Of a stretch of 64,000 nt of DNA, positions 1 to 64,000 are shown in pieces. The notes under the pieces were generated by a model. That model did no database searches, was not told the origin of the DNA, and saw only the letters and a program-made list of their open reading frames with translations. This stretch comes from Sipunculus nudus. Its lineage: Eukaryota; Annelida; Sipuncula; Golfingiida; Sipunculidae. Positions within the stretch are counted from its first letter, which is position 1. Every line of letters begins with the position of its first letter. The stretch lies in contig CM049317.1 in NCBI GenBank assembly GCA_026874595.1, forward strand, positions 54,417,118 through 54,481,117, read 5' to 3'. The position numbers and the translations under genes are program-made.

Positions 1-1618
1 GTTATGCAGTTTGCTAGAGCTCAGCTCCCCAGCTTCAGCTCTCAGTTCCTAAAATTTGGCACACAGTTAGATGTCTCCAAAATCCCCTACCAAGCCAAGA
101 ATTTGGTCCCTAGGACTTAATTCCTTTTAGATATTAATGAAAAACTTCATTTTTCCATTAAAAACCCATTGTTACACTTTAAGACTGCCTAATATCAAAA
201 CCACTGATCTGACTTTGATCATATATAATATACATTTTTTTCTATACATTTGCTATGCACATGCCAGAAATGATGTCAGTATTGCGTAATTGTTTTAAGT
301 TATGGGCCCAAACATAATGCACTTTGTAAAAAATCAAGAAATATATTTACTCCCTTAACAAGGGGCTTGCTGAAGCTAGAGATTTTTTGTCAGGGATGTA
401 ACATTATTTAATCAAGATTCAATTGAATACCCAAAATTAGTTCTGAATTTTTTAAAAATTTATAAGTTATTAGTATAAATATAAAATTAGTACCTTAAAT
501 TTTGCCAAAATTATACCATGGCATGTTTGTTTCCTGTGCGCACTGTTGATATAATTTTCATATCATGCATACCTAAGGATTTCAGCTTTTTAGTTTAGAA
601 AGCTGAAGGAAAATTGCCAAAAATTGTAGCTTTTATTAATGTTTTTATGAGACCTTGTCATAACCAGGCTCGCTTGCGGGAGGCATACACTGGGGCAGCC
701 AGGCAGCTTGTGGCAAGCCACAGTTGATCCAGGTGTCCAACCCAACTTATCTAGTAGTTTTTTTTACCAACAACATAACAAGAAACTTTAAATTGATAAA
801 TTTTTATTGTTTTTTAATAACAAATTAAAGAAAAATTAATAGAAAAGCAATTTGTTAGTTGATGAGTAACAGGAAAATAACTTGCAGTTACTGATGATGC
901 AAGAATCTTGTATGGATGGATAGAATGTCAAGTATTCCAAATAACACCATGCACTCACCTATGGTATTTTTCAGTTCAATTTTTTAATGATAACAAAAAT
1001 AAATCATATTATTCATTACCAATCATTAGGGATCATATGAAGGAAACTAATGATAGACAAAGATGTAGTTGATAATATTAATCTAGATTCCTACTGTGTC
1101 TAGTGTATAGATTGATGTGAAAGTAGTCCAAAGTGAATATATTACATTTATTTATTTTTTATTATATATAAATAAAAGCCATAAAACCAGGTACTTATGA
1201 TCATTATTTAAATTTGTGAATTTTGTATATTCTGGATTCTCAACATCATTGTTTGGCTAAAACTGAATAAATACCAGACATGGTGCAAATACTTTGCAAA
1301 TGTATTTGAATACGAATATAAATAATTATAAAATTTCTTGTATAAGAATGGAAATTCAGGTAAAAATGAAAGTATTTGAATACCAGTGCAAATACTTTCA
1401 AAATGTATTCATGAATGCATTCATGAATATATTCTATAATATTATTTTAATAATCATTTCAGTTATATTTTATTTTTAAAAATCATGATTTTCTTATTAT
1501 TTTTAATAAAAATTATATTTTGCACAATATTTGTTATTATAATTATAATTTCCAAATCATATTTTTTTTATCATATATAACAGCTGAGCGCCGTTACCCA
1601 TTGGTCCCTTGTTTTATT
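1..1618 (+). repeat. AGCTCAGCTGA-family interspersed element, copy 1 (left end cut by window)
   Basis: Bases 60-500 align by eye with copies near 12770-13200, 49100-49560 and 49800-50230 (shared blocks such as GATGTCCCCAAAATC, CTGCCTAATATCAAAACCAC and GGGCCCAAACATAATGCA). The right end, about 1580-1618, carries the family terminus CAGCTGAGCGCC followed by ACCCATTGGTCCCTTGTTTT. No long open reading frame is present, so this is a non-autonomous or decayed element. Confidence 0.7.
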
Positions 1619-2287
1619 AATGTGAATCGGAGGGTTAATCCTATTATAATTCACCATTGTGGGTGTGCTCTCGGCAGAGCATCCTCCAGCTCTTGCTTCT
1701 AAATTAGCCACCAAACTCTAAGCAGATTGATTTATGCCTTGGGAATGTCCTTGGACTACTCACACCCCTATACACTTAACAAACCCTGGTTTTTTCCCCT
1801 CCCTCACCATATCCAGGGTCTTCCACTTTCCAGTAAACCTGGAATCTCCAAACACAAAATCATTAATCATGGATACAAGGTCTCCCCTGGAATGGAATTC
1901 TGCCGATGTACATAATACTTAATTAAACAAGCATTTGAAAAAATTGATAATGGTAACATCCAGCAAAATAAAAATTATAAAAGGTCCCCTAGTGTTTATA
2001 AATGGGGATGTTGCATGATGAGAATAGTCAATGTGTTGCCCTATGAATGTAACCTATTAGCGTTATGTAACCTTTTAGTGTAAGTACTTTTTTTCCAGAG
2101 TTAAGCCTCAATACATCTTTTTAGCTCTATGTAAACTGGAAGCAGAAATATATGACAATACATTAATACCCATTTTGATTTAAGTAGACAGAATATTGAA
2201 TTTACCCATACCCCAAAAACATTGAATTATACAAGGATTAAATTATTCTGAATAGTATATAAAGAAACTGCAATAAAATTACTCAAG
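1619..2287. other. Unassigned intronic or intergenic sequence
   Basis: AT-rich sequence between two repeat blocks. Short open frames at 1727-1922 have no recognisable domain. I see no gene, RNA or clear element boundary here. Confidence 0.5.
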
Positions 2288-5200
2288 TAGATTTTTAGCG
2301 AACCTGTGAGCTTATGCGATGGTGTGGCGTTGTCCGTCGTCTGTACGTTAACCCATACTATCTTGAAAACGGCAAGAGTTAGCATTACAAAATTTTATGC
2401 AAAAAATTAGTCGTCTAGAAAACTCTATCGGATTTTGCTTATTTTTTGGCTAACTGCATTTTCTTAGATTTTATAGGGGAAAAGCTTAAAAACCTTTAAA
2501 AATCTTCTTCTCCAAAACTGTTCCGCCAAATTGTCCAATATTTCACAGAAATGATCCCTTGAACAATCTCTCTCAAGTTTGTTCGAATGGTGTAAGTTCG
2601 GTGATTTTTGGCCGAGTTACAGATAGTTGAACTTAGTCATCTGTCCAAAAAAGCATACTAAAATTACAATCTTAGAAACTGCTGGAGCTATCATCACCAA
2701 ATTTTTTACTAATGTTGGTCACCTGAGTCATATCTGAAATTGAGGTATTGGTGGCGCCACCTGCATTGGCCTTTTTTGTACTGGGGTCATCAGTGCCCTT
2801 ATCATACTGAGGGCTACAAAAAACTTCTTCTCTGAAACCATATGGCCAAATAGTTTAATATCGCACAGAAATGATTCTAGGGTAGTGCTTTCTGATGTTT
2901 GTTCAAATGGTCTCAGTTCAGTGACTTTTGGCTGAGTTATGGGAAGCTGAATTTAGCCATATGCTGTAACAAATGGTCTCAGTTCAGTGACTTTTGGCTG
3001 AGTTATGGGAAGCTGAATTTAGCCATATGCTGTAACAGCCCATTTTAGCTCAGTGGCTAAAAAGATCTTCTTCTCAAAAACCACTTGGCCAAATTCTTAA
3101 TCTCACACATTAATTATCCTTGGATGTTGATAATTCAAGTTTGTTCAAATGGTTTTGGTTCAGTGATTTTTGGCTGAGTTATGGGAAGCTTAACTTAGCC
3201 ATTTTGCTGTATTTTCCCATATGAGTTATAAACCTGTAAAACGTTTTTTGACTGACGCTACTGAGGCCAATTTGTTTAATATTTTACAAGAATAATCCCC
3301 TGTAAAATTCTTATAATAATTGTCTTTTTTGGTTCAAAAGAATTAATTTTGGCTGAATTATAACGATTGAATTGAGTCATTTTACCATATATGTAAGCTG
3401 TGTGAAGCAGATACATCTAGACAGGCACCAGTTTATCAGCATTTATTACATCATGCCTCCAGACATTTAGATTTCAGGTTATGTATGGTTAATATTGAAA
3501 AGAATGTTATTTAAAAGCTTTTAAAAAATGTAGATTTATGATTTTTAGATATTCCTCATGCCAGGCAATGTTTACAATCACAGGTATACAGCTGTCTATG
3601 GGTACATAAAGATGGCTGTACATGGATTATGAATAATTGGTATCCATAGTCAAATTAATTCAAGATTTTGCCATCAGTGAGATGTATCTGTATTACAATT
3701 TTGCATTCAATTTGCATCTGTAATAATTTTTAGGGAACATGTGAGCTAATGCGATGGTGTGGCGGCATTTGTCTTCTGTACGATAACCTATATTATTTTA
3801 AAAATGATTGGAGCTAGCTAATGAAATTTAATGCAAAAAATTAGCCATCTCAAAAACTCTGCATTTTCTTAAATTTTATAGAGAAAAAGCTAAAAAAACC
3901 TTTAAAACCTTCTCCTCCGAAACACTCAAGCCAAATTGTTCAATATTTCACAGAAATAATCTTTTATACCATCTCCCTCAATTTTGATCCAATGGTTCAT
4001 GTTTGGTGAATTTTGGCCGAGTTACAGGAAGTTGAACTTAGTCATCTGTCCAAAAAAGCATACTAAAATGACAGTCTCAGAAACGGCTGGAGCTATCATC
4101 ACCAAATTTTTTGCCAGTGTTGGTCACTTGAGTCATATATGAAATTCAGGTATTGGTGGCGCCACCTGCATTAATCTTTTTTTGTACGGGGCTCATTGGT
4201 CATCTTTTATAATTCTAGATATTTTGATAAAAAGTTTATGAATATGAATTATAAAAAAAAAATTTACCAAAGTCTTTCAGTTTGTGTTAACAGATATACC
4301 AACAGGCCAAGATTGAATCCGTATCTTTAAATAGGTTGAGAAACTGCCAACTCTTTCAGATTTGGCAACAGATCAAGAGTTCATTCAGTGCAGCCAGATA
4401 TAGGTCAAGAGTTCATTCAGTGCAGCCAAGCACAAGGCATGTGATCACCTCATGGGTGACATGTGAACACCTCATGGGCACCATGTGATCACTTCATGGG
4501 TGTCAAGCCCCTCAAGGCAGGGCCCCTGCATGAGTTTATGCAATGGTGTGGCTACTATTTCAGATTTGGCAACAGGCTAGAGGTCAGTCTGGATCTATTT
4601 ATAGCTTTGGCAGACTGCCAACTGTATCAGATTAGGCAACAGGTCAAGAGTTCACTCAGTGCAGCCAGGTATGGTCAGGAGTTTACTCAGTGCAGTAGCT
4701 GCATTTTATTTATAGCTTTGGCAGACTTCCAACTGTGTGAGACTATGCAACAGGTCAAGAGTTCACTCAGTGCAGCCAGGTACAAGTCAAAAGTTCATTC
4801 AGTCTAGCCAGGTGCAGGTCATGAGTTCACTCAGTGCAGTAGCCTGAGCAAGCAATTTGTCACAGTTCACTCGGGGCAACAGCCTTTTTCACCTAAGCCT
4901 GTTCAGCCCCATGCATCAGACTCAAGGTAAGTTTGATGTATTGGCCTAATATTTTGACCTGTCTATGTGTCTTTGATGGCTGTCTCGCTCACAAGATCGC
5001 CACCTACAATGACTTTTGCACAGTGTATGTGCCTGCTTATTTCGACAGAGGAATTTGATATATCAGCCTGAAATTGGGCATATATATACTTATCCAATAG
5101 CTTTGTCTTATACAAGACTGGTGGTGCCACCTACAAATATTTTTTGCACAGTGTGTGTTCCTGCTTATTTTCAGGAGGGGTTTGATATATGAGTCTGAAA

Positions 5201-6740
5201 TTGGGCATATGTATATATCTCTGATAACTTTGTTGTTTACAAGACTGGCGGTGCCAGCTACAATCATTTTTGTTGTGTGCACCCATACGAGAATTTCAGC
5301 AGTGATGTTTGTGTAATTGTTTCTTATTCAAACTGTTTAGTACTTGCATTGTTCATATACATGAGAAGTATAGGTCCAGCATTGAAGCATTATACCTGGT
5401 GTTTTTCCATATGCCCAGGTTCGCATTAGGCCTGTAGGCCTTGTTTGAATTGGGGTCATTGGTCATCTGTATATTAACCCATAATTTCTCAGGAATAGCA
5501 TGAGCTACCATCCCAAGATTTTATGCAATAATCTCTCACATATCAAATGTTGTGGGATTCAGCTTATTTTTTTGTTATCTGCATTTACTTAAATTTTATA
5601 GGGAAAAGGCTGAAAACCCTTTAAAAGTCTTCTACTTGTAAACAGTCAAGCCAAATTGTTCATTATTTTACAGAAGTAATCCCAGAGGCAAGCCTTCTCA
5701 AGTTTGTTCAAATGGTTGGCATTTGATGAATTTTAGCGGAATTACACAAATTTGAACTTAGTTATTTGGCCAAGTAAGCATACTGACATAGTAATCTCAG
5801 AAATGACAGAACCTAGCATTACCAAGTATTGTGCAAATGTTGGTCACATGACTCATATTTGAAGTTGCAGATTTTGTGTTGCCACCTACATTGACCTGGT
5901 TTTTATTTTTGCAAAAAACTCATAATTTTAACCTCTTTCAGCTGATAATGTTTATGATTAAACTGTCAAGTCGAATCGTTCAGTTTTTCAAAAGAATTAT
6001 CCTAGGACATGGTTCTTTCAATCATATAAGAATAGATTGAGTTTTTTTATTTTTGGTTGAGTCGTGAAAAGCTAAAGTTGGTCTTATGGCCATTATTATG
6101 TCTATTTCAAACTGAGGACTGCAATAGTTTTCTTCTACGAAATTGTTGTTTCAATTATAACTTCTGTGACATTGCACAAAAATTATTCATAGGTGGCCTT
6201 TGTTCAGGTTTACTTGAATGATTTTTGGCACAATTATTGGACCTTTAGCAATGAAAGAACTGCATCTTTTATTATTATAGATATTTTTGGTAAAAAGTTT
6301 ATGAATATGTCAGCTTGAAAAAAAGCATTTTAGCCAAAGTCTTTCAGTATGTGTAAACAGATTTACCAACAGGCAAAGATTGTGTCTGTATCATTAAATA
6401 GGTTAAAAACTGCCAACTGATTCAGATTTTGCAACAGATCAAGAGTTCATTCAGTGCAGCCAGATATAGGTCAAGAGTTCAGTCAGTGCAGCCAAGCACA
6501 AGGCATGTGATCACTGCATGGGTGTCATGTGAACACCTAATGGCCAGCATGTGATCATTTTTGTGTTGTGTGCACCCATACGAGAATTTCAGCAGTGATG
6601 TTTGTGTAATTGTTTCATATTCAAAATGTGTAGTATTTGCATTGTTCATATACATGAAAAGTAATGGTCCAGTATTGAAGAATTATACCTGGTGTATTTC
6701 CCAATGCACAGGTTCACATTAGGCCTGTAGGCCTTGTTAT
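2288..6740 (+). repeat. Composite repeat block with thrice-repeated ~470-bp module
   Basis: A module opening with AACCTGTGAGCTTATGCGAT and running to GGTGGCGCCACCTGCATT occurs at about 2293-2790 and again at 3736-4205, with a weaker third copy at about 5455-5910. A second module (about 4230-4450 and 6276-6510, with GTCAAGAGTTCATTCAGTGC) and a third (about 5265-5452 and 6553-6737, ending in TTAGGCCTGTAGGCCTTGTT) are also repeated. Units of about 127 bp with TCAGCCTGAAATT lie at 5063 and 5190. Bases 2905-2970 and 2971-3036 are an exact 66-bp tandem duplication. This looks like one repeat family rearranged and inserted several times. No exon was recognised. Confidence 0.65.
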
Positions 6741-6827
6741 ATTGTATGTAAAAAGTGTATCATACTTATATTGCATAGTTGTAGCAATTCGTTTTAATTT
6801 TCTGAAATTTTATTATTTTAATTCCAG

Positions 6828-7028
6828 TGATCCTCAGATAATAGGCCTGCTCGGTAAAGTGGGGATACCCGAGGATGACACGGTTTCACTGCGTGACAGG
6901 GGGCTATGGATCGCTGTGTTGCCATTATTTTTATACATGATCTCCTTTGCCGTTGTCTCAGTTCACGCTATAATTGCGGGGACAGGGCTCTCCATCCTGG
7001 GAAGATTATTTGGTTTCATGTTTAGCCG
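6828..7028 (+). CDS. PGAP1: PGAP1-like exon A (first visible)
   Basis: Acceptor TAATTCCAG ends at 6827 and donor GTAAGT starts at 7029. The exon enters at the third codon base and leaves after two bases of an Arg codon. It encodes DPQIIGLLGKVGIPEDDTVS (a soluble loop), then a long membrane segment (GLWIAVLPLFLYMISFAVVS) and a Gly-rich hydrophobic stretch. It is not the first exon, because it begins mid-codon with an acceptor. Confidence 0.75.
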
Positions 7029-10000
7029 GTAAGTTACTGAGGTTGGCGCACTCTTAGGCCCACAAGAGATGACTCTGCTGTCTAGGGATTGTTCGAGTCA
7101 AAATCTGACAACTATAATATATATGGGATTTTAAACACACCAGCGGCATAGGTATAAATGTAGTGAAGAGGACAGCTTAGTCCGTTCAAGTGTGCTGGAT
7201 AAGAATTGTTTAAAGGCAAATTACTTTGACATGGATGCTTTTGTTGTAAGGACTTTACAGAATAAGTAATAATCTGTAAGCATTCACATGTGAAATGTAA
7301 ACAGAAGCTGTTTCCTTGAAATGTAATGGATTTTGATGTTGAAGTTTGACAGTTAAGACAAGTAGTCCTGACCTTCCCACAGTGCCCAAACAGAAGAGGT
7401 TCATTCTGTGTAGAAATGACATCTGCCGGAAGGGTGATTTGCTAGGGTTTCATATGTTCTTTATTCATCAGAAGGATATTATTGCATAAATAAAACCTGT
7501 GATTAAGACATACCTTCATCACTGATGAACAGATATTTAAATAGTTTCTTCATTGGCATCATTTGTATGTTATTCATGCGTAAAATAATAGTATTTGAAA
7601 GGTAAAATAAAACCTGTATTACCTGAGTAAGATGTTGTAATTAATAAGGGATCTTTATATTTTGATAAGATTTTGAAAATTGGGAGGATAGCCGATGTCC
7701 AGGATTATCAACATTTCTGACGACTGTGATACTCAACCTGTTAACTTTTCCTTCACTCATTATCCATATTTTGGCAACAGTTTTTGGTACACAAGTCTTT
7801 TTGAGATTATTACATAAAGATAATGGCATCATCAGAGGTCACAAGACTATAATGGGTGTATTATAATACGCCAGTCACATGACGGGAGTATTATGGTATA
7901 CCCACTGTCTGTGTGTTAACTTTTAGTGTTGCTGCGAGAATTTACCATGGCTTTGATGGATTTTTGTGAAACTCTCCACAAGAGTACTAAGCAACAGATT
8001 ATCTCGCCTAAGTACAATTAGGGGCAACGTCCACACATTTTATAGGTCACAGGTCACTTGGCTACTTGTGGTGCCGCTGTGATAACTTAAGAAGAATTGA
8101 AAGCATTTTAATAAAACTCATCAGAACTGTTAATCAATAAAATATCTTACCTAAGTTGGAATTCCAGTAAAATCCATGCATATTTAATGAGGTCAGAGAT
8201 CACCACTCTCTTGAGGGACCTTTGTGATTTACCAACAAAATCCTATGGATTTCCATGAATCTCATTATACATATTGACCTATAGACTTTCTCATATATAT
8301 TTCTGGTATACATCAAAATTCACACTTATTAATTCAGGTCAGAGGACACCAGATGCATGACGGGCGTATTATGCATGTTAGAGGTGCTCATGTGTACCCT
8401 TGTTGTGCTCTTGTAACGGTTGTTTTGTGTTTTTCTTGTAGATGCAACTGCATTAAAATGCGGTGGTTATCAGTCTTGGAGTACTTTCTTCTTGTGTTGG
8501 GCTCTCTAGCATCCTGTGTGTTCTGTGGTACTATAGGAGCTTTAACCGCTTACATCATATGTTTTATTGAGGTAAGTGGTCATGCATCATAATTACAATG
8601 AGATTATTCTCAAGTGATGTGAAAAATTAATGGGAAATAATTCAGAAATAAAACTTTGTATGTTGGATCCTGTCCTTGGAGGTTACATGAAGGTTAGTAA
8701 AATTCTCAACTCAGGTATTCACATTGTGCAAAGCTATAGCTTTTGACTGTAATACACAGGTCATCATCACAGTCGAAAGTTACATTTGCGTAAAATTTAA
8801 GTCCCTGGGTTGAGAATTTTACTAACCTTTAATTAAGAAATAGATTATTAAGAAATAGATTATGCAGTTACGTGTATACACAGTTTCAAGCTTCAGCAGG
8901 GGTTGCAGTAACACCTTTCTGTCTGTCAAACACAAGCACAAAAAGGCATATTTTGGCCCCTGCAGTTGCTGAAGGCAGGGAACATAGAAATGGTGAGCAC
9001 TCGTCAGTCTCTCCGTCTGTTTGTCCGTCAGTCACTGATATGATGTTAACTCAATAACTCGAAAAGAATTTGAGGTACAGTCATCAAACTTGCAGCATTG
9101 ATGCACCTTATCAAGGGCTTGGTCAAGTTAAAAAAAATGGATGACCTTGACATAGATATTTATGCCTTTTCATTGGAAAGGTGAACATTTCAAAGTACAG
9201 TCTTGACTTGACATTCTGACCAATAACAGTCAAACCCTTTCAGTCCCACCGTTTTTATATAAACATAAACAGACCTATAGATATTTTGCTTGACAAACCA
9301 CAGTTTCAAATTCGTACAAACTTTATTAATAATAAATAATAAATACTAACAAATTTCCTTTCAAACATCCAATCCACCTTTAATCGTGAACCTCTGTCAC
9401 CCTTAGGGACTTGACAAACCCACAGCCTTGCTATCCTACATAAATTGAGGTATGACATTTAGTGTCTGATTATCAAGTCATGACTGTATTATGAACCCTG
9501 CTTTATTAGCATGGTGGTGAATGACTTAACAAATGTTGCCTTTAGTAACTGAAAGGCAGGCTCCTACTTTTGACCCAAAAAATCACTCTGGATTATAATG
9601 GTATATGATCCTTTTAATCAAGAATATATTATGGTGATCAAGATCAACTTCAGAATGTGTTTTAGACTAACCCTGCACAAAGTTTCACCAAAATCGGCTC
9701 AGTACTTTTTGAAATATTTGCTAACAGACAAACCAACCCTCAAACCCAGGGGAACATGTAATGCCTTCACCTCCCTGTGAAGGAATAAAAAATTATGATA
9801 CAGGAAGAAACACTTATTAGGGTCCAGTTTACATATATTTTGATAGTAATATCAAGTATCTGGTACATGAAATATTTTTTAAATTATTATCTATGCATAT
9901 TATAATAAATACTTGAGTAAAGCATTTATTGTTACACTTCTGAGTATTTTCATTCTCATTTTCAGGTGATCAGCTACAGCTACCAGGTTACCAAGGCAAC

Positions 10001-12073
10001 AGGAGATGTTGAGAAGATGAAACAGCACAATAAACGGAACAGCTACTTTACCCTGCTCATGCTGTTCCTTATTCTGTTAATCATCAACGCCCCACCCCTG
10101 CTGGTCTGGGGGAGGAATCTCAGGTAAGATAACCAGACTTTATTTTCTGTTGTTGGCTTTTTGTGTGTGAGGTTTTCACATCACAAGATTCATCAAAGTA
10201 AAATTATAGTGAAAAATGTAACCTTCATGAAAAATATGCCCCATATACAAGGGTAAACAGTCCTTTATATCAACATTATATATGAAAGTCGATAGATTGA
10301 TATTATAAATGAAAACACGTTTTATATTATCCCTAAAAAATATTTATATTTTAAATAATATCAGAACGTTAGTATAATCTGCCAAGAATAAACTGATAGT
10401 TTCCATATACCTAAGGTCTTCCATATTCTCCAAGGTTTTAGCCAGATTGATCTTATTTTGCTTGCAAATTAATTCCCTAATAAAATGGATATATTTTAGA
10501 TTACTGAATGGTAAGATCGTGAAAATTGAACCCTCCTGAAAGAATGAAAAAGTGGAAATTGTGAAAATTTAACATGGCGAATGTGAAGCAAACCATAGTA
10601 TCAGGATTTCCAACCATCCAAGAAATCAGGGGAAAAATGGAAAATTAATTTCTCTTTTGCCAGTCAGGAAAAAATCATGAAATTTTAGAAAAAAATTTCT
10701 CAGGAAATGTTCAGAGAATTTGATTGGCATTTTACAGAAAGTAATCAGTATGCTGTGTTTTTTCTTAATAGTCTGTCATTCAGCCCCATAAAAGTTTTAA
10801 AATAATGTAAATTGAATTGAAAATATTCATATTCGAAAAATCAGGGAATTTTGTTTTCATGGACACCTATATATATAAAAAAATTATTCTACCTTAGAGA
10901 TTTAATATTCATGAAAAAAAAATCCTGATTAAAGCCAGATATTCATCCACCTTATTTGTTGATAGACTGCCAACTATAGCAGATTTAGCAACAGGCCAGA
11001 GGTCAGTCTGGATCTATTTATAGCTTTGGGAGACTGCCAATTGTATCAGATTAGGCAACAGGTCAAGAGTTCACTCAATAGAAGTTTGATGTATTGGCCT
11101 GACATTTTGACTAGTCAATGCATCTTTTTAATGGCTTTCTAGTACACGAGACTGGTGTCACAACCTGCAATGACTTTTGTACAGTTGATGTAACTGCTTA
11201 AACTGTGTACTTTCTCAGGAGCAGTTTGATAAATCAGCCTAAAATTGTGTAAAATAGTTATACATATTGGATAGATTCATTGAAAAAAGACTGGTGGCAC
11301 CACATACAGTATTTTTTGCCCAGTGTATGTCCCTGTTTATTACTCAAGAGGGATTTGATATGTCAGCCTGAAATTGGACATATGTATACATCTCATATAG
11401 CTTCGTCGTATAAAAGACAGGTGGCACCACCTACAGTTTTTTGCAGTATATGCTTCTGCTTATTTCTCAGGAGTGATTTGACATATCAGCCTGAAATTAT
11501 ACATGTTGATTCATCTCAGATAGTTTTGTTGTATACAAGACTTGTGGCGCCACCTACAATTGTTTCCTGCATCTATGCACATAGCCTAGGAGTGGTTTGA
11601 AGTATGTGCCTGAAATTTTTCATGTCCACACATCTCCGATGGCTATCACGTACACAAGACTGGTGGTGCCACCTACAATCATATTTGTGTTATGTGCACC
11701 CATGCCAGTTTTTCAGCAGTGATTTTTGTGTAATTGGTGCTTGTACTCTGGTTAAAAACGTTTAGTACTTGCATTGTACATATACGTCACACATGTTTTT
11801 GAAAAGTAATAGTCAAGCTTGGAAGCATTAAACCTGATGTATATAAAGCTACACAAATTATTCCAAACTATGCAATTTTCATTTTTTTTTTATTTCACCA
11901 CCTTTGGTCTCATTGTCACATTACAGTGGAATTTAGCCATCACTTCCTCCATCTTGTATGTGTATTTTTTCCTCAGTTTTGCACTAGATGGGGTGCTTCA
12001 TGTATTTACTCATGCGAGTGCAAGTCCCTCTAGGTGCCCCCACAAGGATGATATATGTTCATTCCCATTAATT

Positions 12074-12107
<34 letters not shown>

Positions 12108-15100
12108 TTGTGATTGCTCACAACATAACTCATGTAATCATGAATGGAATCCCTTGAAATGTTCTTCTCAGGAAATGTCTAATGAAGAACTGATTAGATT
12201 TTGGTGTTGGTCCGGCTCATGATCCAGATCCAGGAAGGACTCCAGGAACATTCACAAATGCACAGTCACATGTGCCTGATAGAACATGGGAATATGGGCC
12301 AAACAAGTGAATGCAAACACTCATTGGGGAACATATGCACCAATGAACCTGGGAATATATGGTCAATAAGTGAATGAAATTGAAAACATTGGTTGCAAAA
12401 GACTGGTACACTACATTAAGGACCGCCCACAAGGTGGAGGCTCACAAATGCATATTTCAAGTTTTCATTAATTTACATAAAATGTTATTTTATTTATATA
12501 TTTTTATTCATTTTATAGGTACACTCCATTCATGAAACAGGACCCTTCCCAGGCAGCTGGCTTGATCATGTGTCTTGTAGTAATCTGTCTGAAAAGTACG
12601 GATTTTCCCAATAAACACAGGTCAGTATTACAAGTATACCACTATTGTTGTTTGATAGGGCTCTATTTTTTGCTCAGCTGAATACAAGTCATCTGACCTA
12701 TAGTCATAGTCCTTTGTCCGTGCGTTCGTCTGTTAACAGGGCACATTTTGAAACCTTTAGACCTATGAATCCAAAATTCAGCATACAGTTAGCTGTCCCC
12801 AAAATCTCCTACCATACCAAAACTTGGGTCACTATGACTTTGATCCTTCAAGATATTAAGGAAAAACATCAATTTTCCATTAAAAACCCATTGTTTCACT
12901 TGAAGACTGCATAATATCAAAAGCACTGATCTGATATTGATTATATTTAAAATAACCATTTCTCTATATATTTCCTATGTACTTACCAGAAATTAGGTCA
13001 GTATTGTGTAATTTCTTAAAGTTATGGGCCCGAACATAATGCACTTTGTAAAAAATCAGGAAATATATGAACTCACTTAACATGAACATTATTGAAGCTG
13101 GAGATTTTTTTCAGGGATGTAACTTAATATTATCAAGATTCAATTGTATACCCAAAATAAGATCTGTATTTTGCCAATTTTTTAAGTTATTTGCATAAAT
13201 ATAAAATCAATACCTTAAATTTTTTCTAATTTTTTTCCCAGTATACAGTGTTGATTGAATTTTCACAGTATGTATACATATGGATTTAATAATTGTATCC
13301 GCCAAAACAGAGTTTTGCGGATACTAAGTTTTCAGCTGGACGCCGCCGCCGCCGCCACCGCGTAGGTGTCCGGAGAACTCCTCCGTAACCGCTGGGCGGA
13401 ATTTTCCGAAACCCGGGATTATGTTCGGGTCACATGTGAACTGCTGCGCCCCGATTTTGTTTTGACCTCTGACCTTTCCTTTGCGCTCTGCGTCCGTTTG
13501 TGCATCTGTTTCCACACATAAACCCACATATCTCGGGAACCGTTTGACCGATCAGGAAAATTTTTTTGCACAAATGTAGCCCTCCGAGAGCTTTATAACA
13601 TACACCAAAAATGGTGGCGCCACCTGCAACCATGTTTGCACAGTGTCCATCTGTTCGTCTGCCTTGGGTTAAAATCACTCATATCTCTGCAGTGACTTGA
13701 CTAATTCACCTGAAATTGGGCATGCGTATACATCCTGGATAGCTTTTCTGATTTTATGACAGGTGGCGCCACCTACATTCACGTTTATGCTGCAGACATC
13801 CAAGCTCATATCTTGGGAACCGTTTGACCGATCAGGAAAATTCTTTTGCACAAATGTAGCCCTTGGAGAGCTTTATAACATACACCAAAAATGGTGGCGC
13901 TACCTGCAACCATGTTTGCACAGTGTCCATCTGTTTGTCTGCCTTGGGTTAAAATCACTCATCTCTGCAGTGACTTGACTAATTCACCTGAAATTTGGCA
14001 TGCGTATACATCCTGGATAGCTTTTCTGATTTTATGACAGGTGGCGCCACCTACAATCAAGTTTACGCTGCAGACATCCAAGCTCATATCTCGGGAACCG
14101 TTTGACCGATCAGGAAAATTTTTTTGCACAAATGTAGCCCTTGGAGAGCTTTATAACATACACCAAAAATGGTGGCACCACCTGCAACCATGTTTGCACA
14201 GTGTCCATCTGTTCGTCTGCCTTGGGTTAAAATCACTCATATCTCTGCAGTGGTTTGACTAATTCACCTGAAATTCGGCATGCTTATACATCCTGGATAG
14301 CTTTTCTGATTTTATGACAGGTGGCGCCACCTACAATCAAGTTTACCCTGCAGACATCCAAGCTCATATCTAGGGAACCGTTTGACCGATTGGGCCAAAA
14401 TTTTGCATGTATATAAATCTCACATAGCTCTCTATCATATGCAAAACTGGTGGCGCCACCTGCAGCCATGTTTGCACAGCTCCCATCTGTTTGTCTGCCA
14501 TGGGATAAAATCACTCATATCTCGGCAGTGGTTTGACATATCTGCCTAAAATTTTGCAAGTTTATACATCCCCGACAGCTCTCTTGATTTTATGACAGGT
14601 GGCGCCACCTGCATTCTAGTTTATGCAGCAGATATCCAAGCTCATATCTTGGGAACCGTTTGACCGATTGGGCCAAAGTTTTGCATGTGTATAGAGCTTT
14701 CTGGATTTTTTCGTAGGTAGCGCAACCTACATACACAATTTGGCTGCAGACATCCATGCTAATATGCAACACTTCACCCGTTCCACTCTGATTTAGGCGG
14801 ATACAAGTAGTCGCTTGTCGACTACCCGTATTCTAGTTAAAAATCTGAAATTTCAAAGGAATTGATTGAAAGAATAGCTTTAATTCAAGTTTTTAGACAC
14901 CATGTCAAGTATTGTTTACATCAAGCCAACCAGCCAATACAGTTAGTTATGCAGCCCTTGCCTGTTAATGTAACCCATTCCAGGCAGCTGCCTTGGCTCA
15001 GCTTGGCTTGGCTTTGCTCAGCCCTGCACCCCCCCCCCCCCCCATCCCCCGTCTACCCCAAAATGATGCATAAACTAGATGAATGTTATAATTTTCTATA

Positions 15101-18100
15101 TTTGATTCATTCTTATTTTAGATTTTTACTACATTTTGGATTTTGTATTGTATCACAGTAGTTTAGAATGATTAAGTGCACATTTAATTTTGTCCACAAA
15201 GTGAAAGTGTGGATGTTCATAAGATGAGGAATTCCTTACTTCAGAAGAGTAAAAACTTTTTATTATTTTACACAAAGTGTGAAATTGAACATTATTTTCA
15301 GTATTAAATTAAAGCTGAGATAGTAATTAGCATAATTGTATTGCTTCTCCCTAATCTAACTAACATGTGTTTATATCTGATTTGAAAAGGGGATTTTTTT
15401 ATCAAATTTACTGAATCTTTTATTTTTCGTTAATAAAATGAAGCAGGTACTGAAAACAATACTTTTTTTAACAGTGATTCAAGGAATAATCTTGAAGATG
15501 CCATGTTGTGGCATTATGTTCTTTTAAGTGATATTATCTTAAAAATAATTTTCTTTTAAATTCAGTTTAAACATTTTGTGATTTAAAAATTATATAATAT
15601 ATGTGTATACAAAATTTTGACATGTGAGCCAAACTATGGGTAAATAATGATGAAACTTACATTTCTTAATTAATTTTTAGATACTTTTTATTGCAAATTT
15701 TAAAATTTGTAAATTAAAAAAAAATTGAATCTAATGAAAACCATTAATGCAAAAAAATGGATGTGCTAAAAAATAGTATTTAATATAAACTTGAAATCTT
15801 TATTCCCCTGAATGTGTAATAAAGGTATCAGTCCTTGTTGTCCACCTGTCTGTCCTTCTGTAAATATTTCATATGCAACACAGTATCTCAAATCTGTTAC
15901 TGTTTTTATGGCAGTCTTGTCAGAGTGTTAGTTTTGCAGTCATATATTTAGAGCTTTGCTAAACAAGTAAGAGGGCCATTTCTTCATAGCTTTCATATGC
16001 TAATACATAAGAAAAAAAATAACAATAGAAATAAGCATATTTTGCATTTGCTAAACTTCACCTGAACACCATGACCCATGGGTCGCTTGTTTTAAGTACT
16101 TGCCTGGTGGGTAAGTAACATCAGGTTTTCCTTCATGCATGAATTTTTAGCTCAGCGGACTGAAAGTCCTCTGATTTTATTGGGATCACTCTTTATCCAT
16201 CATCCATTCATCCACCTGGCTTGCCAGTCATTTGTTAACAGGGCACAAATAATAACCATTAGACCTTAGTCTTCTAACTTTTCATTCAGGGAGGTCCTTG
16301 AAAAAATTCACCTTGGACATTCATAAAATCTTCTTGAAAACCTGAAATCAGGTTACTGCAATCTCTATTCTCTCATTTATGGGGCCCATTTGTGCACAAA
16401 TGGTATCTGTTTGGCCAAGAAACTTCTCATTTGACATTCAGGGAGGTCCTGGGTAAATGTGGCTGTTACCTATTTTCTAAGTAAAATGGGCAATATACAT
16501 GATTTTGAGCACTCTGGATGTCATTCTACCCTTTAGCCAAGTTTCCCTAACAAAGTTTCCTAAACAAATTTTTTTTCCAGATCATTACATCAATAATTAA
16601 TATATCATTATGCATCACCTGAATGTCAAACTCAGCTGAGTGTCATAGCCCATGGGCCATTCTTTACTTGGTCTACAAAAAATCATTGTTCACAGCATAG
16701 AAATTGTGTTCCACTAATTAATTTTCAACAATAAACGTTAACAAATGTTTGTTTGTTTGTGTTTAATATGCCTCTTTAGCTTTTGCACACACAAACAAAC
16801 AGTCAAAATACAGGTATTACAAATTGTTTTCATTTCTCCAAGAAAGAAAATAAAGAGAGAAACATAAGATTAGTTAAGATTTGGGCCTTTGTGTTAATGT
16901 TTGTTGGACATACTTGCCCAGTCAGGCACTTTTGGTTGGTTGCCCTACCACCATTTTCTGGAAGTTTTATGTGTCCTAGACAAGCAGTTTACTTAAAATG
17001 TCAAACCTTGTTTGCTTTTTGTTTGTGAAGGTTTTAATTCACAGTTTTCATGAATGGGACCCAGAAACTATTGCAAAAATAACACCTCATGAATCAGATG
17101 CCCAACCTTAAAAAAAAAAGGTAAAGGTTGGGGTTTATAGTCTGATTTCACTGAACATGTCAGTCTCATCCGACTTTACACTTTACCTATCTGGTCTTTC
17201 GGGCCTGTTCATTCTTGTAGCTTTTCTTGGTTCCCTTGGGAGCATACAACCCAAGCAGCCATAACAGGCGCTAGAAGGTTATTCGTTCTACATTTGCCAT
17301 CCTCCCGTGACTAGTACCCATTCACGCCTGGGTCGAGAGAGCACACCCTTGTGGTAATGACTTTGGCTAGGAGAGTTAGGGCAGATGGTGGTCAGTTCAG
17401 GACGCTTACCCACAACCTTGGGGTCACAAGTCCAGTGCACTAACCATTATGCCACCATGCTACACAGAAGCCATGAGAACATGACACTTAGGCCCTCAAA
17501 AATACACTGATATGGGTCTGCGAGTCATGATGCCGGTCATAATAGAACACCCATTCTAGGGGGTAGATCAAAATATTTGCTGTGTGGTAATATTTGACAA
17601 AAAAGGTTTAAATATAATAAAAAATGGTTGTGATATATTTGCTTAATAATCAAGCAAATAATGCTGTTATATAAAATATAATCACATTAAGTACCTCCTT
17701 TCTTCTCTATGGCACTGATTTCCACAAAGCTGTCAAGCCGTTATGACGGACACAGTGACAGACTTTCCGAGTAAAACCAGCCTCATTATTAATTACTGCT
17801 GAATGAATATGCATAAGTCAATAGTGAATGTAATATTTATTATTTTCTCAAACAGAATAACGTCACTTTATGTCTTATCTTGGAAAAAATTCCACAAAAA
17901 TTTGCGAGGCAGATAAAAAATACTGTTAGAAATGACGTGCACATCTACATATACTAGAACTGATGCAAATCCAATAGCCTCCTCAATATCTTCCGTTAAC
18001 TAAAAATTGACCTTTGGATGGCAGGTTGCACAGGTGAACTTTCATTCTGTATGGCCTCATCAATTGAGATCTTGTGTGTTACCCCTGATTGTAGTATCAA

Positions 18101-18834
18101 AAGTCCCAAGGCCGAGGACTGATTTTTTCATCTTCATACTACCAAGTCTTTGGCTATGCTTTCACAGACCTTGATTCAGCGACCCACTCTTGTGTCTAAT
18201 TCTTGAATAATTAACAACCCTGCAAGTGTTCAGGCCAAAATCATGGCTGCAAATCAATTCCATTAAATGAAAGGCAAGCATTACACTGTATATACACCAA
18301 ATGAACAAGAACACATGTACCAGAATTGGAACAGGCTGATACGGCATATTTTATTGGTTAGTTTCTCAACACCTCTCTGATGATGGTAAATGTTTGATCT
18401 ATCTCTCCAGACATCTACGTAGAATAAGTGTATGCAAGTCATTTGATTGGTTCAACTGCATTGTTCATTATGCATTGATACTGATACTTGCCTTTCTTTT
18501 GCAATGTTTCAGTTCATTGGTGAATTGTTATAGCCTGATAATATAATATAACACATTTATAACAATATAATATATTACATCTATAATACATGTATTTTAC
18601 TATGATATAAATAATATATATAAAGATATTATAATTATCTTTAATGTCATGTAATAAATACATTTTCTCTTTCATTATTCCAGTTGGAACTATGAGAGTT
18701 TGCCACTTCTGATATTTGTGGGAGACGTTTGTCTGATGGCGTACGGCTTGGTTTCCGTTTACCGTGTGACCTACTTTATTTGCGGAATCCTTGTGCTTCT
18801 TGTGGTTCCGAGGCTAACACATTCCACATCATGA
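6828..18834 (+). CDS. PGAP1: Probable GPI inositol-deacylase PGAP1, C-terminal five exons (5' part outside window)
   Basis: Five exons join in frame: 6828-7028, 8442-8571, 9966-10123, 12519-12620 and 18684-18834, giving 246 residues and a TGA stop. All introns are GT-AG, four with GTAAG and one with GTCAG donors, and every phase matches. The protein is almost wholly hydrophobic, with about six or seven membrane segments and short loops. One loop is charged (TKATGDVEKMKQHNKR). The motif NAPPLLVWGRNLRY after a membrane helix is what I associate with the C-terminal multispan region of PGAP1/Bst1, the ER enzyme that removes the inositol acyl chain from GPI anchors before export. The catalytic GxSxG lipase domain lies in the N-terminal half and would be upstream, so it cannot be checked here. 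The family call is from memory of the C-terminal layout; another multipass ER protein remains possible. Confidence 0.62.
7863..8372. repeat. ~510-bp element with inverted ATAATACGCC termini
   Basis: A perfect 10-bp inverted pair, ATAATACGCC at 7863-7872 and GGCGTATTAT at 8363-8372, bounds this intron segment. CATGACGGG(A/C)GTATTAT occurs near both ends as a direct repeat. No coding capacity. Probably a small terminal-inverted-repeat element in intron A. Confidence 0.5.
8442..8571 (+). CDS. PGAP1: PGAP1-like exon B
   Basis: Acceptor TTTTCTTGTAG ends at 8441 and donor GTAAGT starts at 8572. The incoming CG plus A makes Arg, followed by CNCIKMRWLSVLEYFLLVLG and a second hydrophobic segment (CGTIGALTAYIICFIE). 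The exon ends at a codon boundary. A repeat element ends only about 70 bp upstream of the acceptor. Confidence 0.75.
8690..8829. repeat. 140-bp foldback (MITE-like) element
   Basis: The arm at 8690-8714 is the reverse complement of 8805-8829 with one mismatch in 25. The intervening 90 bp also pairs partly (TTTTGACTGT with ACAGTCGAAA), so the whole element can fold. It lies in intron B, on the same strand as the transcript. Confidence 0.65.
8900..9795. repeat. Decayed interspersed repeat in intron B
   Basis: Features typical of molluscan repeats are visible: CTCCGTCTGTTTGTCCGTCA near 9010, and AATCGGCTCAGTACTTTTTG followed by an ACAGACAAACCAACC run near 9690-9740, then a CCTCCCTGTGAAGGA hairpin. 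Boundaries are uncertain and no gene is seen. Confidence 0.4.
9966..10123 (+). CDS. PGAP1: PGAP1-like exon C
   Basis: Acceptor CATTTTCAG ends at 9965 and donor GTAAGA starts at 10124. It encodes a polar loop (TKATGDVEKMKQHNKR), a membrane helix (TLLMLFLILLIINAPPLLVW) and the GRNLR motif that is the main reason for the PGAP1 call. Confidence 0.78.
10124..10955. other. Intron C, left part, no gene seen
   Basis: AT-rich intron. The stretch 10500-10570 (GATCGTGAAAATTGAACCCT) resembles the right interior of the MITE at 48199-48894, so a decayed relative may be present. No clear ends were found. Confidence 0.4.
10955..11840 (+). repeat. Tandem ~125-bp monomer array in intron C
   Basis: TCAGCCT(G/A)AAATT-type units start near 11234, 11363, 11486 and 11605, spacings 129, 123 and 119. 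Each unit carries a form of the palindrome GGTGGCGCCACC (11292, 11419, 11540, 11662). The flanks repeat the modules seen at 4230-6740. No exon recognised. Confidence 0.65.
12077..12104. repeat. (GT)n microsatellite
   Basis: Fourteen uninterrupted GT dinucleotides within intron C, about 410 bp upstream of exon D. Confidence 0.9.
12519..12620 (+). CDS. PGAP1: PGAP1-like exon D
   Basis: Acceptor TTTTATAG ends at 12518 and donor GTCAGT starts at 12621. It encodes YTPFMKQDPSQAAG, a short hydrophobic run (LIMCLVVICL) and KSTDFPNKH. It enters and leaves at phase 2, completing Arg and Arg/Ser codons across junctions. Confidence 0.72.
12665..16094 (+). repeat. AGCTCAGCTGA-family element, copy 2, interrupted by a Helitron-like insertion
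   Basis: The left end TTTTTGCTCAGCTGA is followed by CAAGTCATCTGACCTATAGT, matching copy 3 at 48967. The right end, ATGACCCATGGGTCGCTTGT, is at about 16072-16094. Sequence to 13290 aligns with copies 1 and 3. It resumes after 14837 (AAAATCTGAAATTTCAAAG, matching 50305 onward, including the C-run at 15029-15043). No intact protein gene. Confidence 0.75.
13295..14836 (+). mobile_element. Helitron-like non-autonomous element with tandem core repeats
   Basis: GTATCCGCC at 13295-13303 (with inverted TGCGGATAC at 13316) and GGCGGATAC at 14796-14804 form subterminal inverted repeats. A 3' hairpin GTAGTCG-CTTGT-CGACTAC (14807-14825) is followed seven bases later by CTAG (14833-14836), the CTRR terminus of Helitrons. 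The core is a tandem array: GGGAACCGTTTGACCGAT recurs at 13535, 13815, 14093, 14373 and 14651 (spacing 280, 278, 280, 278), and each unit is itself two related ~140-bp halves carrying GGTGGCGCCACC. No Rep or helicase coding, so it is non-autonomous. Bivalve 'pearl' and HINE elements share this layout. Confidence 0.7.
16146..16672 (+). repeat. Short AGCTCAGCTGA-related element (~530 bp)
   Basis: Opens TTTTTAGCTCAGCGGACTGA and closes ACTCAGCTGAGTGTCATAGC then CCATGGGCCATTC. The termini match those of the longer copies, but the interior differs (contains GGGAGGTCCT twice), so this is a related subfamily or deletion derivative. Confidence 0.6.
17097..17466 (-). repeat. tRNA-derived SINE
   Basis: Read on the minus strand, the segment starts with a tRNA-like head: box-A-like TGGCATAATGGTTAGTGCA (17436-17454) and a box-B-like GACCCCAAGGTTGTGGGT (17409-17428). 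A body of about 300 bp follows. The 3' limit is uncertain; an A-run at 17110-17119 on the + strand may mark it. Confidence 0.6.
17500..18680. other. Last PGAP1-like intron, right part, no gene seen
   Basis: AT-rich sequence ending in a highly AT-rich tract (18530-18670) before the exon E acceptor. Nothing recognisable. Confidence 0.5.
18684..18834 (+). CDS. PGAP1: PGAP1-like terminal exon E with stop
   Basis: Acceptor TTCATTATTCCAG ends at 18683. It encodes SWNYESLPLLIFVGDVCLMA, then a final hydrophobic segment (VTYFICGILVLLVVPRL) and a short tail HSTS before TGA at 18832-18834. A hydrophobic hairpin close to the C-terminus fits a multispan membrane protein. Confidence 0.75.
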
Positions 18835-19120
18835 TTTTTCTTTGAGACCAGTCTTAACTTGTGCCTGTTTTTTTTTAATGGTATTGCTGACTTGTTGTCA
18901 ATGTATTTCTTCACACTTTGTAAATTCCACCTCATGATAGATAACATGATGTTTATAAACATACACTCGCCTTTTAAAAGTATCATCTCCTTATATCATC
19001 TCATGATATTTTGTGTTGTAGACATTTTCATCTTCATGATGTTGCCATTGTCAATTTAAAGATCAGTCCTTGTGCAGTGTTGTGTGGGTTGTAATTATAG
19101 TGTTGTATTTGATATTGATG
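18835..19120 (+). other. Start of PGAP1-like 3' UTR
   Basis: Sequence directly after the stop codon, without repeat character. Candidate polyadenylation hexamers are AATAAA at 19473-19478 and ATTAAA at 23038-23043. Neither can be chosen from sequence alone, so the 3' UTR could be about 0.65 kb or about 4.2 kb. Confidence 0.4.
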
Positions 19121-19322
19121 TACAGTGATACCTGTCTTATAAGACCACCCATGGGACAGACTAAAGTTGGTCATTATTCCCAGGTGTTCTTATGAGTCAG
19201 GTCAGTTAAAACCAGTATGAATGCTTTTGGTTTACTCAAGGGTGGTCTTAATGGACAGATGGGCTTAAAAGACAGGTGGTCTTAATAGATAGGTTGTCTT
19301 TCAGACAGGTTCCATTCCAGTG
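19121..19322. repeat. Small terminal-inverted-repeat element (CAGTGRWACCTGTC family), copy 1
   Basis: The left end TACAGTGATACCTGTCTTAT and right end GACAGGTTCCATTCCAGTGA are inverted copies. The interior carries repeated TAAGACCACC/GGTGGTCTTA motifs. A second copy is at 58001-58162. Confidence 0.6.
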
Positions 19323-19399
19323 ACTCAGCCTATTTAGATTTTTTTCTGTATGGTGTAATTTGAACAGAAGCTCTTTAACTTGCTATCTGACTTGCAGCA

Positions 19400-20040
19400 G
19401 ATTTGCCCTTGCATAAATAGAGACTGCCAAATATGCAGCATTTTTGTCACTGAGCAACAAAAAGGAGCACATAATAAATAGGGGCCCAATCACCTATCTG
19501 TTTTTTTATTAACTATATGTAATCCTTTGGAGCTTTTATAAAAAAATAGGCCAGAAAACAGGGATATCACCGCACACAAGCCACTTATTTTGTTTATATC
19601 ACTGTGTGGGGGCCCGCCAAAATAATCACAAGTTCAACAAGGGCATCTGGCAGGAAGTCTGATTAGAAAGAGCTTTGCAAATGGCGTTTTGCAACAAGTT
19701 GCCTTTCTACCTCCGCATATATGCAACCTACCACTTAGGTTACATGTTTTTCCCGTTGTCAACATTGCTGTATTTACACACATGTTGTTGATAAACAAGT
19801 TCATACATCCTTCACAAAGGTGTTATAAGAATTTTTCACAACCAAAATTACCCTTTGATCATTAATATATACACAGAGGAAGCCAGAAATCACATAAATT
19901 CTTTTTCAAAAGGTAGGTTAATGGGCACCTTTAACATAATTCTTTGGAAACTCAAGAATATTCAATGATTGAAATAATGTATCAGATTGTGCTCTATAAT
20001 GTACTGAAGTGATTGTTCTTACAGCTATTTTAGAAGTTTT
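19400..20040. other. Sequence downstream of PGAP1-like gene, no gene seen
   Basis: No recognisable coding or repeat boundaries. It may be part of a long 3' UTR or intergenic DNA. Confidence 0.4.
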
Positions 20041-20044
20041 ACTT

Positions 20045-20258
20045 ACATATCAAGATCCAAAAGCCAATCCAGGGGGAGGGTCCAGGGGGTCCGGACCCCT
20101 CCTTTTTCAGCTGCCGCAACCTTTTTTGAAGGGTTTCCAATCAACTTTTCCGGCTTTGACCCTCCTCACCCCTTTTCCGGAACTTAGGACATTTTTTAGG
20201 CTTTGTCTTAAGTCCTCTTGATTTGGACCCCTCCTTTTCCTGAATCCTGGATCCGCCC
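20045..20258. repeat. Older GC-rich repeat interrupted by a nested element
   Basis: Contains the palindromic block GGGGGTCCGGACCCCTCC (20084 onward) and ends CTGAATCCTGGATCCGCCC. The sequence appears to continue at 20837 as CTGAAATCATG, after the nested element, with GATCCGCCC duplicated. Confidence 0.5.
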
Positions 20259-20827
20259 TACGCTCTGAACACAGCGCGTGACCTCCCGGCCTAGTTACCT
20301 TCCACTCACACGCTGTGAGAAATGGCAGGATTTTTCAGGTTTGGCAACACCCAGTCAGTTTGCGCTGGATAAAGTAAAATCTGATTGGCCCTGCGTTGAA
20401 ACTAATCTGCAGAACTGGTAGAAGAAATCTGATTGGCTGAGCGTTTAAACAAACATAGCTATGCCGGTGGAAAGCTTGTGTTGCACGGCAATACAGGAAA
20501 TATGCAGACTAGGGGGATAACTGACCTCAGGCAAATCAGTATAGAGACTGTGTTAAAAGCTGATGATTGCATCGTGTGTAATCCAATGGGGATGGAAAAA
20601 GTCTGTGCTACCAAGCGCTTTCCAAAGCAGCATAAAGTGACCGGTATCTCGAAGCACATCCAATTGTGCATGGTGATACCTGCAATGTGCTTGGTTAAAT
20701 AATACACAGGGGGATTTCCACACATGCAGCACCGTCTGGTGGCCAAATCTGACCGCTACCGCGGTTTAATGCAGCGGGTAGTGTAGCGAATAGTTGAACG
20801 TAGCGTAACTGCTGCATATGGAGCGTA
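20259..20827. mobile_element. 569-bp terminal-inverted-repeat element with 9-bp target duplication
   Basis: The ends TACGCTC (20259-20265) and GAGCGTA (20821-20827) are inverted. They are flanked by exact GATCCGCCC at 20250-20258 and 20828-20836, a 9-bp target-site duplication. The GC content and CpG density exceed those of the surroundings. An 89-codon open frame (20433-20702) spans its centre, but I recognise no domain. A 9-bp duplication is typical of Mutator-like elements; the superfamily call is only a suggestion. Confidence 0.65.
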
Positions 20828-20839
20828 GATCCGCCCCTG

Positions 20840-23800
20840 AAATCATGTCTTTAGCAGCTCCCCCAAACTTCTATTCAATAATTAAGGTATGAATACATAA
20901 AAATATTATAAAATGAAAACATACAAGAATTGTTGACCACTTCGTCATAAAAGTTTGGTTAATTTTTTTAACTTTATATATGCTGCAATGTATTGCCATA
21001 ACATAAAAAGCCATGGTGAAACATTGATGGTCAGATGCAGGTATATGATGCGCTTTTGATTCTCTTATTATGTATAGATACACTGTAGTTGTTCCGGATC
21101 TCCTTCACTTTAACCGCTGCTTTGTATAGCAAGTTATTTGGGGGTACATCCACTGGAGCTGGCTTAAAGCCAAATATTGTATTCAGACCAATGGAAGCAT
21201 AGGCTCAATGCACAATAACAATAGACTGGCTTTTTAAAACTTCTATAATAAACTGAATGATTTGGGGGGTTTTAATTTTGAGGAAAAAGTTACCCACAAA
21301 TTCCCTGAAAATAAAACCCTACGAACAATTCAGAATCCAGAGAATTAGGATTACCAGCTGACTGTTGGCAGGATATAGTGGGGAAAACTGTGAACTAAGA
21401 GTTCACAGTTCCATGGCAATGCTGAGCATACAATTGAAGTTTTATGAAACTTGTTGAATTGAAATTGAAACATCTTAATTGACCACGTGTCATACCATGT
21501 AATACCAAAGAAACTAAGACCATATATATATCTATATATATAAAACAGTCTTTCCATCAATATAAGTAAGTCCACTTGAAGGAGGTCACTTGCCTTCAAT
21601 CTAGCATTCCCATGACCATCTCATATGTCTGTAATAAAGTGTTATCCTTGATAGAGAGATGCTCTGAAGAGGAGGCTCCCCTGTACATACATTAATGCAC
21701 AGGTTTATGCAATGAACATTCCATAAATGCGTAATATATTTTAACTGTCTCTTTCTAAAGCTCATGGTTGAAAAAGGGTGCATCTAAACATGAGGGTAAT
21801 GTAATATAACCTTTTTTTCTGGAAGACGAAGCCAAACAGGGTTTGTCTAGACACCGTGTTATAAAGACTTCAGTCCTAATGCTTATTACAGTAATAATAA
21901 CATGTGGTCTTTATTTTTCAGAAAATGTTCGAAGGCATAATAAAAAAATATTTAAAAAGTCATGAAATTGAAATTTATGTACACGTTCTGAATAATGTCC
22001 ACAATTTAATTTTAAGATCATAAAATTTATTTTACAGTTTTTAGATTGATCTATTTTATTTCATTGGAAAAGCAGAAATAGACCCTTTTTGCTCTGCTAC
22101 ACTCACGCTATCTGTTGGCGACGACTGACACTAAGTATTATGTCGTCAAAAACTGTATATTTTTTAATCTTAAATCAAAGGTCAAAATTAATATTATAAT
22201 TAAATTGGAGGTTCCTGTTTATGATTCTGGTACCGTATAACTGGTTTCACTAGTAGGAAAAAAACGCAATGCTGGCGCACAGGGCCCCGAACCAAGCATA
22301 CGACCGTTACGCGCAATGCGCATGCTCGTGGTGAAGGGCTATTTTGCACCAGGATTTGTTTTTTTTACAAGACTGTATATATTATAAAATGTATGATAAA
22401 GAGTTAAATAAAAAAATTTTAAAATAATTTGGGTGAGCTACTAGAAACGTCATGAAAATCTTGTTCTTTAGGATGTACATGAACCATTTGAATATCTCAA
22501 AATTGTTTTGTACTTTGTGATATATATATATATATATGTATACATATATGTTATACAGGGTTATATATTGTATAGGTATCCAGTAATCTGATGACAAAAT
22601 TATTGGTCCTTGGCAAGTTTCTCAATTTATGTATATCTCAGTATTGTTTTGTGAGTTGTGTTATCAGCATAAACTGTTTTATGTTGCATCTTACGTGACA
22701 GCGAAAATGAAATGTTATTATTTTATCACCGGTACCTAACAAGAAACCTTTCATTATCTTACTGGGGCCTGAACAAAAGCTTGTATTAATATCATAAGTT
22801 GAAAAAAAATTATGTTGAAAAAGTTGGAATAATTGGTTTATATAGGAAGAGAAATTACTGTCATGTACAATGTTAGATCCAAGAAGAAAAGCTGTATATT
22901 TCCTGGAAATTCCATGGAATATTCTTCTGATTAAGTAACAGTATGTGGAATTGAAGACGCAGCGTATTTTTGGCACCCATCTTTTAGTCTCATTTTGAGA
23001 ATGTCATTGTCTTTATGTTATAAATGTACTTTTGACATTAAATGTTTTGTAAATCCGAACTCTGTGTTTTATTTCATTTATCTAAACAAGGAGTGGATAG
23101 TATAGGTCAAATTGATCATGATGGTGGTTTTGTAAAACCGAAAACCTGTGATCGCGGGTATCTCTGGCAATATGCCAGAACCAAATGGCGCAGGGTATAT
23201 TTTATGGAACTTTTACTGCACAAACATGAAATCAAGCGTTCCCTGTAAGCATAAAAAGAGCCCTATATGGTCCATGTATAAAACAGTTGAAGGCCTAGGA
23301 ACCAGGGGCATCAGAGACCGAGGTCATTTAATTGTAAGGTTGAACCGTGGCTGCTTGATATTTGCTTTATGTGTGTGTGCGTGTATATATTTAGTGGGAG
23401 AGAGCTTATTTATATAATAAATATAATGCAAATATGACAATATATATAGTCTTAACGTGAGTGACAAATGAAAATTATATATTTAGACCTATACTTTTAG
23501 GTATAAACGTGCTTTTTAGTCCATGACGTGAACAAAACTTTAAATTTTAGAACTGCACAAATCCAGAATGACAACTGCATATTTCCATTTACATATGCAC
23601 AAGAAAGGGGTCAAACTGCGCGTAAAAATATACCCTGATAACGAAGCCAAGCTGGCCATAGTACGCATCAGCATGCAAGGCATTAGGACCCATACCGGTC
23701 CGACAAATACAAGTGTAGCGTTTTTTTTCCACAGAGAATATAAAACAACACCGGATTTTAAGTTTAAAATCATTATACTGTAATTTAATTCACCTTAACG

Positions 23801-25560
23801 TTAAGCCCCTTAGCACGTCAAAATGACAACCAAACTCATGCCGTCCAGACGTTGGCTGCTGGGCACCCTACTCTATATATAGGACAGCCTACTTTACCAT
23901 ATAGGGGTATAGCTTACTACTGGGTCAGTCCACTCATAGTTCAGAGGAGTGGTAGGTAGTCCTGATATCTTACACAAGCATGCACATCGAAAGTAAGCTT
24001 AACTAGTAACATGCATCCTCACGAATGTAGGCCTCCGCAATGAGGGCGATCATCGACGTGTGGTACTCCTCAAACCGGGTTTTCTGTCACTTATTGCCAT
24101 TTGGCCCATACTGTAAAACATGTTATTTTCGCGAAACTCAAATTTCTCGAAATGAGAAGATCCGACCTTTCGTGAGCATGTAAATTTTGCGAATAGCTTG
24201 TAGTAACATTTTTTTCACACACAGTTATATAATTTGAGATAGAAAATAAGTAAACATGTTTTTGTGTGTTTTTTTTTACGACAATAACAATATTTTTTAG
24301 AAACGTGTTTTCACTGAACTTATATACATAGATTGAATTTGAAAAAGGTCCTGATAAATTGAAACTCACATTCTTGCACTTCTTTTTTTCAGTCTGAGTT
24401 ACTCTCTCGCGATACAAGATCGCTTTCTCAAGATAAGTTGTTTTAATCAATGCATACGAGTTATCGCTGAGATTAAGTCAAACACAGTGAACAATCAGTA
24501 GCTTCGGCCAAAACGCTACATGTGAAAAAAAGGTTTTGGTGGATCTCACACGGAGAACAAATTAACATCTTATGCATGAACGTTTTATTTCACAACTAAA
24601 CTATGCATTCCTGGATCCGGATCTTGAACCTGACCCAAACCAAAATTTAATCGATTCTTTATTGGTCAATTCCCGGGGCACCCCGAAATTCATGTGATTC
24701 AATACATGACTGCGTGACTTCTTTTGTAAACAAATACACACAAACGGCAATGAGCACATACCCCCATGGTTGAGGCTATATTTTTTTATGCATGAATAGC
24801 CGCAATATCATATTGATTGTCAGCTTGACTTTTCTCTGAGTGCACAGCCTCAAGATCGTCTTTCAAGATTAGTAGTCCAAACACTCAGTATAGTCTTTGA
24901 AAAGCATTTTACGCATTTGTATAATTTGCTTTTATAAATTCTGTCATTGAGTTTAAACATGGGCCTCCAGGTAATCACAAAGTCCCCACTAGCTAAGAGC
25001 TAATTTAATGTGAAATCCAACATCAAATTAAATATATCTCTGGATTTGTTATCTCAAACCATGGTGATGCCCGACTGGTTAAAAGAGACAAACAGGATTA
25101 TTTCTTCAAATGAGATAAATTGGAGGAATTTCACAAAATCATTCGATAATACACAAGCTGAAGTGAGGATTATATCACACCTTTACCTATCGGCTTATAT
25201 CACACAAATTAGGCATATAAATTATATATATAAAGCACCTGAACTTTCTGTACTGTACGTACCTTTCATGCATAGATGCTCATTATCCTTATATCGCAAT
25301 GATTATGACATTGTACATTATCTGTGCCTGATATATAATATATGAATCTACCGGGTTTTACAACTAAATCTATCGGTTAACTGAACGTGTTTAAACGCCA
25401 ACTAATATAGCCTTAATTATAATACCAGTATACAAAGTATAGCTTAGGTGAATATGAATTTTTTGACATTCTCCTGAAACAAACAACAGTTCAGCCACAG
25501 CGACACCTGGGGTCTGTCAATGAACCCAGGATGTAAACAAGTACCTGTCACTTGCACCTG
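20840..25560. other. Intergenic interval between the two genes
   Basis: Mostly AT-rich, with short AT microsatellites (about 21524-21542 and 22519-22538). A small CpG-containing patch at 22260-22335 (GCGCAATGCGCATGCTCG) stands out. 22620-23060 may be the distal part of the PGAP1-like 3' UTR. Open frames here are short and unconvincing on both strands. No RNA gene recognised. Confidence 0.45.
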
Positions 25561-25575
25561 GTTACCCGTGGCAAC
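25561..25575 (+). promoter_or_regulatory. RFX X-box motif upstream of IFT54
   Basis: GTTACC-CGT-GGCAAC fits the X-box consensus GTNRCC(N0-3)RGYAAC at every position. It lies 233-247 bp upstream of the IFT54 ATG. RFX factors (DAF-19 in C. elegans) drive ciliary genes, including the IFT54 orthologue dyf-11, through such sites. Confidence 0.75.
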
Positions 25576-25615
25576 ATTATGCTGGACCCGGTGTCATGAG
25601 CGGAACTAGACGCAG

Positions 25616-25627
25616 CGCGCTTGCGCA
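25616..25627. promoter_or_regulatory. NRF1-like site in IFT54 promoter
   Basis: CGCGCTTGCGCA (reverse TGCGCAAGCGCG) is close to the NRF1 palindrome YGCGCAYGCGCR. It lies in a locally GC-rich patch between the X-box and the ATG, probably near the transcription start. Confidence 0.4.
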
Positions 25628-25807
25628 CAGAATGCATTATGGGACAGAATTCCGGACTGGATATGTTTGAGTGAAACCTGCGTTCAGGTGGATAAATAGT
25701 TGATAAAGTGTATTTATACATGTTTTTGTCTTAAGGAATTGTCAACAGATAGACAAAAAGTTTAATTTAGGGAGTGTCATTACAAGGTCACGTGAAAACC
25801 TGTCAAA

Positions 25808-25930
25808 ATGGACGGGAAGGTAATAAAACGAACCCAAGATACTCTTGGGAAAATTATAAAGAAGCCACCATTGACAGACAAATTATTAGGAAAACCACCG
25901 TTCAGATTTCTACATGATATCATGACGTCG
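25808..25930 (+). CDS. TRAF3IP1: IFT54 exon 1 (residues 1-41)
   Basis: Begins [31 protein letters not shown] matches the family N-terminus. Donor GTAAGT at 25931, phase 0. Intron 1 is 9.0 kb. Confidence 0.95.
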
Positions 25931-26135
25931 GTAAGTAGTTTTTACAAATGCTGTACATACTTATTAAATACCTAATCTGTTAAATATTATAAGCCTTAAA
26001 TCGTCTCAATATTACGCTTGGATCAAACGTCAAAATCTTCTGACGTTCTGTCAGAGAGACTTTGACAGATCACTGAGAGACTGACACTGGGGCTTGCACC
26101 TGGCTGATTATAACTTGATATATGTATTATTATTA

Positions 26136-26171
<36 letters not shown>

Positions 26172-29100
26172 TTTGTGTGTGTGTGTAATATTCATTAAAA
26201 ATAGGGTAAGGTAAGTCAGAAAGCAGAAGAGTGTGGACAGGGTCCGCCTAAACACCCAAAGCACCGGTGTTTTGGGTACGTGTGACGAAACACCACGAAA
26301 CACCCTTTTAAATTCGAATTTGAAGCAAAACACTTGTATCATTTAATAAATCATCATCTGTTGGATATGTTAATACAGAATTTGTGCCACTTTTCTGTAA
26401 AATTAAAGAAAGCAATAGTGTTTTGTACAATTGACAAGTGCGCTGCTTAATTGCGACTTGCGCCACTAGGGGGCAGGGTCATAGCTGGCATATACGGCTG
26501 TCGTGGGCGCCGGTGAACCGACCACGACACGAAACACTCGTTTTTATCTTGATGACATGAATTTATGAAACAATATTGCAGAGATATATTCATCAGATGA
26601 TTATCTATCGATTGGTGTTACATTTTTGGTTCAGGTTCGAAGTGAAGTGGGTGTTTCATGGTGTTTCGTCACAGATACCCAAAACACCGGTGTTTTGGGT
26701 GTTTAGGGGGACAGTGTGGACAAGGTAAAGCCAAGAGAACAAATGGATTCTTAGGGCTTCAAGATGTATGTGTATATAAAAAATATATATATATATATAC
26801 AGCATTACAGGGTTATAGATGCGCTGGTTGGGGTTAGCCGGGACAGGCTTCTGCAGGCCAGCACAAAGCTTACATTTTCAACCCACCGACTAGCCTAACA
26901 CGTACGGACTCCATCAATTCATCTGTGATGGAGTCCGACTGTCTGGCTGGGAGATTTCACCCAGTGGTACTTGTAAGGACCTGTGACATGAAATATCAGT
27001 GCTTGTTGTGCAATGGAGAAGCAATCTTTAATTCTTTTATAGAAATAAACATAATATATATCAAATTATATCAATATATATCACCTTTATGTGTGCTCGG
27101 TAGATGTGTTTTATCCTTTGAACTCACAGAGTTCAGTTGATGCCATCCTTCTATGCGGAAGTTGTATATATACCCGTCGGAGATGATGAAATATCTGATT
27201 TCATTCAGAATAAGTCCCCATACTTTCTTACATACTGATCATTCAGCAAAAGTTTTTGTCCCAACAGAGTCTAAGCATATGTATTAATGATGATATGTGG
27301 GGGTGGTTTGGTTTCCTTGAGCTACACAAGGCATATACATGTCTGAGGGTTTGCATGGATCCATGCAAACTTGCACAAACTCTCCCTGCCAGCAGGGTTG
27401 GGGCCAGGTACTTGCAAAAGTACCTAGGTACTGGTACAGGTACTTGCAAAATGGTCAGGTACAGGTACAGCATTTTTGTGGAGTACCTAGGTACAGGTAC
27501 AGGTACTTAATAAAGTACCTAGGTACAGGTACAGATACAGTTTAAAGACGTTTGAACTAATGATAGTTGCATAAATCTCTTGTAGATATGCGATTATAAA
27601 TTGTAATAGAATGGCTGAATATATCATTAAAAAATTATTAATTTTAGCTTTTTTTGTCATCATAAAAAAAATGAGCATCGCAAATGTAAAGGATTGCCTT
27701 TAGTAAATGTGATAAGTGAATGAAGCTGATAAAGTTTACAAAGTTAGTAATACAGAAATATAAAACTTTCGTTCCTATACTAAAATATGATGTCAAAATT
27801 TACAATCAAGCTTTGAGTTTCAGAGTAATGTTTTAAAGTCAAAATCTCTGGAAGCACCACACACTCTTTAAAATAAAGAGGCTTGACAGCTTGAATGAAA
27901 GGAAAATCTTATAATCAGTTTTTAGCTCAGCTGACTTTCAGTCATGCTGGGTTTTAGCGATGGGTCTTTGTCCGGCGTCCTTCCGTCTGTCCGTCCGGCC
28001 GTTAGCTGGGCACAAATCGTAACCATAGGGGCTAGGGCCATGAACCCTATGCAGTCTTAGAGGTTCTAAAAAGATCTCCTTGCAAACCTGAAATTAGGTC
28101 ACTGCGACCTATATTCTCGAAGTTATGGGGTGTGTTTGCACCCCCCAGAAATAATTCTTTGAGCCAAAATTTTCATCCCAAACCTTCCATCTTTCACATA
28201 TAGCTCACCTACTAAGTGGGAGAAGAATCCTATAGATGTTGAGGTCACAAGGTCAAAGGTCAGGGTCACAGGATCCACTTCTTTGAAAAGGTTGTGGACA
28301 CATTTCAAGCTAGACCTTTCATTCCAAACCTTTCAGCACTGATATTGCTTCTCTGCCAACAGGGGAAAAGACCTGTTGATTTTGAGGTCAAAGGTCAAGT
28401 TCACGGCACCCTCTTCTTGCGTGGAGTCATTTTCAGCAAACTTTTCAATCTATACTTTCCATCTGTCATATATGGCTTACCTACCAATAGGAGAAGAAAC
28501 CTATTGATGTTGAGTTCAAAAGGTCAAAGGTCAAGGTCACAATATTGTTCTAAATGCTTGTGAACATATTTCAAGTGAAACTGTTCAACCCAAACCTTCA
28601 GTCTTTCACATATGCCACATCTATGCATCACTCAATGTGATTCAAACTTCATATTTATGGGTCTTTTTGCATGAAGAAATAACTAATTGATTTTGAGGTC
28701 AGCTGGTCAGGAGGTTAAAGGTTGCAGGTCTAAGTTATTCACTCATTGGTTGCCAAGTAATTACACCCGGCCAGATGTTATTGGTTAGTAGTTACCCATC
28801 ATTTAGAAAGAATCCAGTTCATATGTGGGCAAAAGGCCAAGGTCAAAGGTCAGGTCAACTTATTTTGTAGACCATCTCTATTTTTCTTGTATATATAAGC
28901 TTGCACTCCAGCTGGTACATCTCACCGTGTGGCTGTAATTGTGAGTGACACTGGTGACATATGACTCCCTTTTGTATCAGCTCATGGAGTGATAAGGATA
29001 TATTATTAGTGCATAACAAAAACACTGTTGCCGGAATGCTTTGGCCAGGCATTAAGACTATGAGAGTTAAGTGTTAAGTTTAGCTACTGATTTATAAAAT

Positions 29101-32100
29101 GATGGGAACATTTTGCAGTTTATATCATGGAATCATAGCAATAAACTTAGTTTTCTAGATATCTGAATATTATTATACAAATCATCAGATATACCAGCAA
29201 GTGTTTGTTCTGATAATATGTGGGTCTGTACCTGGATTTAGGATGGCTTTATTTGATTAAAAGACTCTTAGTGATGCTTTCTGCATTTCTTTTCTTTTAG
29301 GTTTTGCAGTTTACCTACCCTGCTGACCCCATTGAATAGCAAGCTGATAATTAAAACAAATTGGACTTGCACTTTTTACATTTGCATGTTCATAAATCTG
29401 ATATGAGAGCCCTCCAACCTGATCATGCCTTTTGAATTGTTTTAGACATTCATAACTGTTACATTCTTTGAAGCAATTGCTACAAGTTTAGTGTCTTATT
29501 GGAGCATGTGTGACTTGTCAGAAAACCATTATGTCTGCCAGGTAGCCATTTTAGAAATCCTTTTGCCAGGACAGTTTCTGTGATTTTTTTATGATGTTTG
29601 GTCCCTTTTAGAGGATGTTTGTTGTTCAATTTCCGACCTGTCAGAAAACCAATATGGCCACCAGGACGCCATCTTTAAATTCCTTTAGAACATATTATCT
29701 CAAGAACTATTAAAGTGAATGCAGTGGGATGTATATTAATGTAATCTTGCATTGGGTCAAAGATTTCTTAATAAATATGACCATCATTTATGAAAGCTCA
29801 GTACAGTTGGCTTGTATTGAATAAAAATTAATATGGAAGCACCCGTTTCACAATAATTCTTGCATGGATTTCCTTGATCTTTTGCTATATTTTGATCTTA
29901 TATGTGGCCTGTGTGGTATTCCTTTTGAGACTGACAGGTATCGAGCAAGCTGTGGGATTAGTTCCTGATAGCTCAACAACCATACATTTTGCCCCAGACC
30001 ATCATTCACTATGTTTTAACCAGACATATATGATAAGAATTTATGGCAATGTAGAAAGTTTAAACAAAATTGGCATATAGGTTCTGCAACAATTTTACTA
30101 GAAGTTGTGAATTGCAGCCCATGATGTCGCAGGTCATGCTTGGCAGCTGAGCGTCATGACCCATGGGTCACTTGTTATAGATTAACTTCATGACAGGAAC
30201 AATAATACATACATAATTGAAAGTAACAATAAACATGTTCATTGCAGTATAAGTCATACTGAGGAATGTTTTGAAAATTAAGAGCATCTGCATTTGATGC
30301 TTGAGCTGGGACTTTTTTATCTGTGAATGGGAATGTTCTGCTTTTTTTTGGCATATGTTGAGAGTTCAGTTACATAATATGTACCTTCTTCACTTCTTCG
30401 TTTATCCTTACTAATGTTCTTTGTATACTAGACAACAGGTATGTACATGGGGCGTGTGAGCAACACTGTCCATATCCTTTTCTCTCTACCCTTTATATCT
30501 GATAATGCTTCAATGAACTTCCTGTGTAGATGCTGGAGGTAGCCAGGCCAGCATGCTACCAGCCATAGCCCAGTCTACTTTAAAGGCTGCTTGGAGAAAA
30601 GCTTAGTAATTACCCCTGCCTGGATAAGGTAACAGACCTGATAAGGGTGACAACTCAGTACACTTACTTGACCCAACCTGATGTCCATTTCCAGTTTCAT
30701 TACCTGTAATCCTCATAACTGTAAATTGTGCACCAAGGTACAAGTACCATTACCTGGCCCCAACCCTGTTCTGTGTCTACATTGCATGGACATGATGGCA
30801 GCCCTGTTCTCATCCTTTGTGAGGATACTGATACTTGTGCTAATAATTTCACAATGAACTTCCTGTTTAGAGGCTGGAGGTTGACCAGCTTGCTAGCCCC
30901 ACTAGCTACAAAGGCAGCAGGGACAAATGCTTTGTAATTACCCCTGCTTGAGATAGGTAACTGTCCTGACAGGGGTGACAGCTTTTGTTCAAGCAATTGA
31001 CCCAAGCCTGGTGTCCATTTTCAGTATCACATTTGTACCTGAAGTACCTTATACCAGGTACAGGTACTTTAGTTCCAGGTACAGGTACAAGGTACTTCCT
31101 ACTCATGAAAGTCAGGTACAGGTACTCTAAATTGTGTACCTAGGTACAGGTACAAGTACCTGACCCCAACCCTGCCTGCCAGAGACTGTAGCATTTGACA
31201 TTTGTTCACTATATGTCAGCGCTGCAGACTGTAGCAAACCACCAGCCGACACTGAAGATCGTCAAAGCCCAGCTACCAGCAATTAAACTTTGGTTATTTA
31301 TTATCCCAAACTGCATTAACTGTGTACCTTATAAGCATGTTCACAAAAATTAATCTATTGAGAGCAAAATAATCATAAAAAAAATATAAAATTTATAACA
31401 CTTAGAACAACACAAAGATAAAGCTTACATATTCCGAAACCTTATGCCAGTGTCTGTAAATTTAGCTGGCACTCAAATTTGTCTAGCTGTAACCCTATAT
31501 ATATTGTTATGGAACCTAATATAAACAGATCACGTATGCCTGATGAACACAAATTTTGTAATGGAGAAAAAAAATCAGATTCTGTAACATTAGGCAGCGG
31601 GAAATGTCTAGGGAATGAATAAAGAAGTCAGTTGTTTTTTGTTAACAAGTAACTATATAATTTATTCTTAAAACAACCCTAACAATACAATACACTAAAT
31701 CAATACAATTATACAGTAACACAGCTTTATTGCAACAAGTCAATACAATCACACAGTTCTATGGTACAGTACCTTGATACCAAGATAAGTCCTTTGAATG
31801 TAAACTCTCACAGAATGGCAGTCCAGTGGAAAGTTCTTGCAACAACACAGAAAGTAAACTGAAGTCCTAATGTATGAAATCCAGGAAAGTTCTTGAAAAT
31901 CTATAATTGCCGTATTTGTCTGATAAGGTTTTAGAATCTGACACACGCTTCTGCCTCCGCTGGAATCTGCTGTGCTGTCTGCCCCCTGGTTCTAAACAAC
32001 AGCCCCTTTATATACCTTCACACCCAAAACCAGGAATTTTCCACTTCTCGAACAGTCTAAAAGGACCTTACTCCTCAGTAAACACGCGCTACAGGAATTC

Positions 32101-32409
32101 TCTGGAAAGACATCGCTGTGTATCTACACATACCAGGCTCATCACATGACCCACAACCAGGCGTGAAATCTAAAGGCCCACATGACAACGAGAGTTCAGC
32201 CAGTACAGACCAAACACAAAATGGAACAACAACACAAGTTATGCCCGTGTCATACAATAAAAGAGCACCTGTAACAATATATATACATATAAATATCCTA
32301 AAAGAATTTTTGTACCCAACTTTCACCCTTTCTATCCTAGTTTTCTTGTATTTACACCAAAGACTGGCACAATATATATACTGGATATAGCAGTACATTT
32401 TAAGCAATA

Positions 32410-32447
<38 letters not shown>

Positions 32448-35400
32448 ATATATAAATATATATATATTGTTGAGGGGTACGAATAAAAGCGGATCAAACT
32501 GTCTAACTTGTGCAGCTTGCTTTTCTAGCGAGGCACTTGGAATGGCGAACATGACATCACTGACATGGGTTCGACTCTAGGATCTGTCCAATATTTTCCC
32601 ATGAGCAAAATGTTTCCGTAATGTATGGGGGATCATCCAAAATAAAACCCAACTTTTAATAACTTCGTGTTTTGTCAATTGCCCCAGTTTTATCAAACTC
32701 CATATCATTAGGCCCTGCCATATGACCAATTGTCAAAACAGACAGTTCAGTGAGAGATTCAGTATTAATGTAAGCCACCGGGCCACCGGCATGCAACAAA
32801 TCCTTTGCATAAATGTGTGCCTACTCTTACTAAAAAATAGTAGATCATATTATGCTCCCACATTGTACTTGCTTCATTGACCTATTTTGACATCAAGGCT
32901 GTTTTATTATTTGGCCACACATGTTCCTACACAGATACAGAGGCCCCAGCATGTGTGATATCAAAGGTCTGCAAGGTTCATATCAACACCTGTGGGCGAT
33001 ATGGCTGGTACATTTATTTGGGCTCATGTCAGCCAGGCATTTAGTCTACTCTGTGGCACAACCATGTAGAATGAAATTTTTTTAAATATATTTTTTGGTG
33101 GAGGTAACTGCCTCCATTTTTAATGCAAACTTAACTAGGTATATGTACATCTGCAGAATTCAATTTTTGTTTCGGACAACGTGACAGGGCAGTATCACAC
33201 ACTTCCTCTCATTTTAAATCCTGTTGTTAACAAGGTCGGATGACCACTGCACCGTGGGCCCTGGGTGCATAATCGTCCACATTGCTAGGTCATACCACCG
33301 AGGAACCACCGAAAGATGCACTCGTTTGTGAGTGAAATACGGCTTTGGGGCACAACCTTCCCATTAAGCCTGCAGAGCGCTCACCCTTGGTGGGGGCCGA
33401 CCGTGAAAATCTCACCACCTTGACTGAGATTTGAACTCACAATCTCCCGGCTTTGAGTCCTGTGCTCTACCCCTGAGCCAAAGAAGCTTGTTGTACAATA
33501 AAATTGACAAACTCCATGATTCGTGTTATGTCACTTTGCTCAATCAAATGAAATTGACAAACATCACATGGCTTGTGAATTCACTATGTTGTTTTTCAAT
33601 GCCTGAAGGTGCCGGGGCATGAACTGTTTTAGTTTTACTTGAGTACTTTGTGAAAATAGAGTGACTGTACACAGTTTTTTTGTCATGATAATATGTGTGG
33701 CTGTCTAATTAAAATATTATGAACAGCTTGTTGGGTATTGCCTTAGTATTTAGCTTTGGCAGATGTATCAGCTGATATGCCACCCTCAGGCCAATAAATA
33801 GGCAATGTACATATAGAATGATCCAGTTAATAACATTTAAATTATCATAGCCCTATTTCCATTTACATCCACAACAGGAACACTCCAGTGTTGAGTGCCA
33901 TAGAGCTTTTTTGACATCTTTTGCTTGTTATCAGCCAGGGTTGGCAAGTTTCCGTCATTGGCAACTAAAAATGGGGTTGGTTTTTAGATTTATACTCGAC
34001 TTGTTATATCTCTGCTACTCTGCAAATCTTGGAGCTCTATGATTTCATCAGCGCTGCAAAACTAAATAGCGCAGGATATCACTATCCATGTAGCTTTGGG
34101 TTTCCAAGATACCATACTATATTGTTTTTGTGTATTTTTCATTATGTGTAATATGGTAAACATCTGGGAGTTCACCTTTCCATCAGATTGGTATAAAATA
34201 TAACTTGTCTTTCCATGTATGTATTTCTCTGTCTGAGACGGGCGGAATTGCGTAATTACGATCCCTGTTTTATTGTGTACCCACATGTCTCTAGTTATCA
34301 AACAGCATGTAGGGCTCTCTCACAGCGGACATCAACGAAGCATTGGGAAGGAATGGGAGCTTGTTGGCTCTCTTTTCTATTACAGTTCCGATAACTTACT
34401 TCACAACTGTGAACACAGTGCAGAGTAACTTTTCTTAAGCATTGAATTTGGTAAATTATTCACTCAAAAAACTTGTCTATATGTTGGTATTTCCCAGATA
34501 GTTTCCCTAGTATTCGCAAATTTTAAACACATGGACTTGATGAAGTGACTTAAGTTGTTTTCTGAGGTGGCTGCAGGTGCATTTGTAAATCTAAACATTC
34601 TAACTGACTTGTCATGGTGAGGTTGAAAAGACAGTTCACATAAAGAAATACAGGGTATTTGTCCATGGTGTCTCATTTCAGTTTTACACACAACAACTGT
34701 TGTACTTTCTTGTGCTTGTATTATATCTATGTGCCATGAATCTGTTTGTAACTTTCAGGTAACAAAAACTCTTGCTTCCTGAAACTTGTGAAAGGTTAGT
34801 TTTTGCTGATGACATGAGTAAGAAGTTAGAGGAGATGCCCAATATCTTATAATTTGTCAACATCAATGTTGAACTATATTTTTTCGTGTGTGAAATTTAT
34901 ATTGTTTAACCACAATATTTTACATATTGTTTCAGGTTATAAAGACAACAGGATTAATGAAGGGCCTATTCACAGATTCAGAAATGAACTCTGACAATGT
35001 AAAAGACAAAGAGAGCAAAATCAACTTCTTGCAAAAGGCAATAGACTTAACAGGTAAGTCTTATTCCTGTTTTGTCACAAAATTATGAGTATGCTTCCAC
35101 TTAATTTCTGTACTTAGCATTTACTGTATAATCTAGTTAATGGTCTAGTTCAGTGTTTTCTATTCACAGAGGCTTTTTCAGCAGGCACATACTTATATAC
35201 ACCAGACATTATATTTATTTTGTATGCTAGAGGATGATTTTATGTATACAAAAATGAAGGCTTTATGTGGAATAATATATTTATTTTATAAGGAACAAAG
35301 CATCAAACTTTTTATAAAAAGTCTTAATGCATTGTCTACAAAGTGACATGAACAACATCATATATAATGTTTTGTCCAAAAATTAAATATTCAGCAATTA

Positions 35401-38400
35401 AGAGTAGACATATTGACATACCCACTGGCCACTGAACTACACAGTTACATTTAATTCCATACATACAGTCCTTATTTTTCAGTGTGTATATATATATATA
35501 GGTCTAGATCTTCTTTTTAATATAGAGTAATTATAATATTTACAATATGGGTTTCTGTGTGTATGCAAAATGGCAGCTGGTTTTGAGAAACTATGGACCT
35601 ATCATCAGTATCGGGTTTGATAATTGCAAGGGGATGCCGCCTGAAAGTATTCCCGAGGAGAGAATCCATCTGCAGGAAAATGTATTGGCAAAGTTTAGAG
35701 TGAAATAACCCTTTTTTAGGACAACATCCAAATCCTCAAATTATAGTAAGATTTCCAAACCATAGATAAAATGTATTGTTCACCATGCCATTGCCTGTCT
35801 ATGTAGGAATCAGATGCCAATCAGCTTGTTTCTAAGTATTGTCCTTTAGCCTTACGTGCCTTTAAATTGCGAACCTGAGAGACACTTGTTAAATGTAATT
35901 TTTTGACTGGAAGAATGCTGACATTGATGACTGTGACCTTTCATACTGCGACCTATCTTGTTAACTTCTCTTAGGAATGGCTGTTGGTAGACAGTTATCA
36001 GTTCGTCCTGCCAAGATCGTTGCGGGTCATGAACCTGAGAAAACTAACGAGTTTCTACAAGCACTAGCAGAAGCCATCAACAAAAAGGTAGGTACAGAAT
36101 AAAGCACGCCTCACAACTGCCGGTGCTTGTATTGTATCAAGTTACATATCTTATAATTTGTCAACATTAATGTTGAACTATATTATCTTAGCCTCTGTTT
36201 TTCTTCATTGCACCTGTGAAATCAGATAAAAATAGTCTAAAACTTTGTCTCTTGCACCAGATTATAGAGTTGCATTCATCCTTTATCTGAAAGCTTGTCA
36301 GTGCCATCACTAATCATATCAGATTGGTCAGAGAGATCAGGAATCATATCAGTTTTTGTCAGAGCTGTCAGTAATCATATTTAAAATTTGCTGTCATTCT
36401 GCTTTTGAGTAAAATTGAAATCTTGTCTGATGACCAAGTCACTATCATGACCATCCCACTAAAACAACCACTTTTTTTGTCCCAGAATAATGTAAGTCAT
36501 TATAAAACCCTTCCACTAACACAACAGTTAGTTGGTCCCGCAAGTTGTCGTGTTAGTGAGATTTAATACAGGAATACTTTGATACTAGCCTGAAGCCAAT
36601 GTGTACAAATTCATTCTTGTTTTAACTTTTCTTAATTCAGGCTGGACATGTTGAGTTATTTTGTCATCTGTACATGACACTAAATATTTTGCACTTAAAT
36701 TGTTTATCTGAAAATCTGTATGAATTAATATATGACAGGTTGACAATGATGAGATGGTCAGTAAAGTCCTTGGCACAGGTGGCAAATCTTCCAGTTCTAA
36801 AAGAGATGCAAGCAGTGACCGACGCAAGAAGAGAGACAAAGAGGTTGGCCCCTTCTGTTTGATTTTATTACAGACCATTAGGACACTTAAGTCAATAGAT
36901 TGATGAAAATTAATGTAGCTTATATTATTTTCTAGGATATCTAAGATTTTTAGATGACTTTGAAAAGCTATCAAATTTAGTTATGATGAAATGAAATCAG
37001 ATTGAAAAGTGAATAGCCAGGAAAAATTTCATGTGATTTGAGTTCTGTGAATTTTAAGTCCCAAAAAATGTTCATATTTAAGGCTGGAATGTTAACATAT
37101 CACATTCTTTTATCTAATTGGCTATTTCTCATGGTAGAGCTCATGTTTTAAACTAAATAGCAATGTAAAAAAAGAGAGAATTTCTGCAGTGAATCCCACT
37201 GATACATTTTAATTTATAAGGAACGAAAGTACAAAGATTGTATAAATCTTTAGAGCATAGAGTACATTTATATTAGTGATCACTTAAGATAAATTTACTG
37301 CAAAATTTTAAGCAGGATAAAGAGGAGAGAGGGGAACGCAGTGAGAAGAAACATAGAAGCAAAGACAGAGACAGAGAAGACAGGAAAGACAGAGAAGATA
37401 AGAGAGACAGAGAAAAAAGCAGAGACCGAGAACGCAGTCGAGACAAAGATCGAGACAAGGAGAGAAGCAAGGACAGAGAGGATAAAGAGAACGAGAGAGA
37501 AGACAGAAAAGATAGAGATGAGAGGAGAGAAGAGAAAGAAAAGGAAAGAAGGAGGGTGAGTTTAAAAATAAGAGGTTGATGGTGCTGGATGCATACTTGA
37601 TCCCCTTTTTTTTGTCGAGGGTTTTAAATTTGTGATATTCGTGAATGGGCAATTATCATGAAAATAAAACCTTCTGGGATAAGAGGTCCCATTGTTGAAG
37701 GCAAAGTTGAAAAGTAAAAGCTTGACATTATGAATAAAAATAGATTGTGCATTTTGCTCATGCTATGTTCAAAGATTGATATAATTTTAAATAATATCAG
37801 ATATTTCCAGTTGTCTGCCATTAACAATATTTGTTGTTAATAAGATTTTATTGTGCCCAGAATATTTGTCTTACTTGAGACATTTAATTTCCCATAATAA
37901 TGCTTTTACTCTGTGTGTAGGTCTGTTATATTGTGAGATGCCAAAAATGGAACTGAAAAAGAGAAATATGAAGCTAACCACTCCATGCCACATGCCATTG
38001 TGTTGGTGTGTCCTTGTTAAGCAGGCTTGCAACTCAATTTTCTGATATTTTCTTTGCTTCTCCAAAGTATCATTGAAAATTGCTCTGTGTTAGAGCAGGA
38101 TAACTCGTTTATGTTGTGGTAATTATGGTGAAGTATCTCATCGGAAGTAGTAGGCATTGGTATAAAGTCAGCATAGTGTAGTCACAGACACAGGAGACAG
38201 TGGAATCATGTTATATTTGGGTTTATCGTACAACACATACTGCAATTTCCTGTGATTATTTATTTCAGGAAACAAGACTGATTAATTTACACTTACGCAA
38301 TCATATCATATTCTTTGCTTTTTGGTCAAGTAGGTCCTATGAACAGGAGCAAAGAAGATAGAGCAAAAATATCACTTATCTCAGTCAGTCTGAAACTGTA

Positions 38401-41400
38401 TGGGGCCTCCTATATAGTCCCTATTTATACCTTAGGATTATGTAACAACACAGTTACAAGCTCTTGTACATTCAGTAATTTGCATTTAACTTGTATAATG
38501 TTTTGTTCTATCTAGAGACGAGAAAAAGAACGAGAACGAGAAGCTGAAAAACAACAGGAAGAAGCATCAGGGAAGCAGGAAGCTGTGATGAACGGGGAGG
38601 CTGAACCAGATAAAGAGGTACTGTAATTAAATGTCCTCCACATGAACCAGATAAAGAGGTACTGTAATTAAATGTCCTCCACATGAACCAGATAAAGAGG
38701 TACTGTAACTAAATGTCCTCCACATGAACCAGATAAAGAGGTACGGTAACTAAATGTACTCCATGTGAACCAGATAAAGAGTAAATGTAATTAAATGTCT
38801 TCAGTGTGACATAATGCACCAGATAAAGAGGTACATTAATTAAATGTCTTCCACATGAACCAGATAAATAGGTACTGTAACTAAATGTCCTCCACGTGAA
38901 CTAGATAAAGAGGTACTGTAATTAAATGTCCTCAACGTGAACCTGCCATAAAGAGTTACTGTAATTAAATGTCCTACAAGTGAACCAGATAAAGAGGTAC
39001 TGTTATTTAATGTTTTCCATGTAAACCAAATAAAGAGGTACTGTACCTGAATCTCCTCCATGTGAGATAAAGAGGTACGGTAACTAAATGTCTTACAGTG
39101 TGATATAATGCACCAGATAAAGAGGTACTGTAATTAAATGTGAACCAGATACAGAGGTTCTGTTGTTAAATGTCTTCAGTGTGATACAATGCACCAGATA
39201 AAGGGGTACTGTAATTAAATGTCCTCCATGTGATTATTGATATAATGAACCAGATAAAGGGGTACTGTTATTAAAGGTCCTTGACATTAATTAATGAAAT
39301 AGAGAAAGAGGCACTATATCCATCTTAACAATACAAACAATTTAGCATACTCAACAATGCTCTGTCTTTTAAGGTACCATAATACAGTTACAGCGGTTTA
39401 TATTTAATGCTGGGTGGTCTTTAAATATGCATTGGTTACTGTGGAACACACTTCCGTCAGATACAGGTTTAGCCATGCCCCATTCCTAATACTACACACC
39501 ATAAGCTTTTCAGATAGCTTGATCCCTGCCAGTTGCAAATTGGTTGCAACGGGAAGAACATTTTACCCCTGTGGCCACTGTACTGTTATAATGGATAATT
39601 ATCTATGTCTTTTTTTATCTGATAGCCTGCTCCAACAGCACAATATCAGAAAGTCATGCCCACTAGATGTAAACCCAGCAATTGCAAGTCTTACCTGGCC
39701 ACATAATGCAAAATTACCTGTCTTTTTGTTCCATATACATATAAAAAGTATACAAGCTATCTCTTATATTCCTAGGATTATGAATAGCCAATCAGAGCTA
39801 TCTAAACCATTAACTACAATGAGATGTGCTCACAGCTAATGAAACCTTCCCATATACTAGCAGGACCTTGTGATATATATTGAATATGTAATTTATCTTG
39901 TAGGCTGAAGCACCACATAAAATCCCAAGACCATCATCGGCAAAAGGATCCAGGCGGAGACACAAAGAAGGTATTCTTATTTTGAACCTACGATTCTTTG
40001 TTTGGTTTGGGTTTGATTGCAGTGATGGCAGTGTTTGGTTTGGCTATGCATCGTTTTAGATTTTATTGTCTCCTGATTCTGCCAAAATAGCCGTGATATC
40101 TCATGCTGTCTTCAGTATCTCAGGATATCTTAGATATCAGATTTTACTGAACTATCTTCAAAGATCCTGCATTGCTGCTGCTTAGCGTTCAGACATCAGA
40201 GAATCCTGATATTCAGCCATGCTTTTATCATTTCTCATATTTGTACATAAATATATACTTTGAAATGTTGTGTATTTTGTCTTGTTGCAGCTAGTATTAG
40301 AGAGAACTTCAATTTGGTTATATAATATGAAAGTTAATTTTGGAACTTTAATGTACCAGGTGAAGGATAATGTGTGAAGTTATAGAATTAGATATTCGGT
40401 CTGCCAGGCTGTAGTAGAAATCTGCCAAAAAAACTACTGCCGATATTAAAATTTCCCTTATTTAGAAAGCTGCTGCAAAAATAAATATTATCAGGCATGA
40501 TTGAAACCGTCAAATCATTAGAGACTGTCACTTTTGGGACTGTTCCCAACATATATTATTTGTTTACATCCTCATGAGCCTGCATTATGCACTGAAACCC
40601 CCAGCCAAGGTCACCACCACAAAAATGCACTTTCTAGCGAATTATGAATGGGTACTATTCATGATTATTTTGTAAGGGTCCTAAAAGGTAAAACCTCAGA
40701 TAGGTGGCTTAACTGAATAGCTCTACATTGTTAAGAGAAAATGGTTGCCACTTGCTTGAAAATCTTTTTTTATGGTTTATTGTATTTGATAATTTAATGT
40801 TTTTTATCTTTGATTAAAACGCACAGAAAACATGATAATTTGTGAGTAATTGTTTTAGCTATATTCCATTTAGTATGTAGAAATTAGGCAGCGGCACTAT
40901 TAGTTCAAATAGAACACAAGTTGGCATGAAATTTTGGTAGATCAATTACTGAGTATGCAATTTGATGCACTAAAATAGTAAACCTGTATCATTTGTCTGT
41001 GGTAAACCTCCAGTGCAACATGATGTCCAGAAATTCATCATGTCCCCAGTTTAATTATGTATATGATATCATAACTACCAGGAAATCACCATAACCATGA
41101 CATCACATCCTGTTTAAAGCTAGCATTGTCTTGTATTTGGTTTGGACATCTCATTCTCAGAATTCATTTTGACATTGGCAGGGCTGCTTGCGCTGCCATC
41201 TAGTAATGAATATATAAACTATTAAAGCATTATTTAAAGCAAACTTTAAATAAAATAAAAATATTTGGCTCCTGTTACAATACTTCTTCACTTATATGTC
41301 AGACCGAGAGATAAAAAAAAAATTGTATATAATGATGAGAAAACTCAGTCATCACCAAATCAAGAATCACCGCATCAGTCATTCAGGGGCTTTTTCACAG

Positions 41401-44400
41401 TACACATGTCAACACTATTACTTCTTGGATTTGAAAGAAATCTCTATTTTTTCCCTCCATGATTTTTTACCATTTTCATAATTTTAATCTTGAAATATTT
41501 TGTATTTTTTATGATAATATTTTCGAGGGTGAGCCCTTCAGTGCATTTCAGATCGATGTTCTTTTGGTGAATTTACTCGTATTCCTTATTTAGCCAAATG
41601 AAAGATGACACAGATTTGTTAAATAAGATTCCTTTTAGCTCACACCAGATATATCTGTGATAAGGAAGTTGATGTTGGCACTAACACGCATGTTCACTTT
41701 TCCTCACCCTCCCGCAGGCAAACCAGATTCCAGTGATGAAGGTAGGTGGCACCACATGTCTCATTAAATATTCTTCACATACTCCCTGCATGCCACTTAC
41801 CGCACCATCTTCAACTCTCCATACATTTCATGTAGTCTCTGTAAATAACTTGCACATGAAATATGTCACAGTATTACAAAGAAGGTGCAGAAATGATCAA
41901 TTTTTCTTACATGTCAGTGACTAAAACAATAGTTATATTTTGTTCTAACATGGGTACCTCGTGGTTTTCACTATTTTAAGCTAAGCTGACTGTCAATCTC
42001 TTCATATACCCAACTGGCTGACTGTGCATATCTTTACAAGGTAAAAATCAAAATTGTTATAGGTACAGACCTGAAATTTGGCATGCAGTTCTGGCAAAAC
42101 CAATGTACAGACCTGAACTAGGTCACTATGACCTTGTTTCTTCGGGCAATGGAATGACTACCTAATAAATCTTCAAGTTTTCTGTGTATCCATCATGTTT
42201 TTGTCCTTCCAGTTTAGTATATAGAAAAATATGTTTATGATCCATGCACATATGGACATTAAGACAGTGTCATAAACTTTATCAGGCAACTGTAATTTAA
42301 CTTTTATCAGGGAACTGTAATACATTGGTTGCTCAATAATACAATGAGTTTTAAGAGGATGATGAGGGTATCAATCTCAAAACCAGGGGTAAATCCGAGT
42401 TAGAACAAATTATAACTGATCATCTGTATATATAATGTATGTAGATTGCTTGCTTTTTCTTCAAGGTCTTTGATGCATCTCTTTGTCAGGTGTTTTCTAT
42501 TGGGTCTGCTATGTTATCTTATATCAAGCCTCAAATTTGTTTATGTTAAAAGTAAAATGAATGCGCCATAAACAATTAAATACCAATGATTACCACCTGC
42601 ACCACCAACTAAATTCTGAACAATCTTTGAATTTGAAATCAGTTTGATAAATATAAGAAAATTTGACCATTTCAAAGAAATTCAATTATTACAATGAAAA
42701 GCACTTTCAATTTTCTCCTCTGCTTGATCTGGAGTTGAATCATTTAAATTTAGGCAATTCATTAATATAAGTCCCAAAGAAGGACTCTGTCACAAGCCAA
42801 ATTTTGTCAAAAGATCATTTGACCAGAATTTTTTTAATTGAATTTTTTTTTAACTTGACAACAAATTTGAGGCTTATTTTGTGATTAGAACCATAGAAGC
42901 TTACGAAGTATCAGAAATTCGAGTAAGATTTAGTTTTGTTTCAGGACATGCATCATTCATGAGGGGTTTGTGGTGTAATATGTGTTAGATATTTAGTTGA
43001 TAAAACCAATGACGTTCATCATCCATAAAAAAGACTAATAATACAGAGCCTTCAAATATGTGTTCATGTCAGTTACACAAGTTATCAGACAGCAAAACTG
43101 GCATTTAACCAACTTCTGTGGTCAGAGAGTAGAGTACAGGCCTTAAAGCTTTGAGCCGGATGTTTATGCCTGGTTAATTGCCATTCAAGTCTTGTTTAAG
43201 GAAAATTCAATAAGTTAAGTAACACCCAGACTTCAGGATCGTCATAACCTGGTACCTATAGCTATTGCATTTTAGTATCACTGCTTCTTGGAATACTGGG
43301 GGTACATACACAAAAAGAAACACAGACTGATCTTTTGACTTTGTGCAACAATTGCCTTGATCTGTCTCCTGAACGACATCACACCCACCATGCCACATCT
43401 CCCAGATGGAGGCCCCTCAAAGTATTAGTAAGCTGGTTATCCTAGTGGCTAGTAAGGCCAGTGTTTACCTTGTTTTCCATGGCAGGGCACTGTTGAAATG
43501 TTTACAAATTACCAAAAAATTGAGAGGTGATACCAGGGCTGTGTGAAAATAAGTTATTATATCTGTCACCTGGAGGCCAGGCCCGATCAGCCATGGTTAA
43601 AACAGGTCTTTTTTACACCCAATACTTTAAATTATCTTTTTTTACTAATTCCTCAAAATTATTTATCTGTAATGTTTGTTATAATATGGTTACCGAGAAT
43701 GAGTTATACAGCTTAGGAGAGCAGTATGTGAGCTGGTCAGCATATATTTATCTGGTAATTTTATGACAAAAACTAGTTGAATAAACTAATTAAAATAATT
43801 CATTATTATGAAGCAAAAGTGTTAAGTTTGTACCAAGTTTGTTCTAATGATATAAAGATGCTGAGGAGCTCTTTTAACTGTTGCATATTTACATTAATAT
43901 ATACCAATATTGTTAACCAGTGTCCTGTACTGTTTATTTAACAAATTACACTTTTAAAATTGTTATAGTTCTGAAAATAGGTGAAGAATTTATGCTTCAA
44001 TTAATGGTGGTATTTTTCACTCTCCAATATTATGATTAACATATTTAATGTTCAGATATTAAATACTAGGCGGTGGATATAATCAGTTAATTAAAGATTT
44101 ACCAAAAACATACATTTGTTGTGTAGAACCTCATGATATTGACTTCAGTTGTTATTTAAAGCTAATTATAAAATTTTAAGCTGCAACTAAAAAAATGAGG
44201 CATTATTTTTAAATAACATAATGAAATAAATATTGTATTTTACCAAATGAAAAATTTATTTATTGATTTAAGTTTTGCAGACATATGAGGCTAGAGAGGA
44301 GATATGATACAGTGCCGATGAAAAAAGTCTGACAGCAACATTTGTAATTAACCCCTTCCTTTAAATGAGACCTCTGTAGATTCATATCTGATCATTGTTG

Positions 44401-47400
44401 TGTGGTTTATGTTACAGATGAAGAAGATGAAAGGATGAGAGCAACCTCTGGCAAAAGGACGGAGAGCAAAGTCAACGGAACAGTTACAGAGAACGATATA
44501 CCACCGCAAGTTGCTGCAGCGTGAGTGTTCTGAAGAAAAAAGTAACAAAATAAAAATTTATTACTGTTCTTACAAGTCATCATTTGAAACTTGGCTAATT
44601 TTGTTCATATTTTTATACACCTGTCAGTTATGGACTTATTCACGTACCTGTTGTGTTAAACATACACAAAATAAAGCATTTTCTCCTTTTTATATTATAG
44701 TATCTTCCAGTATTACATTCCAAAACTGTTTGCTTACTCCTGTACAAAAGTGGCAAAAAGCTAGCAAGGGGCCAGGATACAAACATAGCATACCTGATAG
44801 TGATAGCACGCAACTTCACAAATCAAATTTTGCAAGCTTCCAACTGTTCCTTCTGTATTTCTTCTTCCATGTTTCCTCAACTTGTTTGGGAGTTATAACA
44901 TGTGCAAGATCACACCCCTGCACACTAGAACATACTCATGGAGCTCTGTATTTAAAGGAAAATTTGGCTTTTACCACCAAATATTATAGCATTCATGAAT
45001 TGGGTACCGTAAAGTTCTTAATATAATACCCTGCCTCATTAGAATACAAACCCCATTTATTTGCCCAGAATGTTTATGCACCGATGCACTCATACCGCTT
45101 CCACTAAAGGCTCAAATAGAATATGCTCCCAAATTAACCTCATTGCCACCACAACCTTGTACCATAGGATTCATCCAAAAATCTTTGGAAACTGTACTAA
45201 AAACACAGGTGTAATGCAAATTGGGGATGTACCTGTGTATTTTCATTTATTGCATTTATATGATCTAGCATTATGAGTGAAACTTGTTTTTATTTTTACA
45301 GAGATCATCATGAAAACATTATATGTGAGAGTATAAAATATTTAATTTAGTTTTATTGTTATGTTGACAAATATTTAACACCTTTTTCTCATAAATAATG
45401 CAAGCCATTATTCTATGATAATTGTGTAGGCTCGACAGATACAACTTCACATCCCTCGAATCAGTCCTTCCTTCCACAAAATTTCTTCAATGAAATTCTT
45501 CAAGAACTTTCATTTTAGTGGGATTGAGACACACATAGACAGTGATGACAGACTGTAGACATTGCCTATCTTTTATGTACTCTATAAAGGGCTTCACTGA
45601 ATATAATACTTATATGTTATAGATGGAAAACAGCAAGGCCCCCTAGTGCCAGACCAGCAGCACCGAGACCAAAGCAAAAAGACACAGCTCCAGAGGAACC
45701 TGTTGTTGTGTAAGTATCAGTAAAAAAAAAGTATCAGTAAAACTAGAATCAACTAAGAACTGTAAACTCAGGGAAAGGGCACAGAACTCAAAGCTTGACC
45801 GAGATGGTGAGATTTTTCACTTTCAACCCCAAACCAAGGAGAGCGCTCTGCTGGCTTAATGGGGAGGTTGTGCCCAATGGCTGTGCTTCAATTACAAATG
45901 AGTCCACCTTTCGGTGGTTCATTGGCAATGGGGATGAATTACACACCCAGGGCCTGCAGGTACAGTAGTCACCAGTCCTGGTTAGCAGCATGCTATAAAA
46001 TTAGAAGAAGCTTGTGATACTGCCTTGTCACTTAGTCTTAAACCGGAATGGAATTAAGGGGATGTACATACACTTAGTTAAGCTAGCATTAAAAATGGAG
46101 GCAGCCATAGGGTGCTCATTGAAATTTGGCAATTATTTTCTGAAACTCAAAAATTATCACACAGGCTGACCTTAAAACTGATGAGGGACCAAAGCCCAAT
46201 TATGAGATGTAAACTTGGTAACAAAAAACAATATGTATATTTTGCAACCATCTGGTTCTTCTATCCTTGTGGCCAAGTTACATGGCATCTGTCATTGGTT
46301 GCAGACAACTGCATTATTTAGAATATTGATGACCAATTATTAATTTTCAAATGCAGTTGTTTAAGAATGTGACCAGTGACCTTGACTTTCATGAATGGAT
46401 ATGAGGTGTAAAAAATACTGTTTAATCAGATATTGATTTAAATGCATTAATATTTTGCATGATATGATTTAAATTTAATTATAGTTAATTAGGCCATTAC
46501 CCCATTCCTTCATTGCAGCATACTGTCTTGATTTAATCTGCCAGATTATGAAAATATTGTCAAATTTATTGGGTACCTTACTGTGGAACAGACTGTACCA
46601 AAAAGAAATTTAATAAATCATTAAAGCAGAATTCCACACACACACACAAACATTTGTTTAACCCTTTACTGTTCAGAGGACCACAGAGATTTACTTATCA
46701 TTTGACTAGATTAAAACATATTTATTTTCAGTCCTAAAACTTTCCATGAATGAAAAGCAAAGGCTCCCTTCTTAACTATTTTCAGTTTTGTAAAATTGGA
46801 ACAAAATTTGAGCAAAATAATATTTGTATGGACTGTACTTGTAAAGAAAGTCAGAATTTGTCTGGAATTGGAAATAAATTTGAACAATAAAGGATTAAAC
46901 TTGCTCCCTATTCAGATTAGACCCCATTTGTATATAACATTTAAACCTATCTATTTCATCTAATGGTACAATTATCACTTAAATATCTCTTTTAGTTTTC
47001 AGTATCTTGGTAATTCCTAGCTACAGAACACTTAGATTCAGACATAAATTCCATGAATTTGCTTGTTACCATTGATTTCATGTTGACATCTTGGTCTTAT
47101 TTTTTAAGTTGTACTGTACTTGTTTAATCATCTGATGAAGTTTGAGAATCAAAGAGATAACAATCTTTTAGTTTTACATTTACTTGTGACTACAGGAGCG
47201 GGTCTGGGAATGTGCCAAATCTGATCGTAGACAAAGACCAGGACTCGGATGACGACGATATGTTTGTGGCTAAGGAAGAGGACCAGCCAATAGCACAGGA
47301 GATGCCACAGGTCTGTATAGCTGGTCATCGTGCCAGACAAAGTAGTCTGTCATGCAAGCAAGAACTGATTATTTTATACAGGATACGTAATACTTTAAAA

Positions 47401-50400
47401 TTTTACCTTTCCTATGGAAAAAGCATAAATCGAGTTTAGCCTTTCCCACAGGAAATTTTGCCTCACTGCTTGTAGACACATTGAATCATCATATCAAACT
47501 TTTAATCGGTCACTTCCATTTTAACATATCTGTAGACAGTCAACCTGTGTAGTTATGGTAGAGAATCCTAATGCCAACACCTGGCAGTCTTTTTGTTATA
47601 CACGCTGTGATTTAATATAGGCTGGTGTAACATAACAAAATTGCCAGTAATGTATTTCCTTAGAGAGTAAGAATGAGGCTGGGGTTTATTCATATAATTG
47701 GCTCTGTTATGACTCTGCTTCTCTGCAAATCACAGAAACCTATGATTTCATCAGCACTGCAAAGCCATAATAGAATGGTGTACCAGGTAATTGGGGGTTT
47801 ACAAGTTACCATAATGTGAGAGAATATTTTGTTTTTTTGCATTTTGCCTTGACTTTGAATATTCCCATATTTGGTGAAAAATATTGTTTCTCAAGTTGAT
47901 AGATGCAAGAAACCATGGTGACTTGCCAAATTTCAGTATATGCTTCTGAAGATTGGGGCCTGTTCTTGAGGGGGGGGGATTAATTGTGGGGGGAAGAAAT
48001 GTCTAGTACTACGGTATATTATATATTATTACATATTACAGATGAGGCAAGCACCTGACCAGGATGAGGAGGGGAACCACGGTGGTCTCGTAAAGAAAAT
48101 CTTAGAGACTAAGAAAGAGTTAGAGAAAGGGAGCCAGCAGCCTGGAGCCAAGAAGACAGAGATAGTAAGCAGTTATCATAAGTAACATAAAGCCGATACT
48201 GTGGTTGACTTTTCGTTTGCAAGGGTTACAAATTTGAGATATTCATGAAAGGGGAAATATTGCGAAAAAAAACTTCAAACTGAAAAAGAGGTCCCATCGT
48301 TGAAGGCTAAATTGAATAGTAAAAGGTTTACAAAAGCAAAATAAAAAAAAAAACAGGTTGGGTTCTCTGGCACTGAGGGTTGGCGATTTTTTTTTTTTAC
48401 CTTTTTATTTGTGTGTACAGGGCTAGTTATGTTTTAGCATAAACAGTGGAAACATGCATGCACACGTTCATGCATGCATTTTAGTAAAAATTGCACATTA
48501 TTGCGAACAAAAAGCATCCAAGAGGCTTGAGCGCAAATCAATTTATTTCTTTTGAAAATTGAAATAAATTTTTTTTATGCCGGGGGGGGGGAATCAATTG
48601 ACGTGCTTGAGAACACAACCTTTTTTTTGCCTTATGAATAACCATAGGTCATGAATGTTTAAAGATTTATATTTTAAATGATATCAGATCTTTCAAAGAA
48701 TCTGCCACTACTGAATAAAATTTTTTTAATCAGATTTTGTGCACATAATATTTGATATAATGAATTCACATTATTATGGTTATACTCAATGTGTTTTTTT
48801 TGTAATGTCAGATCGCGAAAATTGGACCCTCACAAAACACTGACCAAATAAAAATTTTGAAATTTTTACCCTGCAAATAATAAGTCAACCACAGTATATA
48901 GGTGTTCATACATAGGTGAAATTGTGCTTTCAATTTTGTTCTTGCTTGGTTTGGAAGTCAAACTCATTTTTTAGCTCAGCTGACTATAAGTCATCTGAGC
49001 TATAGTCGTGGTCCATTGTCCGTCGTCCGTCCGTCTGTCTGTCTGTCCGGATGTCCGTCCGTAAGACTGGCACGTTTTGACACCGTTGGACCTACGAATC
49101 TGAAATTCGGCATACAGTTAGATGTCCCCAAAATCTACTACCATGCCGAAAATTGGGTCAATAGGACTTCGTTCCTTTGAGATATTAAGGAAAAACCTCA
49201 ATTTTTTATTAGAAATCTATTTTCACACTTCAGGACTGCCTAATATCAAAACCACTCATCTGGTTTTCTTCATACTTACCAGAAAATATTCCTCTATATA
49301 GTTCCTATGTACATGCCAGATATTAAGTCAGTATTATATAATTTAAAAAAGTTATTGGCCCAAACATAATGGACTTAGTAAAAAAAATCAGGAAGATATT
49401 TGGTCACTTAAGACCAAAAGTGTTAAAGGTAGGGACTTTTTTCCAGTAATACAACTTTAATTAATCAAAATTTAATTGTATACCAAAAATTAGATCAAAA
49501 TCTGTTAAATTTTTTTAAATATTGGTAAAAATATAAAATTGGTACCTTAAATTTTGCCCAACTTTGGCCGTGGCACATTTTTTTCCTGTAAGTACTGTGG
49601 ATTTAATTTTCACAGCATGTATACATAAGGATTTAATCTGTTAAAATCTGAAAAATGAAAATAAAAGCTGCAAAACTAGGCTAGTTATTGAATTTTTTGG
49701 AGGCTCTTGTTGTATTCCCTTACATTGTCAAGCAGTCCACTTTGATGACTGTAGGTCATTCAGTGCACATCTCTATGCTCCCCAGGCTGTTGGCATAATT
49801 TTAGATGTCCCCAAAATCTCCTACCATACCGAAAATTGGGTCATTAGGACTTTGTTCCTTCGAGATATTAAGGAGAAAAAACTCTGTTTTCCATTAAAAA
49901 AAGCCATTGTTACACTTCAAGGCTGCCTAATATCAAAACCACTGATCTGTTTTTGATTGTATTTAGTATTCACATTCTTTCATACATTTTCTATGAACAT
50001 ACCAAAAATTAGGTCAGTATTGGGTATTATTTTGAAGTTATGGGCCAAAACATAATGCAATTTTGAAAAAAAAATCAGGAAATATATTTACTCACCTAAC
50101 ATGAGAATTGCTGAACCTAGAGACTTTTTTTCAGGAATATAACTTTATTTAATCAAGATTCAATTGTTTACCCAAAATTAGATCTGAATTTTGCAAATTT
50201 TTCAAGTTATTAGCATAAATAAAAAATCAATACCTTAAATTTTGTCCAACTTTGGCACTGTTGATTTAATTTTCACAGCATATATACATAAGGATTTAAT
50301 CTTTTAAAATCTGAAATTTCAAAGAAATTGATTGGAAAGAATAGCTTTTATTCATGTTTTCATACAGCATGTCAAGTGTTGTTTACATCTAGCCCACCTA

Positions 50401-53400
50401 GTAGTACAGCCTTCACTTGCATTATGTAACCCACCCCAGGCAGCTTGCCTTAGGTCAGCCTGGCCACTACCAGCAGGCTTCCCCTCTGCCCTGCACTCCC
50501 CCCCCCCCCCCAGATGGTGCATAAACTAGATGAATGTTATTATTTTCTGTATTTGATTCATTCATATTCTAGGCTATGCTACATTTTAGATTTTGTATTG
50601 TACCACCAGGGTTACAATGATTAAAGTGTACATTTAATTGTGTCCAGAAAAGTGATGTATTGCTATGAAAGTGTGGATGTTCATCAGATAAATAATTCCT
50701 TACTTCAGAAGAGTAAAAACTTCACCAGGTGTGAAATTGACTATTAATTCCAGTAATAAATTAAAACTGGGATAGTAATAAGCACAATGATATTGTTTGT
50801 CCCTCATTTAACCAACAGTGTGTATACTTTATTTGAAAATATGTTTTTATTATATAAAATTTACTGAATCTTTTATTTTATTTTGGTGAATAAAATTAAG
50901 CATGTACTGAAAACTCCAATGTGCAAAACTTTTTAATAGTGGTTCAAGGAATATTCTTGTAGATGCCATGTTGTGGCATTATTTTCTTTTAAATTCAGTT
51001 TAAACATTTATGATTTAAAAATAATAAAATATATGTGTATGCATAATATGACCCAATATGAGCTACACTCTGGATATATGATGATTGCAACTTTTGCAAC
51101 AATTCTAATATTTTAACTTATAGTTTCAGATTTTTACTCTGTATATATATTGATTGCAACATTTTGCAACAATTCTAATATTTTAACTTATATTTTCAGG
51201 TTTTTTTATTAAAAATTTATAAAACCTGTAAATAAAAAAATGATTCAGATAAAAACTTCTTAATGGAAAAAGTGGATATGCTTAAAAAAAATAGGATTAT
51301 ATATAAACTTAAATGCATTATTCCCTTGAAAGTGAAATTAAGGTATTAGTCCATTCTGTCCACTTGCCTGTCCATCTGTAAATTTTCATATGCATCACAG
51401 TATCTCAAAATTTTACTGTTTTTCTTTATGACAGTCTTGTCAGAGTATTAGTTTGCAATCATATATTTAGAACTTTACTATAACCAAGTAGAAGGGCCCC
51501 TTTCCTCTTAGCTTTTCATATTCTTATGTAAATGAAAAACGTTACAATAGAATATTTCTACATCCACCTTCGTGCTGCCCTCACTTTTCCCTTCTCCGAA
51601 CCCCATCCCAAAGTCAGCCTCAGTAAGCAAGAACAAGATAAATCAGATATATTCATACTTTAATATTTTGTATAACTATTCGTCCATAGGTACCTATGTA
51701 CATGCCAGAAATTATGTCAATATTGTGTAATATGTAGACATAGTGGGCATTACAATAATGTACCTTGTCAAGACTAAAGAGATATTGTGTCATACAGTCA
51801 CAAATTCATAAATCACTTCATCAGCATAGTTAATCATAACATCATATCTGTCAAATTGAAAGCTTGCAGACTACCATACACTTTAGATCCTTCAACAAAT
51901 AGCCTTATCATCATTCTATTACTGCTTATTACTGCTGTCATTGCATTCATATTTGCTCAAATATATCACAGTTTTCAACACCCTCCTAAATAAATAAAAA
52001 ATAAACCACTATATTTGACTCTATTAATCCATCAGTCAGGTAATTTCATTTATCATTTACTCACATTTTACATTATATACCTTTATAATAGCCCAACATG
52101 TCCATGATATTCATAAGCTTTATCGACTCGATATAGTATCACAGTGGAGAAACATTTATAGTCCAATCATGATCAGCTGAGCGCCGTGACCCATGGGTCC
52201 CTTGTTTTAAATGTAGAATATATATGACTTTTATGTAAAGAGATATACATTTTAAAGTAAAAGTCTATTGCAAGTTTCAAACAAAATTTGTAACACTGAT
52301 ATTTCTGCATATACAACTGAGTACAATTTTTTAAAATCATATTTCATATTTTCATTTTACACAGATACAAAATTCCTTGATATTCACATTTTTATGAATT
52401 ATGTGCCAAGATGAAAATCACAGTATTTTTCGTCAGGTTTTGATATGAAAATCTGAATTACTTTGCAATGTTAAAACCAACAATAGAGAGCTCCATTTCT
52501 GTCGTTACATGAGGTTCAGAAAATATGAATTTTATTCTTTATTCTCCTTATCAGAAATAACTAAATTGAATTTTAACATTTCATCTAATACAGGGTTCCC
52601 ACTCATTAATTTAGTACACGTTTATGGACCTTTTAAGGACTTTCATGAACCATGTCCATTTGATTTCATGAACATGCAGCTATTCAGTCTGACTTCATAA
52701 TACAAATAGCTTTATTCAGTATTCTTCAGCATTAAAATTGAAAATTACAACAGCACAAATGCAGAATTTATGGACTTTAATTCATGTCTGGTTATTTTTA
52801 CCAAAAATTTAAGAATATTAATGTACTTCAGTTCTGCAGTTAAGAATTCTTGGCCTTTCATAGTTTCTACAGACATGTATGACCCCTGAACCCTTAATGA
52901 ATACCATGGTTAGCGTAATATTTGCGAGTTTTAAATTTTGCAATAGCTTCATTTTTAACGTCTTGTGGGGTTTCATTTTATGGACTACCAGAATGGTAAA
53001 GGTGCATTATACGGGTATGAACTTCAGGGGGTTAAAACAACAATTGAACCCATGTTTTTATGCAGAAAAATGTGGGTTCAATGCCTAATAGACAGTCAGC
53101 TAGTCAACCCATATATTTATTTTTTTACAAATTTTTACATTTCTACCTGTGAACCCACATTTATTTTGTGCAAAGTGAACCTACTTTTGGTTGTTTTTGT
53201 CAATGACATTCTGTAACAGTCCAGAAAAACAAGTCAAGAAGTGAGACTCATTTTTTTTACTGCATATTTTTAACTTTTAAAATTCTAATATATATTATTA
53301 ATATCAGTATTTAGTTGAAGCATATTAGGCATTGAACCCACATTTTTTGTTAGAAAATGTGGATTCACCTCATGTTCCAGCTGTGTTTGTTTATGATGAA

Positions 53401-54677
53401 CCCACTTTTGGTATATTTGTCAACTACATTGTGTACACATATCATGTCAAGAAAAATAAGTAAAGATATGACTCTAATATTTCCTATATAGCTAATACAG
53501 TTGATAAAATATTAATATATTATATATATTAAGATATAGTAGAGGCCTATTAGGCATTGAACTCACATTTTTCTGGGGTAGATGCATCATCCCATCTTGT
53601 TCACCCAAGTTGATAGGGTATCTTATTCCCTGCAGGGTAAAATATTTGCGTATAATTTACTCTAGTGAACAATAAAGCAACCATACTATACATGTAATTT
53701 TTTTTGTAATTAATCAGGAGCGGTCGTCCATGGTGAACGATGCTGAGAGGAGGAAGCAACGAGAGATGGTTCAGAAAGAGATTGAGAAGCTGCGAGGGAG
53801 CATCCAGGTCTTAACGAGGAGTGCCAACCCGCTGGGTCAGATTCTGGATTTTGTACAGGAGGATCTGGACTCCATGCAGAAAGAACTGGAGATGTGGAAG
53901 AAGGAAAACAAAGAAAACTCACAGTCACTGAAAAGAGAACAGAGGTGAGATAGCTGTATGATTATATCACTATTAACCTGACTTGGCCACTAAAATTCAA
54001 ACAGAGGTCACGGTGTAAAACAGTCACTAAAATGAGAACAGAGGTGAGGTAGTTGAGTAATTATTCCAGCCTAAATTACAGTCGTTAAAATGAGAACGGA
54101 GGTGAGATGGTTTGTATTATTACAACACAACCCAACTCACTGTCATTAAACAGAGAACAATGATGAGATAATTGTATAATAATGTCACAGCCTTAATAAA
54201 CCTCTCCCACCACTTTAGTGACACCTGTTGTTGACAGCTGACACTGAGTATTTAGGTCTCTCTTGTAGACATCATTCTCAATGATAGACAAGATAGGTCA
54301 GATCTTGGTAATTATGGAAGTCTTATTTATATGAATAACAATCCTATACATATATTTAACAGTTTATAAGTTATACCTGATTACTTGATCTCATTTTGAG
54401 ATAGATTAGCTGCATTCAGTGTCAGAGCTTTAAATTTACTTCAGTGCATACTATAGTGGAAGTTCCTGAAACCATACTATTGTTCAGATTTGCAGTAAAG
54501 TATGAATTTTTTGTTTGCAGTATAACAGAGAATTCTGTAGAACCACTCAAAGCACAACTCACCGAACTGGATCAAGCAATCTCTGATCAAGTGGATCTCA
54601 TAGCAGCCGTCAAGAACAACATACTGCGAAACGATGATAAAATCAGGAAAATGCTAGCCACAGTCACCAAATCTTGA
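25808..54677 (+). CDS. TRAF3IP1: TRAF3-interacting protein 1 / intraflagellar transport protein 54, complete
   Basis: Fourteen exons join in frame to 567 residues (human protein about 690). Residues 1-118 (exons 1-3) are the CH-like tubulin-binding domain; RRTQ-type start, [29 protein letters not shown] and [20 protein letters not shown] are family hallmarks. Residues 119-290 are highly charged and Lys/Arg/Asp/Glu-repetitive (exons 4-7). Residues 290-440 are low-complexity, with an acidic patch (DSDDDDMF). Residues 441-567 are the conserved C-terminal coiled coil that binds IFT20 in IFT-B. The protein acts in ciliary intraflagellar transport and binds microtubules. The start is the first ATG of the conserved N-terminus. 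The upstream X-box supports ciliary regulation. Introns are GT-AG; the exon 4 donor (GTTGGC) is weak. Confidence 0.95.
26138..26168. repeat. (AT)n microsatellite
   Basis: Near-perfect TA dinucleotide run in intron 1, followed by a short (GT)n. Another AT run lies at about 26779-26800. Confidence 0.85.
26242..26712. mobile_element. Foldback/MITE with ~70-bp terminal inverted repeats
   Basis: The left end (26242-26311) starts GTCCGCCTAAACACCC; the right end finishes GGGTGTTTAGGGGGAC. The two are inverted copies with few mismatches. Each contains the palindrome CACCGGTG inside AAAACACCGGTGTTTTGGG. AGTGTGGACA flanks both sides (26230-26239 and 26713-26722), a likely target duplication. About 470 bp, non-coding. 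Confidence 0.75.
27393..31174. mobile_element. hAT-like non-autonomous transposon (~3.8 kb) with nested insertion
   Basis: The termini CAGGGTTGGGGCCAGGTACT (left) and the reverse complement of AGTACCTGACCCCAACCCTG (right) are inverted with one mismatch. Flanks are an exact 8-bp duplication, CCTGCCAG at 27385-27392 and 31175-31182. CAGGG ends with 8-bp duplications are hAT hallmarks. Subterminal arrays of GTACCTAGGTACAGGTAC lie at 27415-27540 and 31040-31160. No transposase frame is visible. A second right terminus (GGCCCCAACCCTG) ends at 30768, and 30511-30768 repeats at about 30852-31174 (offset 341). An AGCTCAGCTGA-family element occupies 27919-30180. Confidence 0.75.
27919..30180 (+). repeat. 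AGCTCAGCTGA-family element nested in the hAT-like element
   Basis: Starts TTTTTAGCTCAGCTGACTTT, followed by GTCCGGCGTCCTTCCGTCTG. Ends GCAGCTGAGCGTCATGACCC then ATGGGTCACTTGTTATAG. The interior contains repeated AAGGTCAAAGGTCA motifs and differs from copies 1-3, so it is another subfamily. Confidence 0.7.
31600..32220. other. Intron 1 segment without gene; possible LTR-like remnant
   Basis: Contains CCTTTATATACC and several short open frames on both strands, none with a recognisable domain. Nothing firm can be said. Confidence 0.25.
32410..32466. repeat. (AT)n microsatellite
   Basis: About 57 bp of TA repeats broken by TTTA and AAAT, in IFT54 intron 1. Confidence 0.9.
33222..33490 (-). repeat. 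tRNA-derived SINE, full-length-like
   Basis: On the minus strand the element starts with a tRNA-like head: box A TGGCTCAGGGGTAGAGC (33464-33480), then box B GTGAGTTCAAATCTC (33426-33440). A ~200-bp body follows with GAGCGCTCTGCAGGCTTAAT and CTTTCGGTGGTTCC. A second copy of the body is at 45777-45990 on the + strand. Pol III type-2 internal promoter spacing is preserved. Confidence 0.75.
33500..34930. other. Intron 1, right part
   Basis: No gene recognised. 33960-34110 (TATGATTTCATCAGCGCTGC) resembles 47700-47810 in intron 11, a shared decayed repeat. Confidence 0.4.
34936..35053 (+). CDS. TRAF3IP1: IFT54 exon 2 (residues 42-80)
   Basis: Acceptor TTGTTTCAG ends at 34935, donor GTAAGT at 35054, leaving phase 1. 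Encodes [20 protein letters not shown] and [10 protein letters not shown], the core of the CH-like domain. Confidence 0.95.
35975..36087 (+). CDS. TRAF3IP1: IFT54 exon 3 (residues 81-118)
   Basis: Acceptor TTCTCTTAG ends at 35974, donor GTAGGT at 36088, phase 0. Encodes [20 protein letters not shown], the most conserved block of the family. Confidence 0.95.
36739..36843 (+). CDS. TRAF3IP1: IFT54 exon 4 (residues 119-153)
   Basis: Acceptor ATATGACAG ends at 36738. Encodes [20 protein letters not shown] and a basic tail ending KKRDKE. The donor GAG|GTTGGC is weak but keeps phase 0 with exon 5. Reading through would add VGPFCLI before a stop at 36864. Confidence 0.85.
37316..37555 (+). CDS. TRAF3IP1: IFT54 exon 5 (residues 154-233), RD/RE/KD-rich
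   Basis: Acceptor TTTTAAGCAG ends at 37315, donor GTGAGT at 37556. All 80 codons encode Arg/Lys/Asp/Glu-rich repeats such as [20 protein letters not shown]. This is the low-complexity charged segment typical of MIP-T3. Purine-rich on the coding strand, so the antisense frames look like Ser/Leu-rich proteins and are spurious. Confidence 0.92.
37590..37860. repeat. Decayed MITE relative in intron 5
   Basis: AGAGGTCCCATTGTTGAAGG and neighbouring sequence match 48230-48330, the left interior of the TA-flanked MITE in intron 12. The ends are eroded. Confidence 0.45.
38516..38617 (+). CDS. TRAF3IP1: IFT54 exon 6 (residues 234-267)
   Basis: Acceptor TTCTATCTAG ends at 38515, donor GAG|GTACTG at 38618. 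Encodes [20 protein letters not shown] and ends NGEAEPDKE. The last 14 bases plus donor are the first unit of the minisatellite that follows. Confidence 0.92.
38604..39310 (+). repeat. Minisatellite built from the exon 6 / intron 6 splice junction
   Basis: The unit GAACCAGATAAAGAGGTACT (then GTAATTAAATGTCCTCCACAT) starts in exon 6 and repeats with a 41-bp period at 38609, 38650, 38691 and 38732. It then recurs with 30-55 bp spacing to about 39310, roughly 16 copies. Many copies keep GAG|GTACTG, the authentic donor. Read-through from exon 6 hits TAA two codons into the intron. Confidence 0.9.
39320..39895. other. Rest of intron 6
   Basis: A 141-codon open frame (39414-39839) contains LWNTLPSD, faintly like the C-terminal end of a LINE reverse transcriptase, but nothing else supports it. 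Confidence 0.25.
39904..39970 (+). CDS. TRAF3IP1: IFT54 exon 7 (residues 268-290)
   Basis: Acceptor TTATCTTGTAG ends at 39903, donor GTATTC at 39971, phase 1 out. Encodes [20 protein letters not shown]. The [12 protein letters not shown] motif is family-like. Confidence 0.9.
39971..41717. other. Intron 7, no gene or clear element
   Basis: AT-rich intron, including repeated GATATCTTAGATATCAG-like short motifs near 40130. No boundary or coding signal was recognised. Confidence 0.4.
41718..41741 (+). CDS. TRAF3IP1: IFT54 exon 8, 24-nt microexon
   Basis: Acceptor CTCCCGCAG ends at 41717, donor GTAGGT at 41742. Encodes KPDSSDE between split Gly codons. Phases 1 in and 1 out, and the length is a multiple of three, so skipping keeps the frame. 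Confidence 0.8.
41742..44417. other. Intron 8, decayed repeats only
   Basis: 41975-42240 opens TTTTAAGCTAAGCTGACTGT and looks like a degraded AGCTCAGCTGA-family left end. 43090-43190 contains a weak tRNA-like stretch. No gene. Confidence 0.35.
44418..44520 (+). CDS. TRAF3IP1: IFT54 exon 9 (residues 298-331)
   Basis: Acceptor TATGTTACAG ends at 44417, donor GTGAGT at 44521, phase 2 out. Encodes [20 protein letters not shown] and ends PPQVAA. Confidence 0.9.
45623..45709 (+). CDS. TRAF3IP1: IFT54 exon 10 (residues 332-360)
   Basis: Acceptor TATGTTATAG ends at 45622, donor GTAAGT at 45710. Encodes [20 protein letters not shown], a Pro/Arg-rich stretch usual in this family, then EEPVV. Confidence 0.9.
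45777..45990 (+). repeat. tRNA-SINE body, second copy (head deleted)
   Basis: Matches the minus-strand SINE at 33222-33490: GGTGAGATTTTTCAC, GAGAGCGCTCTGCTGGCTTA, ACCTTTCGGTGGTTC and CACCCAGGGCC in the same order. The tRNA head is reduced to ACAGAACTCAAAGC, so box B is missing and it should not be transcribed from its own promoter. It lies 70 bp after exon 10. Confidence 0.7.
46000..47190. other. Intron 10, right part, no gene seen
   Basis: AT-rich intron with a short (AC)n at 46637-46648. No recognisable element. Confidence 0.4.
47196..47310 (+). CDS. TRAF3IP1: IFT54 exon 11 (residues 361-399)
   Basis: Acceptor GTGACTACAG ends at 47195, donor GTCTGT at 47311, phase 0. Encodes [20 protein letters not shown], an acidic patch, and ends QEMPQ. 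The VxN(V)I-D-(D/E)-rich patch is a recurrent MIP-T3 feature. Confidence 0.9.
48042..48164 (+). CDS. TRAF3IP1: IFT54 exon 12 (residues 400-440)
   Basis: Acceptor ATATTACAG ends at 48041, donor GTAAGC at 48165, phase 0. Encodes [20 protein letters not shown], the beginning of the conserved C-terminal region. Confidence 0.92.
48199..48894. mobile_element. Tc1/mariner-type MITE with TA target duplication
   Basis: The ends CTGTGGTTGACTT (48199-48211) and AAGTCAACCACAG (48882-48894) are perfect inverted repeats, with weaker pairing to about 27 bp. Both are flanked by TA. The interior is non-coding and has a G-run. It sits 34 bp after the exon 12 donor. Related fragments are at 37590-37860 and near 10500. 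Confidence 0.75.
48967..52208 (+). repeat. AGCTCAGCTGA-family element, copy 3 (most complete)
   Basis: Left end TTTTTTAGCTCAGCTGACTA with GTCCGTCGTCCGTCCGTCTG. Right end GATCAGCTGAGCGCCGTGAC then CCATGGGTCCCTTGTTTT. AGCTCAGCTGA at the left and TCAGCTGAGC at the right form a short inverted repeat. The block at 49100-49640 is repeated at 49795-50290, an internal tandem duplication. Small duplications lie at 51100-51200. A C-run (50497-50511) is shared with copy 2. No long open frame. Confidence 0.8.
52210..53715. other. Intron 12, right part, no gene seen
   Basis: AT-rich. A motif of TTGAACCCACATTTTT type recurs (about 53065, 53150, 53330, 53555), suggesting a degenerate tandem repeat of about 200-250 bp. 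No coding evidence. Confidence 0.4.
53718..53944 (+). CDS. TRAF3IP1: IFT54 exon 13 (residues 441-515), coiled coil
   Basis: Acceptor TTAATCAG ends at 53717, donor GTGAGA at 53945, phase 2 out. Encodes [40 protein letters not shown] and KELEMWKKE: the conserved C-terminal coiled coil. The exon's 3' end seeds a tandem array in intron 13. Confidence 0.95.
53922..54175 (+). repeat. Tandem array built from the exon 13 / intron 13 splice junction
   Basis: CAGTCACT(G/A)AAA(A/T)GAGAACAGAG|GTGAG spans the exon 13 end and its donor. Copies follow with GAGAAC at 53935, 54034, 54092 and 54153, plus a degraded copy around 53985-54010, giving a period of about 58-61 bp. Two intronic copies keep a good GAG|GTGAG donor-like site. 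Confidence 0.85.
54521..54677 (+). CDS. TRAF3IP1: IFT54 exon 14 with stop (residues 516-567)
   Basis: Acceptor TTTTTTGTTTGCAG ends at 54520. Encodes [20 protein letters not shown] and [20 protein letters not shown], heptad-like, then TGA at 54675-54677. Confidence 0.95.
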
Positions 54678-57660
54678 TGCAGAATTATTGTTAATTTCCT
54701 TACTATGTACTAATTTTACAGTGAAGACCCTTTAAGATCTATGTATAGGATGAATTATATATAAGAAACTTATTTTTTATTTATGGTTTCTAAGTTTATA
54801 TACTTTTCACTATCATCCAGATTCAAAAGTATTGTAAACTCCTGTTTACTGTACTAATTTTATAGTGAGGAAACATTTGTTAAGCTAGAATTACACAACA
54901 CATGAATCATTTTCTTTATACTAACAATTTCTAGATTACATATTTTGTTCTCAAACGTCTTGCAGTATGAACCCCAATGGTAACATATGCACTTGTTGAA
55001 TATCTGAACTGAATATATTATTTTTAAATTGATTAAAATTTAAAACATTGGCCTGTAGGGGTCGCAGTTGAGGATGAAATAAACTATATTAATGTGTGAT
55101 ACATATCATAAAGTATTTTGTTGATTTCAATATTGCACAGGTCTGAGAAAAATCCCAAATCATACATGATAAGTAAAGCATTGGGATCGATTTCTTACCA
55201 CATTTGAAATATCCACAATGTGCAACCAGTTCAGCCCAGGCCTCCACAATGGCACAAGATTCCCATATGCATGCTCTGTAAATACTTCAGGAGATCTTGA
55301 CCAATCTCTTTGTACACAAATTTGTATCAAAATTAGCTCGCCAGTCCCAATATTTTAAATTTCTTGCACCAGAATTTAATTTTATGTGACTTGGAAAAAA
55401 TCAATATGGAATAAATACCAGTAGGGTAATGTGAGGTTCCATATTTCCACAGAAAATTTGCCTAGTGCCTGTACATGTATATTAAATCTCTCAATGCATT
55501 CTGCATTTGGTGCATATTGAATCTTAGCTATAGGTGAATCCAGCAAAAGGTCACAGTTGTGTATAAAATCTGTATTATTATCGTACAGTAATTCCAACAT
55601 TCATCTTTTTAAATGTTCATCTGTATTTCTTTTATATTATTAACTGCAAAATCATCCAGTGCCATTAACATGGTGTAAAGTAGGAACTGCTGTGCATGTA
55701 GTCATTGTTAATTTCTTTAGAAAAAGTTGTCTCTGAAATCATACATATGAAAGCTCACTGTACATGCTAAACTGAAAATATGTAATATATCTCTATATAG
55801 CATGTTTGCTGTACATCAGTGAAGTTCTTTCCTCTAGTTTCATGTTTTCTTTTCACTTGAGCAGGATGAATGAAATAGTTATTTTATAAATATATAATGT
55901 CCCATTTAGTTTAAAATAGTTATTACTAAGCACAAATCTGGCAAATAAGCACTGCAGTATATGGTCCAGACAGGTCCTAATATTGTAGTCTTGGAAAATC
56001 CTGGATGAGCACAGTTCGAATGGTGTGAATGTTTCTTGTCATGCATTACCATTGTTTTGCATTATCTCTAAATTAATGCACCTATGAATTTCTAAATTTA
56101 GCTCTAATGATGTTGTCATCATGATTTGGTCACTTTTATTTCCTCTAAGGCTTTTGCTTTTCTTTTCCATTTCATGTACATAGTTTCTGTTTTCTCATAA
56201 ATGGTGCACTCCAGAATTGCAGGAATTCATTGCAGATATTTATGGAATAGTAGAGTGCTGTGGAACAAAACACACATGGTAGATTCATTGAGATTAGGTA
56301 AACCTGTCAGGTCTGTAAAAACTTAGGTCTGAGAATATTTCTGTGAATATTATGGACTAAATTCCCCTCTAAGTATGCCCCTAGTTTAGCTACCTCGGTG
56401 ATATATAATGTTTGTGTCATATGTTATATAGTATGCCATGTCTCCCTAAATATTGTATTAGTTTGTATAACAGATGGTGGTACTGCCAAAAATTCTTCAT
56501 GTATAATAATTTCCATGATTTTGAAGTATCACATTTTCCTCTTGCTGAGTACAAGATGAATATATAATGAATAAAGGTGCCAATTCTGTTAAAGAGCCAG
56601 TTAGATTTACATGAAATAGTGTTCTCCCCTGGAAATGTTATAGTATCTGCAAAGATGTCACCCTGAAACCATTTTGTTGTGCCTATACACAGTAGAAATG
56701 AAGTTGCACCAGGTCCAATCAGCAGTGCAAAAGAAAACATAAAAACATCATCCTGCTCTTCCTTACTAAATTAAGATGTTGACTTAACAGTAACTAATCT
56801 ACACATGTATAATTTTTACACACATACAATCTTGCACCTCCCATCATACAGTCTTGTTCTAATAAACAGACCCTGGTGGATTGTACATATTGATACATAA
56901 CCAAAACAGGTGAAAAAAGGAGCACTGGGCCTGTAAGCCTGGGTAGTTTCCCTGGGAAATACTTGTATTCAGCTAAATGAACTAATATTGGAAGTTGAAA
57001 CACATTGTGGCATGTGAGTAAATACCTTTTATTCTACAACTTCATCATATTTTAAATTTCCTTTCATCAACATGGTGTTAAAGTGTGATAAACCAAGTAT
57101 ATTGTAGTTGTTGTCCAGCTATAAATTGGCTGAATTCTATTATGTGCATGCTCATTCAAATAGTTGAAATGTTCCTTAAGCCTGCATAAATCCTACGATA
57201 GTCCGCAAATGTATCTTGTTTCCAAATGAATTTTCTTGAGTTTTGCAAGTAGGGTGTAACATGTTGTATACTATAACCCGTGATATTGAAAATGGTTAAT
57301 AAATGGCACATTGGCCCTGTAAAATATATTTTACTAACAACTTTTTTTCATGTGTTTTTTGACAACTGAAATTATAACATTCAGTGTCACTAACATTGAA
57401 GGGACCACATGGATTTTCTCCGTAACATTTGTATATATTGATTACACCGTTACATGTATATAAACAGTCTCGTGAGCAGTCCGTCCATTTTGCTTTGTGT
57501 ATATATTTAATAGGGATTTCTCTACCAACACATACTCTCGTGTATTCATTAGTTATTTTGTTTCACCCCAAGAGTGTGACTCGCATCCCAGCCGAGCAAG
57601 TGTACAATTGTTATACACTGTAATGCTGTTTTCTTGGAAAAGAGCAATAAACTTGTGGAT
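54678..57660 (+). other. Probable long IFT54 3' UTR
   Basis: Nearly 3 kb of sequence without the repeat families seen elsewhere in the window. Candidate polyadenylation signals are AATAAA at 55078-55083 and at 57646-57651; the latter is followed by a T/GT-rich stretch (TTATATGTTGTCATTGTTTG). The extent is inference. Confidence 0.45.
57646..57651 (+). terminator. Candidate distal polyadenylation signal
   Basis: AATAAA within AAGAGCAATAAACTTGTGG, followed by GT-rich downstream sequence. It could end the IFT54 transcript about 3 kb after its stop codon. Confidence 0.4.
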
Positions 57661-58000
57661 TGTTATATGTTGTCATTGTTTGTTATGAATAATCCTGATA
57701 TTTTCCAATTTAAAAAAAATTGACAGATAATAATGCAATCATTTCCATGCTTGACCTTTGACGTACTGTGGTTGTGCAAAATTAAACAAAAATTATCTTT
57801 ATTTCAATGTGCACGAACACTGTTGTAGACAAAAATGAAAATGACTAAATTGCTGCACGGCATATTTTACTTTCCACTTAGAGGACCCCAGCCTGGATTT
57901 TTGGTTAAAGTGGGAGGTTCTAACATTAGTTAGTACCCATTGTTTGGCAGCCTCGTAATATTAAAATGGATACAAATTTCTCACTTCCCCCTCTTGTTTA

Positions 58001-58162
58001 TACAATGGAACCTGTCCAGAAGACCACTAATCTATTAAGACCACCCTTGGGTGAACGGAAAGCTTTCACTGGTTAAAACTGACCTGTCTAGTAAGTCCAC
58101 CTTTTATTTAAGACCACTATTGGCCAGTCCCGTGGTTGGTTTCATAAGACCGGTTCCACTGT
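58001..58162. repeat. Small terminal-inverted-repeat element, copy 2
   Basis: Left end CAATGGAACCTGTCCAGAAG, right end TAAGACCGGTTCCACTGT, inverted. The interior TTAAGACCACCCTTGGGTGA matches the element at 19121-19322 in reverse orientation. Confidence 0.65.
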
Positions 58163-58699
58163 CCAGCCGTGGAAGTTATCCATGATGTTTATCTGAGATG
58201 GGTCTTGATCTTCGAGATTTCAAGACAATTTTATCAGGTCTCAGAATTTCTGGTCTTGAACAATGTCTGAGTCTTTAATGTAGTCTTATCTTTGAGAACA
58301 AACAAATTCATTTTCACACTTTCTGAAAGGGCCTAAATTCTGTTCTGAACATTTAAACCTTTGAATGCCGATTTAAAAAAATTATTTTTTGGGGGGTTTG
58401 ATAAAGTACTGTATTAACTATACAGGGTTTCTGGCTCCCAAGCCAATAAAAAATTTCAAGTACTTTCAAGGCCCTTGCACTTGCTTACTAACAAACATAC
58501 CGACAGGTAAAATAATTACACCAACAATGCTTTCATGGTTCATAAGAGATTTATTTTAAAATGTCAACATAATCTTCACAATATTTTGGTAGTGCAACAA
58601 TCATATATTTGATATAGCATGTTAGTGCACTGATGGCTACTGACCCAATTTACACTAATCGGTTGTTTTAATAAAAATGTTCATTATATAAAATCGGGT

Positions 58700-59185
58700 A
58701 TAAAAAGATGATATATCCTTGTATTTATTGAGCGTATGGTCCATACATGTTTTCCATGAACACAGGCGGCAAAACTAAGACTATGTACACACATGGATGC
58801 ACATACAATTTCAGTATACAATATCAGTATAAAAAGGTGATAAACGTACATCTTTATATGTATGTGAGCTTTATGTGTTATTTGAACACAAAGGTGGCAC
58901 AACTAATATTATACATATGTATATATGTATAATATTAGTTGTGTGATGATATATCCTTGTATGTATTGAGCATATGGTCCATACATGTTTTCCATGAACA
59001 CACAGGTGGCAGAACTAAGATTATTATGAACACAAGTGGATGCATATACATAATCTCAGTACACATTATCAGTATAAAAAGGTGATATATGTATATCTTT
59101 GTATGCGTGTGAACTTCCATTTAATATGAACACATGGGTGGCACAACTATTGATATACATACATGTGTATGTATGTACAATTTCA
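58700..59185. repeat. Two-copy ~237-bp tandem repeat with palindrome
   Basis: GATGATATATCCTTGTAT begins at 58708 and 58945. Shared blocks include ATGGTCCATACATGTTTTCC and TCAGTATAAAAAGGTGATA. A hairpin with perfect 20-bp arms (58898-58917 and 58924-58943, 6-nt spacer) lies at the junction. Confidence 0.75.
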
Positions 59186-59189
59186 GGAC

Positions 59190-60056
59190 ATTTCCTTATA
59201 TGAAGGATCTGAACTTGATCTGTGAACACATGAGTGACAATATTAAAATAATACAAATAGATCTGGTTTTAACATCAGCACAACATACTTCATAAAAAAA
59301 TATGATTTGAATGCATGAGACCATAATATATCTATATTTACTTTTCCCCTTCACATATCCAGGTTTAGCCTGTGTGAAAGTCTGCAGCAATTGACAGGAA
59401 GTGCTGACACACTTGAGATTTAAAAGCAGATAATACAGCTAATTATATGTGCACATATGCATAGTTTGGGAACATGTCCAAAGTAGTGATAAATAATTGA
59501 AGAAAAAATTCAGTGGGGGGTTGAGCCTAGACAGACACACACATATATATAGACACTAGAAATTGATGTGGCCCAAGATAACGCTAAAATGATTAAAATG
59601 ATAAAAGTGTTTTGTGTTCTTTAAATTATTATGTGCAATGTTGTGCGCGTTTTGACAAAGGTCATAATTTTTACAGCAACTTGTGTCTAACTAAAAATTC
59701 TCAAAACTATTAAGGCCTTGTATTTTCTAGGCTAATTTAACTTTGAATTATTTCTATATTCATTAATATGAACAATGACCAACAAGTTTTATTGTATTTA
59801 GCCATATAATATTCAGCCCTAAAATATGGATTTTCTTGTCAGAGACATCAAGGCAAGCTCTCAAGCTTTTGCATATTTTCCTGAATTCATATAGTGTAGG
59901 TTGTATCTCTATGTGGAACTCGTATGTATATTACTAACAAGGTTTCATTGTTTAAATGGCCTTGACATTATGAATTATGTCAAATAGTAGAAGACCAATA
60001 TGATCAGTGTATATTTGCAAAAAAAAAAAACAGTCTTAACATAAAATCTAATAAAA
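59190..60056. other. Intergenic, no gene seen
   Basis: AT-rich sequence with no recognisable coding region, RNA or element ends. Confidence 0.45.
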
Positions 60057-60805
60057 AAACAAGAATGGCTTTGTTTTTGCGCTGCAAAAACAAATACATG
60101 TCTTCCCCTATGGGCCATCCCAAACCATAAGGGGTCAAACATGCACTATCTAAAGACAATGATTCTAGATTTTAGCAGATTTGACTTTCAAGGTCACCAC
60201 TTTTCAAACTCCAATGAGATTTTGGCAGAAAGAACTGGTGTGTCAAATTTGAAGAAAAAATCTTCAGTACTTCCCAAAGTTCTATGTGTCCCATTAATCC
60301 TAGATGTGCATAAATTTGACCGTAAAGATCAAGGTCAAGGTCACTGGATTTCAGATTCTTCATCATTTTGGTAGAAACAATGAGTTTTTAAAATTTTGTG
60401 GGAAAATTTGCAGTCCTTCAAAAGTTATTACGTTCACATGACGATAACTATAATTTGGATAATTTGACCTTGAAGATCCCGGTCAAGGTCCAAGGGTTTC
60501 AAACACAAGAACTTGGTAGGAACAATTGGTGTAACAAATTTGAGGACAAAATGATAAATACTTCCAAAAATTATGAAGTTCACAAGTATCTCACATTTTG
60601 GCAGATTTGACCTTGAAGATGAAGGTCAAGGTTTCAGGTTTTTGAACTCTTCCAAAATTTTAGGATGAACAATGAGTGTTTAAAATTTTTGAGGAAAATA
60701 GGCAGCCCTTCAAAAGTTATCGTGTTCACAAGATATCCTATACACGAAAATGACAGCACTGAAAACGTCTCCCTGGAACGGGGATGGGGGGAGACATCAA
60801 TAGAG
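60057..60805 (+). repeat. GGTCAAGGTCA-type element with ~143-bp tandem units, copy 1
   Basis: Opens AACAAGAATGGCTTTGTTTT and CATGTCTTCCCC; closes GGGGGGAGACATCA, giving inverted TGTCT(T)CCCC ends. The core has ATTTGAC units at 60179, 60314, 60462 and 60605, each followed by AAGGTCAAGGTC-like sequence. Non-coding. Confidence 0.65.
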
Positions 60806-61298
60806 TTTTAAACTGCAAAGATATATACTTTGTTCTTTGAGCAACTTTTGCCGACTCTTTGATACTAAATGTTTAAAGACTTTATCTTCCCTATTATATT
60901 AAATAATAGGTCATTACGCTTCCACATTTTTCCTGCTTCATCGGCCCATTATGACATTGAGACATATATCTTAGCCAAATACCTACTGTCAGCTAAATGG
61001 ATACAATGCGCATAGGCCTCAACCCCCCTCCCCTTGTTTTAGGTCAATGAAGTGGGAACAAAATGAAGGTGTAATGACCTTATATGTAACCGATTTTCTC
61101 ACTAAACCTTGTACTTTATCTAAAATATGAGCTGTTAGACAATTGTGCTTATTTTCATAGATACATTTTCTCTGCATTTTATGAACTCTGGAGACAATTA
61201 AAATATAATGGAATTCCATGGCAAATTGAATCGGTCTCCCCGCTTTATGTAGCTTAGTCTGACTCAGCTCCAGTTTTTATTTTTATTTTCATTAGAAT

Positions 61299-61800
61299 AG
61301 CCCTATTTACACTAGAAAAATGTGGCGCGCGCTCGACCAGTCCAGAAAAATGTGGAGCGGGCTACATTTTAACTTGCGTTCACACTGTGCTAGAACAAGT
61401 GACCATGTAGAGCGCTACCCTGTCAAGTTAGGCCGCATTGCGCTTGGTCCGGCCTAGAATCTGCATTGCGTTTACACGCAGATAAATAATGCTATCTAGC
61501 GTGGTCTAGATTGGATCCTCCCTTGCTCACATGGGTAAACCCAGTCACATGACAGCCAAGTCTTTCTGGAGTGTGCTATAAAGATAGCGCGCTCCACTTC
61601 TGTTTACACACATTCGAAGAACAAATGTAGGCCGTGCCAGCCTGAGTCTGAGGTGCACTAGAATCTGGAAGCAACTCAAACCTGTTGTCAAAATGTAGCG
61701 CGCTCCAGACCAAAAATCCTTGAAATCTTGCGCGTTTGGGGGAACTTGGTGCACGCTAAACAATGTAGAGCGCTCCAGAAAAATGTGTGTAAATGAGGCT
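61299..61800. mobile_element. ~500-bp MITE-like element rich in GCGC
   Basis: Left end AGCCCTATTTACACTAGAAA, right end TTCTGGAGCGCT...: GTGTAAATGAGGCT at 61787-61800 is the inverse of AGCC(C/T)(T/C)ATTTACAC. Internal copies of AATGTAG(C/A)GCGCT and CTAGA recur on both strands. It stands out from its AT-rich surroundings by its GC content. Confidence 0.6.
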
Positions 61801-61804
61801 AATA

Positions 61805-63415
61805 TAAGCCTTTAAGTCTCACTGATTTAGTTGTGAAAGTAACCACTAGATGGCAACAAATATGATAAAGGTACCTTTAGACATGTTGAGATGATACAAA
61901 AATACCACATATTGCCAAATTACTTGAGACTCTTCTAAAATTACCTTACAAAATCTCAAATCATTATTTGGTATTTTTTTCTGTCTTTTCTAACATGTTT
62001 GAGACTCCATCATAGTGGTTCCTGCAGTATAATATCTGGCTCCTCATTAACACGTTGAGTACCAGTGGATGATGACGTTAAACATTTTCTTACAAGCCTT
62101 CATAAATATATATGCCAGTGTTGTGAGATTGTTTAAATTGATGTTCCTTGTTTTTTTCCTTATTTTGTCTTTCTCACAGTATGGTTGTTACTATAGTCTA
62201 GGCAGATTCTGCACTATGACTTCATATTCTGTATAACCTCACGTTCAGTACCAGGCTGCTTTTCACTGGTGAGACATGTGGTGAGATGTCAGAAGGTAGA
62301 GCAAGTGGAAAAGTGGCCTGAATATTAACCTCTAGGTCTGCAGGAGTCTACACCTTTTGTGTTGTGAGATGATCCACAGTCACTTTTGCGCAAACCAAAC
62401 TAGAAATATGGGATCATGAATAAGTCCGTGAAAAGCGCAGGCTTGCATACTAGTTTCTTGTTTCCCCCCCCCCCCCCCCCCACTTTTGTGTATTTTATCA
62501 TGGCCCGGTCATTACTCTAGCCTGGGTGGTTTCTGCATAGTGACATCATGGAAGTAACGATGACTCAGGGCCATCTTTGCTGACACCCGCTTGCTTGGCT
62601 CATATGTCAATGTTTGCTGAAAAACATTAATGGAAAAACCTAATGAAAATACTTAATAAAAACCTTATATATTAACATGACAAAATCTGATCAAACATTA
62701 AAACCTAATGAACCCATCAAATAACTGTGGTTGGCTTAATATTGGTGAAGTTAAATTTCACTATTGCACTTTACAGTGTTTCCTGAGTTTTTTTTTTTTT
62801 TTTTTTTTGCGTTCTCACCAAAAATATAACAAGCAGAGTATGTGAATTATTTAAAATTCCTGCAAAATCTTAACAACTTGACAAGGAGCCACGGAAGTAA
62901 CATTGAGTGGTAATTCTTGTTCATTTTTCACAGATAACATAAAAGACCTGATATTAATTAAAATATTGATCTTTTATTCATTAGAAACATAAATATTAAT
63001 CATTTACCTTTCAACACTTTAGGTATGCCAACAAAACAGTTATGTTAAATGATTGATCAATGGGTCTAGTAAGAGCATTTAAAAATTTTTTAAGTTAATC
63101 AAGATACATGCCAGAGACTGACAGGACCAGTCACCTTAAATTTCTTTAAATTTTATGCAATAGGGATATAACTAATAAGACCATTCTTTGTTAATATAAT
63201 GCACCTGAACATTTAGTGTCAGCTGTCCCTGACAAATATCCCTACTGAAGTGGCGTCTATTATTCCTTGAAGGATTAGCTATGCATCAGCATTTCAAATT
63301 TGTAATCACAGGCAAACATAAAAGGGGACTGAAGAAAGTAAGTACAGTTGTTTAGCAGTTTGGTCATTCAGAGACCAATAACAAAATACCACTTAGAATG
63401 AGTTTTTTTTTGGTA
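61805..63415. other. Intergenic, no gene seen
   Basis: Holds a C18 run (62464-62481) and a T-run (about 62791-62808). 62280-62580 has short direct repeats (AGTGACATCATGGAAGTAAC-like). No coding evidence. Confidence 0.45.
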
Positions 63416-63419
63416 ACTC

Positions 63420-64000
63420 AGATATATGTCTCCCCTCCCCATGCCCCAATATTTTAGTGACATTGCCTAGGGCATTTTATTCGAAGATTTGACCTTCAAG
63501 ACCAAGGGTTAAGTCACCAGTTTTCCATCATGCCCGAAATCTTGGTGGAAACAATTTGCATGTCAAATTTGAAGGAAAAAGATGCAGTACTTTAAAAGTG
63601 ACACCAAAAATTCTATGTTTCTACAGATTCGACCTTGAAAAGTCAGGTCAAAAGTCACTAGTCTTTGAAAACATATGAGATCTCTGTGGAAATAATCTGT
63701 GTGTCCCATTTGAAGAAAAAAATAAGGGTACTTCAAAGTAATGGGGTTCACAAAATTTGTACATATCAGCAGATCTGACTTTCATGGACAAGGTCACTGG
63801 TTTTCAAACTCTTTCTACAACTCATTTTGATTTAATAAAAATACATCCATCGACTTGAGAAATATGTTTATGTTTTTCCTCAAATATTGAAATATTCAAG
63901 GTCAAGGGCACTGTCATAGTAAAGGTCATGACCCAAATTTAACAGACTTCATCCTACTACCAATATCTATGCATGTGCATAATATAATAGAAATCTGTCC
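63420..64000 (+). repeat. GGTCAAGGTCA-type element, copy 2 (runs off window)
   Basis: Starts near TATGTCTCCCCTCCCC. ATTTGACCTTCAAGACC, ATTCGACCTTGAAAAGTC and ATCTGACTTTCATGGACA recur at about 142-bp spacing (63486, 63627, 63770), as in the copy at 60057-60805. Confidence 0.6.

Follow-up and report, generated by a model that had tools for sequence, protein, structure and literature searches.

The IFT54 locus and its sixth intron

The window (the whole 64,000-nucleotide stretch of Sipunculus nudus DNA that was analysed) contains, on its forward strand at 25808-54677, a complete gene model for IFT54/TRAF3IP1 with 13 coding exons, 559 codons and a stop. All 12 introns have GT-AG ends and the reading frame is unbroken, giving a predicted product of 559 residues. 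Pfam searches covered the joined IFT54 exons, two forward frames of 30001-44999 and six frames of 1-15002. The joined exons matched MIP-T3 (a CH-like domain, E = 6.4e-45) and MIP-T3_C (the C-terminal region, E = 3.3e-47, residues 400-556), and the six frames of 1-15002 gave no match at E 0.01. Searching the PDB with the product at E 1e-5 returned four related sequences. The best match was TRAF3-interacting protein 1 (E = 2.8e-48, two such chains), and the others were an IFT54 chain of 510 residues (E = 1.2e-43) and one chain of a flagellar associated protein. The repeat described below is hosted by a cilium gene.

Exon 6 (38516-38617, forward strand) runs from phase 0 to phase 0. Intron 6 (38618-39903) has phase 0 on either side in the gene model, which fits a donor at GAG/GTACTG, the slash marking the exon-intron junction. 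Exon 7 (39904-39970, forward strand), with the acceptor TTGTAG/GCT, likewise starts in phase 0 and is compatible with the donor at 38617. The neighbouring exon 5 (37316-37555) contains a coding low-complexity repeat rich in K, R, E and D, in which Tandem Repeats Finder detects an 18-base period at 37347-37432.

A 41-bp unit spans the exon 6 donor

The end of exon 6 is repeated in tandem along the start of intron 6. The 41-bp unit comprises the last 16 coding bases of the exon (38602-38617) and 25 intronic bases, so that unit 1 (38602-38642, forward strand) holds the true donor GAG/GTACTG at 38617/38618. A sequence-only reading of this DNA had proposed that the repeat unit takes in the exon 6 end together with the 5' splice site, and the gene model bears this out, with 16 exonic and 25 intronic bases around GAG/GT. 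The same reading put the exonic share at 14 bases; it is 16, as units 1 and 2 are homologous from 16 bases upstream of the junction onward. Tandem Repeats Finder, which it had recommended as a check, confirmed the array, reporting a 41-bp unit at 38602-39092 with 11.8 copies and a score of 570, and partial arrays continue to 39279.

We delimited the units by scanning a 28-base core over 38560-39420, with a score of at least 40 as the cut-off. The scan yielded 19 local matches, 16 of which passed the cut-off (one exonic and 15 intronic). The remaining three (20.5, 24.0 and 26.5) fell under the background maximum of 31.5, which was taken from 1.1-kb slices of the remaining window on the plus strand. 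The 15 clear intronic copies, units 2-16, occupy 38643-39294 on the forward strand and measure 32-56 bases each. A putative degenerate 17th unit at 39295-39318 (forward strand) is doubtful: its core match, at 39301, is the one scoring 26.5, and blastn carries the array homology to 39318. The roughly 16 intronic copies counted earlier are thus 15 clear copies plus this doubtful one. With at most three mismatches, a 21-base core occurred 14 times, compared with no occurrence in 100 shuffles.

The intronic units share a mean pairwise identity of 0.825, and the exonic unit agrees with their consensus in all 28 core columns. A GT stands in register in 13 of the 15 clear intronic copies, so look-alike donors do follow the true donor, as had been noticed. 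The longer motif GATAAAGAG/GTACTG, said to be retained in many copies, is intact in 5 of the 15.

An assembly artefact, in which one unit was falsely expanded, had been raised as a reason to discard the array. Units 1 and 2 are indeed identical across all 41 bases, but in the alignment every other unit differs from the rest in sequence or length (32-56 bases), which is not expected from false expansion of a single copy, and we consider it extremely unlikely that the whole array arose in this way.

Several other identities for the array were rejected. A dispersed element was set aside because blastn at E 1e-5 matched the exon 6 array, and a second array at exon 12, only to their own loci within the window. 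A known non-coding RNA was dismissed on finding no Rfam match at gathering scores in 25000-56000. A coding role was dismissed as well: the eight open reading frames of at least 25 amino acids that overlap 38500-39400 reach at most 73 amino acids, six of them lying on the minus strand across the array or exon 6 and two outside the array.

No clear decay gradient away from exon 6 emerged from core mismatches (Spearman 0.35, P = 0.21) or from unit order against identity to unit 1 (Spearman -0.42, P = 0.12), and neighbouring units were not more alike (Spearman 0.09; 82% of 2000 permutations gave no higher value).

Look-alike donors, some of them predicted to be stronger

Donors were scored with human donor frequencies (PWM) and the human U1 5' end, which makes the scores approximate. 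On the human frequencies, the true exon 6 donor reaches 3.86 bits, which places it second from the bottom among the 12 donors of the gene (range of the remaining 11, 3.46-12.71), and its U1 duplex of -6.6 kcal/mol is the fourth weakest. Exon 4 (36739-36843) shares the AAAGAG/GT ending with exon 6, and its donor is weak too (GTTGGC, 3.46 bits).

In-register copies in units 4, 6 and 12 exceed the true donor by PWM, and those in units 4 and 12, although not 6, also exceed it by U1 energy. Units 4 (38738-38746) and 12 (39072-39080), both on the forward strand, each carry the candidate decoy donor GAG/GTACGG, with a G at +5 and identical scores (7.39 versus 3.86 bits; -7.7 versus -6.6 kcal/mol), and are predicted to be stronger than the true donor. 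Altogether, 11 of the 87 GTs in exon 6 and intron 6 strictly outscore the true donor by PWM, 10 of them within the array.

Reading through past exon 6 adds V and L before a TAA at 38624. Every donor downstream of the first would therefore include the stop, and the earlier proposal that a TAA near the exon end blocks later donors stands, with two codons intervening. Frame and phase are what point to use of the first donor. Near sequence cannot distinguish it from the second, as the two are identical from -16 to +50; if donor 1 is chosen over donor 2, the cause has to lie in their order, in the part of the exon before -16 or in sequence past +50. Predicted RNA structure was rejected as the reason why donor 1 wins, since its mean unpaired probability (0.42) is not singled out among those of the other donors (0.20-0.48).

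With a weak true donor and two in-register copies that are better on both scores, decoys may be used leakily. The array might then be a regulatory poison element, with leaky use of units 4 and 12 producing early-stop transcripts, less IFT54 and an effect tuned by copy number. The strength of these two units, the low rank of the true donor and the TAA that lies within the product of any downstream donor would all suit such an element. Against it, the two stronger decoys are among the less accessible donors in the predicted structure (0.26 and 0.20, compared with 0.42 for donor 1), the donor columns are conserved no better than the remaining core, and the related repeats of human F7 and amphioxus, discussed below, are reported without disturbance of normal splicing. 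We consider a poison element improbable.

No sign of selection on the ladder

Conservation among the units was compared by column, with two bases removed from unit 9 to hold the register. The donor 9-mer is conserved at 91.1% and the remaining core columns at 92.6%, while in-register GTs survive in 13 of 15 copies, compared with 12.9 expected. Retention is nominally 94.4% in columns of exonic origin and 90.4% in those of intronic origin. Judged from these sequence comparisons, selection apparently does not maintain the ladder of donors.

Because the donor is not preferentially conserved, neither the U1 titration offered by the sequence-only reading nor a selected form of its decoy role finds support. 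Consequential binding of U1 snRNP by the decoys, whether depleting U1 or aiding the weak true donor, would draw on the GTs kept in 13 of the 15 clear intronic copies. Their predicted pairing is modest, however (-4.2 to -7.7 kcal/mol), and the donor part is not specially conserved. Furthermore, U1 is very abundant in cells, and against the cellular pool some dozen weak sites within a single intron are negligible. Such binding is very unlikely to matter.

A second donor-spanning array at exon 12

Exon 12 (53718-53944, forward strand) is the source of a second array, absent from the sequence-only reading, which duplicates its 3' end and its donor GAG/GTGAGA. The last 24-29 coding bases and the donor are repeated three times in intron 12, at 54020-54064, 54078-54128 and 54134-54188 (together 54020-54188 on the forward strand), and a partial match lies at 53988. 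Their identities to the exonic original, in ungapped register, are 84%, 64% and 76%. A GT donor persists in two of them, one equal to the true donor (9.70 bits) and one slightly better (10.02 bits), and the third lacks the GT. The first full codon after the exon 12 junction is a stop (TGA at 53946).

From the exon lengths, this junction falls at codon 508, within MIP-T3_C. As the boundary sits inside this conserved region, the intronic copies descend from the exonic one, meaning that copying went from exon to intron. The exon 12 array (53908-54200) is more diverged than the exon 6 array, and its duplication was probably independent of the one at exon 6 and apparently earlier.

By analogy with exon 12, copying at exon 6 probably also ran from exon to intron, in a protein stretch that aligns poorly with relatives. 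The opposite course would be that the array was born in the intron and only afterwards supplied the present end of exon 6, by capture or overwriting, the true donor itself being an array copy. Such an origin could account for an exonic unit that matches the array consensus and does not differ from unit 2, and the poor alignment of the exon 6 end with relatives would also be in keeping with it. Nevertheless, the exon 12 array runs the other way, with its boundary in a conserved domain, and we regard an intron-born array at exon 6 as unlikely.

No sign of a preference for exon boundaries

The 24 exon boundaries were each compared with their adjoining intron side only, using 200 Markov resamplings per boundary. 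Donor 6 scored 98 and donor 12 scored 62, whereas the best resampling scores were 33 and 38, respectively. Weaker, nominal excesses appeared at donor 4 (34, 0/200), acceptor 8 (35, 0/200) and acceptor 6 (36, 1/200), followed by donors 5 and 11 (3/200 each), donor 2 (6/200), acceptor 2 (9/200) and acceptor 10 (10/200). The low-complexity exon 5 lies within reach of donor 4 and acceptor 6.

An initial test compared 23 boundaries (without donor 11) with 1500 random positions and gave scores of 87 for donor 6 and 55 for donor 12, which were reached by 4.3% and 10.1% of the random positions. Local repeats spanning a given point were found at 117 of 1030 window positions (a count that includes the exon 6 array itself), at 52 of 482 positions in the gene and at 41 of 463 in the gene outside both arrays. 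By chance, about 2.7 (window) or 2.1 (gene outside arrays) of 24 boundaries would be spanned, and two were observed; the comparison is rough, because the random-point control searched both sides of each point and the boundary test one side. At this resolution, boundary-spanning repeats were not enriched among the 24 exon boundaries tested. A genome rich in tandem duplication would suffice to explain both arrays, and the sequence gave no sign that duplication prefers exon boundaries.

Precedents in amphioxus and human

The exon 6 array belongs to an already known type of repeat, whose precedents are the mirages of amphioxus and the repeats of human F7 intron 7. According to the published reports, mirages are tandem repeats across exon-intron boundaries, with AG/GT signals in many units and no apparent interference with regular splicing; they differ in length between haplotypes and show somatic instability at Adh3 (PMC3087553, PMC3902484). 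The genes named in these reports are Adh3, the globins BflGb6 and BflGb9, and TnC, with PGBD5 likened to mirages (PMC3087553, PMC3902484), and the cases cited there come from cephalochordates.

The IFT54 array shares with mirages a minisatellite-like tandem unit across an exon-intron boundary and splice signals in many units. Its copies are tandem and minisatellite-like (a 41-bp unit, 16 clear units) and, with boundaries taken from the gene model, the units at exons 6 and 12 both span the exon-intron junction and its splice signal. On these grounds the array fits the structural definition of a mirage, and we claim no kinship by descent with those of amphioxus. In the same reports, Adh3 repeat lengths are 10-72 bp, a range that includes 41 bp, and BflGb6 has six and three units in two haplotypes, fewer than the IFT54 array. 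Both IFT54 arrays duplicate donors, whereas the published mirages include acceptor boundaries too. Variation in the length of the IFT54 array between individuals is plausible by extension from the amphioxus cases.

Human F7 intron 7 (IVS7) carries 37-bp repeats of which, as reported, only the most upstream donor is normally used, and mutation of that donor at +5 causes exon skipping and use of downstream cryptic donors (PMC6627357). In the IFT54 sequence and gene model, too, the authentic 5' splice site lies in the first repeat with look-alikes behind it. The two differ in gene and in unit length (37 versus 41 bp), and donor choice was studied in F7, whereas in IFT54 it is deduced and two copies are predicted to surpass the true donor.

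Tandem duplication across splice sites has also been put forward as a model for intron gain, including in potato RdRp (PMC4974935). Both cases involve duplication across a splice boundary, but the IFT54 copies lie within one existing intron with no new intron evident, and the gene model requires no intron inside the array. A literature search for a minisatellite in a TRAF3IP1 intron found no report.

A probably neutral minisatellite behind a putative working donor

Taken together, we favor, with a probability of roughly 80%, a neutral minisatellite that arose by tandem duplication of 41 bp across the exon 6 donor and spread into intron 6 while the first donor stayed in use, with the same accident at exon 12. 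Replication slippage or unequal exchange would have duplicated 41 bp reaching from the last bases of exon 6 across the donor, and the array would then have expanded into intron 6. The first donor would most likely still be spliced, being the earliest to appear in the nascent RNA and the one that closes exon 6; later donors would be skipped or would yield early-stop transcripts. At exon 12 the same accident would have happened independently, making both arrays the probable outcome of abundant local tandem duplication in this genome, not of a dedicated splice-site mechanism.

A bolder extension starts from the two arrays placing equal or better copies behind each true donor. IFT54 splicing would then depend on donor order, and array length would tune the use of the stronger units 4 and 12, leading to early-stop transcripts that vary between individuals. 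We regard this extension as speculative and improbable.

How the spliceosome chooses among near-identical 5' splice sites has long been asked, and IFT54 exon 6 is a natural experiment on this point: RNA from this gene would bear on donor choice without engineering. The second array adds that boundary duplications can recur in one gene, which makes counting them genome-wide feasible.

Other repeats in the window

Three arrays near the start of the window, at 4999-5302, 11073-11719 and 13527-14765 (periods of 127, 123 and 278 bp), match each other at 70-78% in the first-listed pieces, and their sequences suggest a single dispersed family of tandem-prone repeats. The segment 48950-50316 has blastn relatives at 49-590, 12666-13290, 27915-28001 and 51674-51731, and is possibly a dispersed mobile element.
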